Shown piece by piece: positions 1 to 64,000 of a stretch of 64,000 nt of DNA (its first letter is position 1; every line of letters starts with the position of its first letter). Source of the stretch: Armatimonadota bacterium (GTDB lineage: Bacteria > Armatimonadota > UBA5829 > DTJY01); contig JARYMF010000004.1 of NCBI GenBank assembly GCA_029907255.1, forward strand, positions 1 through 64,000. The letters are read 5' to 3'. The position numbers and the translations under genes were made by a program. The notes under the pieces were generated by a model. That model was not told the origin of the DNA. It was given only the letters and a program-made list of their open reading frames with translations, and did not search any database.

Positions 1-27
1 CTCCGAAGGTATTGCCATCTCATAGGC

Positions 28-93
28 CTATCTCAACCAAAGAAGACTGAGCAGGGTGGAGGTCACTGCGAGCGCATAATCAAAGACGCACAT
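28..93 (-). CDS. possible 21-residue hydrophobic peptide
   Basis: A short frame downstream of the DUF499 gene encodes MCVFDYALAVTSTLLSLLWL plus a final Arg, which reads like one membrane span. The ATG at 93 is preceded by an AGGAAAGGTGG purine stretch about 7 bases away, a believable ribosome site. An in-frame ATG at 120 would give 30 residues. I recognise no family. It could be a small membrane peptide of the defence operon or chance; it is reported because the RBS and hydrophobicity coincide. Confidence 0.2.
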   Translation of the reverse strand: MCVFDYALAVTSTLLSLLWLR

Positions 94-141
94 TGTACGT
101 CCACCTTTCCTGCAGCCCATCCCGCGTTTGCTAGTGCTTAA

Positions 142-2769
142 TCACTCCGCTGTGTCTTCCAGGACCTCGGCTCCAATCTGACGGAGGGTCTCGCGAACAC
201 TCTGGTCGAGGGTGCTCTGTCGGATGCTACCAGAGTCTGAGTGCGCCTGAACAAAAATCTCGACCTCCATTTCCGCTCCATCACTCCATAGGGGCATCAC
301 CACCCCTCGCAGGAAGTCGGAGAGCTTGTCCCATGGGACCTTTGCCCGGAGCCTCACTCTTCGGAACCCGCCGACGAGCGGAGCCACAACCTCGACGCCT
401 GGAGGCGGTTCCTGCACTCTGCCAGGTTGAACCTCCCCTTCGCTTTTGACAGGCGGAACGTCCTCGCCGGTCTTGACGACAAACTCCTTCCGAACCAGGA
501 TTGCCCCAGCGTCCAAGGCTTTGTACGGAAGCTCTTCGTTGATGTAAATCCTATCTCCCACGCGAATACCAAACGTGCCCTCTCGCACGCCGGTCGCCAC
601 TGCCGTCTTGACCACGGACTCGCTCGCAATCATCGGAAACTGTGGAAACTTCAGGAAGGCTTCGTATATCTCGGTCACAGGCTTCTCCTGCTCGTTCTCG
701 TTCAAAGCCGTACGCAGGAGCTTGTCCGGAGTAATTGTCGTGAGCAGAATCTCGCTCTTCAGGTAGTCTAGCACGCGCTTGCTAAGCGGCCCCTTTTCCC
801 CGACCGTCGGCAGTCCCATGTCGTGCCATTCCGCGCCGTTCGGTCCAGCCTTCGCCACGTGCCTGTAAGCCGAAAGGATTTTGAACGGCACGTCGCTCTC
901 GACACTACTCAGCCTGCTCTGGAGCGTGTTCTTGTTGTCATCGGAAAGCTGGCGCATTAGAGCCTTGTCGTCCTTGATAGCCCGCAGTGCCAGCAGTCTC
1001 TTCACCTGAGGGCGCAGTGCCGCCAGTTCCGCCGTGTTAGGGGCCAGCACGACCAGCGTGTTCTGATACGTGCGGAAGGTGATGCCGCTCTTCTTGAAAA
1101 GCTCGTCCGCAAACGCCCCCGAACCGCCGCCGGACATAGAGCATTCGGGCGAAAGCACCGCCAGCTTCAGTTCCTTTGTGTCGGGCACATCCTGAGTCTC
1201 CCTGGGCCAGCAGAACGTCTTCATATCGGTACCTGCCAACTTCGCAACCTGCCTCTTAATCTCGTCGCTAATGTTTTCCTCCCTCACACCATCTTCCTTT
1301 TCTATGATGACTCGGTTCAGGTTCGGCTGAGTGGAAAACGAATATATGCCATGCTCGACGTGCAGGTACCAGAGTTCGTCCTCCATCCTGCCCAGCGCAT
1401 CGCCGATAATCGCCGGGGGTATGCCTTCCCGCAGGATTGCAAGCCGAAGCCGCTGGATGCCGATGCCTTTCGACTCCGACCCGCTGAACGAACCGAAGAA
1501 GATTGCTGTAGCCAGCCCAGATGCGATTCCGAATTTGGCATACTCGGAACCCATCTCGTTGTCTATCTTCTGCGCCTTTGCGTTTCCATCCGCAATGTCA
1601 GCCGCTATTACTCCGTCGTACTCGTTCCCGATGTGCTTCAGGAACTCCCGCCGAATCGAAGCATTGACCAGGTTGATGTGCGCGGGCTGTATCAGCGGGG
1701 CAGAATGCTCGCGCTTGTAGAGATCGGCAATGATAAGAGCCAGCAGGCGCAGTACCCCGCGCGTGCGCTGGAAGTTCGCGTAGGTGCTCCATCGCTCGTA
1801 AAGGATGTCAATCAGTTCAGGGTGAAACGGGTAAGCCTTCCGTATCTTCTCGCGGTATGCCGGTTCGCGCACGTGCCTGGGTATGTCATCGCCCAACGTT
1901 TGGTATATGCGCCAGTAGCTCTCCGCCGTTGCGCTGACCTCCGCGGCGTCCGGCGTATTCTGGAACAAGCGGCGGCGGATGACCTCGTAGACCTCTTCGC
2001 CCTCCACGGGTGTGTATATCGCTTCTACGCGGCCAAAGACGCGCTGAAGCTCCGAAAGCCTGCGCTCGCCTGTCTCGCCGTAGGGGACGCTGGACGGCAA
2101 AGTCGCAACGAGGGCGCATTGAGGCAAGACTTTGACCGTCTCTGTCAACTCTTGGAAGAAGGCGATGATCTGTTCGGGATAGTCCCTCGCCTTGACCGCA
2201 TACTCTACAATCTCATCCAAGAGAATCAGTGTGGGCTGTCCTGCGAGGAGCCTGTGCAGGTTATCCTTCCCCGGCGAGCGCCGCTTCTCGTCGTGCTCCC
2301 TCAGCAGGTCATAGTTCCCCAACTGCTCTGCCAGATGACCCCATATTGTCCTCTTTAGAGTGTCTGTTTCCGTGCCTACGAACGTCACCACCCTGGCTTT
2401 CGGAAGATTCGAAAGGCCTGCCTTGTTCAAAACCGCCCGTGCCAAATCGGTTTCTTCCAGCCCCTCCACACCACGGAAGAGGTGATAAAGGGCAATTAGG
2501 CTGTGGGTCTTGCCGCCGCCGAACGGCGTCTGAATCTGGATGACCGGTTCGCCACTGCCTTTTCCCGCCAGCCGAGATGCGACTGCCGCGCCCAGGTTCA
2601 CCAAGCCTTGCGTGTGGTAAGTCTTCGCGCAAAAAGTTAGGGCATCGCGATAGTCCACCGGTCCGCGGTTGGCAAGCACGTCAGACAGGTCCGCCGCGAA
2701 GACCGACTCGTCGAAGCCTCCCCTTCTTATGTCTTCATGCGGTGTTATCACTTCACGCCATGGTTTCAT
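142..2769 (-). CDS. DUF499-family ATPase, defence-associated
   Basis: This 875-residue protein belongs to the DUF499 group of large P-loop ATPases that travel with DUF1156 DNA methylases. Walker A is visible at about residues 82-89 (PFGGGKTH) and Walker B at about 181-186 (LILLDE), followed by a helix that fits an AAA-like fold. The C-terminal third is less conserved and contains a proline-rich linker near residue 775. It is the last gene of a four-gene operon and starts 20 bases after the methylase stop. In known clusters the family is thought to power or gate the methylase/helicase complex, but the mechanism is not established. The assignment rests on motifs and context. There is no signal peptide or membrane segment, so it should be cytoplasmic. 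The gene is intact. Confidence 0.8.
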   Translation of the reverse strand: MKPWREVITPHEDIRRGGFDESVFAADLSDVLANRGPVDYRDALTFCAKTYHTQGLVNLGAAVASRLAGKGSGEPVIQIQTPFGGGKTHSLIALYHLFRGVEGLEETDLARAVLNKAGLSNLPKARVVTFVGTETDTLKRTIWGHLAEQLGNYDLLREHDEKRRSPGKDNLHRLLAGQPTLILLDEIVEYAVKARDYPEQIIAFFQELTETVKVLPQCALVATLPSSVPYGETGERRLSELQRVFGRVEAIYTPVEGEEVYEVIRRRLFQNTPDAAEVSATAESYWRIYQTLGDDIPRHVREPAYREKIRKAYPFHPELIDILYERWSTYANFQRTRGVLRLLALIIADLYKREHSAPLIQPAHINLVNASIRREFLKHIGNEYDGVIAADIADGNAKAQKIDNEMGSEYAKFGIASGLATAIFFGSFSGSESKGIGIQRLRLAILREGIPPAIIGDALGRMEDELWYLHVEHGIYSFSTQPNLNRVIIEKEDGVREENISDEIKRQVAKLAGTDMKTFCWPRETQDVPDTKELKLAVLSPECSMSGGGSGAFADELFKKSGITFRTYQNTLVVLAPNTAELAALRPQVKRLLALRAIKDDKALMRQLSDDNKNTLQSRLSSVESDVPFKILSAYRHVAKAGPNGAEWHDMGLPTVGEKGPLSKRVLDYLKSEILLTTITPDKLLRTALNENEQEKPVTEIYEAFLKFPQFPMIASESVVKTAVATGVREGTFGIRVGDRIYINEELPYKALDAGAILVRKEFVVKTGEDVPPVKSEGEVQPGRVQEPPPGVEVVAPLVGGFRRVRLRAKVPWDKLSDFLRGVVMPLWSDGAEMEVEIFVQAHSDSGSIRQSTLDQSVRETLRQIGAEVLEDTAE

Positions 2770-2789
2770 CTTATCGTCCCCCGTCCACT

Positions 2790-5543
2790 TTAAATGTCAA
2801 GCGGTATCTGGGAATGCTCGTCCGCCCGTGCCGCTCCCGATGCATAGCTCCTGCGCCCGTAGAGCAGGCCTTGAAGCAGCTGCTTCTCCTTGTCGCCGTC
2901 GGGCAGGACATCGGAAATCGCCTGCGCCACCTGCCAGAAGGCTTCATTGCCGCCGTAGGTCTCGGCGAGGTGCTCCGCCAGTCTCTTCTGATCATTCTTG
3001 TCATAGAGATGCAGAGCGCGGTGAAGGGCATCTATCATCGTGTCGAAATGCGTCTTTCGGGCAAACCGCTCATCCTTCGCCCGTTCCAGCGGGTGTGGCA
3101 CTCGCACGTACTCCTTCTCCTTCAGAACCACGCCGCCCGGGTCCCAGAGATTGGTCAGTTCCACACCGACTCCGGTAGCCAGCTTCCGAGCATCGTCGAA
3201 GGGGACGCGGGCATGGTTGTAGGTCCAGCGGAACAGCACGTAGAACCGGGTTACAGCGTCCACTCCGCCCATAGATGCGCCGCCCCGCATAATGCGCTCG
3301 AGGGCGAATTCGCTGACGACCTTGCGGACGTATTCCAGCAACTCAGCGACTGTTACTGCCTCGCCGGACGGCTTCTCAACCCGCTCGTACTTTCCGAACG
3401 CCTCCACTGCTGGTCCAATCGCGCTCATAAAGAAGTCTGCCCCTCGGATGCCTTCATCCCAGAACTGGGTCAGCCGCTCCCTTATGCGCTCCTCGATTTC
3501 CCGCCGCACTAAAGCAAGCTCGCCCACCTCGTTGGTTCTGCGCTTCCGGCAGACCATATAGATTGACGATGCGAGCGAGGCGGTCTCTTGCGCATTCAAC
3601 CTAGCCTGCATTTCGGTATGTATGGGCCATGAGGCGGTCATGTAAAGCCCGGCGTCCAGCAGGGCATTGATTACTGCCTCCCACGCTTCCGTCGTCTTGT
3701 GGGCAAAGACAACGACTGCGATACCCTCCGGCTTCAAAACACGGTGCATCTCACGAAAGGCTTGTGTCAACATTTTTTCGAAGAACGCCCTTGCCGCGTC
3801 CCTTCCACCCTGACGGTTCGGGTCCTGGACAATCTCCCCCGACTTCGGCGTAAGCGGGGTTGCAAAGAGTTCAGGATATAGGTCCCCAACCGTGCGCTTC
3901 AGCCAGACGTAGAAGAAGTCCGAAAGCGCGGAGTAGTTTACGTTGTCGTAATACGGCGGGTCGGTGAGCACAGCATCGAAGGAGTTGTCAGTCCAGGGAA
4001 GGTCGGCGGCGGAACCGTGGTTGGCGGTGGGTATTGAGGGTTGGGGATTGCAGATAATCTGGGAGCAGTGGAAAAGAACGCCCATATAGTATTCCCAGCC
4101 GGCCTCCGCGCTACCGGTCGAACCGCTAAAGGGATGCAGTTCGACGTAATCCCAAAGCATAGGCAATGCTTGCCGTGAGAATAAGTGCTTGATTGCCTCC
4201 GAAGTGTTCTCCCACCTTGCTAGCACGTTGCAGAAGGCCGCTGTCATGTCCGCTGCCAGTGCCAAATATGCCGCCACCGCCTTCGCAAACTCGCCGTCCG
4301 CACCAGCGTCCAGCATCCGCGCGTGCGCCTGCCGCACCTTCTCTGCAAACGTGATGAGCGCCAGCTTTTGCCGTGTGTTGAACAAATCACCCCACCGCTC
4401 AACGCCATAGCCTCTTCCAGCCACTGTTGTTGGGTCATCCTTGTTCATTTCCTCGTCCGGCACGGGGTCCATGCCCCAGTCAGCCCAGAGAGCCTTGCGT
4501 TTCGCATCCAGGACTGCTTCGGCGGCATGGTAGGCGGCCAGGTCCTTATCGGTCGGCAGACGGTACGTCTTGCCACTGCGCTTCGGATGGTGCAGAACGA
4601 CGGCGACCATGCGCTGGCCCGACTTACCCTCGCGGAAAAGCCTCCGGGTAGTATTGTCGTCAATGCTCCCCCCGCAGAGCGGGCATCGAACATGCGCGCG
4701 CGACACCGTTCCCTCATCCGGGTTGAAGTCCAGCGGCCTCCCATCCTGACCGACTATCTCGAAGTCTATCCGTCCCTCTCCTGGGTTTGGTATCATCCTA
4801 AGAGCGACGCGCTTCTTGTCCTTCTTAGACAACCACGTCTGCCGCATCAGCGGAATGTCCACATTGCAGGAAGGATTCTGACAGGGGATGGTCCTCGCCC
4901 AAATGTAGCCAACCGGTATCGAACCGTCCGGGTCGTTCGGGTAGAACTGCTGTAGTTCCTTCCGGGCTTCCTCCAGCACCCAATTGCCCCAATACCGCAC
5001 GGCATCGAGTAGGGGATTGTTGGATGCGTCCAAGCCCAGCCCGTTCTGCGGTATTCCCATCGAGCCTTGGTAGCCCTTGCCGAACTTCTGCGGGTACTCC
5101 AGCACCGCCTTGTTTAGCAGGACTGCCACCGGGTTGTAGTCTAGGGCATACGTTTCGCATCCAAGGCGCAGAGCCTCCAGCGGGATTGAACCTCCGCCTG
5201 CGAAGCAGTCCAGCACCTTAGGGGCGCGCTCCCCGTATGCCTCGCGTATCAGCTGTCGGGCTTCTTCGATTTTCGGGCTTTCTCCGTTTGACACGGCTTC
5301 CCAAGGTGAAACATCCTTCACAAGGTCTAAGAGATACTCACGGCGATTCGCATCGTCCGGCAGGAGCGCGGCAAGCGCAGTTGCCCTCGACGCAGCAAGC
5401 GGCCGCCTCGCCCACCAGATGTGAAGGGTCGAAATATGCCCGTGCCGGATGTTCTTCTCACGAACGGATTCCTCCGAGACCTTGCGAATCGGGAAATCCA
5501 CCTCAATCAGCCGCTTGCCTTGTGGACCTTCGTGTGAGCTCAT
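2790..5543 (-). CDS. DUF1156 amino-methyltransferase (adenine or N4-cytosine DNA methylase)
   Basis: This 917-residue protein opens with the DUF1156 signature (FPIRKVSEESVREKNIRHGH at about 17-36, then WWARRPLA). The SAM-binding motif DCFAGGGSIPLEA lies at about 112-124, and the catalytic DPPYYDNV is near 526-533. DPPY is typical of enzymes that methylate the exocyclic amino group of adenine or cytosine. Between them are paired cysteines (CQNPSC near 220 and CPLCGG near 288) that could hold zinc. The ATG at 5543 has a GAGGTG site upstream and overlaps the preceding nuclease-like gene by 41 bases, implying coupled expression. In DUF1156-DUF499 clusters this protein is the modification component that marks self DNA. 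The target site cannot be read from sequence. The gene appears complete. Confidence 0.85.
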   Translation of the reverse strand: MSSHEGPQGKRLIEVDFPIRKVSEESVREKNIRHGHISTLHIWWARRPLAASRATALAALLPDDANRREYLLDLVKDVSPWEAVSNGESPKIEEARQLIREAYGERAPKVLDCFAGGGSIPLEALRLGCETYALDYNPVAVLLNKAVLEYPQKFGKGYQGSMGIPQNGLGLDASNNPLLDAVRYWGNWVLEEARKELQQFYPNDPDGSIPVGYIWARTIPCQNPSCNVDIPLMRQTWLSKKDKKRVALRMIPNPGEGRIDFEIVGQDGRPLDFNPDEGTVSRAHVRCPLCGGSIDDNTTRRLFREGKSGQRMVAVVLHHPKRSGKTYRLPTDKDLAAYHAAEAVLDAKRKALWADWGMDPVPDEEMNKDDPTTVAGRGYGVERWGDLFNTRQKLALITFAEKVRQAHARMLDAGADGEFAKAVAAYLALAADMTAAFCNVLARWENTSEAIKHLFSRQALPMLWDYVELHPFSGSTGSAEAGWEYYMGVLFHCSQIICNPQPSIPTANHGSAADLPWTDNSFDAVLTDPPYYDNVNYSALSDFFYVWLKRTVGDLYPELFATPLTPKSGEIVQDPNRQGGRDAARAFFEKMLTQAFREMHRVLKPEGIAVVVFAHKTTEAWEAVINALLDAGLYMTASWPIHTEMQARLNAQETASLASSIYMVCRKRRTNEVGELALVRREIEERIRERLTQFWDEGIRGADFFMSAIGPAVEAFGKYERVEKPSGEAVTVAELLEYVRKVVSEFALERIMRGGASMGGVDAVTRFYVLFRWTYNHARVPFDDARKLATGVGVELTNLWDPGGVVLKEKEYVRVPHPLERAKDERFARKTHFDTMIDALHRALHLYDKNDQKRLAEHLAETYGGNEAFWQVAQAISDVLPDGDKEKQLLQGLLYGRRSYASGAARADEHSQIPLDI

Positions 5544-5967
5544 TTGTCAAGCACCTCAACGATAGATTTCGGTACGGATGGGAAAAACCTGCCGAATTGG
5601 TCCCTAAGTGCCAGACCTCTGTGCCTCTCACAAGCAGTACGTGCACACCGAGCACCCGAAGCCCCGGCATGATATTTCGCACGACCTTGGCAAAGCCGTC
5701 CACGTACGGCAGGGCTATCGCACAGACCACATCCCGGTCGTATATCGAGAGTGTCTGCAACAGCGCCTCAGCGACCGCTTCTCGACAAGTCTGGCTCTCG
5801 CTACCCGCCCGCGCCCCCTTCGCCTCCACATAAAGCCTGCGACGCGAGCCCGGCAGTTCGCACTCGATATCCGGCCCCGGCTCGGAACCATACCTGACTT
5901 TCAGGTTCATAGCGCCGTCTTCGCGCAAGCGCACTGCCACTGCCTTGGTTACCTCCCGCTCATGCAT
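5503..5967 (-). CDS. small PD-(D/E)XK nuclease-like protein
   Basis: This 154-residue protein shows the core of the restriction-endonuclease fold: GPDIEC with Asp33, then LYVEAKGA with Glu48 and Lys50, i.e. P-D-X(14)-E-X-K. The segment after it (VCAIALPYVDGFAKV) fits the following beta-strand and helix of holiday-junction or REase-like folds. Its ATG overlaps the helicase stop by 8 bases (ATGCATGA) and its end overlaps the methylase start by 41, so it is translationally locked into the operon. I infer that it cuts DNA for the defence system or supplies DNA-end binding. It may instead be an inactive structural relative. No named family is recognised with certainty. Confidence 0.65.
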   Translation of the reverse strand: MHEREVTKAVAVRLREDGAMNLKVRYGSEPGPDIECELPGSRRRLYVEAKGARAGSESQTCREAVAEALLQTLSIYDRDVVCAIALPYVDGFAKVVRNIMPGLRVLGVHVLLVRGTEVWHLGTNSAGFSHPYRNLSLRCLTNELTRRSTRQAAD

Positions 5968-8900
5968 TGGTCGCCCCCTGCTTCCAATCCTTCACGACGT
6001 ACCGCACAGTCTCAATCACTTGCTCTGGCTGGAGTAGAGCCGCAGGATTCTGCAAGGTATATAGCTCTGGCTTTGTAGAAACGTTCTCAACCACGTACAG
6101 CCAATACTCTTGCTGGAGCCGTTTTGCCATCAGCCATTCGTTTGGAGTCAGGACGATTTCACCGGTAGTGGCTCTTGCTTTGACCTCAATATAACGGACC
6201 TCACCGTTTGGGTCAATTGAGCGTACATCATAGCCGAGGTTTTGCCGCGATACGTCCTCCGGCGTCCGACCATTTTCATACTCGTATCCCATGGCAACTT
6301 TCATGCCGACAGCCTCGACTTCCGCATCTGAGCGCATCACAGCCCTGTCAGCAGGCGGCTTCGGGACCACGCGCACGACGCCAAGTACCTTTGGACTGGA
6401 CGGCAGAAGGCTCGTCTCACGCCGTATCTCCTCCTCCAGGTCGCTCTTTCGCTTTCGAAGAGAGTCATTTCGACGCTGCTCGTTCTGAATCTCTACATCC
6501 GGCAAAGCCTCGCCCTTCGCGCGGCGGGTCTCGTAATCCATGAGCTTCGCGTCGGAATCGAGAATCATCTGTTCCAAAGATCGCACGCCGTACTTTCGCT
6601 TAATTTCCGCGTCTCGGTTTCGTTGCGCGGCAATCTCGGCTCGGTACTCCTCCAGGACGTTCTCGATGGCATATGCCACAACTTCGGTCTCATTCGGGCA
6701 CTGTTCATCTGCGCCAGACTCCGCCTCAGGTTTCAGGTCCCAGAGGATGGAGGAATTGACCAAGCGCATATCCCCCTCCATCGGCTGGTATACCGCAAAG
6801 AGCCTGCGCCCGGCGACCTGATTTCTGCCATCCCGTATCTCTCCCTCGATGAACCAAACCCAGCCGTCTAGCCGCCCATCCGGGTCAGCGAAGACAGCGC
6901 CGCGGTTCACATCCTTCGCGCTTTTGGTGAAGATGTGCTCGATGATGGCCTCCAGCAGTGGATGACCCGGGGCGACGAAGACGGCCTCGTTTCGGCGGGC
7001 GTCCGCCTTCTCGAAAGCAATCTTGCTGTATTCGCGGAAGACCTCGCCGAAACGATGCTTGAAGCTCGGAGGAACATTGCGCACCTCATAGGGCACGCTG
7101 AGCACCCGCCAGACGCCGCCATCACGCCGCTCGATATTCACGCCCACGAAGGCACTTGCCCGCTCGAAGAACTGCTCGATGTACTCCGGCACGAGCCGAT
7201 TTTCCCGCGCGGCGCGCTGCTCGCCTAATACACGTTGGAGATCAACATGCCGGGTCGCCAGGGCTTCCATCGCGGCTTCCTTCGTCCTCTCGACCGCCAC
7301 CTTGTCAGGGACAGCTTCAATCTCGCCGACAATCTCCTCCATCGTTCGGCGGTTCGCGATGGCCTCGACAATCAAGTCCTTCAAACTGCGACCGGGCAGA
7401 ACCTCGCCGATGACATCGAATACCCGGTCGGTGCCGAGGGCTTCTTGGATGCGCTTCAGCTTGCGGAAGATAGCTTCTAGCACCTGGCCTTCGCGCGTGT
7501 CGGCGGCGACCAGATTATAGATATGGACTTCCCTCTGCTGGCCGTATCGGTGCACGCGGCCCATGCGCTGTTCGAGACGGGTTGGCGTCCAAGGGATGTC
7601 ATAGTTCACCATAAGCGCGCAGAACTGGAGGTTGATGCCCTCGCCGCCTGCCTCGGTCGAGACCATGACCTGCGCCCGCTCGCGGAAGTCGTGTTCGGCG
7701 CGAATGCGGGCGTCGAGGTTCATTGCCCCGTGGAGGACAGCTACCGAAAAGCCCCATGCCCTCAGCTTCTCGGCTAGGTACTCTAGGGTCTCCCTGGACT
7801 CGGTGAATATCAACAGCTTCTCGCCGGTCTTCTGTATTTGTTTGTCGGTAATGACCTGACGAAGCTCTTTCAGCTTTGTCTCGATTTCCTGCTTCTCGGC
7901 ATCGCGGGCAAGGCGAATCAGGTCTGCCAAGGTGTCTATCTCCTCCTGAAGCTCCTCGCGGGTCTCAGCGGCGGTCAGGCGCTCAACGAGGTCCTCCTCT
8001 TGCTGCAGGCGGTCGGCTTCGGGTGCATCTTCGAGGGCGTCCTCGTCCACCGCGCCTTGCTCCGCAAGCCACATGCCGCAGCTCAGAAGCTCCTCCAGGC
8101 GGGCTTTGCGTCGTTCAAGTGACCGGCGTACGGCTCGGACACTGGACGCCATTCTACGCTGGAGAATCAGCAGGGCGAAAGCCACGTTCCGCTTCTCGGT
8201 GGACAAAGCCTTGTTGTAAAACTTTTCAACGTAGGACGTGACTGCGTTGTAGAGCCGCTTCTCGTCATCGCTGAGCCGGTAGGCTCTCGTGACGACATGA
8301 CGCGGCGGAAACAGCGGTCGGCCATCGAAGTCCTTGAGGTCTTCCTTCAGCCTGCGCAGGAACAAGGGGTTGTCGTGGTTCTTGACGGATTCCAGCAGAA
8401 TCTCGGTGTTTGCGAACATGCCAGGTTCGAGGAGGTCCAGAAAAAGGCGAAAGTTCTCCGGGTCGCCTCGATGCGGCGTGGCTGTCAGAAAAAGCAGGAA
8501 GTCGGTCGTGCGCGACAGAAGCTCACCGAACTTGTAGCGCTCAGTTCGGTTAAGCTTATCCCCATATCGGTATGCCGACATCTTGTGAGCTTCATCCACG
8601 ACGACCAGGTCCCACCGGACTTCGCCCAGGCTCGCCATTACGTCGTCCTGCTTCGAGAAGTCCATTGAGGCGATCACTTGAGAGGTATCCTGCCAGACGT
8701 TCCGGCCCCAGTTGGCGTTCACAACCGCTCGGTCCACAACTGTGAAGGTCTCGCCGAAGCGCTCCTTCATCTCCCGAAGCCACTGCTCCTTCAGGTGCCC
8801 GGGAACGACGATGAGGCACCGGCGGACGATGCCTCGATACTTCAACTCCTTCAGGAGCAAGCCGGTCATGATGGTCTTACCAGCGCCGGGGTCATCCGCA

Positions 8901-9268
8901 AGGAGAAACCTGATACGCGGATTGCGCAGGATAAAGTGATACACGGCTTCGATTTGATGCGGCAGTGGGTCTACCTGAGAAACGTTTACGGCGAAGATCG
9001 GGTCAAACTGTTGGGCGTATCGGATGCGGTGCGCCTCCATCGCCAGGAAGAAGGCTTCACCATTGCCGCCGAAGTCACGACCAGTTTCGCTCCTGACTTC
9101 GACGCCGGACAGGTCAGCCGGACTGAAGATGTTCGAGTAGAACTGGCCTGTGTTCACGCCGACGGCCTCAATCTTCGTTCGGTTGCCAACCGACTCTACG
9201 GTCACAACCCGGACCGGCTCCGGCCAGAAATCACCGTGTAGTATATCACCCACTTTCGGAGGAATCAT
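5960..9268 (-). CDS. SNF2/DEAH-type helicase with C-terminal DUF3883 domain
   Basis: This 1102-residue superfamily 2 translocase shows Walker A at about 125-132 (DDPGAGKT), DEAH at 225-228, TATPH at 262-266 and a motif VI (QRMGRVHRYGQ) typical of SNF2-like enzymes such as DrmD of class 1 DISARM. After the helicase core comes a long charged, partly coiled-coil region. The end carries a DUF3883-like module, itself PD-(D/E)XK-like: GYD at about 1012-1014 and EVK at 1028-1030. It is the first gene of the operon, and the promoter should lie in the GC-rich region above 9268. It probably translocates on incoming DNA and recruits or activates the methylase and nuclease. The gene is intact. Confidence 0.85.
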   Translation of the reverse strand: MIPPKVGDILHGDFWPEPVRVVTVESVGNRTKIEAVGVNTGQFYSNIFSPADLSGVEVRSETGRDFGGNGEAFFLAMEAHRIRYAQQFDPIFAVNVSQVDPLPHQIEAVYHFILRNPRIRFLLADDPGAGKTIMTGLLLKELKYRGIVRRCLIVVPGHLKEQWLREMKERFGETFTVVDRAVVNANWGRNVWQDTSQVIASMDFSKQDDVMASLGEVRWDLVVVDEAHKMSAYRYGDKLNRTERYKFGELLSRTTDFLLFLTATPHRGDPENFRLFLDLLEPGMFANTEILLESVKNHDNPLFLRRLKEDLKDFDGRPLFPPRHVVTRAYRLSDDEKRLYNAVTSYVEKFYNKALSTEKRNVAFALLILQRRMASSVRAVRRSLERRKARLEELLSCGMWLAEQGAVDEDALEDAPEADRLQQEEDLVERLTAAETREELQEEIDTLADLIRLARDAEKQEIETKLKELRQVITDKQIQKTGEKLLIFTESRETLEYLAEKLRAWGFSVAVLHGAMNLDARIRAEHDFRERAQVMVSTEAGGEGINLQFCALMVNYDIPWTPTRLEQRMGRVHRYGQQREVHIYNLVAADTREGQVLEAIFRKLKRIQEALGTDRVFDVIGEVLPGRSLKDLIVEAIANRRTMEEIVGEIEAVPDKVAVERTKEAAMEALATRHVDLQRVLGEQRAARENRLVPEYIEQFFERASAFVGVNIERRDGGVWRVLSVPYEVRNVPPSFKHRFGEVFREYSKIAFEKADARRNEAVFVAPGHPLLEAIIEHIFTKSAKDVNRGAVFADPDGRLDGWVWFIEGEIRDGRNQVAGRRLFAVYQPMEGDMRLVNSSILWDLKPEAESGADEQCPNETEVVAYAIENVLEEYRAEIAAQRNRDAEIKRKYGVRSLEQMILDSDAKLMDYETRRAKGEALPDVEIQNEQRRNDSLRKRKSDLEEEIRRETSLLPSSPKVLGVVRVVPKPPADRAVMRSDAEVEAVGMKVAMGYEYENGRTPEDVSRQNLGYDVRSIDPNGEVRYIEVKARATTGEIVLTPNEWLMAKRLQQEYWLYVVENVSTKPELYTLQNPAALLQPEQVIETVRYVVKDWKQGATNA

Positions 9269-9326
9269 GCCGCATTCACCTTTTCCTTAGTGAAAACACC
9301 CGTGCCTGAACATCACGACGCGTATG

Positions 9327-9351
9327 AACGCCCACCACTTCCCTGGGCGTT
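9327..9351 (-). promoter_or_regulatory. 8-bp stem-loop upstream of the helicase operon
   Basis: AACGCCCA and TGGGCGTT form a perfect 8-base stem around a 9-base loop, 58 bases above the helicase ATG. This fits a leader hairpin or an operator. No T-run follows on the minus strand, so a terminator is unlikely. Confidence 0.4.
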
Positions 9352-9432
9352 ACTGCTTTCGGGACTGAGGCCACGGGGTGAACAAGACCGGCCGATGATC
9401 ACCGGCATTCAGCCCTGCCAGCGCACTTCAGG

Positions 9433-9446
9433 AATGCGAGCGCATT
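9433..9446. promoter_or_regulatory. 14-bp palindrome, possible operator
   Basis: AATGCGAGCGCATT reads AATGCG-AG-CGCATT, a dyad of two 6-base arms, about 165 bases above the helicase start. Such dyads often bind dimeric repressors that silence defence operons, but no regulator gene is present in the visible cluster. Confidence 0.3.
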
Positions 9447-10138
9447 GACAGGAAACGTTCACCCATAGCTATCCCGGATGGCAGTTTCGACGCGGCTATA
9501 CTTGATTCCTTCAAACTAGGGCGAGGGGCGGAGGGGAAACCATCCGCATCAGGCGGTCAGGAGCCGTCGCCGGCGAGAAGCGAGCAAGGAGAACACCCCA
9601 GAGCTTCTTAAAGGGCGGGCATTTCGAGGTCTATGACGAGGCATTCCCCATTATCTGCGCGGCTGATATCTTGCCAGGCGAGGTTCCATTCGCCTTTGGT
9701 AGCCTTGGCAATCCGAGCGCATAGCGCGTGCTGGCTCAACCGCAATTCGTGACGGCGGTCCACCCTTGAATTTCGGCGAGGAGCGTTGCCAAGACCTATA
9801 GACTAGCCCAAAGAGCTCCTCAATGCAAGCTTTCACCCCGTTGGATAGCATAAGTCTGGAAATGTTTGCGTACGTGGTCTCACGTGAGAAGTTGCGCATC
9901 CCCGGGTCGCTGCTGGGAGCACTGAGAATGCTGGATTCCCCAGCGACTTCAGCGGTGTGCCTTTTTATTTTATCATTCACTGGCAAATCAATTTTCTTTG
10001 GCACTTTAAACCAAACAAACCCTGATAGTAGCTGAGGTATTCCAGTTTCAACACCAACCACTGCACCAAAATTAAATTTAGTTTACTCAGAAAAACAAGC
10101 AGGTTATTTGACTTCTGTCCAATAATATATCCTCTGCT

Positions 10139-11044
10139 ATGGAGCGGTATCGCCTATCAAATCTCAAAGCCTTAGAAGCTGAGAGCATACACATAATCCG
10201 CGAAGTCGTTGCCGAATTCGAGCGGCCCGTGATGCTCTACTCAGTCGGCAAGGACTCCTCGTGCATGGTCCGTCTAGCCCAAAAGGCGTTCTACCCCGGC
10301 CGCATACCCTTCCCCCTGCTTCATGTCGACACGGGGATGAAGTTTCCTGAAATGTATGAATTCCGCGATGCATTTTGCAAGGAAATCGGCGCAGACCTGA
10401 TTGTATATCGCAATGAAGAAGCAATCGCACAAGGAGCTGACCCCTGGGACTGGGGCACGGTGAAGTGTTGTGCAGCACTAAAAACCCAGGCTCTTTTAAA
10501 CGCCCTCAAGGAAGGCGGATTTGATGCTGCCTTCGGAGGCGCACGACGGGATGAGGAAAAATCACGCGCCAAGGAGCGCATATTTTCGTTTCGCGACTCT
10601 TTTGGCCAGTGGGACCCCAAAAACCAGCGACCCGAACTTTGGAATATCTACAACGGACGCATCAAAAAAGGTGAAAGCATTCGAGTATTTCCGCTCTCTA
10701 ACTGGACTGAACTTGACATCTGGCTCTATATCTATACCGAAGGAATCCCTGTTGTGCCAATGTACTTTGCAAAAGAACAGCCAGTTGTTGTAAGGGAGAA
10801 CCGCCTTATCCCAGTCTACGAACGCACACGCCTTCTCCCGGGCGAAAAGCCAGAAATGGTCATGTGCCGCTTCCGCACGCTTGGATGCTATCCATGCACA
10901 GGAGCCATCCGCTCATCAGCAAAGACAGTGCCAGAAATTATCGAAGAAATGATGCTCGTTCGCCATTCGGAGCGTATTACGCGGCTAATTGACCATGACC
11001 AAGACAGTTCAATGGAGCAAAAGAAGCGCGAAGGTTATTTTTAA
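10139..11044 (+). CDS. cysD: sulfate adenylyltransferase subunit 2 (CysD)
   Basis: This 301-residue protein makes APS from ATP and sulfate together with CysN. The PP-loop SVGKDSS lies at 35-41 and is preceded by the family's [20 protein letters not shown] stretch. The conserved [12 protein letters not shown] loop and the cysteine pair in LGCYPCTGA are all present. Length matches the family (about 300). No Shine-Dalgarno is visible before the ATG; a later start would cut into conserved sequence, so this start is kept. cysNC follows 52 bases downstream on the same strand. With no PAPS reductase in view and a sulfotransferase next door, the pathway here may serve sulfation rather than sulfide production. 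Confidence 0.95.
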
Positions 11045-11096
11045 TCCTATAGAAAAACTACAAACCGATTAAAGAAATTAACCAAAGAATTTCAAG

Positions 11097-12977
11097 ATGG
11101 CAACACTTGAAGATTTCATAAAACAAGCCCAAGAGATTGAGCTGCTTCGCTTTACAACAGCCGGAAGCGTTGATGATGGAAAATCAACGCTGATAGGACG
11201 CCTTCTACACGATGCTAAATGCATTTATGAAGACCACCTAGCCGCACTGCACAGCGACTCTCGGCGTGCAGGCAGAGAAGGCGTAGACTTTGCCCTTCTA
11301 ACCGATGGCCTTCGAGCAGAGCGCGAACAAGGAATAACAATAGACGTCGCCTATCGTCACTTTGCAACTCCGCGCCGCCGCTTTATCATTGCTGACACTC
11401 CGGGACACGAGCAATACACGCGTAACATGGTTACAGGGGCTTCAACCGCCGATTTAGCTGTAATTTTAATTGACGCCCTTAATGGCGTAACCACCCAATC
11501 AAAGCGCCATGGATTCATAGCATCCCTGCTGGGAATTCCCCATATTACTGTCGCTGTGAACAAAATGGACCTTGTCGGCTACTCTCAAAATGCTTTTGAG
11601 AACATCGTCGCTGAATATGCAGAGTTTGCTTCAAAGCTTAGAACACAAGACCTTGAATTCATTCCGATTAGTGCACTTCATGGCGACAATGTAGTGTATC
11701 GAAGCCCAAACATGCCTTGGTATGAAGGAGCCCCGCTTCTCGCACATTTAGAAAATGTCCACATCGCTAGCGACCGAAACCTGATAGACTTCCGCTTTCC
11801 CGTCCAATACGTTCTCAGGCCGAGCGGCAGTTTTCGGGGCTACTGTGGAAATGTGGCGTCAGGTGTGGTAAGGGTGAACGACGAGGTGGTTGTTCTTCCC
11901 TCAGGGAAAACAAGCCGCGTATCGCGAATTATTTACGACCGCCAAGATGTTGATTATGCATTCCCACCCCAGCCAATAACAATCTGCCTGGAGGATGAGC
12001 TCGATATCAGCCGAGGAGACATGCTCGCCCACCCTGCAAACCTGCCCTGGATCGCTCATGAGCTGGAAGCAATGCTTATATGGATGCATGAGGAGCCACT
12101 CCGCCTCGACCGCCAGTATCTCATCAAGCACACTACAACTACTGCTAGAGGACGGTTCTTCGATTTAAAATACGTGATTGACCCTAGCACTCTCCATCGG
12201 CAACCAGCCACCAATCTCAAACTTAACGATATTGGGCGCATTAGCATGCAGTTGTTCCGCCCTATCCTATGCGACGAGTATCAACGCAACAGGCAGACCG
12301 GCTGCTTCATTGTCATAGATCCACAGACCAACTTCACAGTGGGTGCAGGGTTGATTATCGACCGCCTGCACCGCTATGAAGCGCCAGAACGACACATCGT
12401 GCACCATAAAGGCCACGTTGGAATCGAAGATAGGGCGAGAGTGCTAGGTCAACGCCCTGTAACAATCTGGCTCACAGGGCTCTCCGCATCAGGCAAGTCC
12501 ACGCTTGCCTATGCACTTGAAAAGCGTCTTATTGAGGAAGGACGCGCATGCTTCGTGCTCGATGGAGACAACATACGGCAAGGGCTGAACCGCGACCTAG
12601 GCTTCTCACCAGAAGACCGCACGGAAAACATACGGCGTGTCGCAGAGGTAGCTAAGCTATTTAACGATGCCGGGCTCATCGTCATTACCTCGTTCATTTC
12701 GCCATTTAGGAAGGACCGATTAAATGCCCGGCAAATCATCGGCAATGAACGGTTTATTGAAGTATTTGTTGACGCCCCACTTGAAGTATGCGAAGCACGA
12801 GACCCAAAGGGCCTATATGCTAAAGCTCGTGCCGGTGAAATCCCAGACTTTACCGGCATATCGTCACCCTATGAAGCGCCTGAATCACCGGACTTGCACT
12901 TGCGGACAGACCAAATTTCAATCAACGAGGCAGTCCGCACAGTCATGACGTTTTTGGAAAAGAAAAACGTTTTGTAG
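11097..12977 (+). CDS. cysNC: bifunctional sulfate adenylyltransferase subunit 1 / APS kinase (CysNC)
   Basis: This is a 626-residue fusion. Residues 1-430 are the CysN GTPase, an EF-Tu-like protein, with GSVDDGKST at 23-31, the DTPGHEQYTRNM switch and NKMDLV. It drives APS formation by CysD. From about 455 to the end is APS kinase, with P-loop GLSASGKST near 461-469, the DGDN motif and the SPFRKDR region. It phosphorylates APS to PAPS, the universal sulfate donor. NodQ/CysNC fusions of this length are well known. The gene forms an operon with cysD and ends 35 bases from the convergent sulfotransferase gene. Confidence 0.95.
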   Translation: MATLEDFIKQAQEIELLRFTTAGSVDDGKSTLIGRLLHDAKCIYEDHLAALHSDSRRAGREGVDFALLTDGLRAEREQGITIDVAYRHFATPRRRFIIADTPGHEQYTRNMVTGASTADLAVILIDALNGVTTQSKRHGFIASLLGIPHITVAVNKMDLVGYSQNAFENIVAEYAEFASKLRTQDLEFIPISALHGDNVVYRSPNMPWYEGAPLLAHLENVHIASDRNLIDFRFPVQYVLRPSGSFRGYCGNVASGVVRVNDEVVVLPSGKTSRVSRIIYDRQDVDYAFPPQPITICLEDELDISRGDMLAHPANLPWIAHELEAMLIWMHEEPLRLDRQYLIKHTTTTARGRFFDLKYVIDPSTLHRQPATNLKLNDIGRISMQLFRPILCDEYQRNRQTGCFIVIDPQTNFTVGAGLIIDRLHRYEAPERHIVHHKGHVGIEDRARVLGQRPVTIWLTGLSASGKSTLAYALEKRLIEEGRACFVLDGDNIRQGLNRDLGFSPEDRTENIRRVAEVAKLFNDAGLIVITSFISPFRKDRLNARQIIGNERFIEVFVDAPLEVCEARDPKGLYAKARAGEIPDFTGISSPYEAPESPDLHLRTDQISINEAVRTVMTFLEKKNVL

Positions 12978-13012
12978 AGACCTGAGCTCGCCGACAAAGC
13001 AAGACACAATGT

Positions 13013-13726
13013 TTACAGATACCCTAATTCCCTCATATCTTCTCTAAGGAAGTCGAAGTCGTGTTGTCCTTCGTCCGTCTTCCAACGGCCAACTGCCTCA
13101 TGACGAACTTCTATGCGGGCGAGCGGAATGCCGAGAAACTCCTCGAGCCGCTTGAGGGTCTTTTCCTGGTCCAGCACAAAATCCTCAAAGCGCACATCAA
13201 TCGCGTGCTTAGGCCTCGGTGTTGCCTTGACAATCTCGCGCTGATATTTCCAACTTATAGCCCGCCTAAGGCGCTCATCTTGAACCGGTGTATAGGGAAC
13301 TCCGAACTTCGCAAGATCATCCGTGAGATGTGCATTTAAAATCGAGTCTCGCGGGTCGCGCGTCCAATGTATGTAGTAAGCATCAGGAAACATGCGGCTA
13401 ATCCAAGGGTATACAAGCGTCGTCTCAGGAAGTTTCCACCCTCGATACGGAGCATCGCTTTCCAATACCGACCGAAGATATGAATGCACTAGGCGTTCAA
13501 ATTCGGGGTCTATCGGCATCTCGTAAAGCTTTGAAAAGTCCCACTGCACCCCACCGAGGTGAACGACATGCCGCGCCATAATTCGACATGCCTCGTACAT
13601 TTCCTCAGCAGGCACAAGATCATAGGAAGCGTTGAGCTGTGCCCCCATATACACGCCGCTATCTACAAGCGTCTTGCTCATCGCCCGCGTGCCCCCATGG
13701 CCTCTGCCGATAATGGTAATCAACAT
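13013..13726 (-). CDS. PAPS-dependent sulfotransferase family protein
   Basis: This 237-residue cytoplasmic protein starts with a P-loop-like 5'-phosphosulfate binding segment (IIGRGHGGTRAMS at 5-17). It carries RDPRDS at about 123-128, the 3'-phosphate-binding signature of sulfotransferases. FEDFVLDQEKTLKRLEEFLG near 180-200 is the usual helix after the substrate region. The acceptor is unknown: it could be a carbohydrate, lipid or small molecule. It faces cysNC tail to tail, which suggests that PAPS made by cysD-cysNC is used here. There is no membrane segment. Confidence 0.8.
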   Translation of the reverse strand: MLITIIGRGHGGTRAMSKTLVDSGVYMGAQLNASYDLVPAEEMYEACRIMARHVVHLGGVQWDFSKLYEMPIDPEFERLVHSYLRSVLESDAPYRGWKLPETTLVYPWISRMFPDAYYIHWTRDPRDSILNAHLTDDLAKFGVPYTPVQDERLRRAISWKYQREIVKATPRPKHAIDVRFEDFVLDQEKTLKRLEEFLGIPLARIEVRHEAVGRWKTDEGQHDFDFLREDMRELGYL

Positions 13727-13795
13727 CTGCCAAATCCCCCAAACTACATGGTGTAATCTAAGCCTTGTTCAGCATACCATACAAGTATCGGATTG

Positions 13796-14215
13796 TCACT
13801 CCAGATTGCGCATAATATTAGCCAAACCCTTCCTCATTGCCGCCAACGTTCTACCATTTCTCCACTGCACATGCGGGCGGTCGGAGAATCCCTTGAAATC
13901 GCCTCCCCATTCTAAGCCGCATTCCCTCGCAATCCTGCCAAAAACGCTCCAAGGACCATTCCAGGTAAGTCGGCCGCCAACAACAAATGCATAATCAGCA
14001 GCTAGCCCGAAATTATGCCATGAGTAGCCACCACGCGCCTTGGTAACAATTTTACCTGGCTTTGTTCTGCCTAATGCATACAGCCGGTCCTGCTCTTCGA
14101 TTGATCTATAGCCACACACAAGCTTTACATAAATACCTCGCTCAAGTAGGCGTTTCTCGAATAATCCTAACTTCGCTCGAAACTCCGCATCAAGACCGTC
14201 ATATTTGTTTGCCAT
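13796..14215 (-). CDS. M15-family peptidoglycan peptidase (endolysin)
   Basis: This 139-residue protein matches phage L-alanyl-D-glutamate / D-Ala-D-Ala peptidases of family M15. The zinc ligands are His67 and Asp74 in SWHNFGLAADY and His115 in RPHVQW; Glu102 in LEWGGD is the likely catalytic base. GYRSIEEQDRLYALGR is the typical upstream segment. No signal peptide is present, so it needs a holin to reach the wall, and two candidate holins lie directly upstream. It is the last gene of the cassette and would cut peptide stems of peptidoglycan at host lysis. Confidence 0.88.
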   Translation of the reverse strand: MANKYDGLDAEFRAKLGLFEKRLLERGIYVKLVCGYRSIEEQDRLYALGRTKPGKIVTKARGGYSWHNFGLAADYAFVVGGRLTWNGPWSVFGRIARECGLEWGGDFKGFSDRPHVQWRNGRTLAAMRKGLANIMRNLE

Positions 14216-14297
14216 GTTTTACCTATCTCTGAAAATTAAAATTTGTGTTAAAACCAACTACCGCCAAAAACATCATCAAGTGCCAATCTTTGCACGT

Positions 14298-14612
14298 CTA
14301 CAATGCCTTTCTGCGAATGATTACATGCTCAATAAGAAAATTGATTGTTGAATCTGGAAACCACTTGCCAAGAAGTTTATACAGTTCCGACTTTGCCCAT
14401 GAACGCACATATTCTCGCTTTTCGTCATCAGATTTCCCATGCAGTGCCTGAGCAGTCTTGACCCCCTGGGTGATAATGCCAACAATGTTTGGGTTGCTAA
14501 TCAGCCTTAAAACTTCTCTTGGCACACGCAGCCTATTCATTTGTTTGCCAATGACATAAGAAATTACAGGCAGAATGTATGGCAAAAACTGCCATAGGTG
14601 AATTTTATTCAT
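14298..14612 (-). CDS. phage membrane protein, LLH-holin-like
   Basis: This 104-residue protein starts after a good AAGGAGAG site. Residues 5-24 (HLWQFLPYILPVISYVIGKQ) form one membrane span. The rest is helical and charged, with KREYVRSWAKSELYKLLGKW and a final LIEHVI segment that recalls the C-terminal half of phage LLH-type holins. Similarity is by eye and weak. Its place beside an XhlA-like protein and an endolysin supports a lysis role. It could also be a small structural or unrelated membrane protein. Confidence 0.5.
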   Translation of the reverse strand: MNKIHLWQFLPYILPVISYVIGKQMNRLRVPREVLRLISNPNIVGIITQGVKTAQALHGKSDDEKREYVRSWAKSELYKLLGKWFPDSTINFLIEHVIIRRKAL

Positions 14613-14624
14613 TTGAACTCTCCT

Positions 14625-14894
14625 TTACCTTCCAAGCACATGCCCTATGAAAGCTCCTATAAGAGCAATTGCTAGCGCACTACCTAGCCACTGAATGCCA
14701 CGGATGCTCCGCTCCAAAACAGTTATCCTTTCCTGGTGTTCGACCATCTTGCTGGGGATGTAAGCCCTAATGGCGGAAAGCTCTGAGATAACAAGTTCGA
14801 TTTTCTCCTCAATCACCGCCAGCCGGGAGCTCACATCATCGCTCTTTGCTGCTGTTATCCGCCTTCTCAAACAAGTCACCCCAATCAAGACCAT
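14625..14894 (-). CDS. XhlA-like holin/hemolysin candidate
   Basis: About 89 residues. The middle (SSRLAVIEEKIELVISELSA onward) is a coiled-coil helix, and the C-terminus (WLGSALAIALIGAFIGHVLG) is a membrane anchor. This order is typical of XhlA-type holin accessory proteins of phages. The start is uncertain: ATG 14894 has no clear RBS, and a TTG at 14903 and later GTG codons are possible. It begins within 10 bases of the previous stop, suggesting coupling. It probably helps the endolysin cross the membrane. Confidence 0.5.
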   Translation of the reverse strand: MVLIGVTCLRRRITAAKSDDVSSRLAVIEEKIELVISELSAIRAYIPSKMVEHQERITVLERSIRGIQWLGSALAIALIGAFIGHVLGR

Positions 14895-14903
14895 AAATAA
14901 CAA

Positions 14904-15215
14904 TTAAACCAACAGGATTACCTGCATCACAACCGTATCTTTTGCCCTTAGCTTTGCCAACTTCTTGATAGTATAAGTTCTCCCATCTCGTGTAATTGTT
15001 TCGTCAATTGATGCGCTTGCGTCGGCTGGAATAAAAGCAATAAGCGCGGGCCTGGTTATTGTTGAAATTTCAATATCATCAAAAAACATGTTCATTCTCT
15101 GCATATCAAGCTGCTGGAAAACGCCTCTTGTAGGTCTTCCTCCAATTGCAAAAGACTCGCCATATGCTTCAAATGCGTTCTTTGCCCGTTCCTTTAGTGC
15201 CTCCATTGTCACCAT
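14904..15215 (-). CDS. phage head-tail joining-like protein
   Basis: This 103-residue protein has an N-terminal helix (EALKERAKNAFEAYGESFAI) followed by an all-beta body ending DTVVMQVILLV. The layout resembles lambda FII / Gifsy-type head-tail attachment proteins and is at the expected place after the connector. Its ATG overlaps the connector stop (ATGGTGA). Identification is from shape and position, not from a firm signature. If correct, it would close the portal and dock a tail, although no tail genes are in view. Confidence 0.5.
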   Translation of the reverse strand: MVTMEALKERAKNAFEAYGESFAIGGRPTRGVFQQLDMQRMNMFFDDIEISTITRPALIAFIPADASASIDETITRDGRTYTIKKLAKLRAKDTVVMQVILLV

Positions 15216-15646
15216 ATCCTCATATCATCGCTTGTGAAAATCCTATCCGTATCTTCTGTCGTGCTTGCAATCTGAGTTACGTCTGCTAAATCGTCCACTG
15301 CCTTTCTGAAGGGCCGAAGTCTCAACTGGCCCTGCTCGATTAACTTTGCGCCATACTGTGGACGGGCTCCTATCGTTAAACTGCCGATTTTGAGCGATTC
15401 CGATGCGCCTGCTTTTCGAAAAAGTTGCTGGATGAATTCACCGCTCATTATCTCAAGCATCCCAAGCTTTAAGAGCGCCTGAAGTCTGGAATTTCCAGTG
15501 TCATTTAAGTATGCATCGGCGATTGTATACTCAATTCCTGGCTGCATCTCGGCAATCAGGGCATCAATATTTGAATCATAAGTCGTATCCGATATAGGAA
15601 TCATGCACTTTCGTTTAATCTCCGCCTTTGTAATTGTGATTGCCAT
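15209..15646 (-). CDS. phage head-tail connector (gp6/DUF1320-like)
   Basis: This 145-residue protein is mainly helical at the N-terminus (ITKAEIKRKCMIPISDTTYD, then IDALIAEMQPGIEYTIADAY), like head-completion adaptors of the gp6/DUF1320 type that bind below the portal. The ATG at 15646 is chosen over upstream starts because a GGAGGA site sits 7 bases before it. It is expected to assemble as a ring on the portal. The exact family is an inference. Confidence 0.6.
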   Translation of the reverse strand: MAITITKAEIKRKCMIPISDTTYDSNIDALIAEMQPGIEYTIADAYLNDTGNSRLQALLKLGMLEIMSGEFIQQLFRKAGASESLKIGSLTIGARPQYGAKLIEQGQLRLRPFRKAVDDLADVTQIASTTEDTDRIFTSDDMRIW

Positions 15647-15753
15647 CGATAATCCTCCGCGAAATAGGATAAATTGGAGTGATGAAGTAGCAAGAAAATA
15701 AGCCATAAGAAAAAGGCCGCCATCATCCTGCCAATACTCCACCACTCCACTGA

Positions 15754-16095
15754 TTACATTGGTATGTAATAGACAATTGCTTCCGCGCCTGCACCAGTCA
15801 AAGTAACCCCAAGATTTCCTTTGCATGCAATTGGCAGTGCAGGGAAAACAGGTCGGCTACCTGAGGTCATTTTTGCTTTGAGAACAATCTGGGTATCGCT
15901 CTCTATGGTTATCGTAGCAACCTCAGTTCCGACGTTCAGGATTACCCCCACGAGCCGACATGGGCCCGTCTGAATCATAGTAGTCTCATTCACAAAACAG
16001 GCTTCACACTCTTCGGGCGTCATTAAGAGAGCGCCACTTGGAACCGCAATAAGCTCCTTTGCCTGTTTTGTACTCCTATCTGCTGCTGTAATCAT
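15754..16095 (-). CDS. small phage structural protein, unassigned
   Basis: This 113-residue protein is preceded by a GGGGGAG site at good spacing. The sequence is beta-rich (VGVILNVGTEVATITIESDT) with two cysteines near 30 and one near 46. It lies between the major capsid and the connector, where phages often keep a decoration or head-fibre protein. I recognise no family. Confidence 0.55.
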   Translation of the reverse strand: MITAADRSTKQAKELIAVPSGALLMTPEECEACFVNETTMIQTGPCRLVGVILNVGTEVATITIESDTQIVLKAKMTSGSRPVFPALPIACKGNLGVTLTGAGAEAIVYYIPM

Positions 16096-16111
16096 TAATA
16101 GTCTCCCCCTA

Positions 16112-17017
16112 TCAGCTTACCTGACTACCATACGCAAGCTGCCATAGTCCGAATCCCACGTTGTATCTTGCTCGGACGCCGTAAACATACCTATCGCGCA
16201 TGAACCCGTTTTCCGAGTTCGCCTCCAGAGCCGCAAATTCTATGGGAATTCGGGACTGGAAGATTACAGGCTTGATGACACGCTTGGTGCATAGTAGGAA
16301 CCAGTCATTTGAATCTGTAAGGTATGGACTGACAATTAAATCGAGCGCACCTTTGAGGACGTTTTTCCTGGTTTCAGTCTTCCCAACCTCGCTATCAGGC
16401 GCATAGATTGACCCAAGGAGTTCCATTGCCGTCCACTTAAGATCAGGCGAAACAACAAGTGTGTCAGGGATGATTCCCATTGGCTTACCCTGGTCATCTT
16501 TGAACTTCATCATTGCAGTGAAAGCCGCTTGAAGCGATGACGCAGATAGGGCAGAAGTACCCTTGTTCGATTGCGTGCCGGACTCACCATCGCTATGGTC
16601 GGTGTCGAAGAAAAATTGACCGTCATAGCACAAAGTATTGAACCCGTCCCTAAGCAGGCCAAAAACCAACTCCTCCTGATGACGTCTAGCCTCATCTGCC
16701 AATCCTTGGATTCTCAGCCGAATTTGGCCATATTGGTCGTCCTCCAGTGCCGCGCGGTCAACTGCAATCGAGGCTTCCCAAGTTTTGTTTTTAATTGAAT
16801 AATCATGCTCAAGCAGACCAGCAGGTATTCGCTCATCTTTAAACTCCCGCATCCTGGGAGTTGCCCCCAGCCATGCATATTTCTCGATATCATTTTCTGA
16901 AGGAACAATAGTGGCAATTCGCTCCCAGTCGCTGCGATATGCTTCGTAGGCATCGAAGAATACTGCCCGAAGTCCGGCTTCCAGAAGCTTTGGAATATCT
17001 GACTTGACTATTGGCAT
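16112..17017 (-). CDS. major capsid protein, Mu gpT-like
   Basis: This 301-residue protein resembles the Mu gpT head subunit. Typical stretches are IPKLLEAGLRAVFFDAYEAY at the start, WLGATPRMREFKDER, IDR/VDRAALEDDQYG, FFDTDHSD near the middle, and LVVSPDLKWTAMELLGS with the KNVLKGALDLIVSPYL strand. ATG 17017 is chosen because AAGGAGAT lies 8 bases upstream; an ATG 11 codons earlier lacks a site. It would form the HK97-fold shell. The gene is intact and of normal family length (about 300). A cement-like protein is encoded just upstream. Confidence 0.88.
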   Translation of the reverse strand: MPIVKSDIPKLLEAGLRAVFFDAYEAYRSDWERIATIVPSENDIEKYAWLGATPRMREFKDERIPAGLLEHDYSIKNKTWEASIAVDRAALEDDQYGQIRLRIQGLADEARRHQEELVFGLLRDGFNTLCYDGQFFFDTDHSDGESGTQSNKGTSALSASSLQAAFTAMMKFKDDQGKPMGIIPDTLVVSPDLKWTAMELLGSIYAPDSEVGKTETRKNVLKGALDLIVSPYLTDSNDWFLLCTKRVIKPVIFQSRIPIEFAALEANSENGFMRDRYVYGVRARYNVGFGLWQLAYGSQVS

Positions 17018-17126
17018 GGAAACAAATCTCCTTTCATACGTTTTCGCCAACTCAAAAGAGCAAAAAAAAGATACTCAGCTAACTTGCTCTTCCAAGAACA
17101 TGTGCCACAAAAGCAGTGTATTCTCT

Positions 17127-17549
17127 TTATCTTGCATAGCCATCAATTCGCACACGCACCAAACTAGGGCTAACCACCTCGGCGATTACACCACATTTAA
17201 TGTCATTTGCAACGGCCGCCGGGTCATCGTCTACTGTTTGGTTATCCACGATGTAGACCTCCTTACCGACAACAGCCTGAGTAGCATCGCCGCCGTTATA
17301 TACGAACATATGTTCGCCCGCTTTTTCAACACGGATTTCCTTATCGCCTGCCAAACCCGCAGAGTTATCCACCTGCTCATAGCTAACCCCGGCGAATTTG
17401 AAGTCGGCAGTGTCAGCACCATTTGCAACATAGCCACTTGTGTTAATGCAGACCAAGACGCCCTTCGGTATTTTGACGCTCGACATCTTCATCGCCTTGA
17501 GCATACCATCACTGCGCTTTGTATCACGATCCGTTGTAGTCGCTGTCAC
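17127..17549 (-). CDS. capsid cement/decoration protein (DUF2190-like)
   Basis: This 140-residue protein starts at GTG 17549 after GGAGGTAGGATAG. Its beta-rich sequence (KIPKGVLVCINTSGYVANGA, AGVSYEQVDNSAG, VYIVDNQTVDDD, VIAEVVSPSLVRVRIDGYA) matches the DUF2190 type of small head proteins that bind the outside of the shell. The position between protease/scaffold and major capsid is the usual Mu-like order. Confidence 0.7.
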   Translation of the reverse strand: MTATTTDRDTKRSDGMLKAMKMSSVKIPKGVLVCINTSGYVANGADTADFKFAGVSYEQVDNSAGLAGDKEIRVEKAGEHMFVYNGGDATQAVVGKEVYIVDNQTVDDDPAAVANDIKCGVIAEVVSPSLVRVRIDGYAR

Positions 17550-17619
17550 CTATCCTACCTCCATTTCTAAATGTCGCATATGCAGATTTAAAACCTATAT
17601 TGTCATCCACAATCACTTG

Positions 17620-18462
17620 CTACTCTTTCGCATACTTCTCAAGCTTTTCCCTGTTTATTCCGAGCTTTGCAAGAAGGTTTTCCTCCTCCAGCGTCAACAG
17701 CCTTGCCGATTTCTCCACAGCCTTTGCAGTCTCGCTGAACTCTATTACCTTGGGTTGGTTCATCAGGAACTGAATGAACAACTCAGCCACCGTGCTTTCA
17801 CCATCCGAGAATGTAACTACTTGGTTGGCATTCAAGAGGATTGCCCGAGCAAACGGCTCTGATGCTGGGACCAGCTTACCATTGGCTTTGAACTCAGCAA
17901 TTTGCGCCTCCACGTCGCGCGACTTCAGTGCAAACCTCAGCTCTGCGATCTCTTTCTCAGCCTCGTTCACCTTCTCATTCACCTCCTTCCTACTTCGTCT
18001 TATTTGATTAAATGCTTGCGAATCACCAAACCTGGCGCCCAATGGCAGGCAGTCAATAGCGCCCTTTCTGCCAAACATTGCCGCAGAAGGAACGCGCGGG
18101 TTCAGCACAAGCGAAACCTCCGCCAGTCGCAGTGGGTCCTTTAACAACGCAACGCTCAGCTTCTTCACTCCACGGCGCTCCAAGAATCCAGCCACGTCTG
18201 CCGGAAATGCCAGCCTTGCAAAGAGTTCCTTTCCCCGCCGCCATATCCGCTTTACAACTCCAAGTGGGTCTAGCGGGCTGTCGGTATGTTCAACCTTCAC
18301 GGGCGCCTCGTGAAAATTGCGGACAATAGTATCCAAATCATCTTCTGTAATGATGAGCCCTTTATCCGTGTAATTGCCAGCTTCGAATATCTTTGCGTCC
18401 TTTTCTACCGGCATTGGCTCTGATGGGGAGTAATCCACATCAAAATAAATGGCTCCATTCAT
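17620..18462 (-). CDS. prohead protease with C-terminal scaffold
   Basis: This 280-residue protein looks like a Mu gpI-type protein. The first 130 residues carry a serine-protease-like core with His59 (VKVEHTDSPLDPLG) and Ser103 (KKLSVALLKDP), then LAEVSLVLNPRVPSA, a conserved end of the prohead protease fold. From about 150 on it is charged and coiled-coil (KEVNEKVNEAEKEIAELR), as expected for an internal scaffold. The ATG follows GGAGGT. It would guide shell assembly and then cleave scaffold and capsid. The catalytic assignment is inferred from spacing. Confidence 0.7.
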   Translation of the reverse strand: MNGAIYFDVDYSPSEPMPVEKDAKIFEAGNYTDKGLIITEDDLDTIVRNFHEAPVKVEHTDSPLDPLGVVKRIWRRGKELFARLAFPADVAGFLERRGVKKLSVALLKDPLRLAEVSLVLNPRVPSAAMFGRKGAIDCLPLGARFGDSQAFNQIRRSRKEVNEKVNEAEKEIAELRFALKSRDVEAQIAEFKANGKLVPASEPFARAILLNANQVVTFSDGESTVAELFIQFLMNQPKVIEFSETAKAVEKSARLLTLEEENLLAKLGINREKLEKYAKE

Positions 18463-18523
18463 GGCAAACCTCCCATAGTTAATTAGTATTGAAATGATGC
18501 CAGTTTGTTTTTCGGTTTATCCC

Positions 18524-19729
18524 CTATGCCACAGGTATCCCGAGATACTCACGTATCCAGGGTTCATTAGGAGCAACGACTTTTCCAGCAATTAGCTTCT
18601 CAATTAGGCTTCCAAGAGCCTCAATATCTTTGTCTTCCAAACTTCCGAGCACAAACTTTGGATATACTTTTGCTGATGGACCAAAGTTTATATCCACTAG
18701 CCGCCTAATAATCTGTTCCTGCACTACAGTCTCCTCCAAATCACGCTTAAGCTTCTGAAGGTAAAAACAAAGGACATCGAGATGGACTTTCGCCATTGCG
18801 AGCGACCCCACCCGCGAGCCTTCCTCGCTGGTTAGCGTTTGTCCAAGAATCGCCTTTGCAATCTGCCTATTGTGAAACTCGATTGCCGCCAGGTAGCCAG
18901 CCTCGCCGCCCCTTTGTGCCTCAATCAACTCAATCCGAATATCCTCTGGGATAACAATAGCCGTCTCCTGCTGTATTTTGTCGAGCACACGAAGCAAATC
19001 ATCCTGTTGCTCCTTCGGCAGGCCGCGTCGGTATGATCCTTTGGCAGTAGGCAAACCAAACTTTTCCAGGTAGATATTCCAGAACTTCAGAATTACTTCT
19101 TTACTCCACCAGTGCTTATATGCCGCTCGAAGGTCTGACTGCCCATAAGGCATTTCATATTCGGGCATATAGGTATAAATGATAAACTTTTCGACCGGCA
19201 AGCTTGCTGTCTTGCCGCTTTCCGTAATGATGAGCCCATGGATATTTAAGAATTCATCCATCTCGAAGCCAAAAGCTGCCGGGTCTTTGGATTTTATTGA
19301 TTCCAAACCTACCATGCCGGCAAAAGGCCCATTGGGAATAATTTTGTAGTTAATCTCGCAAACTGAAAACCCTTTCGCAAGCGCATCCATTACCTTAAAC
19401 AACACATCTTGAACCGAACCCCTCATGTTTATAAGGCAAAATTTGACAAACTCCGCCGAACGTATGTTTGCCTGGGAGCCATCAGCTGGAACAATATCCC
19501 AACCCTTCGAAAGCACAGCGAACTTCTTCGTATTCAGGCACGAGAGCACTTGCGAGTCCTTCTGCATTTCATCATAGATTGCAAGCCCTTTACGGCTGAG
19601 AAGATCGTCCGGGGAGTATGCCGCCAGCCGATAAGCACTGCTTGCAAGTCTGCTTTGAGCCGCCGCTACTTCTTCCATCAACGGCCGGTTTCGCCCAAAC
19701 TTGCTTAGAATACGCTGTCTGATGCTCAT
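18524..19729 (-). CDS. portal protein, Mu gp29-like (DUF935)
   Basis: This 401-residue protein fits the DUF935 portal family: YDEMQKDSQVLSCLNTKKFA near 60-80, MPYGQSDLRAAYKHWWSKE near 195, LEKFGLPTAKGSY near 222, and LGQTLTSEEGSRVGSLAMAK near 300. ATG 19729 is chosen because AAGGAGG lies 5 bases upstream; an upstream TTG start would contain this site. The portal is the DNA gate of the capsid. It is the first visible gene of the cassette. Upstream there are only 177 bases before a Gfo/Idh gene, with no terminase. Confidence 0.85.
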   Translation of the reverse strand: MSIRQRILSKFGRNRPLMEEVAAAQSRLASSAYRLAAYSPDDLLSRKGLAIYDEMQKDSQVLSCLNTKKFAVLSKGWDIVPADGSQANIRSAEFVKFCLINMRGSVQDVLFKVMDALAKGFSVCEINYKIIPNGPFAGMVGLESIKSKDPAAFGFEMDEFLNIHGLIITESGKTASLPVEKFIIYTYMPEYEMPYGQSDLRAAYKHWWSKEVILKFWNIYLEKFGLPTAKGSYRRGLPKEQQDDLLRVLDKIQQETAIVIPEDIRIELIEAQRGGEAGYLAAIEFHNRQIAKAILGQTLTSEEGSRVGSLAMAKVHLDVLCFYLQKLKRDLEETVVQEQIIRRLVDINFGPSAKVYPKFVLGSLEDKDIEALGSLIEKLIAGKVVAPNEPWIREYLGIPVA

Positions 19730-19906
19730 GATGACCTCCTTGGGCAATAGCAGCTTAATTCGCTCTCAATATTACAAATCCTCGGGAAGGCGGAAAATAA
19801 AAGAACAGACTGTGAACGTTTCTGGAAATTTTTCAAAAAGCGCACATCACCACAAGAAGCAGGAAGCTCTACATGCGGTTAAGTATATCTAGCGAAAACT
19901 CGCGGC

Positions 19907-20941
19907 TCACACTTCCTCCAACAGCTCAACCCGTCGTTTATTTCGAGAAGCTTTGTACCCGGCAAGAATCAGGCGGAGCGCATATAGAGCATCCTTGGCT
20001 GTGACAAGTGGTTCCTTGTCCTCACGTATACAATCTATAAAATCTTGGAGCATATCAGTGGGAAATGAGGTGCGTATTTCTGACCCTGATATCTCTTGCC
20101 GCTTTTGCTTTTTTGTCACAATGGCAAGCCGCGGCTCGTAATTGGTCACCTGAATTGACCCTTTCAAGCCAAATATTTCCATACGATAACCGAGACCTGT
20201 GAAGTTTGGCGGCCAGGCGCTGTACTGTGCTGCTCCTGTCATAAGCAAATATGCGCCAATATCTTCTTTAAACTCAAGACCGAGCATGCACGTATCCTCA
20301 GCCTTGTTGAGTGGTTCTATTGCAAATCTAGTGCAAACCGCATTTACGCCCTCAACCTGGCCAAGAAGAAAGCACAGGAGGTCCAAAATCCCCGAGCCTC
20401 GCTCCATAAGAATTCCGCCGCCTGCAATATCCCATGTTCCTTTCCAATCATGCCAATCGTTGAGTCTATCGAATTCATTCTCAACGTATGTGACCTGCAC
20501 AATAAAGGGAAATCCAATCTCATCGGCTTCAATGAGTCGGTAGACTTCTTGGTTAACCGGGTCATATCGCTCGGAAAGCGCCACCAAGAGCCTTCTGTTA
20601 TTTTCAATTGCGGCGGCAATCATTGCCTCAGCGTCACCAATGCTAATGGCAATTGGAGGTTCGCATATAACATGTTTGCCAGCGTTCAAGGCATCCACTG
20701 CAACCTGGCGATGGGTGTTGGGAGGAGAAGCGATATAAACAACATCAACATTTTTATCGACAACGAGCCGTTTATGGTCAGCAACAGCCAATCCAGCCCC
20801 TGAGAATCCAGCAAGTTTATCTCTGTTCGGCCGATTGGGGTCAGCAACCGCCGTAATTTCCACATCAGAGTAAGTCTTTATCTTGCGCGCCCTAGCCAAG
20901 CCTACCCTGCCAGCACCTACTATGCCTACTCGTAAAGACAT
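19907..20941 (-). CDS. Gfo/Idh/MocA-family oxidoreductase with altered EKP motif
   Basis: This 344-residue protein has an N-terminal NAD(P)-binding Rossmann fold (VGIVGAGRVGLARARK at about 5-20; YIASPPNTHRQ near 69-79) and the C-terminal Gfo/Idh beta-sheet domain. In this family the catalytic lysine sits in C-E-K-P; here residues 93-96 read CEPP, so the lysine is a proline. Activity as a sugar dehydrogenase is therefore doubtful, and a binding or non-redox role is possible. ATG 20941 is preceded by AAAGGTGG. It lies alone between the capsid cassette and yebC. The substrate is unknown. Confidence 0.85.
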   Translation of the reverse strand: MSLRVGIVGAGRVGLARARKIKTYSDVEITAVADPNRPNRDKLAGFSGAGLAVADHKRLVVDKNVDVVYIASPPNTHRQVAVDALNAGKHVICEPPIAISIGDAEAMIAAAIENNRRLLVALSERYDPVNQEVYRLIEADEIGFPFIVQVTYVENEFDRLNDWHDWKGTWDIAGGGILMERGSGILDLLCFLLGQVEGVNAVCTRFAIEPLNKAEDTCMLGLEFKEDIGAYLLMTGAAQYSAWPPNFTGLGYRMEIFGLKGSIQVTNYEPRLAIVTKKQKRQEISGSEIRTSFPTDMLQDFIDCIREDKEPLVTAKDALYALRLILAGYKASRNKRRVELLEEV

Positions 20942-21030
20942 AATTTTCCACCTTTGCAAAGCGCAGTACCTCGGTAGATTTTTGCCATTGTCGAAGAATC
21001 TAAAACCTCTTGCTGAATTAGGGCAATTAA

Positions 21031-21059
21031 AAAAGGGCAGGCTTTCCGCCTGCCCTTTT
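21031..21059 (-). terminator. rho-independent terminator after yebC
   Basis: A 12-base stem (AAAAGGGCAGGC / GCCTGCCCTTTT) with a 5-base loop is followed on the minus strand by a T-run. It lies about 37 bases after the yebC stop and before the Gfo/Idh gene. Confidence 0.85.
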
Positions 21060-21095
21060 GTTGTGTCATTAAGTCAAATATCCTAATGCTGACGA

Positions 21096-21848
21096 TTATT
21101 CTACAGCAGCTGCCTCCAAAACTTCTTCCGGAATGTCAAAGTTGGCAAAAACCTGTTGGACGTCATCGCTATCTTCTAGCTGGTCCATTAGGCGAAGCAC
21201 TTGATGGGCTTCCTTGCCATTGACAACTATTGTACTCTTCGGCATGCGCGTAAGTTCAGCGCTTACATAGCTAACCCCAGCATCGGTTATGGCCTGACGA
21301 ACGGCATGGAAGTCCTCCGGCGCGCTTATTACTTCATATGTATCGCCTTCGGTGCGTATATCCTCTGCTCCCGCTTCCAGAGCAATCATCATTAACGTAT
21401 CTTCATCAACGGAGTCCTTCTGAATCGTGATTATACCTTTCGGGTCGAACATCCAAGCTACACAACCAGATTCTCCCAAGCTTCCTCCATTCTTGGAAAA
21501 GATGGTTCTGAGCTCAGCTACCGTTCTATTTCGGTTGTCCGTCAAAGCGGAAACCATTATTGCGACTCCACCAGGTCCATATCCCTCGTAGGTTACTTCT
21601 TCATACTGGGCACCCTCGATTTCGCCAGTGCCACGCTGAATCGCACGCTTGATATTCTCGGCGGGCATGCTAGCCTCACGCGCCTTTTGAATTGCCAGAC
21701 GGAGCCGAAGGTTTGTTTCTGGGTTACCGCCTCCTTCACGAGCTGCAACTATTATTTCCCGAGCGAGCTTTGTAAATGTCTTGCCGCGCTCGGCATCTTG
21801 CTTACCTTTTCTCAGCCTTATGTTATGCCACTTTGAATGTCCCGCCAT
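21096..21848 (-). CDS. yebC: YebC/PmpR-family protein
   Basis: This 250-residue protein begins with the hallmark MAGHSKWHNIRLRKGKQDA, followed by FTKLAREI and the YEGYGPGGVAIMV centre of the family. YebC-type proteins bind DNA or assist ribosomes at difficult peptide stretches, depending on the subgroup; which role applies here cannot be told. The start at 21848 has GGAGGG upstream. The gene is in the same orientation as birA, nadC, nadA and radA, 131 bases after birA, and ends at a strong terminator. Confidence 0.92.
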   Translation of the reverse strand: MAGHSKWHNIRLRKGKQDAERGKTFTKLAREIIVAAREGGGNPETNLRLRLAIQKAREASMPAENIKRAIQRGTGEIEGAQYEEVTYEGYGPGGVAIMVSALTDNRNRTVAELRTIFSKNGGSLGESGCVAWMFDPKGIITIQKDSVDEDTLMMIALEAGAEDIRTEGDTYEVISAPEDFHAVRQAITDAGVSYVSAELTRMPKSTIVVNGKEAHQVLRLMDQLEDSDDVQQVFANFDIPEEVLEAAAVE

Positions 21849-21978
21849 GCAAATCAACCCTCCATAAGCGTGCGATTCATAGTTGATTTATGTTAATTAT
21901 ATCATCGCTCAGCGTGCCTCGTCAACGGCCGAGCTTGCTATAAAGTAGTCACCTAAACGAAGTATTAATTTATTGGTA

Positions 21979-22803
21979 TCACAGGCGTCTTCGCTGGCTA
22001 AATTCAATATTAACGTCGCCTGCCAACAGCTTAGTTAAAGTACCATCTAGACGGCGCACAACCAAATTGCCTTCCCCATCTATCTCAACTGCCGTACCTT
22101 CAATAACTTTACCGGGCATGTGGACGGCTACTCTGCTGCCAATGGTGATGTCGTACTCCCTCCATGCTGTAAGTATTGGCGGAAAGCCTTCTTGACCATA
22201 CTGCACGTATTTTGCTTCGATAGCCCCTAGAAGCGACTGCTCAACCTTATGAAGATCAAACCTTTTGCCTGCCTCAAGCGCTAATGAAGTCGCCTGATTT
22301 GCTAACTCTTCGGGGAACTCGGTGTTGTTGACGTTGATGCCGATGCCAACGACGACCGGAATTTTGGAATCCGGAATCGCGACTGCAGTATGCGCTGAGT
22401 TTGCATTCTCCTGACTGTCTTTTATGCCTTGCTCAGATATTACAACCGCTTTCCCAATCTCAACGAGCAAGCCACAAACCTTGCGACCGTTTAGCATTAC
22501 ATCGTTCGGCCATTTCAAGCCCGGCGTTAGTCCGGATACACATTCAATCGTCTCAGCTACGGCAAGGGAGCACACAAAAGCGAGCTGCCATAATTCCTCA
22601 AACGACCTTTTGGGTCTGAAGACTATCGTTAGATAAAGTCCGGAATCCAATGGAGAAACCCAATTTCGCCCAAACCTTCCTCTACCGGCAGTCTGTTCAC
22701 GTGCAATAATAACCGTTCCTTCAGGAGCGCCCTTCTCGGCAAACTGAAGAGCAATAGTATTAGTGGAGGTAACTCTTTCAAAGCGATGAATGCTAAATTG
22801 CAT
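21979..22803 (-). CDS. birA: biotin--[acetyl-CoA-carboxylase] ligase
   Basis: This 274-residue enzyme attaches biotin to the carrier domain of acetyl-CoA carboxylase via biotinyl-AMP. GRGRFGR at 40-46 is the adenylate-binding loop; LKWPNDVMLNGRKVCGLLVE near 97-116 and GIGINVN follow. It lacks the N-terminal winged helix of E. coli BirA, so it is a class I ligase with no repressor function. A variable insertion of about 25 residues precedes the GIGINVN strand. It is the fourth gene of the radA-nadA-nadC-birA row. Confidence 0.93.
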   Translation of the reverse strand: MQFSIHRFERVTSTNTIALQFAEKGAPEGTVIIAREQTAGRGRFGRNWVSPLDSGLYLTIVFRPKRSFEELWQLAFVCSLAVAETIECVSGLTPGLKWPNDVMLNGRKVCGLLVEIGKAVVISEQGIKDSQENANSAHTAVAIPDSKIPVVVGIGINVNNTEFPEELANQATSLALEAGKRFDLHKVEQSLLGAIEAKYVQYGQEGFPPILTAWREYDITIGSRVAVHMPGKVIEGTAVEIDGEGNLVVRRLDGTLTKLLAGDVNIEFSQRRRL

Positions 22804-22910
22804 TGGACAAACTCAGCCAACGAAAGCGAGAGTGCGGAGAATGATTAACGTTAAAGCTAGCTGCTTTACTCCCGCGCTATTCTTTTATGATTAATTTCTC
22901 TGATTTGCGG

Positions 22911-23924
22911 CTATCCAACGATTTCCAGGCTCACATCCAAGGCTTTCACGGAATGAGTCAGTGCGCCCACAGATATCATATCCACCCCAGTTTCGGCGAT
23001 TCGGGCAATGCTTGATTCGGTAGCGTTGCCAGACGCCTCAGTTAGCGCCTTACCCTTGCAAAGAGCAACCGCCTTTCTTAGCATGGCTGGGCTCATATTG
23101 TCTAGAAGGATTATGTCAGCGCCCGCAGCAAGTGCCTCCTCAACCTGTTCTAGCGTTTCTGCTTCAACTTCAATCTTCATTGTATGAGGCGCCCTTGCCT
23201 TGGCAGCAGCAACTGCTTCCGTGATGCCGCCCGCAGCGAGAATATGGTTGTCCTTTATTAAAATAGCATCATAAAGCCCAAAACGGTGATTTTGTCCGCC
23301 GCCAACGCGAACTGCATATTTTTCCAGAATCCGAAGACCAGGGGTCGTTTTGCGGGTATCTGTAATTACTGTCTTGGTATGTTGTACAAGCGCAACAAAC
23401 CGCGACGTCATTGTCGCTATTCCGCTCAAACGCTGGACAAAATTGAGCGCAGTCCTTTCTGCGGTTAGAATCACTGCAGTTGGGCCTGTAATCTCCGCTA
23501 CAACATCCCCAGCCTCTACATGTGAGCCATCCGGCATCTCAGCTCGGAAAGTAAGGCTTTTCCCTTTGGCAACCGATATGGGCTGGGGCGCACCCGCTTT
23601 TACCACCTCGACAGGGTTCATGTGACGAATGCTAACACGTGTCGGCCCACCAACTCCTAATAAAGGCTCCCTATTAGCCTGACCACCAGGCTGGAGCCTT
23701 CGAAGAATTAAGTTCTCACCCGAAGCGTAGCTTTCGGCAACAATGTTGAATGTAAGAGCGGCAACTTGCAACCCGCAGATTACGCCATCCTGCTTGACAA
23801 CCATCTGCGCGCGAGATGACGATGTAGACGGCACAGTTAGCGCTGTTGTTATGTCGCCAGCTCCTATGTCTTCCGCCAGTGCCCTCCGGACTATGTTTTC
23901 AACTTCAAGAAAGTTAAGGCTCAT
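22911..23924 (-). CDS. nadC: nicotinate-nucleotide pyrophosphorylase (NadC) with an insertion
   Basis: NadC turns quinolinate and PRPP into nicotinate mononucleotide in NAD synthesis. Motifs are clear: RRALAEDIGAGDITT near 13-27, AERTALNFVQRLSGIAT near 155-171, TRKTTPGLR, and GGGQNHRFGLYDAILIKDNH. The protein is 337 residues, about 50 longer than usual. The extra part lies at about 74-125, Gly/Pro-rich, ending just before the normal DGSHVEAGDVVAEI strand. The active-site residues are intact, so the insertion is probably a surface loop. It starts 24 bases after nadA. Confidence 0.93.
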   Translation of the reverse strand: MSLNFLEVENIVRRALAEDIGAGDITTALTVPSTSSSRAQMVVKQDGVICGLQVAALTFNIVAESYASGENLILRRLQPGGQANREPLLGVGGPTRVSIRHMNPVEVVKAGAPQPISVAKGKSLTFRAEMPDGSHVEAGDVVAEITGPTAVILTAERTALNFVQRLSGIATMTSRFVALVQHTKTVITDTRKTTPGLRILEKYAVRVGGGQNHRFGLYDAILIKDNHILAAGGITEAVAAAKARAPHTMKIEVEAETLEQVEEALAAGADIILLDNMSPAMLRKAVALCKGKALTEASGNATESSIARIAETGVDMISVGALTHSVKALDVSLEIVG

Positions 23925-23947
23925 GATGACTAAATGTCCAATATAAG

Positions 23948-24883
23948 CTATCCTATTTCTATCATTCGCTCAATTGCTTTTCGTGCTCTATTTATTATAT
24001 CGGCAGGCAACTCGATTGTATACTGCATATTTTCGAGCGACCAAGCAAGCTTTTCAAGCGTAATTAGCTTCATATTCGGGCAGACTACCCCAGCTGTGGG
24101 CGCATAAAACTTTTTGCCAGGATTTTCCTGATAGAGTCGGTGAAGCAAGCCTTCCTCCGTGGCAACAATAAACTCCCGTGCCGAGCTCTCTTTTGCAAAT
24201 CGAATCATCCCCGACGTACTGAAAACGCCATCTGCCAGCTCGAGCACCTCTTTCGTGCATTCGGGGTGGGCGATTACTAGCGCTTCGGGATGCTCTTCCT
24301 TTGCCTTTAGAATGTCCTCAGGCTTGATATTGTAATGTGTTGGACAGAAGCCCGGATAGCAGATGACACGCTTGCTAGTCTTCGATGCAACATAGTCACC
24401 GAGACACTTGTCGGGCACAAAAATGACTTCGTCTGCATCAAGCGATTCGACAACTTTTACGGCGTTTGCAGATGTACAGCAAATATCACTCTCTGCCTTG
24501 ACCGCCGCCGAAGTATTTACATATGCCACGACAGGCCGCCCTGGGTATTCGGCTTTAAGCTCACGTAGCTGCTCGGCAGTTATCATATCCGCCATTGGGC
24601 AACCAGCCGCAAGGTCGGGCAGCAACACAGTTTTCTGCGGCGAAAGTATTTTGGCTGTTTCAGCCATGAAGTGAACTCCACAGAAAACAATAACGTCCGC
24701 CTGGGCCTCCGCCGCCTTCCTGCTTAGCTCCAGGGAGTCACCCACAAAATCGGCAACATCCTGAATCTCGCCAAGCTGATAGTTATGAGCTAGAATAACT
24801 GCATTGCGGAGATTCTGGTATACCTCTATCCTACCTAATAAATGAAATGTCGTATCCTCAACTCCACTCTTTTCTAAAGACAT
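23948..24883 (-). CDS. nadA: quinolinate synthase (NadA)
   Basis: NadA condenses iminoaspartate and dihydroxyacetone phosphate to quinolinate with a [4Fe-4S] cluster. The three cluster cysteines are recognisable in VFCGVHFMAE (about 68), YPGFCPTH (about 180) and GVVCPNMK (about 268). ILAHNYQ near 31-36 is the family's N-terminal signature. Length is 311 residues from the ATG at 24883, normal for the short NadA type. radA ends 18 bases upstream and nadC begins 24 bases downstream. nadB or aspartate dehydrogenase is not in the window. Confidence 0.95.
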   Translation of the reverse strand: MSLEKSGVEDTTFHLLGRIEVYQNLRNAVILAHNYQLGEIQDVADFVGDSLELSRKAAEAQADVIVFCGVHFMAETAKILSPQKTVLLPDLAAGCPMADMITAEQLRELKAEYPGRPVVAYVNTSAAVKAESDICCTSANAVKVVESLDADEVIFVPDKCLGDYVASKTSKRVICYPGFCPTHYNIKPEDILKAKEEHPEALVIAHPECTKEVLELADGVFSTSGMIRFAKESSAREFIVATEEGLLHRLYQENPGKKFYAPTAGVVCPNMKLITLEKLAWSLENMQYTIELPADIINRARKAIERMIEIG

Positions 24884-24900
24884 AAGCACTCGCTCCTATT

Positions 24901-26331
24901 CTAACAACCCTTTTCGCCTTCTCCTGAATCTCGTTCTCCAATTGCGGAAGCTGTCGCCCTCTTGCGCTTAAAGCTACCAATCGCGGCTTCAATTCCTTGG
25001 TAAACCGACTCCACGCCAACTGTCTTCATTCCTGCAACCTTGGCTCTTACTACATTGGCTGCTGGAATGATTGCACGCTCGAATCCCAGGTGCGCCGCCT
25101 CTCTTATTCGCTTTTCAATCTGGACCACGCCTCGCACTTCACCCGCAAGACCAACCTCCCCAACAACCAAAGTTTTTGGGTCAATTGGCAACTCCTTCAA
25201 GTTCGAAGCCACTGCCGCCGCAATCGCCAAATCAAGCGCGGGCTCTGCGGCTTTTACGCCACCTGCTATGCTTACATAGACATCTTGATTAGAAAATCGA
25301 AGTCCTATGCGCTTTTCCAGAACCGCCAGAATAAGCATTGTGCGGTTATAGTCAACCCCGCTTACCATCCTTCTTGGAGCAGCAAAATACGAAGGCGATA
25401 CCAAAGCCTGAACTTCGACAAGCAAGGGCCTTGTACCCTCTATAACGGCGCTTACTACCGAGCCCGGGCCATGCAGGGGCCTTTCCGCAAGAAGAAGCTC
25501 AGACGGATTGCTTACCTCCACAAGGCCATTTTCGTGCATCTCGAAAATCCCCAGCTCGTCGGTTGAACCGAATCTGTTTTTCACCGCCCGCAGTATCCGA
25601 TAAACTTGATGCCGGTCGCCTTCGAAATAAAGCACGGTGTCTACCATGTGTTCGAGCACGCGTGGGCCGGCAATAGAACCATCCTTTGTCACATGGCCAA
25701 TGATGAACACTGGTATGCTCAAGCCCTTCGCAATTCTAACAAGAGTTGCAGTGCAAGAGCGGACCTGGCTCACAGTGGCAGGCGCTGATTCCAGCGACGA
25801 ATCATACATTGCCTGGATAGAATCAATTATGACAGCACCAGGTTTAAGAGATTGCACGTACGCCTCAACTTGCTCAATACATGTCTCAGCGGCGAGATAA
25901 AGGCGTTCTGAAACCGCGCCCAATCGGTTGGCTCGCATCTTGACTTGCTCTAAGGATTCCTCACCCGAAACGTAGAGCGTCGGACCCTCGCGGCTCAGGT
26001 TTTCAGCCACTTGGGTAAGAAGGGTTGACTTCCCAATTCCCGGATCGCCGCCAACTAACACAACAGAACCGGGCACTACACCACCGCCAAGAACACGATC
26101 GAACTCACCAATGCCAGTGGTGTATCGGTGATGCTCACCGACCACAACATCAGTAATTGGTTTGGGCGGGTTGTATGTAGCGGACGTGGGCTTCTTCGTT
26201 GCCTCCGATGTTCGGGTGACGACTTCCTCAACTAGGGTATTCCACTCGTTGCAGTCGGGACAGCGACCAAGCCACTTTGGAGACTCATATCCGCATTGCT
26301 GACATACATATTTAGTCTGCGTCTTTGCCAA
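24901..26331 (-). CDS. radA: DNA repair protein RadA/Sms
   Basis: This 476-residue protein has a C4 zinc finger at Cys10, Cys13, Cys24 and Cys27, Walker A GDPGIGKST at about 95-103, the RadA-specific KNRFGSTDELG motif near the middle, and a C-terminal Lon-like domain (AGGVKAAEPALDLAIAAAVA). It moves along DNA to extend strands in recombination and transformation. The start is TTG 26331, with AAAGGGG 6-8 bases upstream. A TATAAT box lies at 26365-26370. It heads the NAD-gene row. Confidence 0.95.
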   Translation of the reverse strand: MAKTQTKYVCQQCGYESPKWLGRCPDCNEWNTLVEEVVTRTSEATKKPTSATYNPPKPITDVVVGEHHRYTTGIGEFDRVLGGGVVPGSVVLVGGDPGIGKSTLLTQVAENLSREGPTLYVSGEESLEQVKMRANRLGAVSERLYLAAETCIEQVEAYVQSLKPGAVIIDSIQAMYDSSLESAPATVSQVRSCTATLVRIAKGLSIPVFIIGHVTKDGSIAGPRVLEHMVDTVLYFEGDRHQVYRILRAVKNRFGSTDELGIFEMHENGLVEVSNPSELLLAERPLHGPGSVVSAVIEGTRPLLVEVQALVSPSYFAAPRRMVSGVDYNRTMLILAVLEKRIGLRFSNQDVYVSIAGGVKAAEPALDLAIAAAVASNLKELPIDPKTLVVGEVGLAGEVRGVVQIEKRIREAAHLGFERAIIPAANVVRAKVAGMKTVGVESVYQGIEAAIGSFKRKRATASAIGERDSGEGEKGC

Positions 26332-26364
26332 GTATAACCCCTTTATATTTTTCTCAACAAAGGA

Positions 26365-26394
26365 ATTATATCAAAAGTTGAAAGGCAACGACAA
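26365..26394 (-). promoter_or_regulatory. sigma70-like promoter for radA-nadA-nadC
   Basis: On the minus strand TTGTCG (26389-26394) and TATAAT (26365-26370) are 18 bases apart, with the radA start 34 bases downstream. The -10 is perfect; the -35 matches 4 of 6. Confidence 0.6.
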
Positions 26395-26435
26395 ACCACA
26401 AAGAAGGGGATATCACAAAGTGTAAATTGAAAGTT

Positions 26436-27521
26436 CTAGAATACTATTGCCGACTTAATAGCTTCGCGTTGTTCCATAGCAACAAGGGCATCGGTTGCCT
26501 GCTCGAGAGTGAATGTGCTTGTAATCATTTCGCCCAGCATGGGATTCTGGCTAGCAAGCGCCAGAGCTTGATAAAGGTGGCGCGTATGGCTCGTCCAAAC
26601 TCCTTGAAGCCGAAGGTTTTTCCGCACTAAATCTTGGTAGCAATCAATCGTTACTGATGCTCCAGGGACTGCGAAACCTGTGGAAATATACGAGCCACCT
26701 GTTCTCAACGCTCTTATTCCCTCATTTATCGAGTCAGGTCTGCCGGATGACTCAAGCACAACATCTATGCCTCGGGGTGCGATTTCTCGAATTGCTTCCA
26801 TCCGTTCTTTTGATGACGTGGTTCGATGGCTAAGGACTAGGTCTGCACCTAATTTTAGCGCAAGAGAAAGGCTATCTGGTGAGCCACCCACGACTACTAT
26901 CGGTGATGCCCCAAGCATGCTGGCGAAAGCAGTTAAGAATAATCCAAGCGGACCAGAACCTTGTACTAGAACAGCGCTACCCAGCTCAATACCAGCAACC
27001 TCCACGGCATTGGCAGCGGTTGCTCCAGAACAAGACGTGCTCGCCAAAAGCACATAATCAGTCGAAGGAAACTCATCTAGATGAATGATATTTGTGCCTC
27101 GCACAAGTACGATATACTCAGCATAACAACCAACAAGGTAGGGCGGTTTTTCCGATGACCTCCCAATCCCATAAGCCCACCGATTTGGACAAAGGTTCGG
27201 TTCATGCCGCACAGCACAGAAAAAGCACTGGCCACACGTAACTCCACGGTCCCAAGCAATCCTATCCCCACGCCTGAGTTCTCTCCCACTGATGGACTTT
27301 GGCGGCTCGGGACCAATTTCTTCCACCTCTCCCACGCCCTCATGACCTATGATTGTTGGCAGAGGTATTCGAGGATCCTTACCATGCCACATGTGGATAT
27401 CTGACCCACACACACCTGCGGCAAGCATCCGCACAAGAACCTCACCAGGCCCGAGGGCCGGCTTATCGAATTCTCGCACTACTAGCGGTTCGTTAAACTT
27501 TTCAAGTACGGCAGCTCTCAT
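26436..27521 (-). CDS. zinc-dependent medium-chain alcohol/sugar-alcohol dehydrogenase
   Basis: This 361-residue protein has the catalytic zinc region GVCGSDIHMWHG near 38-49, GHEGVGEVEEIG near 60-71, and four structural-zinc cysteines (CGQCFFCAVRHEPNLC near 97-112). The nucleotide fold is GSGPLGLFLTAFA with GADLVLSHR. It oxidises an unknown alcohol, such as a polyol or threonine-like substrate. The ATG at 27521 (MRAAVLEKFNEP) is the family start; an upstream start would overlap the next gene. No strong RBS was seen. Confidence 0.85.
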   Translation of the reverse strand: MRAAVLEKFNEPLVVREFDKPALGPGEVLVRMLAAGVCGSDIHMWHGKDPRIPLPTIIGHEGVGEVEEIGPEPPKSISGRELRRGDRIAWDRGVTCGQCFFCAVRHEPNLCPNRWAYGIGRSSEKPPYLVGCYAEYIVLVRGTNIIHLDEFPSTDYVLLASTSCSGATAANAVEVAGIELGSAVLVQGSGPLGLFLTAFASMLGASPIVVVGGSPDSLSLALKLGADLVLSHRTTSSKERMEAIREIAPRGIDVVLESSGRPDSINEGIRALRTGGSYISTGFAVPGASVTIDCYQDLVRKNLRLQGVWTSHTRHLYQALALASQNPMLGEMITSTFTLEQATDALVAMEQREAIKSAIVF

Positions 27522-27594
27522 GGCATATTTTGGTACAAAAACTTTAATTGTACCTATCCAAACATGAACATCATAGTCTTGGCCGAATTTGGTG

Positions 27595-28050
27595 TCAAGG
27601 GCGGCGGCCCGCAGGCATAATGGCGTCAATGAGTGCTCGATGGTGAACGCCCAGCTTGTGGAGCAGATATCTAAGCTCGCGCATCTCTCGCGGTGTCATC
27701 GTGCGTTTTAATTGTGGACACACATACTTCACGCATTCAAACGGCCGAAGATCATCGGGGAAAAGACACCCGTTATCTCCCAAATAATCGCATGGTTCAA
27801 GGGTTTGTTCAACCAATTCGCCGCCAGCAAGGATGCTAATGCTAGCTTCGAGATACTCTCTCACTGTTTTGTTAGCCGAAGGTAATGAACATCCACATGC
27901 ATTTGCAAGAAGAACGTCAATCTCTTGAACTTTCGTGGGTTTTCGGCAGCACGGCTGAGGACAAGCAGGGCAAAGTTCCGCCGTATACGGCGCAAAGAGC
28001 GCGCGAATCCGCCTTTGAGTAGCTCTGTATTTTTCAATAAGGCTTGCCAT
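27595..28050 (-). CDS. YkgJ-like cysteine-cluster protein
   Basis: This 151-residue protein is rich in ordered cysteines: CPACPQPCC near 27-35, a CGC near 52, CDYLGDNGCLF near 88-98 and RPFECVKYVC near 103-112. This spacing is that of the YkgJ family of putative zinc- or iron-chelating proteins. The function is unknown. A TATAAT at 28059-28064 ends 8 bases before the ATG, and no Shine-Dalgarno is visible, so the message may be nearly leaderless. Confidence 0.7.
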   Translation of the reverse strand: MASLIEKYRATQRRIRALFAPYTAELCPACPQPCCRKPTKVQEIDVLLANACGCSLPSANKTVREYLEASISILAGGELVEQTLEPCDYLGDNGCLFPDDLRPFECVKYVCPQLKRTMTPREMRELRYLLHKLGVHHRALIDAIMPAGRRP

Positions 28051-28090
28051 GGGGAGATATTATAACAAATCGAATGCGTTCGTTGCCATA

Positions 28091-28272
28091 TTGGCATGCA
28101 TCTTGCTTATCTATACTATGGATGTAAGCGCTCACAATAAGAGCGCTGGGTTAGATTGCTTTTGGCATACCTGATTCAGCGAACTTATAGAGTTTTTGAG
28201 TTTAACTAGCCCTGCAATCACCCACCACACCCATAAGCGAGAAGGCCGGGGGCGTGCCCGGCCTTCTCATTT
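28091..28272 (+). ncRNA. possible small structured RNA
   Basis: In the 250-base gap between two minus-strand genes, the plus strand shows TTGGCA (28091) and TATACT (28112) 15 bases apart. These are followed by a hairpin AGCGCT/AGCGCT (28127-28147), a longer helix GGGT-GATTGC / GCAATCACCC (28148-28159 with 28214-28223), and a 12-base GC-rich hairpin with ATTTT after it. No open frame fits. It is a candidate of about 150 nt; it could also be only a terminator plus chance pairing. Confidence 0.3.
28239..28268. terminator. 12-bp bidirectional terminator hairpin
   Basis: GAGAAGGCCGGG and CCCGGCCTTCTC pair perfectly around a 6-base loop, with ATTTT on the plus strand. It also lies 35 bases after the stop of the minus-strand gene ending at 28303. 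Confidence 0.8.
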
Positions 28273-28302
28273 TCGCCGCCATATCAACTGGTAGGATTCA
28301 CC

Positions 28303-29724
28303 CTATGGCTTGAAATTGGGCATGTCTTCCCTTATTTCAACATGCCCGTCCGCGAAACCGAACACAATGCCATCGGGGTGCCGCCGAATCGGGATAACTG
28401 ACTCCTCTGTTCCATATACCCGGCCGCAGATTGATTCAAACAGCAATACTACTTCGGAAGGATTTCTAATTTCGCTCAACTTCCTAAGGCTCAAATATTT
28501 GTTCATTGCATAAGACCGCTGATATTCCTTGGGAAATGGAACCTTCTCCATCCACTCTGCGGCATCCGGAAACACTCCGCCATTGGCTTTTGCAAAAGCT
28601 AGAAGCTTTGTAACCATTTCCTTCATTCTGGCCATACAAATGCGCTGGTCATTCCTTGCCTTTTCCTCAGCCTCCTTGTCGACAGCACTGAGAGAAGGCA
28701 GTATTTTCTCATCCACAACTTCAACGTCCGGTATTATCAAGAAATTCGGAATCCCAGGTTTAGGTATTGTAATATAGAACTTCCCCTTCTGAGAAAGCTG
28801 AACGAGCGCATCTGTTATAGGCGAATCCCTTAATTCAAGGTTGACTTTCATGCGGGGAGCGCTCTTAAGTGCTTTTCTTATTCTTTCCGCTTGAGCTGGA
28901 TCCTGAAGAGCCAAATAATCATTTAGATTCATGACTACGTAACCTGCGCCACCAATCTGTTTGATAAGGTTTGTTACCGCTTCGATAGGGTCGGCGTTCT
29001 TTAATGAAGCTGAAACTTTTCCCATATTCACTATTACGCCCTTGCTTTTGAGGCTGTAGATAGTGACATGGGTTACTTCCTTCCTCATGAAATCATACAT
29101 GGGATGCTTCTCGGAAAATTTGCCCGGGAATGGAAACTTTCTCATTTCGGAATCCGCAAAATCGGGGCTGTCCGGACTATCCTCTGATTTAGTCTCAACG
29201 GCCTTTTCTGGCTTTGCTGTCTCCGCTTCTGCTTTCTCTGTCTCCCTATGCTCGGCTATATACGTTAAGCCAGTGGTTGCAGTAAGCGTGTCAAGGAACC
29301 GTTTTACATCCATCTTCGACACGCGAATTGTGATTTTTAGGTTTACTGGCACTCCCTCTCCCAACACAAACTGAATGCCCGTTTGTGCACTGAGAAGCTC
29401 CGTAAGCCTCGCTAGGTCAGCATCCCTAACATCTATGCTTACTAGCTTATTTGGCCATTTTAGAGAGATGGTCCCGCCAAAGTATGTATCGCCTATTCGA
29501 AACCGCCCAGCATCCCCAAAGCGTGCACCCTCAAACTGATACAGTCTTTCACGCAAATCGTGGAACCGCCTTGGGATTTGCTCTTTCGTTTCCAGTGGCC
29601 TCTGCTTGGGATATTTTTTCTCAGATTCGTTCGAACTTGATGAATCTAAGTCCCCAAAAGCAAGCCCTATCATTGAGGAAATTAAGATCATTGCTGCCAA
29701 AAAGCTTGCAATCTTGTGCATGTT
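28303..29724 (-). CDS. exported protein with STN-like domains and H-X9-DG end
   Basis: About 473 residues from MHKIASFLAAMILISSMIGL, a signal peptide. Two segments (VSIDVRDADLARLTELLSAQ with ITIRVSKMDVKRFLDTL; and MKVNLELRDSPITDALVQLS) look like secretin/TonB N-terminal (STN) repeats. Between them is a charged linker rich in Glu, Lys and Pro. The C-terminus carries RRHPDGIVFGFADGHVEI, the H-X9-DG motif of prepilin-processing-associated proteins of Planctomycetes and Armatimonadetes. This combination is unusual. It follows an anti-sigma factor and ECF sigma gene with a 23-base gap, so its output is probably tied to that switch. The role is unknown, possibly in cell-surface assembly. Confidence 0.65.
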   Translation of the reverse strand, partial: NMHKIASFLAAMILISSMIGLAFGDLDSSSSNESEKKYPKQRPLETKEQIPRRFHDLRERLYQFEGARFGDAGRFRIGDTYFGGTISLKWPNKLVSIDVRDADLARLTELLSAQTGIQFVLGEGVPVNLKITIRVSKMDVKRFLDTLTATTGLTYIAEHRETEKAEAETAKPEKAVETKSEDSPDSPDFADSEMRKFPFPGKFSEKHPMYDFMRKEVTHVTIYSLKSKGVIVNMGKVSASLKNADPIEAVTNLIKQIGGAGYVVMNLNDYLALQDPAQAERIRKALKSAPRMKVNLELRDSPITDALVQLSQKGKFYITIPKPGIPNFLIIPDVEVVDEKILPSLSAVDKEAEEKARNDQRICMARMKEMVTKLLAFAKANGGVFPDAAEWMEKVPFPKEYQRSYAMNKYLSLRKLSEIRNPSEVVLLFESICGRVYGTEESVIPIRRHPDGIVFGFADGHVEIREDMPNFKP

Positions 29725-29746
29725 CTGTGCACCCCGTGACTCCAAA

Positions 29747-30556
29747 CTAGTAAATATTAGCGGATGCCACCGTTTCCGCGATAGTTACAGATGTTACCCT
29801 GCCTCCGACGTCAAATTCTCGCACTACATTCAGCTCGGTAGCCGGCGTCTCGACCTCATCCGACTCAGTATCGGTGCTTACCTGTATTGTGTATACCTCA
29901 GGCTCCCTTGGCTTTAGTACGAACACCATTACCGCCTCGCCATTACTGGGCTCAGGTGCAACTTTGACGTCTGCTTCACTTAACGGTTTATGTGCCAATA
30001 TGGGTTTTCTGGTAGTTGATAGAGTTCTCCGCCGCCTATGCCCAGGCAAGGCATTTGCAACTTTACGAATTTGAGGCTTAATAATATTCTGCCCAGTCTG
30101 CTGAACAACGGGCTTTGATATGCTAGCCGAATTGTGAATTGAATCTGGTACGCTCTGCACTGCAGGATTATTCGTCGAAGCAGGAGCTTTAAAGTGTTCT
30201 TGTTGCTGCGCGATTTGTGTAGCTTCAGGGGTAAATAACGTCTGCAAAAACCAGCCGGCAACGATTACTGCGCATATAAAAATTACCGAGAATGCCGCTG
30301 CTAGACGAGGTACGCGAATTCGACTACAGACAATCCTTTCGGCATCAATCCTCTGTCTAACCGCACTGAGGACATCTGGCGCCGGTTCTTCTTCTCGCAA
30401 GCAATTCAATGCTTCAGAAGCCTTCTGCGCAAGTGCTAAATACCTGCGGCATGATTCACAGGAATCAAGATGACCACTTAGCTGTTTTGCCTCTCTCAGC
30501 GAAAGCTCCGCCGCAATATAATCCATCAACTTGTCTCTAGCTTGGGAGCACTTCAT
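29747..30556 (-). CDS. anti-sigma factor with zinc-finger domain
   Basis: About 269 residues. The N-terminus is a ZAS domain: MKCSQARDKLMDYIAAELSL, then HLDSCESCRRYL (H-x3-C-x2-C). A membrane span follows at about 95-115 (SVIFICAVIVAGWFLQTLF), and the periplasmic part is low-complexity with a terminal beta-rich stretch. ATG 30556 overlaps the sigma gene stop and has GGAGG upstream. It should hold the ECF sigma factor at the membrane until a signal arrives. Confidence 0.82.
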   Translation of the reverse strand: MKCSQARDKLMDYIAAELSLREAKQLSGHLDSCESCRRYLALAQKASEALNCLREEEPAPDVLSAVRQRIDAERIVCSRIRVPRLAAAFSVIFICAVIVAGWFLQTLFTPEATQIAQQQEHFKAPASTNNPAVQSVPDSIHNSASISKPVVQQTGQNIIKPQIRKVANALPGHRRRRTLSTTRKPILAHKPLSEADVKVAPEPSNGEAVMVFVLKPREPEVYTIQVSTDTESDEVETPATELNVVREFDVGGRVTSVTIAETVASANIY

Positions 30557-31137
30557 GGCACTCCTCCATTCTCGCACTCGCGCAGGTAAATCTCTTTGAA
30601 GACATTTCTAGCGCGGTGGAGATAGCACTTCACTTTATCAGGTGACCAGCCTAGCACCTCAGCAATTTCTATGTATGAAAGCTCTCGATAGTACCTCAAT
30701 ATGAGCACTGCGCGAAAATGAGGTGCAAGCCGCTGGAGTAATTTCGAAATTATCCGACGCTTCTCGACATCTTCGAGGCTGGGTTGGGACCACTCACCGA
30801 AATCCTTCTCCAAGGGAGCCTCTAATCGCCGGCTTCGCTGAAGGCTCAGGCATTGGTTCACTGCAATGCGATAGAGCCACGTAGATACCCGCGATTTCAT
30901 TTTGAAATGAGGTAGCGCACGATAGGCAGAGATTAAGGCGTTTTGAGTCGCATCTTCTGCATCTGCAGCGTTGCCAAGCATCTGTAGACAGATGTTGTAA
31001 ATATATGCGTGGTATTTGACTGCAAGCTCGTCAAACGCTCTTTCATCGCCAGCTAGAAAGCTTTTCACCAGCAACTGGTCTCTGTCTATAACAGATGCGT
31101 CCAGCACTGCCGGCTTCTCCAAACTACCCATAAGCAT
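30553..31137 (-). CDS. ECF-type RNA polymerase sigma factor
   Basis: About 194 residues. Region 2 (FDELAVKYHAYIYNICLQML, then AEDATQNALISAYRALPHF) and region 4 (APHFRAVLILRYYRELSYIE, then WSPDKVKCYLHRARNVFKE) are clear. It starts after AGGTG and overlaps the anti-sigma gene by 4 bases, the usual coupled arrangement. It probably transcribes its own operon and unknown target genes. Confidence 0.92.
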   Translation of the reverse strand: MLMGSLEKPAVLDASVIDRDQLLVKSFLAGDERAFDELAVKYHAYIYNICLQMLGNAADAEDATQNALISAYRALPHFKMKSRVSTWLYRIAVNQCLSLQRSRRLEAPLEKDFGEWSQPSLEDVEKRRIISKLLQRLAPHFRAVLILRYYRELSYIEIAEVLGWSPDKVKCYLHRARNVFKEIYLRECENGGVP

Positions 31138-31279
31138 TTTCGCACCTGCAGGCGCATATTCAACTCATTAGACGTTGAGGTTCGGGCAAAGGTGTACAAT
31201 AAGCCTCTCATCCCCAAAGCTATCTCCTTTTAGTAGCCTGTCGGTTTGTCATCCTCGCCAGGAGCAAAACTGCCGATAT

Positions 31280-33148
31280 TCAATCCAGAAGGGCTTCCCA
31301 ATCCGCGTACAATTGTTCTATCGTTCTAGTCAACTCATGATATTCGGCAACGGTACTTGCCGCCTTCTCGGCGTTCGCATAAGTTTCCGGATTTCCAAGA
31401 AGTTGTGTTACCTCTGCAAGCCTTGATTCAGCCTCTTCTATTTGGCGCTCGATTTCTTCGGCAGTCAGCCCTGTCGTAGCAACTTCGCTAGCAACAGATG
31501 GCTTGCGGGCAACTGGCTTTGGCTTTTTCCTTCTTGAAGGGCGTGCTGGCCTTGGGCGTGCTCGCTCGACGAAAAAGTCATAGTTTCCCTCAAATACCCG
31601 CGCCGCTCCTCCTTTAATTTCGACGATTCGGGTTGCCACTGAGTTCAGTAGATATCGGTCATGAGAGGTGAGAATTATCGTTCCTTCAAATGCCTTTAGG
31701 GCATCATCAAGCGCCTGCCTTGAATCAATATCAAGGTGATTTGTCGGCTCGTCAAGCACAAGAACGTTTGGTTTTTTTAGCATCAGTTTAGCCAGTACCA
31801 AACGATTTCTTTCGCCACCGCTCAGCTTCGAGACTGCTTTGAACACGCTATCTCCTTTGAACAAGAAGCGTGCGAGGAAAGCTCGTGCTTCCGCCGGGCC
31901 AAGGTCCTCTGTATCCAATATTTCTTCAAGTACCGTATTTTCAGGATCCAAGCCGCTCAAATCTTGGTCGAAGTAACCTATTTCGACCCCGTAACCTAGG
32001 CTAAGTGTGCCGGTTGTTGGCTCTTCGTCGCCAACAATCATCCGAAGGAGGGTCGTCTTGCCCGCACCATTCGGCCCAACTATTCCAATCCGATCGCCAT
32101 TCTCCACCATGAGGTTCAACCCTGCAAATAATTGCCGCTCCCCGAAAGCCTTGCCAACATCTCGCAGGTCTGCCACTATTTGTGCGCTTGTCTTAGCTTG
32201 TTCAAAGCGAACTCGCATTTTATCGGCTTCTAGCTTTGGCTTTCGAAGCCGCACCATCCTCGCCAACTTCTTCTCGCGGCTTTTCGCCTCCCGATGGCGT
32301 TGCCCAGCATGGTACCGCCTAATAAAATCCTCTAAACGAGCAATCTCTGCCTGCTGTCGCTCATAATCCTCAAGCTGCTGTCGGAGAAATTCCTGCTTCT
32401 GCCGAACATAGGCTGTATAATTGCCAGCATAGGTCTTTGTATATCCTTCATGTAAATCAATCACCTTTGTGACTACTCGGTCGAGGAAGTAGCGGTCGTG
32501 TGATACAACCAGCACCGTGCCCGAAAAGTCCTGGAGAAAATCCTCCAGCCATTCGACCGCTTCTATATCCAGATGGTTCGTCGGTTCATCGAGAAGAAGC
32601 ACGTCTGGCTGTTGTAGAAGCAGCTTTGCCAATGCCGCCCGTGTCTTCTGTCCGCCACTAAGGATGTTAACTGGCTTCTCCCAATGTTCCGGTCCAAGAC
32701 CCAATCCACTCAGAGTCGACTTAACCTCTGCATCGAACGAATAACCGCCGAGACGCTCGTATTCGTGTTGCGTCTCGCCATACTTGGCAAGGATTGCCTC
32801 TAATTCTTCGCCAGTCGCTTCGCCCATCGCAGCTTCAAGCCTGCGCAGTTCACATTCCAAGCGAACTACTTCCTCAGATGCGTTTGAAACTTCCTCAATG
32901 AGACTTCGCTCACCTACCAGTTCACTATCCTGAGGCATATAGCCGATAGTTACACCCGGAAGAACTTGAATTGTACCCGAATCAGCTTCTTCTTCGCCAG
33001 CAATAAGTCGGAGTATTGTTGTCTTTCCGCTCCCATTAGGCCCAACAAGCGCAACTTTCTCTCCAAATCCCAGCGTAAAACTCACTTCATCGAGGACCTG
33101 GAGCCCGCCGAACGATTTCCTAACCGAATTGAGAGTGATAACAGCCAC
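31280..33148 (-). CDS. ABC-F family ATPase
   Basis: This 622-residue soluble protein has two ABC cassettes (Walker A GPNGSGKTT near 36 and GPNGAGKTT near 355; signature LSGGQKTR and LSGGERNR; LLDEPTNHLD in both halves) with a linker between them. There is a C-terminal coiled coil (EEIERQIEEAESRLAEVTQL) as in the Uup/YdiF branch. ABC-F proteins act on the ribosome or nascent translation. GTG 33148 is taken as the start because AGGTGAT lies just upstream and VAVITLNSVRKSFGG is the family beginning. No membrane partner is encoded nearby. Confidence 0.92.
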   Translation of the reverse strand: MAVITLNSVRKSFGGLQVLDEVSFTLGFGEKVALVGPNGSGKTTILRLIAGEEEADSGTIQVLPGVTIGYMPQDSELVGERSLIEEVSNASEEVVRLECELRRLEAAMGEATGEELEAILAKYGETQHEYERLGGYSFDAEVKSTLSGLGLGPEHWEKPVNILSGGQKTRAALAKLLLQQPDVLLLDEPTNHLDIEAVEWLEDFLQDFSGTVLVVSHDRYFLDRVVTKVIDLHEGYTKTYAGNYTAYVRQKQEFLRQQLEDYERQQAEIARLEDFIRRYHAGQRHREAKSREKKLARMVRLRKPKLEADKMRVRFEQAKTSAQIVADLRDVGKAFGERQLFAGLNLMVENGDRIGIVGPNGAGKTTLLRMIVGDEEPTTGTLSLGYGVEIGYFDQDLSGLDPENTVLEEILDTEDLGPAEARAFLARFLFKGDSVFKAVSKLSGGERNRLVLAKLMLKKPNVLVLDEPTNHLDIDSRQALDDALKAFEGTIILTSHDRYLLNSVATRIVEIKGGAARVFEGNYDFFVERARPRPARPSRRKKPKPVARKPSVASEVATTGLTAEEIERQIEEAESRLAEVTQLLGNPETYANAEKAASTVAEYHELTRTIEQLYADWEALLD

Positions 33149-33360
33149 AACATCACCTGAGGTAAAATATGTAGCAATGCAATCATGAATGTTAGCATTG
33201 GTGATATGAGGTGTCAACAAAGTTTGGAATGCAGGTATGTGTTATTTGTAGAAAAGAAGGGTATATGAACTTGCGAAACCAAAAGCTAAGCAGCTTATAG
33301 TGTTTAGACGGTAGGTCAATTCTTTTGCCGGGCTTACTCTGGAGATTGAGTAGTTCAGAC

Positions 33361-33747
33361 ATGAAAAACGCTCGCCCTGATAATGAAAAGCTCTCCATAG
33401 AATTGGTAGACTTAGATGGCATACCCCTTGTGCGTGCGGCTGGCGAAATTGACCTTTACAACGTTTCAAGGTTTGAAGACGGCATGCAACAAGCAGTTGC
33501 CCGGGGGACGAAAATTGTGGCTGTGGACTTAACAGGCGTATCTTATTTAGACAGCTCGGGACTAAGCGCGCTTATAGCCGCTTACAAGTCACTCGAAGAA
33601 CGGAATGCCAAACTTTACGTAATTGTGCCACCAGGGCACAATGCAACCAGACGAGTGATTGAAATTACCCGTGTTGACAAGTTTATCCACGTACGAGACA
33701 GCTTAGACCAAATGCTTTCGGATGCGAAAGAAAAACAAGCAGCCTGA
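33361..33747 (+). CDS. STAS-domain anti-anti-sigma factor
   Basis: This 128-residue SpoIIAA/RsbV-like protein has VRAAGEIDLYNVSRFEDGM and the phosphorylation loop YLDSSGLSALIAAYKS (DSSG). Such proteins free a sigma factor by binding its kinase/anti-sigma partner when unphosphorylated. ATG 33361 is used; an upstream TTG is possible. A second STAS gene follows 57 bases downstream. No RsbW-type kinase is present nearby. Confidence 0.88.
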   Translation: MKNARPDNEKLSIELVDLDGIPLVRAAGEIDLYNVSRFEDGMQQAVARGTKIVAVDLTGVSYLDSSGLSALIAAYKSLEERNAKLYVIVPPGHNATRRVIEITRVDKFIHVRDSLDQMLSDAKEKQAA

Positions 33748-33804
33748 AAACAATATTGCATTGCTAATAAAACCACAATCGGCTACTACCCCTTTGGGCT
33801 CAAA

Positions 33805-34164
33805 ATGATGTCAGCGGAATCTTGTTCGATTTCCATTAATCGTTTAAAGGAAACAACTATCGTGAAATGCAGCGGCGAGATAGACAGCGGAACCGTATCC
33901 GTTCTAGCTCGAGCACTCCAAAACGCTGCACGTAGCGGCAAGAAGCATATCATCCTAGACGCGACAGAGTTGACCTATATAGATAGCTCTGGCATTCTAA
34001 CCCTTATATCTTTCCAACAAAAACTTCAGAATGAGAATAGGCGTTTAGCAATCATCGGATGTCACGGTATTTTTCGCAAGCTAATAACCTTGTCACGCCT
34101 CGAAAATCGTCTTCCAATGTATACCTCACTGGATGAAGCCCTCGCAGAAGCCAACGCTCGGTAG
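33805..34164 (+). CDS. second STAS-domain anti-anti-sigma factor
   Basis: This 119-residue protein has VKCSGEIDSGTVSVLARALQ and YIDSSGILTLISFQQKL, the same STAS core with the DSSG phosphosite. It is divergent from its upstream neighbour, so it is an old duplication or a different partner specificity. The two genes are likely co-transcribed. Its regulator is not in view. Confidence 0.85.
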   Translation: MMSAESCSISINRLKETTIVKCSGEIDSGTVSVLARALQNAARSGKKHIILDATELTYIDSSGILTLISFQQKLQNENRRLAIIGCHGIFRKLITLSRLENRLPMYTSLDEALAEANAR

Positions 34165-34248
34165 CCCTCTTTTATTTTTGAACCACCATGCTTTCTAGAA
34201 ATTATAAATAAGCAAGGCCAATTCGCTAATACATTAATTAATAAAAAA

Positions 34249-34284
34249 GAGAGGTAGATTCGAAAAATCCTCAATCTACCCCTC
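34249..34284 (-). terminator. terminator for the minus-strand gene 34375-34617
   Basis: Arms GAGAGGTAGATT and AATCTACCCCTC pair with one mismatch around a 12-base loop. On the minus strand a run TCTTTTTTATT follows. Confidence 0.7.
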
Positions 34285-34374
34285 ATCTTGCTTAAAAACT
34301 AATAATTATGGCTCCCTGCCGGCCAGCACGCCGGTGTTCCTAACGCTTGTTACCCAAAGTGCCGGTCTAAGGCT

Positions 34375-34617
34375 TTATGTAATGGTAGTTAAATCATACT
34401 TCCTAATGAACTCTTCGTTAGTCAGCTTTTCTAGGTCTTCTTGAAGTGCCTCTGCATATTCTTTCATTGATTCGAAGTCATACGAACTAGCTTTGACGAC
34501 CGCCTTCTTTTGCTTTTTATTTCTTAGAATGACAACACAGTAGGGCCTCAGTTGATGGCTAGTCATTTTGCGGTCTACTTCCCAGTAACTAGCTGCCAAC
34601 TTGTCAACCGTCTGCAT
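34375..34617 (-). CDS. small hypothetical protein
   Basis: About 80 residues from the ATG at 34617, which has a strong GGGGAGAG site 4 bases upstream. It contains basic KNKKQKKAVVKASSYDFE and an acidic helical end (EALQEDLEKLTNEEFIRKYD). It starts 45 bases after the stop of the beta-lactamase-like gene on the same strand and ends at a terminator. No family is recognised. Confidence 0.6.
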   Translation of the reverse strand: MQTVDKLAASYWEVDRKMTSHQLRPYCVVILRNKKQKKAVVKASSYDFESMKEYAEALQEDLEKLTNEEFIRKYDLTTIT

Positions 34618-34661
34618 GTCTCTCCCCTGCCTTTCAGCGAATCCGCTCCAAAAACTTACCA

Positions 34662-35450
34662 TCATGCGGAGAAGTGGTCATATACCACCCTGGAAATCTC
34701 CGCTATGGCGAGTTTGGCGATGCGCTGGTCTTCTTGGTCGTCTATCCCCTTCGCCATTACGCAGAGTACGTATGGACCCCAGGGCGCATAGACCACAGCC
34801 ACGTCATGGGTAACACCCGAAATCGAACCCGTCTTGTTGGCGATTTTAAGATCGGCGGGCAACATGAGCGGAATCTTGTCCCTATATTGTTGTCTTGCCA
34901 TGATTTCGATGATTTCCTGACTCGCACTTCTGCTAGGAATTTCACCGCAGGCAAGCCAACGCAGTAGCTGCATCATCTCATACGGCGTACAAAGGTTCTC
35001 TTTTCCAAGCCGAGCCTGTTCCCAATCATACATTTTGCGGGCAAGGGTTGTCTTCTCCAAACCAAGCGAGCGCATGCGCGAATTAACAACATCATTACCC
35101 AAGCGATCTATTAACAAATTTGTAGCTGTGTTGTCGCTAATAACAATCATGAGAGTCGCAAGGTCTCTAAGCGTCAGTTCAAGCCCTTCATGGAGCTCCT
35201 TTAGAATGCCAGAACCTTCAACCTTGTCCTCGTCTTTTAGAATGACCGTCTCATCGAGCGAAACCCGCCCCTCATCACGTTGCCAAAAAAGCTCAACAAT
35301 AATGGGAACTTTAATAACGCTTGCAGAAGGAAAAACCTCATGTTCATTAAAGAAAAACTCCAAGCCGTCGGTGGAATTCCAAGCCGCAATGCCAAATGTG
35401 CCCTTGTTTCGATTGAGTATCTCTCGTATTTCTGACTCCAATGATGGCAT
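34662..35450 (-). CDS. class A beta-lactamase-like serine hydrolase
   Basis: This 262-residue protein has Ser44-X-X-Lys47 (SVIK), Ser105-Asp106-Asn107 (SDN) and Lys206-Thr207-Gly208 (KTG), the three signature motifs of class A beta-lactamases. A Glu in MYDWEQAR near 144 may be the deacylation base. No signal peptide is present, so it would act in the cytoplasm unless exported otherwise. A true antibiotic-resistance role is thus unlikely; an esterase or peptidase role is as likely. ATG 35450 has GGGAGAGG upstream. Confidence 0.8.
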   Translation of the reverse strand: MPSLESEIREILNRNKGTFGIAAWNSTDGLEFFFNEHEVFPSASVIKVPIIVELFWQRDEGRVSLDETVILKDEDKVEGSGILKELHEGLELTLRDLATLMIVISDNTATNLLIDRLGNDVVNSRMRSLGLEKTTLARKMYDWEQARLGKENLCTPYEMMQLLRWLACGEIPSRSASQEIIEIMARQQYRDKIPLMLPADLKIANKTGSISGVTHDVAVVYAPWGPYVLCVMAKGIDDQEDQRIAKLAIAEISRVVYDHFSA

Positions 35451-36496
35451 TCTCTGTCCTCTCCCTAGAACTTTTAACTGCACTAGTGACTTCTCTTGTT
35501 ACTGCCATAATTCTAATTAGCAAACTAATCGCACGTCAACGAAGGAGAAAAACGCCATTGGAGCGAAGAAACTCACAAAGGATGTGCTTGTTTAATCGTC
35601 AAGGTGCCTTATCACCCAAGGTTGAAGCCTTGCTGCTTCAGGGTAAAACAACATCGGCACTTAGGAAAATAAAACTTTACGCCACAAAAATTATGAGCAA
35701 AATAAAGAAAATCATAAAAACTGGAATTGCCGCTAGCCTCTGCGGAGCGGGTTTATTCGTACTCGCTCGTAGATATGGCATTACATCCAAGATTGCGGAG
35801 TTCGCCCAGAATATTGAAGCCGTTCCATTCCCAGGCACCGAGCTCTACTCGTTCCTTTTGGCAAGGCAGCTTCGACCACTTTATGCCGAGATTGCAAGCG
35901 AAATCCATGAAGAGGGACGCTTCGCGAGAATACTGGACCTTGACACAGGACCAGGCTACCTTCCTATTGAACTTGCCCTAAGAAACCACTTCCACACCAT
36001 AGTTGGAATGGACCGTTCCATTGACATGGTACGAGTTGCAAAGGCGAACGCCCGAGCTTCGAATGTCGAAAAAGTGATTGAATTCACCCAAGGCGAACCA
36101 ACTAACATCCCGTTTCCAGGCAGGTATTTCGACCTTGTCGTTAGCGTCAACGTTTTGCACCATTGGCGTAATTCATCCCAGGTATTCGATGAAATATACC
36201 GCATCCTGAATCCCGGCGGCGAGTTCTGGCTTTACGACTATCAAAGCGAAGTTCCATTGGAGGAATGGCAGAAATACGAAAAGGAATTGCCAATCCACTT
36301 GCGCCTTGCCTTTGAAGTCGGACCCATGGCATCCTGGCGGGCAGCATACAGCAAGAAAGAACTTTTAGAGATTGCTGAAGCAACTCACTTCGCAGATGCA
36401 GAAGTCGAGCCTAGAACGTTTACCCTTTTTGGAAAGCCTATGTCCGTCTTCTTCCGCCTCCGACTTCGCAAACCCGACCAGACACGGATTGAATAA
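35441..36496 (+). CDS. membrane-anchored class I SAM methyltransferase
   Basis: About 351 residues. Residues 9-30 (LELLTALVTSLVTAIILISK) form a first span, and 93-109 a second hydrophobic segment. The Rossmann motif ILDLDTGPGYLPIELA is at 164-179, then GMDRSIDMVR, and VVSVNVLHHW near 226 as motif IV. It overlaps the divergent beta-lactamase-like gene by 10 bases, so the real start may be a later ATG, such as 35582 or 35694. The substrate is unknown, possibly a lipid or quinone. Confidence 0.78.
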   Translation: MMAFSVLSLELLTALVTSLVTAIILISKLIARQRRRKTPLERRNSQRMCLFNRQGALSPKVEALLLQGKTTSALRKIKLYATKIMSKIKKIIKTGIAASLCGAGLFVLARRYGITSKIAEFAQNIEAVPFPGTELYSFLLARQLRPLYAEIASEIHEEGRFARILDLDTGPGYLPIELALRNHFHTIVGMDRSIDMVRVAKANARASNVEKVIEFTQGEPTNIPFPGRYFDLVVSVNVLHHWRNSSQVFDEIYRILNPGGEFWLYDYQSEVPLEEWQKYEKELPIHLRLAFEVGPMASWRAAYSKKELLEIAEATHFADAEVEPRTFTLFGKPMSVFFRLRLRKPDQTRIE

Positions 36497-36523
36497 TATT
36501 TTTCTCTGGCTTTTTAAACACAA

Positions 36524-36555
36524 AAAAGGACGCCGGAAGAATCCAGCGTCCTTTT
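36524..36555 (-). terminator. terminator after rpsF-ssb-rpsR
   Basis: AAAAGGACGC and GCGTCCTTTT pair, with an inner GGA/TCC extension and a 4-base loop; a T-run follows on the minus strand. It also closes the plus-strand methyltransferase gene. Confidence 0.85.
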
Positions 36556-36575
36556 GCTTGAGCCAAAATAGAAAT

Positions 36576-36815
36576 TTACTCCGCCGTAAATGGGAGCAAA
36601 GCCATGTGCCTTGCCCGTTTTATTGCCCTAGTTAGCAATCTCTGATGCGAAGCACAAGTTCCGGTTGTTCGCCTAGGAAGAATCTTTCCGCGGTCCGAGA
36701 TAAACTTGCGCAGTTTAGTGGCATTCTTATAGTCAATAGTCTCTACTTTATCTGCACAAAACGTGCAGACTTTTCGCCGCGCTTTCTTGAATTTTGTTGC
36801 ATTCTTTTTCTGCAT
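36576..36815 (-). CDS. rpsR: 30S ribosomal protein S18
   Basis: This 79-residue S18 has [20 protein letters not shown] and the C-terminal [19 protein letters not shown], both near-universal. A CTFC zinc pair is present at about 17-20, marking the zinc-binding form. AAGGAGG lies upstream. It is the last gene of the conserved rpsF-ssb-rpsR operon; rplI is not adjacent. Confidence 0.97.
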
Positions 36816-36866
36816 ATGATTAAGGGCCTCCTTAAAATCTAATCAAGCATTTAAAATAGGCTTTGC

Positions 36867-37301
36867 CTATTCATCGGCAAATGGGTCTTCAAATTCCTCT
36901 TCCTGGGGCTCAATGGCGGTGTCACTTTCCTCAACCACTGGTGCTTCTTCTATCTCTGCCACGCCAGCCTCAGTGCGCTCCTTTGGTCTATCCAAAGACC
37001 TAAGTTTTTCTGCAACAACTTCGGCCGTGCTCCGGCGAGATCCGTCCTGAGCCACCCATGACCTTATTTGAAGTCTCCCATCAATAGCAACAAGCCGCCC
37101 CTTTGTAAGATAAGTCGCCGCAAACTCAGCAGCTTGCCTCCACGTCACTATAGGGATAAAATCCGTTTCCCTTTCGCCTTGTGCATTCGACACATTACGG
37201 GTTACGGCCAGCCTGAACGTTGCCACCGCAATTCCGCTAGGCGTGTACTTCAGTTCGGGGTCGGTAGCTAGTCTGCCAATCAATACCACTCTGTTCAACA
37301 T
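36867..37301 (-). CDS. ssb: single-stranded DNA-binding protein
   Basis: About 144 residues. The OB fold begins MLNRVVLIGRLATDPELKYT and contains FIPIVTWRQAAEFAATYLTK and GRLVAIDGRLQIRSW. The acidic tail ends EEFEDPFADE, a variant of the usual D-D-I-P-F tip. ATG 37301 follows GAGGAGG. It lies between S6 and S18 as in most bacteria. Confidence 0.96.
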   Translation of the reverse strand: MLNRVVLIGRLATDPELKYTPSGIAVATFRLAVTRNVSNAQGERETDFIPIVTWRQAAEFAATYLTKGRLVAIDGRLQIRSWVAQDGSRRSTAEVVAEKLRSLDRPKERTEAGVAEIEEAPVVEESDTAIEPQEEEFEDPFADE

Positions 37302-37388
37302 ACTCTCTGCCTCCTCATCTAGGGCTATGAACTCTGGCCAGTTACTCAGTACCCAATCAATACTTCCAACATAGCCCACTATTAATTC

Positions 37389-37682
37389 CTATTTCTCATC
37401 TCTACGAACAATGATGTGCCTAAGCACATCTTCTCCAATCCTAAAGACTCTATCCAACTCGGCGGCAACTTTGGGCTCACTTTTGAAGGTCATCAGCACA
37501 TAGATACCCTCTCGCTGACCTTTGATCTCATAAGCAAGCTTTCGAGTCTCCCAACGGGTAACACCCTCGACTTCACCGCCCTGGGATTCCACTACCTGCT
37601 TATACTTTTCAGTGATGGGGGTAATCTCCTCTTCCTGCAAGCCGGGTGGAATGATGTATAGAGCTTCGTAGGAACGGACCAT
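37389..37682 (-). CDS. rpsF: 30S ribosomal protein S6
   Basis: This 97-residue S6 starts YEALYIIPPGLQEEEITPI and contains RRLAYEI-like (TRKLAYEIKGQREGIYVLM) and VLRHIIVRRDE. GGGGAGGT lies 6 bases upstream. The operon has a strong promoter and a hairpin leader that may bind the S6-S18 complex. Confidence 0.97.
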   Translation of the reverse strand: MVRSYEALYIIPPGLQEEEITPITEKYKQVVESQGGEVEGVTRWETRKLAYEIKGQREGIYVLMTFKSEPKVAAELDRVFRIGEDVLRHIIVRRDEK

Positions 37683-37710
37683 TATTTCACCTCCCCTCGG
37701 ATTAGCAGCC

Positions 37711-37779
37711 CCGGAACTTGGTCCGGAGCAGGAAGGACGCCGGCATTATTATAGTGTTTTGAAAACAAGTTGCCGGCGT
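37711..37779 (-). promoter_or_regulatory. rpsF leader hairpins, S6:S18 autoregulation candidate
   Basis: Between the rpsF promoter and start, ACGCCGGC and GCCGGCGT (37737-37744 with 37772-37779) form an 8-base stem around an inner TGTTTT-G-AAAACA pair. A second hairpin CCGGA/TCCGG lies at 37711-37726. A leader of this size fits the known S6:S18-binding leaders, which carry a conserved CCG; base-by-base match was not tested. Confidence 0.45.
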
Positions 37780-37790
37780 TATTTCGACGC

Positions 37791-37819
37791 ATTATATCAT
37801 GCTTTACAAGCTTTTGCAA
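37791..37819 (-). promoter_or_regulatory. sigma70 promoter of rpsF operon
   Basis: TTGCAA (37814-37819) and TATAAT (37791-37796) are exactly 17 bases apart on the minus strand. This supports placing the start of the symporter gene downstream at 37934. Confidence 0.85.
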
Positions 37820-37933
37820 CGAATATTCTTTTGGGCGGCTTCTACTAAAAACGAAGGAAGCTTATTTTTCATCGGGAAATATAATTCAAAAAGCAAAGAC
37901 GCTCTCTTAATTCCATGCTCTATCGGAGGAAAC

Positions 37934-39667
37934 ATGCTCAAGCGCTTGAATCCCATTGACATCGGAATAATCATCGCATATCTCGCCATCGTAATCGCTC
38001 TAGGAATTTGGATGAAGAAGAAGGCGTCGAAAAACATTGGCAGCTACTTTCTTGGCGAAAGGCAACTTCCCTGGTGGGCGCTAGCAATGTCTGGCAGCTC
38101 GTCTTATTTTGACATAACCGGCACAATGTGGATTGTTAGCTTGTTCGTTACAATCGGGCTGAAAGGCATGTGGGTGCAATGGATTTGGGGATTCATAATT
38201 CCTGTCTTTTATATGGCATATATGGGCAAGTGGATTCGGCGCTCAGGCGTAATGACGGGGTCTGAATGGATGGAAACCCGATTCGGAAGCGGCAAGGCAG
38301 GTGAGGCCGCACGAGCTTCTTATACACTCTACGCCGTCCTAACCATTACTGCATTTCTGGCATATGGCGCAACCGGAATGGGGAAATTTGGCTCGGTCTA
38401 TCTCCCATTTAGTGAACATACCTGCGCAGCTCTGATTATTGGAATTACCGGCATTTACGTAATCGTTGGCGGATTCCATGGCGTTGTAATGGTCGAGATA
38501 TTCCAAACCATCGTTTTAAGCATCGGAGCAATTGTTATCGCATATTTGGGATTTGCTCATGTCTCGCCGCAAGCGCTTTCGGCTAAAGTGCCTTCCGAAT
38601 GGGGCAGCCTCCTCCCAAACAGGTGGGACTTCGCATACATTACCGACCCTGCCTACAAACTCTTCGGGGCGCTTTTAATCATCTGGGTGATGAAAGGCCT
38701 TCTCCTCTCGCTCTCCGGGCCTGAACAACTCTATGATTTTCAACGCTTTTTGGCAGCGAAAAACCCAAAGGAAGCATCGAAGCTTGGTGCGCTTTGGGGA
38801 ATCATACATACAGTCCGCTGGCCCATGGCAATGGGGTTAGCAATACTCGGCATAGTTGGACTGGCAGAAATTGGAGACCCCGAGAAAGTACTCCCTTCGG
38901 TCATCCAAAACATGCTACCTGTTGGGCTTAGGGGATTCGCCATCGCCGCCCTGCTTTCGGGCTTTCTGGCAACGTTTAACTCAACAGTTAACGGCGGGGC
39001 CAGCTATATCGTGAAAGATATTTACCACAAATACATCAATCCGAATGCCTCACAGCGCAAACTAATCTATGCAAGTTATGTATCATCAGCCCTCCTCATT
39101 GCCCTAGGAATAGCTATCGGCTTTGCCGCAAAGTCTATTAATCAAATGTTCACATGGATTATGGGAACCCTCGGCGCCGGAGTACTAATGCCGAATGTTC
39201 TGCGCTGGTATTGGTGGCGGATGAACGGCTGGGGATACGCAGCAGGCGCAGTCTCCGGGATGGTGCTTTCGCTAATCCAAGCGTTTGTGCCGAAATTCGC
39301 CGCTATGCCGCTTTATCTAACCTTCCCTGCCATTGTTTTCTTGGTGCTCGGCATAACCATCGCCGTAACCCTTCTTACTAAGCCAACCGATGAAAAGACT
39401 CTGCGAAAGTTCTATACAGAAGTGCGCCCTGCAGGATGGTGGGGAGCCGTGGCAAAAGACCTGGCTTTAGACGGTAGACTCCGAAGACCATTTAGCCAAG
39501 ATTTTGCAAACGTTTTGATTGGCATCCCTTGGCTAATTGCGATGTGGATGTGCCCTATCTACCTTGTCCTGCATCGCTTTACCGAGGCACTAATCGCCGG
39601 AGGAATTGTCGTAATGACATCGCTTATTCTCTGGCAGACATGGTATCGGAGGCTGGAAGAGGATTAA
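37934..39667 (+). CDS. SLC5-type sodium:solute symporter
   Basis: This 577-residue polytopic protein of the SSS family has about 13 membrane spans. Early features are the FLGERQLPWWALAMSGSSSY loop and LLSGFLATFNSTVNGGASYI near the middle-to-late part, a sodium-site helix. ATG 37934 has GGAGGA upstream; earlier in-frame starts would run through the rpsF promoter. The substrate is probably a sugar or sugar acid, given the glycosidase genes that follow, but this is inferred from context. Confidence 0.9.
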   Translation: MLKRLNPIDIGIIIAYLAIVIALGIWMKKKASKNIGSYFLGERQLPWWALAMSGSSSYFDITGTMWIVSLFVTIGLKGMWVQWIWGFIIPVFYMAYMGKWIRRSGVMTGSEWMETRFGSGKAGEAARASYTLYAVLTITAFLAYGATGMGKFGSVYLPFSEHTCAALIIGITGIYVIVGGFHGVVMVEIFQTIVLSIGAIVIAYLGFAHVSPQALSAKVPSEWGSLLPNRWDFAYITDPAYKLFGALLIIWVMKGLLLSLSGPEQLYDFQRFLAAKNPKEASKLGALWGIIHTVRWPMAMGLAILGIVGLAEIGDPEKVLPSVIQNMLPVGLRGFAIAALLSGFLATFNSTVNGGASYIVKDIYHKYINPNASQRKLIYASYVSSALLIALGIAIGFAAKSINQMFTWIMGTLGAGVLMPNVLRWYWWRMNGWGYAAGAVSGMVLSLIQAFVPKFAAMPLYLTFPAIVFLVLGITIAVTLLTKPTDEKTLRKFYTEVRPAGWWGAVAKDLALDGRLRRPFSQDFANVLIGIPWLIAMWMCPIYLVLHRFTEALIAGGIVVMTSLILWQTWYRRLEED

Positions 39668-39823
39668 CAACCAATAGCAAAACCTCTTGGCACATCCGTA
39701 GCTTCCCCAAACTTTTTATCATTACAATCGGCTTTGTTTGCGTATTTCCACCCAACCAACGTTTAATAACACCCTGAGACGGGAATATGGAAGCTTGAAA
39801 CCCCACCACAAGGAGGTAACATA

Positions 39824-40426
39824 ATGGAAGCAGCATGTGGCAAGCTTGCCCCCGACTTCGAAGCAGCCGGCTACTTTGAAGGCGGCTTCATCAACATTAA
39901 GCTATCAGACTATCGTGGAAAGTGGGTGGTCCTCTGCTTTTATCCCGGCGACTTCACATTCGTCTGACCGACAGAATTGTCGGCGGTCGCCGTCAAACGC
40001 GAAGAACTTGAATCCCTCGGAGTCCAAGTGCTCACAATCAGCGTAGACAGCAAATTCTCACACAAGATATGGCAGGAGGAAGAGCTGTCCAAAATGGTTG
40101 CGGGCGGCGTTCCCTACCCAATGCTAACCGATCCCGGCGGAAAAATTGGCCGCATGTATGGAGTTTTCGATGAAGAAACCGGCGTAAACGTGAGAGGCAG
40201 ATTTATAATAGACCCAGATGGCATAATTCAAGCTATGGAGGTCCTTACACCTCCCGTTGGAAGAAATGTCGCCGAAATGCTTCGCCAGGTAAGGGCGTTC
40301 CAACACACTCGCGAAACTGGTGAAGTTATGCCGTCCGGCTGGCAGCCTGGCAAACCTACACTCAAGCCAGGGCCGAACCTCGTAGGCCATGTTTGGGAGG
40401 TTTGGAAGCCAGACATGGCATTCTGA
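39824..40426 (+). CDS. peroxiredoxin with in-frame TGA at the catalytic cysteine (selenoprotein candidate)
   Basis: This 200-residue AhpC/TSA peroxiredoxin reduces peroxides. Start ATG 39824 follows AAGGAGGT. In the signature P-G-D-F-T-F-V-C-P-T-E the peroxidatic cysteine codon (48) is TGA (39965-39967), read as Sec in selenoproteins. The frame continues cleanly to 40426, with the catalytic Pro41 and Thr45, and Arg124/Arg126 in [11 protein letters not shown]. The resolving cysteine of GEVCP-type enzymes is Met here (GEVMPSGW). The remaining cysteines are Cys5 and Cys38. This pattern is far more likely selenocysteine than a mutation. An annotation pipeline would call two fragments. selA, selB, selC and selD are not in the window. 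Confidence 0.9.
39965..39995 (+). promoter_or_regulatory. putative bacterial SECIS hairpin
   Basis: Right after the TGA, CCGACA-GAAT-TGTCGG forms a 6-base stem. Alternatively CGGC-GGTC-GCCG (39981-39992) forms a small hairpin with a G-rich loop 18-21 bases after the TGA, the distance typical of SelB-binding SECIS elements. The outer TGAC/GTCA can also pair. Confidence 0.55.
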
Positions 40427-40460
40427 GTCAAAAGCTCGATAAGCTAACACAAAAGCCCAG

Positions 40461-42863
40461 CTACTGCATCGAAGGAAGACGGAATCGCCAGATTGGGCGG
40501 TCAACCTTCGCACCCAAGTGCATTTGGAACGCACGGAAAAGGCGGTCCCATTTGTCGCCTTCAAAGAGGCACTCGGGGACAAACGGATTTGCCGCGAAGT
40601 AAACCGCCTCCCCTTTCCCATACCTGTGCGCCGTAATCGCTGGCGTGCCGTCAGCAAACACGGCTAGCACGCGAACATCGGGCTTTGCCGTTTCAACTAG
40701 CCAGCCGTTGTCTTCGGACCATCCGTTCCTGCCAAATATAGGATAAATTGGAAGCGACGTCCCCGCCAGGCAGTCCCCAACCCATTCACTCCTTCGAAGC
40801 ACAAGAAAATTTCGAGCCTTGGGAGCAATCGTTCGAATGCCAAATATTCTTTCACGCCATGAAGAAAGATTCTCCCCGTTGATATCCCATGAAAAGATGC
40901 TCGGGTCCCCAGAAATAACTACGCCGCCTTTGCGAACAAACTCCTCAATCTGCCGAACGACCGACTTCCTCTGATAAGTACCAAAGGGTATGTAGACCGC
41001 TCGATACTTTGATAGGCTTCTTTCCCCCCTTGCTAGCGAATCATCATCTACGAATTCAAACCATGAGCCAACCCTTTCACCAAGCAAGGCATAGGCAGTA
41101 TAAAGCTCATTTGCATTAGTGCTCGGCCCTTTGCTTCGATGCGAATCGGCAGAGTAAAGTATCGCAACCTCCGGGTCATCGGGGATTTTGATTGCCCTCA
41201 TCGAAGTAACAACCTTCGAAATATGCAGCATCATCTTCCATCGGTCGGGATGTGTGAACCTGGGGTTATCCATTTGGTAAAAGTCAATATGGCTAGCGCC
41301 AGCCCGCAGGCTTTGGCTAACCCACTCAAGCAAATCTTCGGGGGTCATGTCGTACCCAGCATAATCGAAAGCTTGCACAATCGCACGAACAGGCTTTCTG
41401 GTGATATCACGCAAGAACTTAGGCCCGAAGCCGTGGTTGTAAAGTCCTCTGCCCTTCATTCGCTCTGCCGAGCTAGCATAAGGGTCACAATCGAAGATAT
41501 CACCATACTTCGCCATGAGAGCAAAGTCAAAGGGTACGAAGCCGGTCATGAACCAATAGTCACATGGATTATAAAGTGCATTTGGGTCAACAGCCTTCAG
41601 CGCCTCGTACATAGTTTTCTTAGAGTCAGCATATTTCGCTGCCATCCAGCGGTTGAAAGCAATCCAACGAAATGGTCGGTTAACATCATCAGCAAGATAT
41701 TCAGGATCCCCAGGAGCGGGCATTGCATATTTGCCGAACCCGAAATCCCTGAGAACCTCTTCTGCGCACTGTCTTGCAAACGGTCCCCATTCCGACATCG
41801 GCCCTTCCGGAAAGTTTATGCTCGGCTCGTCTTTGCCCATATAGGCGAATACATATGGCTTGCCCTTGAATCTCTCAGCTTGCGCTTTGAGATACTCCAC
41901 CGCGGCATTGATATACGCAGGATCAACCAGCGATACCGATGGTTCAGCTGATGTAGAAGCGTGTTTCTTTGGATTCAAAATTTCAGCCCCAGCTTTAATC
42001 GCGGCACTCCTAACATTGCTCATCTCACAAGCGACGTCGAATTTAACCCCAAACCGACGATACACCTCTTCGGCTACTTCTGAATAACCAGGCAAGCCGT
42101 AATAATAAAGCCCGTTTTCGCCAGCCTCCCGAAACATAGCAAGCTGCTCCTGCTTCCACTGTTCATCGGTAAACTTAGCGGATAACTCTGGCGGCAGATT
42201 CTTTTTATTGAGGTTGTGAGTCCAAGCAATAACCGTGTAGCCACCCGGAGAATCGGAGAGCAACTCTTCGAACAATGGACTGCAAGTGCGAAGTACTCTA
42301 AGCTTGCTCCAATCGGCGTTGCGAAGGAGTGAGGTTGGCGTCGAACTTGGCGGTAGCTCTTTCAGCGATACCCGTGCATACGCAATTTCACCAAAACCAG
42401 AAGCACCAAGTACAACCTTGCCGGAGCTCGTAAGAATGGGAGTGCGAAATGCTTCGCGAAACTCTTCCCATTCGCCCGCTTTATCCATATCCGACTCCCG
42501 AGGGAACGAAAGCCTAATAACACCAGCGCTGGCGTTCCCTTCACCAAGCCGATTAAGGAATATAACTAAGTCTCCTGCACAGGCAGGGGAACTACGACGA
42601 TATAGGAAGGAAAGCTCATAGACCGCGTTGGGCTTCAAGCGCATTGTCTCCGATATGTTCGCATGCGCTGCAGGCACAATGGCACAGTTCGAACCATTAG
42701 GCCCCTCGCCGCTGCCCAACCGAATGAGCGCCTTGTCTTTGCCATATAGCTCCCAGTTTTCCAGCCCCATCGAAAAGTCGGAGTTGGTCAGCAGGTTCTG
42801 AGCTTGGCACGCGGCCGCTATTGCAGTAAACACGAGGCACACAACAAGAATTAACCGACCCAA
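40461..42863 (-). CDS. exported GH42-like glycoside hydrolase with carbohydrate-binding N-domain
   Basis: This 800-residue protein begins with a signal peptide (MGRLILVVCLVFTAIAAACQ; the Cys makes a lipoprotein possible). Residues 22-170 resemble a CBM4/9-type jelly roll (LLTNSDFSMGLENWELYG). The central part, about 190-560, has TIM-barrel features (YYGLPGYSEVAEEVYRRFG, AYMGKDEPSINF with a likely acidic pair). The last 230 residues resemble the glutamine-amidotransferase-like domain of GH42 enzymes. The exact activity is unknown. It is convergent with the peroxiredoxin gene and divergent from GH51. Confidence 0.7.
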   Translation of the reverse strand: MGRLILVVCLVFTAIAAACQAQNLLTNSDFSMGLENWELYGKDKALIRLGSGEGPNGSNCAIVPAAHANISETMRLKPNAVYELSFLYRRSSPACAGDLVIFLNRLGEGNASAGVIRLSFPRESDMDKAGEWEEFREAFRTPILTSSGKVVLGASGFGEIAYARVSLKELPPSSTPTSLLRNADWSKLRVLRTCSPLFEELLSDSPGGYTVIAWTHNLNKKNLPPELSAKFTDEQWKQEQLAMFREAGENGLYYYGLPGYSEVAEEVYRRFGVKFDVACEMSNVRSAAIKAGAEILNPKKHASTSAEPSVSLVDPAYINAAVEYLKAQAERFKGKPYVFAYMGKDEPSINFPEGPMSEWGPFARQCAEEVLRDFGFGKYAMPAPGDPEYLADDVNRPFRWIAFNRWMAAKYADSKKTMYEALKAVDPNALYNPCDYWFMTGFVPFDFALMAKYGDIFDCDPYASSAERMKGRGLYNHGFGPKFLRDITRKPVRAIVQAFDYAGYDMTPEDLLEWVSQSLRAGASHIDFYQMDNPRFTHPDRWKMMLHISKVVTSMRAIKIPDDPEVAILYSADSHRSKGPSTNANELYTAYALLGERVGSWFEFVDDDSLARGERSLSKYRAVYIPFGTYQRKSVVRQIEEFVRKGGVVISGDPSIFSWDINGENLSSWRERIFGIRTIAPKARNFLVLRRSEWVGDCLAGTSLPIYPIFGRNGWSEDNGWLVETAKPDVRVLAVFADGTPAITAHRYGKGEAVYFAANPFVPECLFEGDKWDRLFRAFQMHLGAKVDRPIWRFRLPSMQ

Positions 42864-42922
42864 TCACCCCACTCCCTTCTTGGAGAAGTATAACAGCCGC
42901 TACAAGGCACGTCAAACTAAGC

Positions 42923-42951
42923 TTGACAGAACGCTTAGATAGGGCTAGTAT
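42923..42951 (+). promoter_or_regulatory. sigma70-like promoter for the GH51 gene
   Basis: TTGACA (42923-42928) and TAGTAT (42946-42951) are 17 bases apart in the divergent gap, 20 bases before the first ATG. Confidence 0.7.
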
Positions 42952-42971
42952 AGCTTTATATAAATGACCCA

Positions 42972-45026
42972 ATGTGGGTACTCTTATTTAAGGTAGAGAA
43001 ATTGAGGCAAACTGAATCTAAGCCAATAGTAGAGTTCAAGCCCGGCGACAAGCCACAAATTGAGGTATTTGCAGGCGAAAAATCCAAGCCGATATCCCCA
43101 TACCTTTTCGGAAAGTTTACCGAGAACCTTGGTAACAATATATACCATGGCTTCTGGGCGCAGATTCTGCGAAACAGCGGCTTCGAACCATCAAAGTATT
43201 TCAGCCACCACGGCGAGAAGGGCCTTGAGCGGAAGTTAGCTCACTCCGGAATCTCCGAAGTCTGGCCTGACCTCCTTGAGAGTCATAAGGCAGGCGTTGC
43301 TTGCTTCTGGGCACGCTGGGGCACAGGGAACGTTTCGTACTCACTCTCTACCGATAGAATTAACTCGGAAACATCCCAAAGAATTGAAATTCGGTCGCTA
43401 AGCACGCCACAAGTTGGCATTCTCCAACCAATCTATCTGCCAATCCACCGCACCTGCGAATACGAATTTACTGTATGGGCAAAAGGAACGATAAAGGAAC
43501 TCCACGCCATTATCCGAACGCTCGACGGTAAGGACCTCGGCGGAGCAAAGTTTTCAGTAAATCCAAGTTGGCAAAAGTGCAAAGGCAAGTTAACCATTAG
43601 ACGCAATGGCGTCGAGCGTGGGCAGCCGTTACTTCTCACCATCGGAGCTAAAGAAAAGGGAGAAATCTTCCTTGACCAGTGCTTCCTATTCCCAACGGAC
43701 AATGTGGAAGGTTTTGACCCCGACATACTTCATTTTTTAAAAGAATCAAAACTGACAATGCTTCGCTTCCCAGGTGGGAATTTTGTCTCAGGCTACCATT
43801 GGCAGGATGGAGTAGGCCCGCTTGATGAACGCCCAATGCGGGTGAACCCCGCGTGGGACCAGGAAGAGCCAAATCATGTTGGAACGGATGAACACCTTGC
43901 GCTGTGCCGACTGCTAGGTTGTGAGCCCCTGATTTGCATAAATGCAGGAAACGGCACACCTGAGGAGGCAGCGCAGTGGGTTGAATATTGCAACGGCGGA
44001 CTGGACACCGAACTTGGCAAACTTCGCGCAAAAAATGGGCATCCCGAACCCTATGGCGTCAAATACTGGGAGATTGGCAACGAACTTTACGGCAGCTGGC
44101 AAATCGGCAACTGCACACCCGAGGAATATGCCGAACGATACCGCCGATTCTACGAAGCCATGTACGCTGTTGATTCCAACATTAAGTTCATTGCAAACGG
44201 CCAGGACCTAAACTGGAACAAACCCATCATCGAGAAGAACGCCGACATTCTGCGCTCGCTTTCCACACACCAGCTCCGGGGCGCTGGAATTCCTGCGGAA
44301 ACCGACCCGGAAATTGCCTATAAGGCTTTCATGGCATTCCCATTCTGGTTCGAGGCCCATCTTCACGAAATGGCACGCCAAATGGCTGAAGGTGGAATCA
44401 GAGTTCCAACGATTGCACTTACTGAGCTACAAATACACACCCACAAGCCACAACTGCCAAATAACCAAACCCTCTCAGAAGCACTACTTTATGCTGGAAT
44501 GGTAAACGCAGCAATTAGAAGCCAAGGGATAGTGGAGATTATAACCCACTCAGCCCTTGTTAACCACGGCGGCGGCCTGCGGAAACAACGCGAGTTCGTA
44601 TACCCAAACCCAGTTTACTGGGCGCACAGGATGTATGCATCTCAATCCGGGCGAACCCCTGTTAAAATCCACATTACAGGTCCCAAATTCTCAGTTGCAG
44701 AGCTTGCCGACTTGCCCGCATGGAATGACGCACCCTGGCTAGACGCCATTGCTCTACTCGATGAAACAGGTAAGGAAATGAATATTCTCGTATCCAATCG
44801 GCATCCAAAAGACCCACTCACAGTTGATATTGCACTTCATGATTTCCAAGCCGAAGGCGAAGCCTTTGTAGAAACGCTTACAGGCGACGACTTCATGGCT
44901 ATGAATACATTCGATGAACCGGAAGCCGTTAAGCCAATTCACTCGACCACGGGAACACACTCAACGGGCTTTACTCGCACATTCCCACCAAATTCTCTCG
45001 TCAGGTTAAGACTTAAGAAATCCTAG
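42972..45026 (+). CDS. alpha-L-arabinofuranosidase, GH51
   Basis: This 684-residue enzyme removes arabinose from arabinan or arabinoxylan. GH51 motifs include PISPYLFGKFTENLG near 38-52, LRFPGGNFVSGYHWQDG near 260, the acid/base Glu371 in WEIGNEL, and the nucleophile Glu485 in ALTELQIH. The end forms the beta-sandwich domain. No signal peptide is visible, so it should act inside on imported oligosaccharides. The start is uncertain: ATG 42972 lacks a ribosome site, and TTG 43002 has AAGG at suitable spacing. Confidence 0.92.
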   Translation: MWVLLFKVEKLRQTESKPIVEFKPGDKPQIEVFAGEKSKPISPYLFGKFTENLGNNIYHGFWAQILRNSGFEPSKYFSHHGEKGLERKLAHSGISEVWPDLLESHKAGVACFWARWGTGNVSYSLSTDRINSETSQRIEIRSLSTPQVGILQPIYLPIHRTCEYEFTVWAKGTIKELHAIIRTLDGKDLGGAKFSVNPSWQKCKGKLTIRRNGVERGQPLLLTIGAKEKGEIFLDQCFLFPTDNVEGFDPDILHFLKESKLTMLRFPGGNFVSGYHWQDGVGPLDERPMRVNPAWDQEEPNHVGTDEHLALCRLLGCEPLICINAGNGTPEEAAQWVEYCNGGLDTELGKLRAKNGHPEPYGVKYWEIGNELYGSWQIGNCTPEEYAERYRRFYEAMYAVDSNIKFIANGQDLNWNKPIIEKNADILRSLSTHQLRGAGIPAETDPEIAYKAFMAFPFWFEAHLHEMARQMAEGGIRVPTIALTELQIHTHKPQLPNNQTLSEALLYAGMVNAAIRSQGIVEIITHSALVNHGGGLRKQREFVYPNPVYWAHRMYASQSGRTPVKIHITGPKFSVAELADLPAWNDAPWLDAIALLDETGKEMNILVSNRHPKDPLTVDIALHDFQAEGEAFVETLTGDDFMAMNTFDEPEAVKPIHSTTGTHSTGFTRTFPPNSLVRLRLKKS

Positions 45027-45159
45027 CAGTTGGCTAGCATTGCCTGAGTAGAAAAACTTTTTATGTTGAATCTCGATTGATGTATTTTGTTTCTCATGCA
45101 ACCCATAGCTTGCAAAGATGAACCTTATGCGTATTAATGCTTGCACGCCAATCACCAAT

Positions 45160-45192
45160 TTTTCATTGTTTTAGTTTGAAAAACAATGAAAA
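45160..45192. repeat. 13-bp AT-rich inverted repeat
   Basis: TTTTCATTGTTTT and AAAACAATGAAAA are perfect arms around 7 bases. Flanking T/A runs on both sides allow a bidirectional terminator; it could also be an operator upstream of the GHL10 promoter. Confidence 0.55.
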
Positions 45193-45219
45193 GCTTCTGA
45201 AAACTGGTATAAGTGCAGA

Positions 45220-45248
45220 TTGACAAAACGGAAACCTGGCAGTATTTT
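45220..45248 (+). promoter_or_regulatory. sigma70-like promoter for the GHL10 gene
   Basis: TTGACA (45220-45225) and TATTTT (45243-45248) are 17 bases apart, giving a leader of about 155 bases. Confidence 0.55.
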
Positions 45249-45409
45249 CGGTATCAAAGGGCCATTTAAATATTCAATTGCTACTTTTGGGAAAATTTAT
45301 AAGTCACAATAGCAGAGTGGAGCAACATTACTAATTCAAAATTAGTCAAAAAAATGGCAAGAATGCGGCATCCTAAAAAGAACATAACGGAAAGGAGAAT
45401 TAATAAAAC

Positions 45410-48046
45410 ATGCACACACGACTGAGCGCAATTTTGCTTACCTTCCTCACCCTCTTATTTTTAGTTACGTTAGCTACTACTGCACTTGCGCAAAACACAG
45501 CACCGCCCGAATTCAGAGGCTTGTGGGTAGACACATGGGGCAGCCCCGGCCCATATGATCCAGATTCGGTAACGACTTTAGTAGACACAGCCGCCGCCGC
45601 AAATTATAACGCTATCGTCCTTGAAGTTAGAAAGTGTGGAGATGCCTACTACAACTCAGCCTACGAACCATGGGCACGCAATATTGTCGTAACCGATCCC
45701 CCATACGACCCTCTCGCAGACTGTCTAGAGAAAGCCCATGCGAAGGGAATCGAAGTTCATGCCTGGATAATACCATACCGCGTCTGGAACACCGCCTGGC
45801 CACTGCCTCCAGAAAACCATGTTTTCAGAACACATCCCGAATGGCTACATAAAGCCGCAAATGGAACTAACCTTGTTGGCACATATTGGGAGCTCGACCC
45901 TGGCGTGCCTGGTGTTCAGCAATATATCTGCGACCTCCTCAAGGACATACTTTCTAAGTACGACGTTGACGGCGTCAATTTTGACCGCATTCGCTATCCC
46001 GAAAGCTCTTACTGGCCAAAGGGTTACACCGCCAATCCATGGGGCTACAACGATATTACTTGCGAAAGGTTCAGACGTGAATACGGCTCATATCCACCAA
46101 CAAAAACATCAGATCCTCTTTGGGCTACTTGGTGCGATTTCCGAAGAAACCAGGTTACCGACTTAGTGCGGAAGTGCTATGCCGAATGCGTCTATATAAA
46201 GCCATCTATTAAGATGTCAGCCGACACAATTGGATGGATGGGCGCTGACCCAAATGTTGACTTTAGGGCTACGCGCGCATACACCGAGGTTTTCCAAGAC
46301 CACAAGCGATGGATGGAAGAACACATCCTCGATATGAATATCCTGATGAACTATAAACGCGAGCACGATAGCAATCAGGCTCGAGATTATCGGCTTTGGA
46401 CTAGTTACTTAATTAACAATAAGTTTGGCCGCCATGTAGTAGATGGAGTGGCGGCATATCTTAATTCGATCAACGGAACGATAAGCCAAATTGGATACGC
46501 CAGAACTGCCGGATGTGAAGGCGTCTGCACATATAGCTATCGCTCTACAAACAAAGATAACCAACCGAATTCCGCCTTCTACCAAGCAATCAAGGATTCT
46601 GTGTTTGCACTTCCTGCACCACTTCCTGACATGCCTTGGAAAAGCAATCCAACTGAAGGTATTCTATTTGGTCAGGTTACCGATTCTTCAATGCCAAACG
46701 ACCCAGTATATGGCAACTGGATTTGTAAGGCACAAGTATCCATCAGCGGACCAATTTCAAAAAGCATGCTCACCGATGGCACGGGTACCTTCGTCTTTGT
46801 AGACCTACCGCCAGGCGAGTACACTGTCAACGTCTCCTCGCTAGGGTTCAAAACAGCAACGAAAACAGCAGTCGTAACAGCTGGACTCGCTACCCGCCTC
46901 GACTTTAGCCTTGATTTGGTGGACCCAGTAACGCTTTGGGAAGCTCGCGAACTTCCCGACGGCACGCAAATCAGGGTAATCGGCAAGTCTGTCACCTCAC
47001 CAACAGGTGCGATAGAGGGATGCATATACATCGAAGAACCTAACAGGACAGCCGGTCTCAAAGTCAAACCGCTTTTCTGGACAAGTCCTGTCGCTGAAGG
47101 AGACGTAGTAAGTTATGTTGGCGTTCTAACTACCGAAAATGGCGAGCGCGTGCTAGACAAAGCTCGATTGCTTAGCAAGGAGGCGGGAACACCGTTAGGA
47201 GCTTTAGCCGTAAAGATAAAGGACCTCGATCTCAAGCCAATTACTACAGGGCTACTCATCCAGTGCACTGGCAAGGTTGTCGAGTCTGGGAACGGTTGGT
47301 TTGTAATAAACGATGGATCTAGCATGGTAAAGGTTATTTGTCCAGGAAAGAGCATACCCACAACTGTAGCCCGCGTAACTGGCATCAGCGGCATGGACGC
47401 AGGTGAGACGGCGCCGGTCCGCGTAATCAGAGTCCGCTACCAGTCAGACATCCAGTCCAGCGAATCTTTGGTTAGCCTAACCTCGCCACAAGAAGCAATT
47501 AGAAAGGGCTTCAATCTAATCGGCGTACCCTGCGCACCCGAAAACTCCGCTCCCGATGTAGTGTTCGCCGGGCTTGAAATTATTGACAAGCTTTGCAGCT
47601 GGAATGGCGACTCTTGGATTCCGTACAATCCTTGGGATGACGGCAAATTCGGAATTCTTCGAGGCGAAGGTTACGGCTTAACTTCAATCAAAACAGAAAA
47701 AATAAGCTATGTCGGCTTCAACAACGAGGGTGCAGCAGACATGAGAATCACGTTGCCGAAGAGTGGATGGAATCTAATTTCTCAGCCATTCACTGCTCCA
47801 TCTAGGTACCAAGATATGACAATAACCGATGGCAAACAGCTTCTAACAATCCAAGAGGCTGTCAAAGCCGGCTGGATTATGCCTTTGCTATTCACCTGGG
47901 ACAATGCAACTCAAAGGCTGGGCCACGTGTGGCTAAAGTCAAATGGAAAGAACCAAACAGAACTCGTAATGCCATGGCAAGGATATTGGGTGCGAACACA
48001 TGCGGACGACTTGGCACTCATTATCCCAAAACAAACGCCGCAATAA
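45410..48046 (+). CDS. exported GHL10-type glycoside hydrolase, multidomain
   Basis: 878 residues. A signal peptide (1-27) ends in TTALA. The TIM-barrel GHL10 part (about 30-400) carries FRGLWVDTWG, NAIVLEVRKCGDAYYNSAYE, KGIEVHAWIIPYRVWNT and VDGVNFDRIRYPE, the usual acidic catalytic region. A carboxypeptidase-regulatory-like beta domain (about 415-495, ending PPGEYTVNVSSLGFKT) follows, then a beta-rich region, and at the end two related segments marked FNLIGVPCAP and WNLISQPFT. The substrate is unknown; GHL10 proteins act on cell-surface or plant glycans. AAGGAG lies upstream. Confidence 0.85.
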   Translation: MHTRLSAILLTFLTLLFLVTLATTALAQNTAPPEFRGLWVDTWGSPGPYDPDSVTTLVDTAAAANYNAIVLEVRKCGDAYYNSAYEPWARNIVVTDPPYDPLADCLEKAHAKGIEVHAWIIPYRVWNTAWPLPPENHVFRTHPEWLHKAANGTNLVGTYWELDPGVPGVQQYICDLLKDILSKYDVDGVNFDRIRYPESSYWPKGYTANPWGYNDITCERFRREYGSYPPTKTSDPLWATWCDFRRNQVTDLVRKCYAECVYIKPSIKMSADTIGWMGADPNVDFRATRAYTEVFQDHKRWMEEHILDMNILMNYKREHDSNQARDYRLWTSYLINNKFGRHVVDGVAAYLNSINGTISQIGYARTAGCEGVCTYSYRSTNKDNQPNSAFYQAIKDSVFALPAPLPDMPWKSNPTEGILFGQVTDSSMPNDPVYGNWICKAQVSISGPISKSMLTDGTGTFVFVDLPPGEYTVNVSSLGFKTATKTAVVTAGLATRLDFSLDLVDPVTLWEARELPDGTQIRVIGKSVTSPTGAIEGCIYIEEPNRTAGLKVKPLFWTSPVAEGDVVSYVGVLTTENGERVLDKARLLSKEAGTPLGALAVKIKDLDLKPITTGLLIQCTGKVVESGNGWFVINDGSSMVKVICPGKSIPTTVARVTGISGMDAGETAPVRVIRVRYQSDIQSSESLVSLTSPQEAIRKGFNLIGVPCAPENSAPDVVFAGLEIIDKLCSWNGDSWIPYNPWDDGKFGILRGEGYGLTSIKTEKISYVGFNNEGAADMRITLPKSGWNLISQPFTAPSRYQDMTITDGKQLLTIQEAVKAGWIMPLLFTWDNATQRLGHVWLKSNGKNQTELVMPWQGYWVRTHADDLALIIPKQTPQ

Positions 48047-48357
48047 TGCCCTAAAAACGCGGACTTTCCGAATCGAAGTTGAATGAAACGGGCGGGGTCA
48101 GCTATAACCCCGCCCTTCTTCACTTCTGGGTAGATTGCTGTGTGGAACTTAAACAAAAATGTGCTATAATAATTATAAATGCCTTACAATGATAATTTAT
48201 TCCTTTGAACAGCACCTAGCATTTGCTGTAAGCAAAAGCTGAGCAAAAAAATAGCCAGCGATTAACCAACGGTTTCAAGCGTATATAAAGGTGCTGAAAA
48301 AATACAGCATAGCAGTATTTTGTAATCGGCGTAAAAATAAACGCCTTGAGGTAAGCA
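48047..48357. other. intergenic region with terminator and possible promoter
   Basis: No gene is seen in these 311 bases. They hold the terminator of the GHL10 gene (48090-48115) and, before the sigma gene, TGGAAC (48143) and TATAAT (48165) spaced 16 bases. GGAACTT recalls ECF -35 boxes, so self-activation is possible. Confidence 0.5.
48090..48115 (+). terminator. terminator of the GHL10 gene
   Basis: GGGCGGGGT and ACCCCGCCC pair around an 8-base loop, followed by TTCTTC, 44 bases after the stop. Confidence 0.85.
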
Positions 48358-49002
48358 TTGGAAAGGGTTAAAAGCATTGATAGCAGCGTGGTTCGCACGC
48401 ATAAGGATGCTAAAGCATTGCGCCAAGACGAGTACGCCATAATCGAACGTTGCAAACAAGGCGATATCTCGGCATTCGACGAGCTAATCCGTCGATACGA
48501 GAAGCAAATCTATAATTTTGCTTTCCGCCTTTGCGGCAACTATGATGACGCAAACGACGTAATATCCGAGGCATTTATCAAAGTATTCAACGCCATTCAA
48601 AGTTTCCGAGGAGATGCTAACTTCTCTACCTGGTTGTTTAGAATCGTCACCAATGTTTATCTAGACGAACGCAAGCGTTCAAAAGGCCATCTAAACATTC
48701 CTCTTGACGAATATATCGAGCTTGAAGAAAGCACAGTAACGCGCCAAATTGAGGACCCTTCACCTGGGCCAATCGAGGTACTTGAAGCAAAAGAGCGCTC
48801 TGATGTGCTACAGGAAGCAATCAATAGCCTGCCCGACTACCAAAGGGTAATGGTAGTTCTCTTCCACACACAGGGTAAATCATACGAGGAGATAGCAGAG
48901 ATAATCGGTCTACCCATCGGAACCGTCAAATCGAGGCTCAATCGAGCGCGACTGGCTCTCAAGGACAAACTGCAAGCAGTCAGGGAACTTTTTGAGTCTT
49001 GA
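48358..49002 (+). CDS. ECF-type RNA polymerase sigma factor (second)
   Basis: About 214 residues. Region 2 (AFDELIRRYEKQIYNFAFRL, then ANDVISEAFIKVFNAIQSFR) and region 4 (LPDYQRVMVVLFHTQGKSYE, then LPIGTVKSRLNRARLALKDK) are clear. The start is a TTG preceded by GAGGT at good spacing. It is followed 148 bases later by its anti-sigma gene. It is not closely alike the first sigma factor of the window. Confidence 0.92.
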   Translation: MERVKSIDSSVVRTHKDAKALRQDEYAIIERCKQGDISAFDELIRRYEKQIYNFAFRLCGNYDDANDVISEAFIKVFNAIQSFRGDANFSTWLFRIVTNVYLDERKRSKGHLNIPLDEYIELEESTVTRQIEDPSPGPIEVLEAKERSDVLQEAINSLPDYQRVMVVLFHTQGKSYEEIAEIIGLPIGTVKSRLNRARLALKDKLQAVRELFES

Positions 49003-49150
49003 AGTCGTCGAACCAAATGAAAATCAAAGAAAAGCACCATACCTCTGGAAAGAAAAGAGCGGCGCAATTACGAGGCCAGGTGCAAACGACCTCCGGACTC
49101 GGTCCGCGTTGTGTATTAGAGGGCACCCGGGCACAGAATAGGATAACGAC

Positions 49151-50302
49151 ATGAAATGCGGAGAAGCTAAAGAACTGTTTTCGGATTATTTAGAAGGCTG
49201 CATGGATTATTCCCTCATGGCTGCCGTGCGCAATCACATCGAGGAATGTCCAGATTGTAGTCAAAGCTTCGAAGCCTTCAAACAAACATGGGCTGTGCTG
49301 GGAACACTGCCCGAGGTGGAACCACCCTACAACCTTCGACATGACATCGTGATGCGAATTGCCCGCGCAGAGCATGAAAAGGCGATGCGCGCAAAGCAAG
49401 GCACTTTTGGCCTCACGTGGAGCTATATGCTAGCTCGTCTGGTACCCGCACGTGCAATCGCAATCGCATGCGCAGGGGTTGCTCTTGCCTTCCTACTCCT
49501 TAAGGTGCCAAGCACTATTGAGAATATAAGAGCGGGAGGCAATTCTCAGGAAATCATCGCCGAACAGTATACTGGCACGCAAACACAACCAACATCCCTG
49601 GCGGAAGCCTCACTTCTCTCTGCTCACGAGAACGCAATGCGCGAGCAGTGGAAGAATCGAAAGCTGCACAGCAACACACTTTGGATTACCGCTCCGCCAA
49701 TTGATGTTAGCAAAGAGCAAATACTCTACCAAATTATGCTCAGCATTAATACCGATGCCCTTGTCCGAGAAGCCACAGCAAGAATTGCCGCTGAAGTATA
49801 TCTGATTCCAGATAGGTCCGACCGACGGGGCTACGTTGACGTGGAAAACCTTGAAGACGCCAAGCTCATCTGGAAAGGTGATGTAGTATACGGAAAGGAC
49901 TGTGTGCTTCCTTGGCCAGTTTACCGCTCAGCACAAAGAACAGGAGCCGATAAGCTACTCGTAACCTGGACGTTTAGAAAAAGGCACTTCGCTCAGATTA
50001 TCTTCATTCCTACCAAGAAGCCAAGCGAAAGTGCACCAGGCGTCCTAGGCCTATCTACTGACGTCGATTTCGATAGAACAAGCGGCAACCTCTACTCAAT
50101 ATTAGACCGAATATCCCAGGATTACGGGGTTATGATAATTGCCAACGCTCAACTAAAGCAGACCCCGCCTGCACTTGATTCCGGCACCCAAACCCTTGAG
50201 GACGCCCTCCGAAAGACGTTGTTACCGGTGGGCCTCACCTGGCGATGGTTTGACAACGCAATTCACGTAGACAAAGATTTAGAGAAAATCTCAACCAACT
50301 AA
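49151..50302 (+). CDS. anti-sigma factor fused to an STN-like domain
   Basis: This 383-residue protein starts with a ZAS zinc-finger region (MKCGEAKELFSDYLEG, HIEECPDCSQSF). A single span follows at about 99-118 (AIAIACAGVALAFLLLKVPS). The extracytoplasmic part ends with a secretin/TonB N-terminal-like fold (SGNLYSILDRISQDYGVMII, LEDALRKTLLPVGLTWRW). STN domains usually sense or dock envelope partners, so the fusion suggests that signal reception is built into the anti-sigma. In the other locus of this window the two functions lie on separate genes. Confidence 0.78.
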   Translation: MKCGEAKELFSDYLEGCMDYSLMAAVRNHIEECPDCSQSFEAFKQTWAVLGTLPEVEPPYNLRHDIVMRIARAEHEKAMRAKQGTFGLTWSYMLARLVPARAIAIACAGVALAFLLLKVPSTIENIRAGGNSQEIIAEQYTGTQTQPTSLAEASLLSAHENAMREQWKNRKLHSNTLWITAPPIDVSKEQILYQIMLSINTDALVREATARIAAEVYLIPDRSDRRGYVDVENLEDAKLIWKGDVVYGKDCVLPWPVYRSAQRTGADKLLVTWTFRKRHFAQIIFIPTKKPSESAPGVLGLSTDVDFDRTSGNLYSILDRISQDYGVMIIANAQLKQTPPALDSGTQTLEDALRKTLLPVGLTWRWFDNAIHVDKDLEKISTN

Positions 50303-50323
50303 TTATAAGAAATAAGCAAAAAC

Positions 50324-50357
50324 AAAGGGCCTCGGAACAATAATCCGAGGCCCTTTT
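50324..50357 (+). terminator. terminator of the sigma/anti-sigma operon
   Basis: AAAGGGCCTCGG and CCGAGGCCCTTT pair perfectly around 9 bases, followed by a T-run, 22 bases after the stop. Confidence 0.9.
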
Positions 50358-50380
50358 ACTTATAATTTCTGGCGCTTTAC

Positions 50381-50409
50381 TTGCCCAGGCACCGCGAAAA
50401 AAGTATAAT
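50381..50409 (+). promoter_or_regulatory. sigma70 promoter of dinG-like gene
   Basis: TTGCCC (50381-50386) and TATAAT (50404-50409) are 17 bases apart. This places the translation start downstream, at ATG 50444. Confidence 0.75.
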
Positions 50410-50443
50410 TATCGCATCAGAACAGGTGTTCGGGTTGAACTCA

Positions 50444-52390
50444 ATGAACTTAAAAGATCTTCTAGGCCCTGAGGGACCAATTTCGCAAAACATGCCTGGA
50501 TACGAGCATCGGCTTCAGCAAATCAAAGTCGCAATTGCAATCCAAAACGCCTTGAAAACGAAAAGACACTGCCTTGCTGAAGCTGGCACTGGCGTCGGGA
50601 AAAGCATGGCATATATTATCCCAGCCGCCGAGCACGCATTAAACGGCAATAAGGTTATCATCTCCAGCCATACCCTCTATCTGCAAGCCCAGCTTATGAA
50701 CAAAGACATTCCTTTCGTCCAGAACGCGATTCCCCAAATGCCTTTCACCGCGGTAATAATGAAAGGACGCAGCAACTACTTGTGCTTAAATAACCTTGAC
50801 GCCGAGACCCCCCAGCTCTTACTGACACGCGATCCGTTTTTTGAACGTATAAGGGAATGGGCAAAGGAAACACAAACAGGTGATGTCGCCGAACTAGACT
50901 TCGCATTCTCAGAATGGGAAGAAATCTGCTCCGACCAGGACACATGCCACCGCCAGGAATGCAGGTTTTTCCACAAATGCTTCTACTATAAGGCACGGAA
51001 GGCAGCCTCAGAAGCAGATATCGTCATCACCAACCACTCCCTATTTTTTAGCGACCTAGCAATCCGAATGACGGACCCAAATGCAGGTGTGTTACCAGAT
51101 TATAAAGTCGTAATATTCGACGAAGCACACCATCTCGAGGATGTTGCAACAAAAGTTTTCGGTATCGAGTTTAGCAACTGGCGAATACCAAACTTCCTTA
51201 ATAAAATTCGCCGAACTAAAGGCATATCGCTTGACCCAAAACGCATCCAAACAATTGAGAAGCTCAACCAAGAGCTTTTCGGTATATTCGTCAATTATCA
51301 AAAACAAGAATTCTTCTTTGAGGACATCTACCACGAACAATCACAAGATGAAATCGAAAATATTGTCAGCGTACTTACCACAATACTTGATGGACTAAAT
51401 CGAGAGCTATCCGAACAAGAGACAGAAGGCCGCCAGGAACTTGAGGACCGCCTAAACGGCCTTAAGCGAATGTGCACTCGCATTAGTGAGGAACTTAAAC
51501 TGCTATTCTTTGGTACGGAAGACGGCTACTTTAAATGGGGAGAGAAAGCCTCAAATGGCAAACTCGCTACTTGTTACCTTCGTTACTCCCCATTAAGCGT
51601 CGCAGACCTGCTCTACAACTCTCTTTGGAAACAAGTAGATACTGCCGTCCTAACCTCCGCAACTCTTTCAAATTCAGGAAGGTTTGACTATATCAAGGCA
51701 AGACTCGGAATTCCAGATTGCGTAGAGATTATCGAAGATTCGCCATTTGACTTTCGCAATCAGTCACTGCTCTACATTCCAAAACACCTAGATTTTCCAT
51801 CTGAAAGCCCTGAATATGCAGACAAGGTTGCAGACGAAATCGAGCGCATTGTGCGTGCCTCCGGCGGCAGAGCGTTCCTGCTGTTCACCTCTTACCGAAT
51901 GATGAATGCCGTATATGAACGGCTTCTAACAAGGTTGCCCTACGTCCTCTTGAAGCAAGGTGATATGCCGAACGAACAGCTCGTCCAGGAATTTCTAAGG
52001 CTCAACAATGCCTGTCTCTTCGGCGTCCACAGCTTCTGGGAAGGCGTTGACATCCGCGGCGAGGCTCTAAGCTGCGTAGTGATTGACAAGTTACCATTCG
52101 GTGTACCGGATAATCCCCTCAACCGTGCACGCATAAATTCCATAAAGGCGGCAGGCCGCGACTGGTTTAGAGAATATGCGATACCACAAGCACAAATACG
52201 TCTGAAGCAGGGTTTTGGCCGCTTAATTCGCAAGAAAGATGACCGAGGCGTAGTGGCAATACTCGACTCCCGACTTGTGAAAAAACATTACGGCAAGGAA
52301 TTCCTCCAATACCTCCCGCCCTCCCCAATAACGCACTCGATTGAGGATGTCGAAGCATTCTTCGCCAAAGTCATCGGGCGCCGAGCATAA
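50444..52390 (+). CDS. dinG: DinG/XPD-family ATP-dependent DNA helicase
   Basis: This 648-residue superfamily 2 helicase has Walker A AGTGVGKS at about 47-54 and DEAH at 226-229. Iron-sulfur cysteines Cys114, Cys168, Cys173 and Cys179 lie between them (NYLC, then DTCHRQECRFFHKC), as in XPD-type enzymes. The C-terminal motif VI region is LKQGFGRLIRKKDDRG. It unwinds DNA 5' to 3' in repair of R-loops or stalled forks. No exonuclease domain is present at the N-terminus. A GH78 gene follows 100 bases downstream. Confidence 0.92.
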   Translation: MNLKDLLGPEGPISQNMPGYEHRLQQIKVAIAIQNALKTKRHCLAEAGTGVGKSMAYIIPAAEHALNGNKVIISSHTLYLQAQLMNKDIPFVQNAIPQMPFTAVIMKGRSNYLCLNNLDAETPQLLLTRDPFFERIREWAKETQTGDVAELDFAFSEWEEICSDQDTCHRQECRFFHKCFYYKARKAASEADIVITNHSLFFSDLAIRMTDPNAGVLPDYKVVIFDEAHHLEDVATKVFGIEFSNWRIPNFLNKIRRTKGISLDPKRIQTIEKLNQELFGIFVNYQKQEFFFEDIYHEQSQDEIENIVSVLTTILDGLNRELSEQETEGRQELEDRLNGLKRMCTRISEELKLLFFGTEDGYFKWGEKASNGKLATCYLRYSPLSVADLLYNSLWKQVDTAVLTSATLSNSGRFDYIKARLGIPDCVEIIEDSPFDFRNQSLLYIPKHLDFPSESPEYADKVADEIERIVRASGGRAFLLFTSYRMMNAVYERLLTRLPYVLLKQGDMPNEQLVQEFLRLNNACLFGVHSFWEGVDIRGEALSCVVIDKLPFGVPDNPLNRARINSIKAAGRDWFREYAIPQAQIRLKQGFGRLIRKKDDRGVVAILDSRLVKKHYGKEFLQYLPPSPITHSIEDVEAFFAKVIGRRA

Positions 52391-52490
52391 AAACCAAGCA
52401 CCATTCTGCATTTAAAGTCGAAAATAACCAAACACTGCTCTTTAAGAAGGAAAAATAACCAATTCAGCCTAACCCTTAAATCGAACTACA

Positions 52491-55109
52491 ATGTGCAGAA
52501 TCATAATCCTTTGCGCCCTTCTCTGCCTAGTCTTCAGCGTCGGACCTGCTGCTGCAAGCTGGAAGGGCAAGTGGATATGGGACTCAGGCGAGGATAAGCC
52601 GGTCAACTACTACCTGTATGTTAGAAAGACATTCAACTTGCCTGGAAACGCTGTCACTGCACCCGTGCGGATTTGCGCTGACAGCCGCTATAAGCTCTAC
52701 GTAAATGGCCGGTTCGTTGGGCGTGGCCCTGTGCGGTCCGACCCCCGATGGCAATACTATGATACTTACGACCTTTCACCTTACCTTACATCCGGCAAGA
52801 ATGTAATTGCAGCTTTGGTTCATCACTACGGCACAGGGACATTCTTCTACATACTTGGGCGAGGTGGCTTCATCTTTGACGGGTCAATTTTTTACACAGA
52901 TGCCAACTCTAACAAATGTAAGAAGCTTACGCTCGCATCCGATGAATCTTGGCGTGTGTTACCAGCCAAAGCCTGGTTCCGCGATCTACCGCGAATGGAC
53001 GTGCAGTTGGGATTCAACGAAGTTTATGATGCAAATCTCGCCCCCGATAGATGGACCGAAGTCTGCTTCGATGACTCAAATTGGGAGAAGGCAAAGGTAA
53101 TCGGCCCACCGGGTATGGACCCATGGCCCACACTTGTGCCGAGCGAAATCCCCCAGATGTATGAACAGGAGATATTCCCAACGGCAATCTATGAAATAGG
53201 CACTGCTGAGCCATCACCAAACGATAACCCTCATGACGATAAGGCTTCCGTAGCCGCATTGATGAGCCATGAAGTTAGAAGAAAGGCACAAAACACAGCT
53301 ACACTGGCCGCAAACCCACAAGCGCTCATCAGGCGGCCAAATATTGAAGATATCCTACGTGCTCAACCTTTGGACCCTAGGGGCAAGACTTTGCCTGCGT
53401 TTTTGGCAACAAATTCAAAGCTAGGCGTATGCACTGTTTATCCACTCCCAGAAAAAGAACGCAAGGCCGGAAAAGCAGTATATATCGTTCTTGACTTTGG
53501 CCGCGAAATTACAGGCTACCCGCGAATCAATATCCTTGCATCGAGTGGGGGTGTAATAGATATCGGATATGGCGAACTACTTACCGAAGGAAAGGTCGAC
53601 CCCCATCGCAGCGGCGTCCATTACGCAGACAGATACCGAATGAAGCCCAATCGCCAAACTTGGGAGACTTTCGATAAACGTGCATTCAGGTACATACAGC
53701 TCGACTTTCGCGACTGTTCAGGCCCAGTAGTTATCGAATCCATTAGTGTGAATTTCTCCACCTATCCGGTTAAATGGCGTGGATACTTCAGATGCTCAGA
53801 CGAACGACTGAACGAGATATGGAAGGTGGGCGCATACACAGTTCAGCTCAATATGGAAGATGCCTACACTGACTGCCCGTGGCGAGAACGAACACAATGG
53901 TGGGGCGATGCCCGAGTCGAGGCAATAACCAATTATTACGTATTTGGCGATACTTATCTTATTCGAAAGGGCATCAAGCAAATAGGCCAATCGCAAAAGC
54001 CAAATGGCATAACAATGTGTTTTTGGCCAGGAACGTTTGATAACCCAATCCCAGCTTTTTGTCTCTATTGGATTATGTCAATCCACGACTACTACATATA
54101 TACTGGCGACAGAACCCTTGTTGCCGAAATTTTCCCCAAGGTAAAAAAACTAATCGGCTGGTTTGAAGCACAAAAGGATGCCTTTGGCCTCCTCACCGAC
54201 CTACCGCATTGGAACTTTATTGATTGGACCGCTGGCCAGCTTAAGGGCACAATTACAGCGCAGAACTGCCTATATTACAAGGCGCTATTAGATGCCTCTG
54301 AACTTGCGAAGTTAGTTGGAGATAATGAAACAGCAACCAAACTTTCCACTCGGGCTGAGGAAGTAAAATTAGCAATTAACTCAAGGCTCTTTGATTACTC
54401 TAGAGGGATGTATGCCGAATACTACTCGGAGAAGGACAAAACTTTCTCAAGCGAACTTAGCCAGATGCCTAACGGCCTCGCTACTCTCTATGGAATCGCC
54501 CCCGTTGAAATCCGTCAGTCGATACTTGCGAAGGCTCTCGATACATCAAGCGGCATAATACCTGGTGGTCCCTTCTTCTCTTACTTCTTCCTCGAAGCGC
54601 TTTTCGAAAACAACATGCACAGTGAAGCACTTGACTTCATCAAGACCAACTGGGGCAAAATGCTCGACTGGGGCGCAACCACACTTTGGGAGAATTGGCA
54701 TAATTCAAATTCACTATGCCATGGGTGGTCTTCCGCCCCAACCTCACATCTGTCCAAGTATATACTAGGAATAAGCCCAGCCGAACCAGGGTTTCGCCGA
54801 GTCTCCATTGCTCCAAACGCTGGCGGTCTAGATTGGGCAAAGGGCTGTGCCCCAACACCACTAGGCGATGTTGAAGTTGATTGGAAAAACAACAAGGATG
54901 CTTTTCGAATTGCAATTAAGATTCCCAAGGGAATGAAGGCGGATGTTAGCCTGCCGCTGCCTGACGATAGCAAGACACCAAAAGTACTAGTAAACGGAAG
55001 TCAACTTCTGCCTGCAGGTGTCTCTTTTTCCGGGCCCCATGGTGGTAGAGCCTATTTAACAATCGAACAATCTGGAAGTTATGAGTTAACTGTCGCCTTT
55101 ACTAACTAA
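52491..55109 (+). CDS. alpha-L-rhamnosidase, GH78, exported
   Basis: 872 residues. A signal peptide covers about 1-23 (ending GPAAA). N-terminal beta domains start WKGKWIWDSGEDKPVNYYLY, with RYKLYVNGRFVGRGPVRSDP. The six-hairpin barrel, from about 430, carries DCPWRERTQWWGDAR, the GH78 signature with the likely general acid. The final beta domain ends YELTVAF. It would release L-rhamnose from plant polysaccharides or glycosides outside the cell. L-rhamnose isomerase encoded at 61.2 kb completes the first step of use. Confidence 0.9.
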   Translation: MCRIIILCALLCLVFSVGPAAASWKGKWIWDSGEDKPVNYYLYVRKTFNLPGNAVTAPVRICADSRYKLYVNGRFVGRGPVRSDPRWQYYDTYDLSPYLTSGKNVIAALVHHYGTGTFFYILGRGGFIFDGSIFYTDANSNKCKKLTLASDESWRVLPAKAWFRDLPRMDVQLGFNEVYDANLAPDRWTEVCFDDSNWEKAKVIGPPGMDPWPTLVPSEIPQMYEQEIFPTAIYEIGTAEPSPNDNPHDDKASVAALMSHEVRRKAQNTATLAANPQALIRRPNIEDILRAQPLDPRGKTLPAFLATNSKLGVCTVYPLPEKERKAGKAVYIVLDFGREITGYPRINILASSGGVIDIGYGELLTEGKVDPHRSGVHYADRYRMKPNRQTWETFDKRAFRYIQLDFRDCSGPVVIESISVNFSTYPVKWRGYFRCSDERLNEIWKVGAYTVQLNMEDAYTDCPWRERTQWWGDARVEAITNYYVFGDTYLIRKGIKQIGQSQKPNGITMCFWPGTFDNPIPAFCLYWIMSIHDYYIYTGDRTLVAEIFPKVKKLIGWFEAQKDAFGLLTDLPHWNFIDWTAGQLKGTITAQNCLYYKALLDASELAKLVGDNETATKLSTRAEEVKLAINSRLFDYSRGMYAEYYSEKDKTFSSELSQMPNGLATLYGIAPVEIRQSILAKALDTSSGIIPGGPFFSYFFLEALFENNMHSEALDFIKTNWGKMLDWGATTLWENWHNSNSLCHGWSSAPTSHLSKYILGISPAEPGFRRVSIAPNAGGLDWAKGCAPTPLGDVEVDWKNNKDAFRIAIKIPKGMKADVSLPLPDDSKTPKVLVNGSQLLPAGVSFSGPHGGRAYLTIEQSGSYELTVAFTN

Positions 55110-55717
55110 TGCTAACTGGTAAAAAGAATAAGTATTCAAATAAAATTACCTAATCATTTGCCAATTCTCCTTGAAAAGAATAAAAAGAAAACCCGCCAGC
55201 ACTTGCTGGACGGGTTGGATCATGAAGACCCTAAAATCAAGCCTGGAAGGAGAAGAGTTGCGCTATCTAAAATTGCTGCAGAACATGTGCCATTACCAAT
55301 AAATCATCAATAAACAGGCATTAGTGCCAGGGTATATGAGCCATCAATTGATTGTAGTATATATAAAGTATACACACCTGGTAATTTTACCAGTTTTATG
55401 TTTGAAAGTTGACAATAAGGCGAACTTTTAATAAAATCGCACTTGAACAAAGAAGATATAGCACACCCCAATCAAAGCCATCAATTGCTTTTACATAGTA
55501 CCGGGCGGCAAAGCCGCTCTTTGATTAGAGCTAATATAAGAAATAGAAGACGCAGGCACTAATAAAACCTGACGCAGAGCAGGTGATTTTTCAGGGACCG
55601 GATATCGTTGCGGTTTATATCTATTGCTAAATACAAAGCCGAATACAACGAGATACCGGCAATAGCAAAGCCCGGCTCTTTGGAGCCAAGAGGTTAAGCG
55701 GAAAGGGGAGCTGAAGG
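55110..55717 (+). promoter_or_regulatory. long structured leader with tandem motif before the LuxR-type gene
   Basis: No gene is seen here. A terminator-like hairpin lies at 55190-55216, with its T-run on the minus strand. CTGGTAA/TTACCAG lies at 55378-55393. A good promoter TTGACA (55409) - 17 - TAAAAT (55432) follows. The leader of about 275 bases then carries four CAAAGCC boxes (55473, 55509, 55634, 55666) as two paired units. Each unit is followed by GCTCTTTG, with AAUCAAAG/CUUUGAUU (unit A) and CAAAG/CUUUG (unit B) helices. A longer helix CCGG-TATC-GTTG with CAAC-GATA-CCGG spans 55598-55659. GGCTC/GAGCC lies just before the RBS. It looks like a tandem riboswitch or RNA switch; no known family is matched with confidence. 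Confidence 0.5.
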
Positions 55718-55963
55718 ATGGCCACCACTTTATCCATGCCTTCTTCTGACCGCAGGGAGACGCCCTCTTTGACCGCGCGGGAGATCGAAGTCCTGAACTT
55801 GATCCTCGAAGGTAAGTCAAGCGGAGAGGTTGCCGAGATCCTCTACCTGAGCAAACGCACCGTGGACTTTCATCTAGCAAAAATTTACGAAAAGCTTGGT
55901 GTTTCGAATCGAATTCAGGCACTCCGACGCGCAGCAGAGCTGGGGGTTTTGTCTCCAACATAA
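55718..55963 (+). CDS. solo LuxR/GerE-type HTH transcription regulator
   Basis: This 81-residue protein consists only of a GerE helix-turn-helix: LTAREIEVLNLILEGKSSGE, then LYLSKRTVDFHLAKIYEKLG and VSNRIQALRRAAELGVL. There is no receiver or sensor domain, so control probably acts on its synthesis, which fits the long structured leader. The ATG at 55718 has AAAGGGGAG at good spacing. Its targets are unknown; a proline-rich membrane protein lies downstream. Confidence 0.9.
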   Translation: MATTLSMPSSDRRETPSLTAREIEVLNLILEGKSSGEVAEILYLSKRTVDFHLAKIYEKLGVSNRIQALRRAAELGVLSPT

Positions 55964-56168
55964 CAAGCGGTAATTAAGAACCTGCAGAACACAATGGTTT
56001 TAATACACTTCATCTCTTTGCAAAGGTTCGTTACCGCCGAACTAACCGTGTCTGCCGGAGTAACGAGTAGGCAAAATTGTGTTATTGTATGCCCGTGATT
56101 GCCAGCGCACCTCTTTGGGTATTAATGAATTGAAATTCAAAAAGCGCTATTAAACATAAGGGGTGCGT

Positions 56169-56666
56169 ATGGCTACCACTGATAAAACCAATCGCACGCA
56201 TAACTGGATTTGGTTCATACTGGGAATTGCCAGTATCCTCCTTGTTCTGACACTTATCTCAGCCGCTTCTAGTCGCCCACCCAAAACAATTGTCGTAACC
56301 GGGCCAAAAGTCAAAACTGGCAGACCCGAGGACTTCATAAAAAAGGAAGTCCAACCACCAACACCACCGCCTGCGGAAATACCTCCTCAGCAACCGCCAC
56401 CAGAAACCGCCCAGCCACAAACGCCAACTCAACCACAGGGTGAAGCAGCCTCACCACCTGGACTGCCGACATCTTTTACCTATCAAGGGAAAACTTGGAT
56501 AGCGTCGGGCGGACCCGTATCAGTCAATGTTCTAACCACAGGAGACTACACGGATGATCACGTCATCTACTACAGGCAAGGGGATTCTCAACCCTACGAC
56601 GCGCTGTATATTGAGACGGCACCCAACAGTGGGAAATTTATAAAATACTTGCCCCAATCAGACTAA
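56169..56666 (+). CDS. single-span membrane protein with proline-rich linker
   Basis: About 165 residues. Residues 13-31 (WIWFILGIASILLVLTLIS) form one span. A long Pro/Gln-rich linker (about 60-103) follows, then a small beta domain (SFTYQGKTWIASGGPVSVNV, with TGDYTDDHVIYYR). It may reach across the periplasm, TonB-like, but the TonB motif is absent. ATG 56169 has AAGGGG upstream. No family is recognised. Confidence 0.7.
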   Translation: MATTDKTNRTHNWIWFILGIASILLVLTLISAASSRPPKTIVVTGPKVKTGRPEDFIKKEVQPPTPPPAEIPPQQPPPETAQPQTPTQPQGEAASPPGLPTSFTYQGKTWIASGGPVSVNVLTTGDYTDDHVIYYRQGDSQPYDALYIETAPNSGKFIKYLPQSD

Positions 56667-56673
56667 GGAGCCC

Positions 56674-57798
56674 TTAACACCTTTCCCGATCGCAAAGCCT
56701 CATTATGAGGATTTCGAGATTCAGCCGGCGGGAGCTGGCTTCTCCCTCAACGCCTTTTGTTACCAGCTCAGTCGCAAGAACCTGCTTCAAACACTTCATA
56801 ATTTGAGGCATAGTAAAAAACCGCAACTGCGCCGCCATTGCCCTCCTCGCATATTCTGCGGTTTCCAAGATGTTGTGCTCCTTAGGCAACATATCTGCAA
56901 CGTCGTCGGGCACTTTGGAGAAAGGGTCCAAGCCAATTTGCTTTAAATACGCCATCTGATAAAGTAAGCGGAAGTGCCGAGCTAGCATCGCCAAGATTCG
57001 CATGACCTCTTCCTCTGGTCTTGCGCTTGCCATAAGAGTCTCCTGGAGGAGCCTAATCGCCTGCGCCTGCTTACCTGCTCCAATCGCATCTATCATTGGA
57101 AAAATCCTGTCTTCAGGTGGCCTTGGCGTCAAACGCTCGACATCCGCAAGCGTGATAGTCTTTCTATCGCCGATATAAATGGCAAGCTTCTCAATCTCAC
57201 GTTGCATCAGCGCCAAGCTCCCTTCTATTGAGTACGCAAGAGCCTCCGCCGCCGCCTGCTGAATATCCTTTCCGTGCTTGCGTGCCTCTGCAACAACTGC
57301 CCTTCGAAGAGCCTCCCCTTTTAATTTTTCAGCATGCACAATGGTCCCATATTTGGCGACTGCCGACCTAAGCTTCGGCTGAAGCCCCTTTCTCGGAGCC
57401 TCCTCTTCGCCGTCTGCACCCGTTGAAGCTTTTTCCTTTGCCTGGCTCTTCGGCTTTACTGCAATCGCCTTTTCCGAGGTTAAAAGTATCAGGCAACTCC
57501 TCGCACTCAGCTTCGGAAGAAAATCAGCAATTTTGACCTGCTCATCCGCACTTAAGCAATCAACATCCTGAACAACGACAACTTTCCTCTCTGAAGCAAA
57601 TGGAACTGTTGAAACAGCAGAAAGGATTTGTGATGCAGATGACGTTTCCGCATCGATATATTCAAGGTCAAATTCTGCAAAAGCAGGGTCAACAAAACGG
57701 TTGATAAGCGCATCAACAGCCTCATACCTGCGGGCGTCTACTTCACCGGTAAAAAGACAAACCCTATCCTTTGCCTGATCATTAGCTATGTTATTCAT
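56674..57798 (-). CDS. holA: DNA polymerase III delta subunit
   Basis: This 374-residue clamp-loader subunit begins CLFTGEVDARRYEAVDALIN and has VPFASERKVVVVQDVD near 84-99, EGSLALMQREIEKLAIYIG in the middle, and the helical lid domain at the end. A charged insertion (KSQAKEKASTGADGEEEAPR) near 130 is extra to the usual sequence. Its ATG overlaps the upstream transglutaminase stop by 8 bases. Confidence 0.92.
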   Translation of the reverse strand: MNNIANDQAKDRVCLFTGEVDARRYEAVDALINRFVDPAFAEFDLEYIDAETSSASQILSAVSTVPFASERKVVVVQDVDCLSADEQVKIADFLPKLSARSCLILLTSEKAIAVKPKSQAKEKASTGADGEEEAPRKGLQPKLRSAVAKYGTIVHAEKLKGEALRRAVVAEARKHGKDIQQAAAEALAYSIEGSLALMQREIEKLAIYIGDRKTITLADVERLTPRPPEDRIFPMIDAIGAGKQAQAIRLLQETLMASARPEEEVMRILAMLARHFRLLYQMAYLKQIGLDPFSKVPDDVADMLPKEHNILETAEYARRAMAAQLRFFTMPQIMKCLKQVLATELVTKGVEGEASSRRLNLEILIMRLCDRERC

Positions 57799-59914
57799 TG
57801 ACTAATCCTCGAATGCATACTTTTCGCAGACGTTTCATCCAAAATCCTCTTATAGCCCGAGCAAAATCTTCTAGAAGAACAGCACTTTCATTAATTCGAC
57901 CTTCAGGGAGCTCGCGCCTTCCATACCGTACCTCTATAAAATCAGATGTAATCGCTTCTATAGTCGGCAACATACGGCTTAATTCTGTCGGCAACACAGC
58001 AGACAGCTCCGCCGCATATTCCAACGGCGTTAATGTAGGCAATCTAGGATACCCAATGCCTGCAAGCATGCGACACATCCTCTTATAGTTTTGAACTGCA
58101 CGGCTGCGGGATACTTTCAAGTCAGCCACCCATTGAGGTTCATTTCTCCTCCGGTCTATTATTCGAACCTTGACCAAATATAACGCAAGGACCGCCAACA
58201 CAAGCATTGCCGCCATGGCGAAACCACCAGCTGTTACCGCCCTATATGCCCTCGCCAAAAGCTTGGAAATACGAGCTAGCAGAGCAGGGCTGCCCTCAGC
58301 AGGAGCCAAATCAAATGCAATCCATCCATAATTGGGGAAATACACTTCCGTCCATGCATGACGGTCCTTTTGCTGGACGTGGAATAGGCCGTCCTCCTCG
58401 TTATAAACACCTGTGGCAAATCCACTCACAACACGCGCAGGCACGCCCGCTTGCCTACACATTATTGCCATTGCACTTGCAAAAACATCACAATAGCCGC
58501 GGCGGGATTTCAACAAAAAGTAGGTAACCACATCTTCCTGGGGTGGCGCCGCTGGTGCTGCTGCATCGTAGACGTACTCTTTCTCAAGAAAATCCTTAAT
58601 CGCTATTACTTTCTCGTAGGGATTCGTCAACCCTGAGGTAACTTTATCGGTAATCCTTTGGACTTGCCAACAAGACGGCGGAACATCACAGTAACGATCC
58701 GCGATGAATTCAGGATAATCAGTCCCGGCGTTTTCAAGCTCTGCCCTAGTCGCAGTACTCACTGATGAAATTACAATATATCTATTTTTAGCCCCATAAG
58801 GACGGCTTGTCCGTAAAGAACCACCGACCCTCCGCAATCCAACAGGCCTCTGGAATGCCACAAACACTGGTTCTGCAGCCCCATAGACCAAAACCATCGG
58901 CGTTCCTAGCGAACGAAAAGTCTGCTGAACTTCTCTTACTCTTGTGCGCATACCTAAGCGATTAGCATCCCAGGGAATAGCATATCCATTAAGAGGTATC
59001 TTACGGCCTTTTTGGAAGCCAAGTGTCACCCATCGCGTTTTGGGAATTAGGTTTTGTTCCCATTCATACGTGGTGTTTACCCAGCCCCGCCCTGTGTAAG
59101 TGTCATATACTTGCGAGCGCCAAAGAAAACCTTCCTCACACTGCACAGTCATCACTTCTTCATCACCAAGTGCAACAGGGCCGGTACACACAGGCATGAA
59201 ATCGCCTCCGACTAAGGACTCTGCCGCCAAGAATTGCTGGCGACCAACAAAAAAACCCGTTATCTTGCCGCCGGTGCCCCAGAAAACAACCTGCCCTACT
59301 AGTAAACCCATCAAAATTGCACAAACCACAACTTTCCCTGCAACAAGCGCGTGGACAACCTTCCTTGAATGCGACCTGACCACACTTCCTTCCTGCGCCG
59401 AGAGGGCATTTTGCTCAACGAGGGCGAAGGCAGCAAAGCATACAAACATGATAAAGAAAGTGAGGACCTCAGCACTAACGCCGAAAGTTCCGATTAGCCC
59501 CACAAGGCTAAGCACAGGGACACATATAAATAACACCGCCCTGTCTGAACGAAGATTGAAGCTGTAAATTACCATCATCCAAGCCAGCAATGAAACCATC
59601 AAGCTGTCCAGAGAAGTGAGGCCGCTCGCTGGCAGGAACTCGTACCTCAGGTCAGGCATAAAGTACATTGCAGCTAGTATCCCACCAAGCATAAGCAAGA
59701 TAGCCTTCTCCATAAGCTGCTTCTTGATAAGACCTGCGCGTGTTCCCCAACTCGTGGTGAATCCGATGGCTAGTAGGCCAAATATTATGCCTGCAAAGCG
59801 GCTATCGTTCACTGCAATGCTTAACGAAGCTACTCCAACCAAAGCCGCACCGAAAGCCGCCACATATAGGGGTATTCTATTTAAAGCTTCATTTTGCACT
59901 CTTTCAGCCCACAT
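57791..59914 (-). CDS. TgpA-like transglutaminase membrane protein
   Basis: This 707-residue protein has several N-terminal spans (about 15-220). A periplasmic transglutaminase core follows, with RRGYCDVFASAMAIMCRQAG (catalytic Cys) and DRHAWTEVYFPNYGWIAFD (catalytic His and Asp). A further span near 570-590 and a DUF4129-like tail (YKRMCRMLAGIGYPRLPTLT) complete it. Such proteins sit with DUF58 and MoxR genes; here the DUF58 gene overlaps by 11 bases and no MoxR ATPase is in view. Their role is in envelope protein processing and is poorly known. Confidence 0.88.
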   Translation of the reverse strand: MWAERVQNEALNRIPLYVAAFGAALVGVASLSIAVNDSRFAGIIFGLLAIGFTTSWGTRAGLIKKQLMEKAILLMLGGILAAMYFMPDLRYEFLPASGLTSLDSLMVSLLAWMMVIYSFNLRSDRAVLFICVPVLSLVGLIGTFGVSAEVLTFFIMFVCFAAFALVEQNALSAQEGSVVRSHSRKVVHALVAGKVVVCAILMGLLVGQVVFWGTGGKITGFFVGRQQFLAAESLVGGDFMPVCTGPVALGDEEVMTVQCEEGFLWRSQVYDTYTGRGWVNTTYEWEQNLIPKTRWVTLGFQKGRKIPLNGYAIPWDANRLGMRTRVREVQQTFRSLGTPMVLVYGAAEPVFVAFQRPVGLRRVGGSLRTSRPYGAKNRYIVISSVSTATRAELENAGTDYPEFIADRYCDVPPSCWQVQRITDKVTSGLTNPYEKVIAIKDFLEKEYVYDAAAPAAPPQEDVVTYFLLKSRRGYCDVFASAMAIMCRQAGVPARVVSGFATGVYNEEDGLFHVQQKDRHAWTEVYFPNYGWIAFDLAPAEGSPALLARISKLLARAYRAVTAGGFAMAAMLVLAVLALYLVKVRIIDRRRNEPQWVADLKVSRSRAVQNYKRMCRMLAGIGYPRLPTLTPLEYAAELSAVLPTELSRMLPTIEAITSDFIEVRYGRRELPEGRINESAVLLEDFARAIRGFWMKRLRKVCIRGLVNE

Positions 59915-61109
59915 ATTGATAATTTAGCCTAGCCATTAGCTCTTTATCCGAACATTCTACAACTGCAATAGACGCCCCAGCGGAAGCCAAATTAGAAATC
60001 AGAATCTCTTCATGCGCTCCTAATTGAACCGATGCCATCTTCAAAAACACAAAGAATATTTTTATTGATCGGCTACTTAGAATCTCTGCACATTCTGCCA
60101 TTTTCTCTTCGATTCGAGACGACAAGCATATCACAACTGCATTTCTCTCAATCGAATCTGACTCTTGCAATAACACGTCACATAGGGACTGACGCTTGTC
60201 TGCTTTCATTTCTGCAAGAGCCTCTAAAATTGCATAGTACTGGTCAAGCCCAACCCCAGGCAATGCTGCACTTCCAGTAATCCCTGGATATATGAGCCGA
60301 ACACTACTTCCCCGCATAACTGCCTGCTCTGCAATCCCCGCAGCTAATTTTGCGGCGTACTCCAGCGACGTAAAAGGTGGTTCGCCTATCTCTGTGTCCT
60401 GCTCTAGGTCAATAGCGATTAAAGCATTATGCCCTAGAGCATGTTCAAACTCGACAACATTAAGTTTCCCATGGCGAGCAGTTGACTTCCAGTGAACACG
60501 CCTTAGTTCATCACCCGCATTGAAATCCCTAACGCCATGGAAATCTACACCGCTCCCCTTCGCGCCAGAACCCTCGAACTGCTGCTCTCCAAATTCTCCG
60601 CCAAGCTTCGAATCTAGTTCGGAGATGCGCAGAGGTGACGGATAAACGACCATGGTGGAAAACAAAGGATAGCGGCTTGTGAATGTAAAAAATCCGAGTG
60701 GGTCAGTCGTTCGCACGATCACGGGCCCAACGCGGTATTTTCCCCGCTTTTTTGGTATCGTCCTGTAAGAGATTACCAACGCCTCATCGTGCCACTCAAT
60801 AACATTTTCCTCGGATGCCGATTCAAACCATTGGGGAAATGAATCGTGGACTTCTACCGGGCCAACGAGCATCTGCCCCCCTTTAAGCCTTAGGGAAACC
60901 AAAATAGGTTCACCCTCGGAGACGTACTCAGGGCATTCCCTTGTGCATTTCAATCCCCTTGCTGAAATGCGCCCGAGTAGATATGAAACTATCGGAAGCA
61001 TTCCGAGGGTGGCAGACATAAAATATAGCTGCCATATGTTCAAAACAGCAGCAACCGCGAGAATAAACAGCGAGGAGATAAATACCGCGCTGAGCTTTAC
61101 TCTTGCCAT
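59904..61109 (-). CDS. DUF58-family membrane-linked protein
   Basis: This 401-residue protein has two N-terminal spans, then the DUF58 core: RKRGKYRVGPVIVRTTDPLGF-like (KKRGKYRVGPVIVRTTDPLG) and GVDFHGVRDFNAGDELRRVH, WKSTARHGKLNVVEFE, followed by a VWA-like end (ALIAIDLEQDTE). It normally works with a MoxR ATPase and a transglutaminase. ATG 61109 is preferred over an upstream start. Confidence 0.88.
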   Translation of the reverse strand: MARVKLSAVFISSLFILAVAAVLNIWQLYFMSATLGMLPIVSYLLGRISARGLKCTRECPEYVSEGEPILVSLRLKGGQMLVGPVEVHDSFPQWFESASEENVIEWHDEALVISYRTIPKKRGKYRVGPVIVRTTDPLGFFTFTSRYPLFSTMVVYPSPLRISELDSKLGGEFGEQQFEGSGAKGSGVDFHGVRDFNAGDELRRVHWKSTARHGKLNVVEFEHALGHNALIAIDLEQDTEIGEPPFTSLEYAAKLAAGIAEQAVMRGSSVRLIYPGITGSAALPGVGLDQYYAILEALAEMKADKRQSLCDVLLQESDSIERNAVVICLSSRIEEKMAECAEILSSRSIKIFFVFLKMASVQLGAHEEILISNLASAGASIAVVECSDKELMARLNYQYVG

Positions 61110-61244
61110 TGAATTACCCTTGGGGTATTTACCCAAGCTAATTGTAACGCAAAAGAAGGCCGCACAGCAAGGCGATAAATTGCATTATGGAAACATTGCT
61201 TAAGAAACCATATTCTAATACATCTTTTGCTCTCCTAATCTTTG

Positions 61245-62483
61245 CTACACGCCGAGTCCACCGCCGCCTAATCGTCCTGCACGCTCTTTGGAGACTTTTT
61301 CCCAATAGCCAGACGCACGAAACGCCTCCAGCGGATTGGGGTCGAGACCCATTTCTTCGCGAACAACCTTGAGAAGCGGCTGTACGTCAGTGTTGAACGC
61401 CTCAGTGAGACAGGATTCGGCGGTGACGATGTCATTTTTCTCCTGGGCTTCCGCAAGCTTTTCTCGATTTATGCATAAAGCCTTGGCGTAGCTCGTTTGG
61501 ATATGCTCAACCGTTTGAATCATTGCGTCAATCTTGGCTTTTTTTATGTGGCATTGGTCAACCATAAATGCAATAGGTGGATTATTGTTGGGATTATCCT
61601 CCGCCTTAACTAGCTCATTGTAAATAAGGAACAACTCATATGGATTTATGGAGCCAACAGTAAGATCATCATCTGAATACTTTCTGTTGTTGAAATGGAA
61701 ACCACCCAGGCGCTCCTCGTCCAGCAGAAACGCTACTATGTGCTCAATGTTCGCACCCTGAAGATGATGGCCGAGGTCTACAAGCACGTGTGCCCTTGGA
61801 CCTGCTGCTTTGCAAAAAACATACGACATTCCCCAATCGGCAATATCGGTATGATAGAACGCTGGCTCGAAAGGTTTGTACTCAATTAGCATGCGCATAT
61901 TCTCAGGCATGGCATCATAAACAACCCTAAAGCATTCGTGCGCCCATGCCTTACGCTTGCGGAAGTCGCCCTCACCAGGATAATCTGTTCCATCAGCAAA
62001 CCACAGGGACAACACTTCAGAACCAAGCTCTTTCCCAATTTCAATCGAATCGAGAATATGGTCAACGGCCCGTTTCCGAATGTTTGGATTAGCGCTTGTA
62101 ATACTGCCGAATGCATACACCTGATCTTGGAACACATTCGGGTTGATTGCTCCAATCTTCACGCCCAATGACTCAGCATACGATGCCAGCCCTCGAGCAT
62201 CCTCAAGGCCATGCGGAAAGTCCCAAAGAACATGAACGGCAACAGTCGGTGCAACGCCAGTATATTTGTGTACCTGTGCTGCATCGGCGATCTTTTCTTC
62301 AATCGTTACCGCCGCACCATCTTGCCTGAATGTGCCAAACCGCGTCCCGGCATTCGAATACCCCCAGGATGGGGTTTCAATCTTCTGGTTCTTTAATCGA
62401 ACCTTTATCTTTTCGACATCAAGGCCGCGGTTCGTCAATTCTTCAGCTAAAAGTTCATATTTCGCTCGATAATTGTCAGCCAT
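61245..62483 (-). CDS. rhaI: L-rhamnose isomerase (Pseudomonas-type)
   Basis: This 412-residue TIM-barrel enzyme converts L-rhamnose to L-rhamnulose and often accepts rare sugars. SWGYSNAGTRFGTFRQDGAA near 38-57, LWFADGTDYPGEGDFRKRKA near 164-183, and the metal-site stretches VLVDLGHHLQGANIEHIVAF and GGFHFNNRKYSDDDLTVGSI match the P. stutzeri RhaI group. The C-terminus is Gly-rich. GGGAGGT lies upstream. It fits the GH78 rhamnosidase of the same window. Confidence 0.9.
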   Translation of the reverse strand: MADNYRAKYELLAEELTNRGLDVEKIKVRLKNQKIETPSWGYSNAGTRFGTFRQDGAAVTIEEKIADAAQVHKYTGVAPTVAVHVLWDFPHGLEDARGLASYAESLGVKIGAINPNVFQDQVYAFGSITSANPNIRKRAVDHILDSIEIGKELGSEVLSLWFADGTDYPGEGDFRKRKAWAHECFRVVYDAMPENMRMLIEYKPFEPAFYHTDIADWGMSYVFCKAAGPRAHVLVDLGHHLQGANIEHIVAFLLDEERLGGFHFNNRKYSDDDLTVGSINPYELFLIYNELVKAEDNPNNNPPIAFMVDQCHIKKAKIDAMIQTVEHIQTSYAKALCINREKLAEAQEKNDIVTAESCLTEAFNTDVQPLLKVVREEMGLDPNPLEAFRASGYWEKVSKERAGRLGGGGLGV

Positions 62484-62650
62484 CTTCGCGGTTTTACCTC
62501 CCTTTTATCTCTCCAATCATGTAAAAGGAACAAGCAAACTTAAACACATGCCACATCTCGCCTTACCAAAGTGGCAAGAATCGAGCTTATTTTATCCATT
62601 AGCGTATGTTCAGATAATAGTCAACTGTTACCCTTTGTAGCTTGATAAAA

Positions 62651-64000
62651 CTATGCTTTATCTTCCTCCTTCACTGTAATTCCGAGGAGGCGTGCAAGTT
62701 GAATACACTTTTTCCGCCAATCACCATAGACCGTTACTCGATGCCACCCAACATCCCAATTGTTGAGTATCGTTTCAACATTCGCCCTTGCTGCCAACTT
62801 CGTGCGGCATGCCTTAGGTTCATCAATATTTCGTGTAGTAACGCCTGTGTGAATGACCATCCGCTTGCCGCGTACGTCGATTTCAAGCGTAGTCACAGGT
62901 TCGCCCGCTGGCATTAGTGATTGGACTGCCGCACCTTTGTCATCTTCGCGGTGTGAACGAATAATATAGGGATTCGCTTTCCCCTTGGGGCCAAAAACTC
63001 GATTGGTTGAAACACAATGGGCATAAATAATCTCGCTCGTGGCAGTATCAATCACCGGGTCAGAGACATATCCTGGCCGCCCTGTTAGATACCGCATCAT
63101 AAGCTGAGTACAAGTGGAGTTTATATCACCCTCACAAACGCCGGTGCCTCCATCGTTGTTCATCTGGAAGAATGACAGACACGGATACGCCGTTATCTTC
63201 CCACTATAGAACCCACCTAAACAGTCCATGCTTACTGCATCACAGCGCCTTTCAGCGCAAGCGCGACACAGCGCCAAATACATTTTTGCACCGTCGACGA
63301 TATCTTTTCGAGTCGGCTCCACAACTTTTTTCGCATTTTTAATCCAATAGTCAGCCCACTGATTTGCTTCTGCCTCGTCAGCCTTGTTGTAATACTCAGC
63401 TAATTCTTGAAAAGAAAGCTTGATAACCTTAGGGCCAATGTTTTTCTCTGCCGCCGCCCAACCACTAATGTCATAGTCCACCACATCAAGAATCCTGGAC
63501 TGCTTAAGCGAACTTATCACCTCAAAAAGCCTGACACCCTCAATCACGTCGTTAAAGTTTGACGAGCTTATGCTAATGAAAGGCAAGTTTTCTCGGTTTC
63601 CGCCGCCAGTATGAATCAGCATCTCGCCCGAACCCGCAAAAAGATCGTCTATCATAACAACTGGCTTCCCACTGTGAAGGATTGGAACTACCGCATGGGG
63701 CCATATACCAAGCAGATACACTGCGAAGCCGTCGATATCGGCCAGTTCCTTTATTATCGTCTGCGCTTCCGCACTATTTCTCGCATGCCTGATGGTAAAA
63801 TTTATCCCAGGGCAGCCCTTTATAAGCTTGTCTGAAAGCTCTTTGGCTCGCCCCTCATAGTCATAATCTTTCATGGGCCAAGTGGGACTGCCAGATGCGA
63901 CATGGGTGAAGACAAGAGCAACCTTTGCTTTTGCCTTTGGGAAAATTGGCGTCCTACTCAGGGGGTCCGCCGAAACAAATGACTCAGCTAACGGCAGAAG
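62651..64000 (-). CDS. fucose/arabinose-isomerase-like protein, 5' end outside the window
   Basis: The frame is open from the stop at 62651 to the window edge, so the start lies beyond 64000. Visible parts are KVALVFTHVASGSPTWPMKD at the N-side, a Rossmann-like N-domain, CDAVSMDCLGGFY and an FFQMNNDGGTGVCEGDINST region, then the C-terminal barrel-like part. This matches the L-fucose-isomerase-like superfamily. The extra sequence ahead (LLPLAESFVSADPLS) suggests a secretion signal or a Tat leader further upstream. The enzyme substrate is unknown. Confidence 0.75.
   Translation of the reverse strand, partial: LLPLAESFVSADPLSRTPIFPKAKAKVALVFTHVASGSPTWPMKDYDYEGRAKELSDKLIKGCPGINFTIRHARNSAEAQTIIKELADIDGFAVYLLGIWPHAVVPILHSGKPVVMIDDLFAGSGEMLIHTGGGNRENLPFISISSSNFNDVIEGVRLFEVISSLKQSRILDVVDYDISGWAAAEKNIGPKVIKLSFQELAEYYNKADEAEANQWADYWIKNAKKVVEPTRKDIVDGAKMYLALCRACAERRCDAVSMDCLGGFYSGKITAYPCLSFFQMNNDGGTGVCEGDINSTCTQLMMRYLTGRPGYVSDPVIDTATSEIIYAHCVSTNRVFGPKGKANPYIIRSHREDDKGAAVQSLMPAGEPVTTLEIDVRGKRMVIHTGVTTRNIDEPKACRTKLAARANVETILNNWDVGWHRVTVYGDWRKKCIQLARLLGITVKEEDKA

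What the first reader, a model, noticed from the sequence alone, without database searches (positions are those of the whole stretch)
142..9268. Four-gene DUF1156-DUF499-SNF2/DUF3883-nuclease operon
Helicase, small PD-(D/E)XK protein, DPPY methylase and DUF499 ATPase are overlapped or within 20 bases. The set resembles DUF1156/DUF499 anti-phage clusters and class 1 DISARM, but DUF3780, HerA and DrmA/B/C are missing and a tiny nuclease-like gene is added between helicase and methylase. It is GC-rich relative to its surroundings by eye.
Basis: partly seen in the sequence, partly recalled or inferred. Interest (0 to 1): 0.7.

Follow-up and report, generated by a model that had tools for sequence, protein, structure and literature searches.

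The report
Hma defence operon with extra nuclease
This is a bacterial anti-virus operon of an already described kind (a DNA-marking enzyme, a motor ATPase and a DNA-cutting helicase) that carries one extra, undescribed small DNA-cutting protein found in the same spot in a few distantly related bacteria.

Summary
Four minus-strand genes overlap or lie 20 bases apart at 142-9268, in a 58% GC block against 48% around it. Profile searches identify three of them as HmaA (Snf2 helicase plus NOV_C/DUF3883 nuclease), HmaB (DUF1156 adenine methylase) and HmaC (DUF499 AAA+ ATPase). This is the Hma system, renamed in 2026 "Type-1 DUF499-centred BREX-related (BR)" system. It is not DISARM, and not the DUF3780-bearing Type-2 cluster. 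The window begins at a contig edge, but a sister genome shows that the operon ends after HmaC. The small fourth gene (154 aa) is real: it is under purifying selection, and relatives occur in the hmaA-hmaB interval of seven Hma loci (window included) from five phyla. With five homologues AlphaFold gives a PD-(D/E)XK-type fold (pLDDT 82) with conserved D33, E48, K50 and Q71. No Pfam, PADLOC, NCBIfam or PHROG family describes it. The hmaA-hmaB gap is a cargo slot that elsewhere holds Schlafen, HEPN-nucleotidyltransferase, PIN, OLD-like ATPase and Fic genes, so the extra nuclease fits a known theme of auxiliary effectors. Verdict: a new member of a known kind, with a new small auxiliary nuclease family. 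Interest is modest.

The parts
5960..9268 (-). hmaA: Snf2/RapA-type helicase with C-terminal NOV_C (DUF3883) PD-(D/E)XK nuclease domain, 1102 aa
   Evidence: PADLOC HmaA 3e-214; Pfam SNF2-rel_dom 3e-17, Helicase_C 5e-26, NOV_C 2e-24; GKT/DEAH kept in nearly all long relatives
8222..8959 (-). SNF2 N-terminal helicase domain of hmaA (aa 104-349)
   Evidence: Pfam PF00176
7541..7876 (-). Helicase C-terminal domain of hmaA (aa 465-576)
   Evidence: Pfam PF00271
6056..6319 (-). NOV_C/DUF3883 nuclease domain of hmaA (aa 984-1071), catalytic D1014, E1028, K1030
   Evidence: Pfam PF13020; the three residues kept in all relatives that reach this far
5503..5967 (-). Small PD-(D/E)XK-like nuclease, 154 aa, no named family ('S')
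   Evidence: Homologues in the hmaA-hmaB interval of six other loci; AlphaFold pLDDT 82 with PD-(D/E)XK topology; dN/dS
5818..5871 (-). Catalytic motif of the small nuclease, D33 ... E48-x-K50
   Evidence: Invariant in the five aligned homologues
2790..5543 (-). hmaB: DUF1156 adenine-type DNA methyltransferase, 917 aa
   Evidence: PADLOC HmaB 8e-131; Pfam DUF1156 5e-22
5190..5204 (-). SAM-binding motif I FAGGG of hmaB
   Evidence: sequence; glycines invariant in 50 relatives
3951..3962 (-). Catalytic motif DPPY of hmaB (amino-methyltransferase motif IV)
   Evidence: sequence; D and Y kept in 49 of 50
142..2769 (-). hmaC: DUF499 AAA+ ATPase, 875 aa, no N-terminal HEPN extension
   Evidence: PADLOC HmaC 7e-152; Pfam DUF499 7e-53; Walker A at 2506-2520 and Walker B at 2212-2217 kept in 64 relatives

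Best explanation
The locus is a chromosomal Hma (Type-1 DUF499-centred BREX-related) restriction-like defence system with a small extra PD-(D/E)XK nuclease built into the operon. Most likely working: HmaB adds N6-methyladenine at a target site to mark host DNA. HmaC, a BrxC-like AAA+ ATPase, assembles on DNA and inspects it. On unmarked invading DNA it engages HmaA, whose Snf2 motor moves along the DNA while its C-terminal NOV_C nuclease cuts. The small protein S is recruited to the same complex as a second nuclease, either cutting the other strand or another DNA form, or backing up HmaA. Shown here: gene content, order, intact catalytic motifs, selection on S, conserved position of S, and the predicted fold of S. 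Inferred: anti-phage activity, adenine as the methylated base, the order of events, the nuclease activity of S and its contact with the others.
For: HmaA/B/C are the best PADLOC hits of the three large proteins, by a wide margin over other families. Catalytic motifs are intact and nearly invariant across relatives. HmaC is found in 57 of 291 genomes of the phylum, and the A-B-C operon is repeated in dozens of loci. S: homologues between hmaA and hmaB in the sister species (81% identity), G114 (48%), a Chloroflexota MAG (60%) and a Bacteroidota MAG (48%); a frameshifted copy in an Acidobacteriota MAG and a contig-end copy in a Bipolaricaulota MAG. They belong to the HmaA relatives closest to the window. 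AlphaFold with five homologues gives pLDDT 82 and the helix-strand-strand-strand-helix-strand order of PD-(D/E)XK nucleases. Most top PDB fold matches are such nucleases (BspD6I nickase, Hjc, NucS, McrC, HindIII), though weak, best E 0.004. S and the core travel together: island genes in the two sister species are 81-87% identical (dS 0.6-1.3) while flanking cysD is 99% (dS 0.17) and the other flank 96% at DNA level. Literature: Hma described in PMC8565338; Type-1 BR, with PD-(D/E)XK REases (standalone or fused) as the most prevalent auxiliary effectors, in PMC12839542, which cites an experimental study of HmaA defence.
Against: No experiment on this locus. The two-sequence AlphaFold run of S failed (pLDDT 43); only the five-sequence run was good. 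Fold matches of S are below strict significance (none with E <= 0.001 in PDB). S is absent from close relatives such as L092 and L093, where hmaA and hmaB adjoin directly, so it is not essential for Hma function in general. Only seven S copies were found.
Confidence: 0.85

Rival explanations
1. S is an interchangeable cargo gene (a backup effector) that uses the hmaA-hmaB slot but acts independently of the Hma complex, like the Schlafen, HEPN-nucleotidyltransferase and PIN genes found there in other genomes.
For: Of 80 loci with A before B, 44 have more than 250 nt between the two genes; where both intervals are visible, 26 of 47 A-B gaps exceed 600 nt against 12 of 47 B-C gaps. The cargo includes SLFN_AlbA_2 (7 proteins), nucleotidyltransferases (5), HEPN/HepT, PIN (3), OLD-like AAA (5) and Fic (2). 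In L094 and L095 S lies in the slot behind a Schlafen protein.
Against: S overlaps both neighbours in the window (8 and 41 bp) and sits directly upstream of hmaB in every locus where that can be seen, also behind other cargo in L094, which looks more integrated than most cargo. It is found near one HmaA branch only.
Confidence: 0.35
2. S is an inactive relative of PD-(D/E)XK nucleases that serves as a structural or DNA-binding adaptor of HmaA or HmaB.
For: 'Inactive REase' domains are described in BR helicases (PMC12839542).
Against: D33, E48, K50 and Q71 are invariant in homologues, three of them only 48-60% identical to the window protein.
Confidence: 0.12
3. The locus is a reduced class 1 DISARM system (DrmD plus adenine methylase).
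For: HmaA matches PADLOC DrmD at 1e-156 and NCBIfam DISARM_DrmD at 358 bits.
Against: 358 bits is under the NCBIfam cut-off of 610; HmaA scores better with HmaA (3e-214); no drmA, drmB or drmC in the operon; DUF499 ATPases are not a described DISARM part.
Confidence: 0.02

Closest known systems
Hma (helicase-methylase-ATPase) candidate defence system, PMC8565338
   Same: Same three proteins; HmaA, HmaB and HmaC profiles are the best PADLOC hits; same A-B-C order as most loci seen here
   Different: Extra S gene between hmaA and hmaB; HmaB carries a DPPY amino-methylase motif, whereas the text of PMC8565338 calls it an m5C methylase (its PADLOC profile is annotated DNA-adenine methylase)
Type-1 DUF499-centred BREX-related (BR) system, PMC12839542
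   Same: Snf2 helicase with active C-terminal PD-(D/E)XK domain, DUF1156 N6-methylase, DUF499 ATPase, no DUF3780; standalone REases reported as frequent auxiliary effectors
   Different: The S family is not named in the text read; its supplementary tables could not be opened, so S could be among the unnamed REases listed there
Type-2 BR / NCBIfam 'anti-phage' DUF1156-DUF499-PLD helicase cluster (NF042962-NF042964)
   Same: Related DUF499 and DUF1156 proteins
   Different: Scores far under the cut-offs (222 of 1200, 220 of 1000, 135 of 1100 bits); no DUF3780 or PLD nuclease
Class 1 DISARM and ARMADA (PMC12458937)
   Same: RapA/BrxHII-like helicase paired with an adenine methylase
   Different: No DrmA/YprA helicase, DrmB or DrmC in the operon; a DUF499 ATPase instead

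Membership tests
Hma / Type-1 BR | DUF499 AAA+ ATPase (HmaC) with Walker motifs | tested here: met
   HmaC 7e-152, DUF499 7e-53; Walker A/B kept
Hma / Type-1 BR | DUF1156 N6-adenine-type methylase (HmaB) | tested here: met
   HmaB 8e-131, DUF1156 5e-22; FAGGG and DPPY motifs
Hma / Type-1 BR | Snf2 helicase with active C-terminal PD-(D/E)XK domain (HmaA) | tested here: met
   HmaA 3e-214; NOV_C 2e-24 with D/E/K kept; activity itself not tested
Hma / Type-1 BR | Three core genes in one operon without DUF3780 | tested here: met
   ORFs and sister genome; no DUF3780 hit among the operon proteins
Hma / Type-1 BR | Anti-phage activity and methylation by the system | not testable with these tools
   needs a laboratory test
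Type-2 BR (NCBIfam anti-phage set) | DUF3780 gene and PLD-helicase | tested here: not met
   scores below NCBIfam cut-offs, no DUF3780
Class 1 DISARM | DrmD at or above the curated score | tested here: not met
   358 bits, cut-off 610
Class 1 DISARM | drmA, drmB and drmC beside it | tested here: not met
   operon has four genes only; sister genome shows gpsA and cysD as flanks
PD-(D/E)XK nuclease superfamily (S) | Conserved D ... E-x-K motif | tested here: met
   D33, E48, K50 invariant in five homologues
PD-(D/E)XK nuclease superfamily (S) | Core alpha-beta-beta-beta-alpha-beta fold | tested here: met
   AlphaFold pLDDT 82; fold matches to PD-(D/E)XK enzymes but E 0.004 or worse
PD-(D/E)XK nuclease superfamily (S) | Nuclease activity | not testable with these tools
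   needs a purified protein
NOV_C (PF13020) for S | Pfam score at or above the gathering score | tested here: not met
   none for the window protein; 15.8 bits for the sister copy, cut-off 22.1; hhalign to the HmaA NOV_C domain 6% probability, aligned at the catalytic motif

The most novel reading that the evidence does not exclude
S defines a four-gene subtype of Hma in which a dedicated small nuclease is a fixed subunit that cuts together with HmaA (for example one strand each) and is held off until HmaC licenses it. The G114 locus, which keeps intact hmaA and S but has lost most of hmaB and hmaC by one deletion, would fit a nuclease pair that is harmless without HmaC.
Probability: 0.3. Interest if true: 0.45.

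Novelty: new member of a known kind. Interest (0 to 1): 0.3.

Why it matters
It removes the apparent oddity: the cluster is a standard Hma/Type-1 BR system. What remains new is a small nuclease family with a fixed place in one branch of Hma across five phyla, and a measured preference of cargo genes for the hmaA-hmaB gap. Because S is small and naturally present or absent among close relatives, it is a simple handle for asking what accessory nucleases add to a BREX-like system.

Tried and rejected
S as a duplicated NOV_C domain of HmaA: BLASTP finds nothing useful and hhalign gives 6% probability, matching only the catalytic motif, so shared superfamily at most. S in plasmids, phages, viral contigs or, from its sequence alone, the species genome collection: no match. 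AlphaFold of S from two sequences failed and was repeated with five. DISARM and Type-2 BR membership: failed on curated scores and gene content. Hidden or decayed S in the near relatives L092, L093, L096, L097, L098 and L099: none, apart from spurious minus-strand matches in L093. The empty site: cysD and gpsA were looked for in G002-G004 but lie on different contigs or are missing, so the pre-insertion state was not recovered. The Halomonas HmaA paper (PMC11232893) is not held, so its result is cited second-hand from PMC12839542.

Full report
What is there. Four minus-strand ORFs at 9268-5960, 5967-5503, 5543-2790 and 2769-142 form one co-directional block, with overlaps of 8 and 41 bp and a gap of 20 bp. 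The block is 58.4% GC against 48.1% for the rest of the window. The window is the start of contig C4 of a 3.23 Mb, 33-contig genome. The phylum is inferred to be Armatimonadota, because same-phylum contigs of 292,721, 7,224 and 6,517 bases equal in length the named records LDYB01000020, JAPWUZ010000132 (Armatimonadetes) and CALGZO010000050 (Fimbriimonadales).

Identity of the large genes. PADLOC profiles name them HmaA (3e-214), HmaB (8e-131) and HmaC (7e-152). Pfam adds SNF2, Helicase_C and NOV_C to HmaA, DUF1156 to HmaB and DUF499 to HmaC. NCBIfam models for DISARM DrmD and for the DUF499/DUF1156/PLD anti-phage set all score far below their cut-offs. In alignments of 98 HmaA, 50 HmaB and 64 HmaC sequences the GKT, DEAH, NOV_C D/E/K, FAGGG, DPPY and Walker residues are kept almost without exception (the B set includes one sequence with S and C in place of D and Y, probably the odd paralogue of this genome, L005).

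Operon limits. In the sister species G001 the same four genes stand at the same place, split over two contigs, with cysD upstream and gpsA on the opposite strand downstream. The window genome's own gpsA end is on contig C23. So the operon has four genes, and nothing is lost at the window edge that the sister keeps.

Divergence of the island. Flanking cysD is 99% identical at protein level (dS 0.17) and the gpsA side 96% at DNA level, but the four island genes are only 81-87% identical (dS 0.6-1.3). DNA identity falls from about 95% to 75-90% at roughly 10,200-9,000, where GC also changes. The simplest reading, an inference, is that the two species carry different alleles of the whole system at one site, exchanged by recombination. 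S is in both alleles. HmaB residues 441-520, just before DPPY, are only 38-55% identical while most of the protein is 80-97%, which suggests different target sites; residues 291-435 are missing from the sister assembly.

The small gene S. It is under purifying selection (dN/dS 0.13 over codons 1-125; its last 29 codons, where the overlap with hmaB lies, are unconstrained: 0.93). It has no family in Pfam, PADLOC, NCBIfam or PHROGs. Clear relatives were found only in Hma loci: G001, G114, a Chloroflexota and a Bacteroidota MAG, a frameshifted copy in an Acidobacteriota MAG, and the first 29-30 residues at a contig end in a Bipolaricaulota MAG. The search was biased to Hma loci except in the 291 phylum genomes, the plasmid, phage and viral collections and the first species-genome scan. 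In the HmaA tree six of the S-bearing loci fall in one 11-member branch (support 89/96, so not firmly fixed) spanning several phyla; the tree needs several gains or losses of S. The seventh, L095, falls just outside it.

Fold and motif. With five homologues AlphaFold gives mean pLDDT 82 and pTM 0.80. The order H3-16, E20-24, E34-37, E44-49, H57-74, E80-87 places D33 and E48-x-K50 where PD-(D/E)XK enzymes hold them, and Q71 on the next helix. PDB matches are dominated by PD-(D/E)XK nucleases, but weakly (best E 0.004). A viral-protein library gives similar nuclease matches.

The cargo slot. In 80 loci with hmaA before hmaB, 44 have more than 250 nt between them; where both intervals are visible the A-B gap exceeds 600 nt in 26 of 47 and the B-C gap in 12 of 47. 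Cargo proteins include Schlafen AlbA_2, nucleotidyltransferase plus HEPN pairs, PIN, OLD-like ATPases, Fic and patatin. These counts come from loci chosen by HmaC or HmaA similarity; fragmented genes may inflate some gaps. PMC12839542 describes the same classes of auxiliary nucleases around BREX and BR systems; the slot preference is measured here.

A natural deletion. In G114 hmaA (71% identical) and S are intact, but hmaB stops after about residue 351 and the next frame begins at about HmaC residue 619. If real and not an assembly error, a cell tolerates HmaA and S without the methylase and the ATPase, which fits nucleases that need HmaC to act.

Mechanism. From the named families: HmaB marks self DNA, HmaC (BrxC-like) inspects and assembles, HmaA moves along and cuts, S adds a second cut or a backup. 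PMC12839542 proposes this model for Type-1 BR without S, and cites experimental support for the HmaA helicase-nuclease.

Verdict. Known system, new small nuclease family in a known role: new member of a known kind.

Noticed in passing
L005 (own genome, contig C2:1-9636): A second HmaB-like methylase at a contig start (1452 aa, 1e-73 to HmaB) with SPPC in place of DPPY and a cysteine/histidine-rich C-terminus, followed by a 1563-aa Druantia DruE/YprA-like helicase and a 167-aa protein; perhaps a relative of the YprA/ARMADA type systems.
   Followed up: partly
L088:6372-11974 (G114): Decayed Hma locus: hmaA and S intact, one deletion joins the first third of hmaB to the last third of hmaC in different frames.
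   Followed up: partly
window 13796-26331: Prophage-like block near the cysD-cysNC genes: endolysin, major head protein, head maturation protease, portal protein, DnaB-like helicase.
   Followed up: partly
window 9000-10200: Sharp fall in identity to the sister species, and a stretch at about 9600-10000 mostly missing there, at the edge of the GC-rich island.
   Followed up: partly
window 2790-5543 (HmaB aa 441-520): Identity to the sister HmaB falls to 38-55% just before DPPY, as if the target-recognition part had been exchanged.
   Followed up: no
L049, L050, L052, L053 (same-phylum genomes): A group of Hma loci with hmaC before hmaA (order B-C-A) and, in L050 and L052, an hmaB split into two adjacent frames.
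   Followed up: no
L005:10479-11999: Tandem RCC1-like repeats in a minus-strand protein beside the second methylase locus.
   Followed up: no
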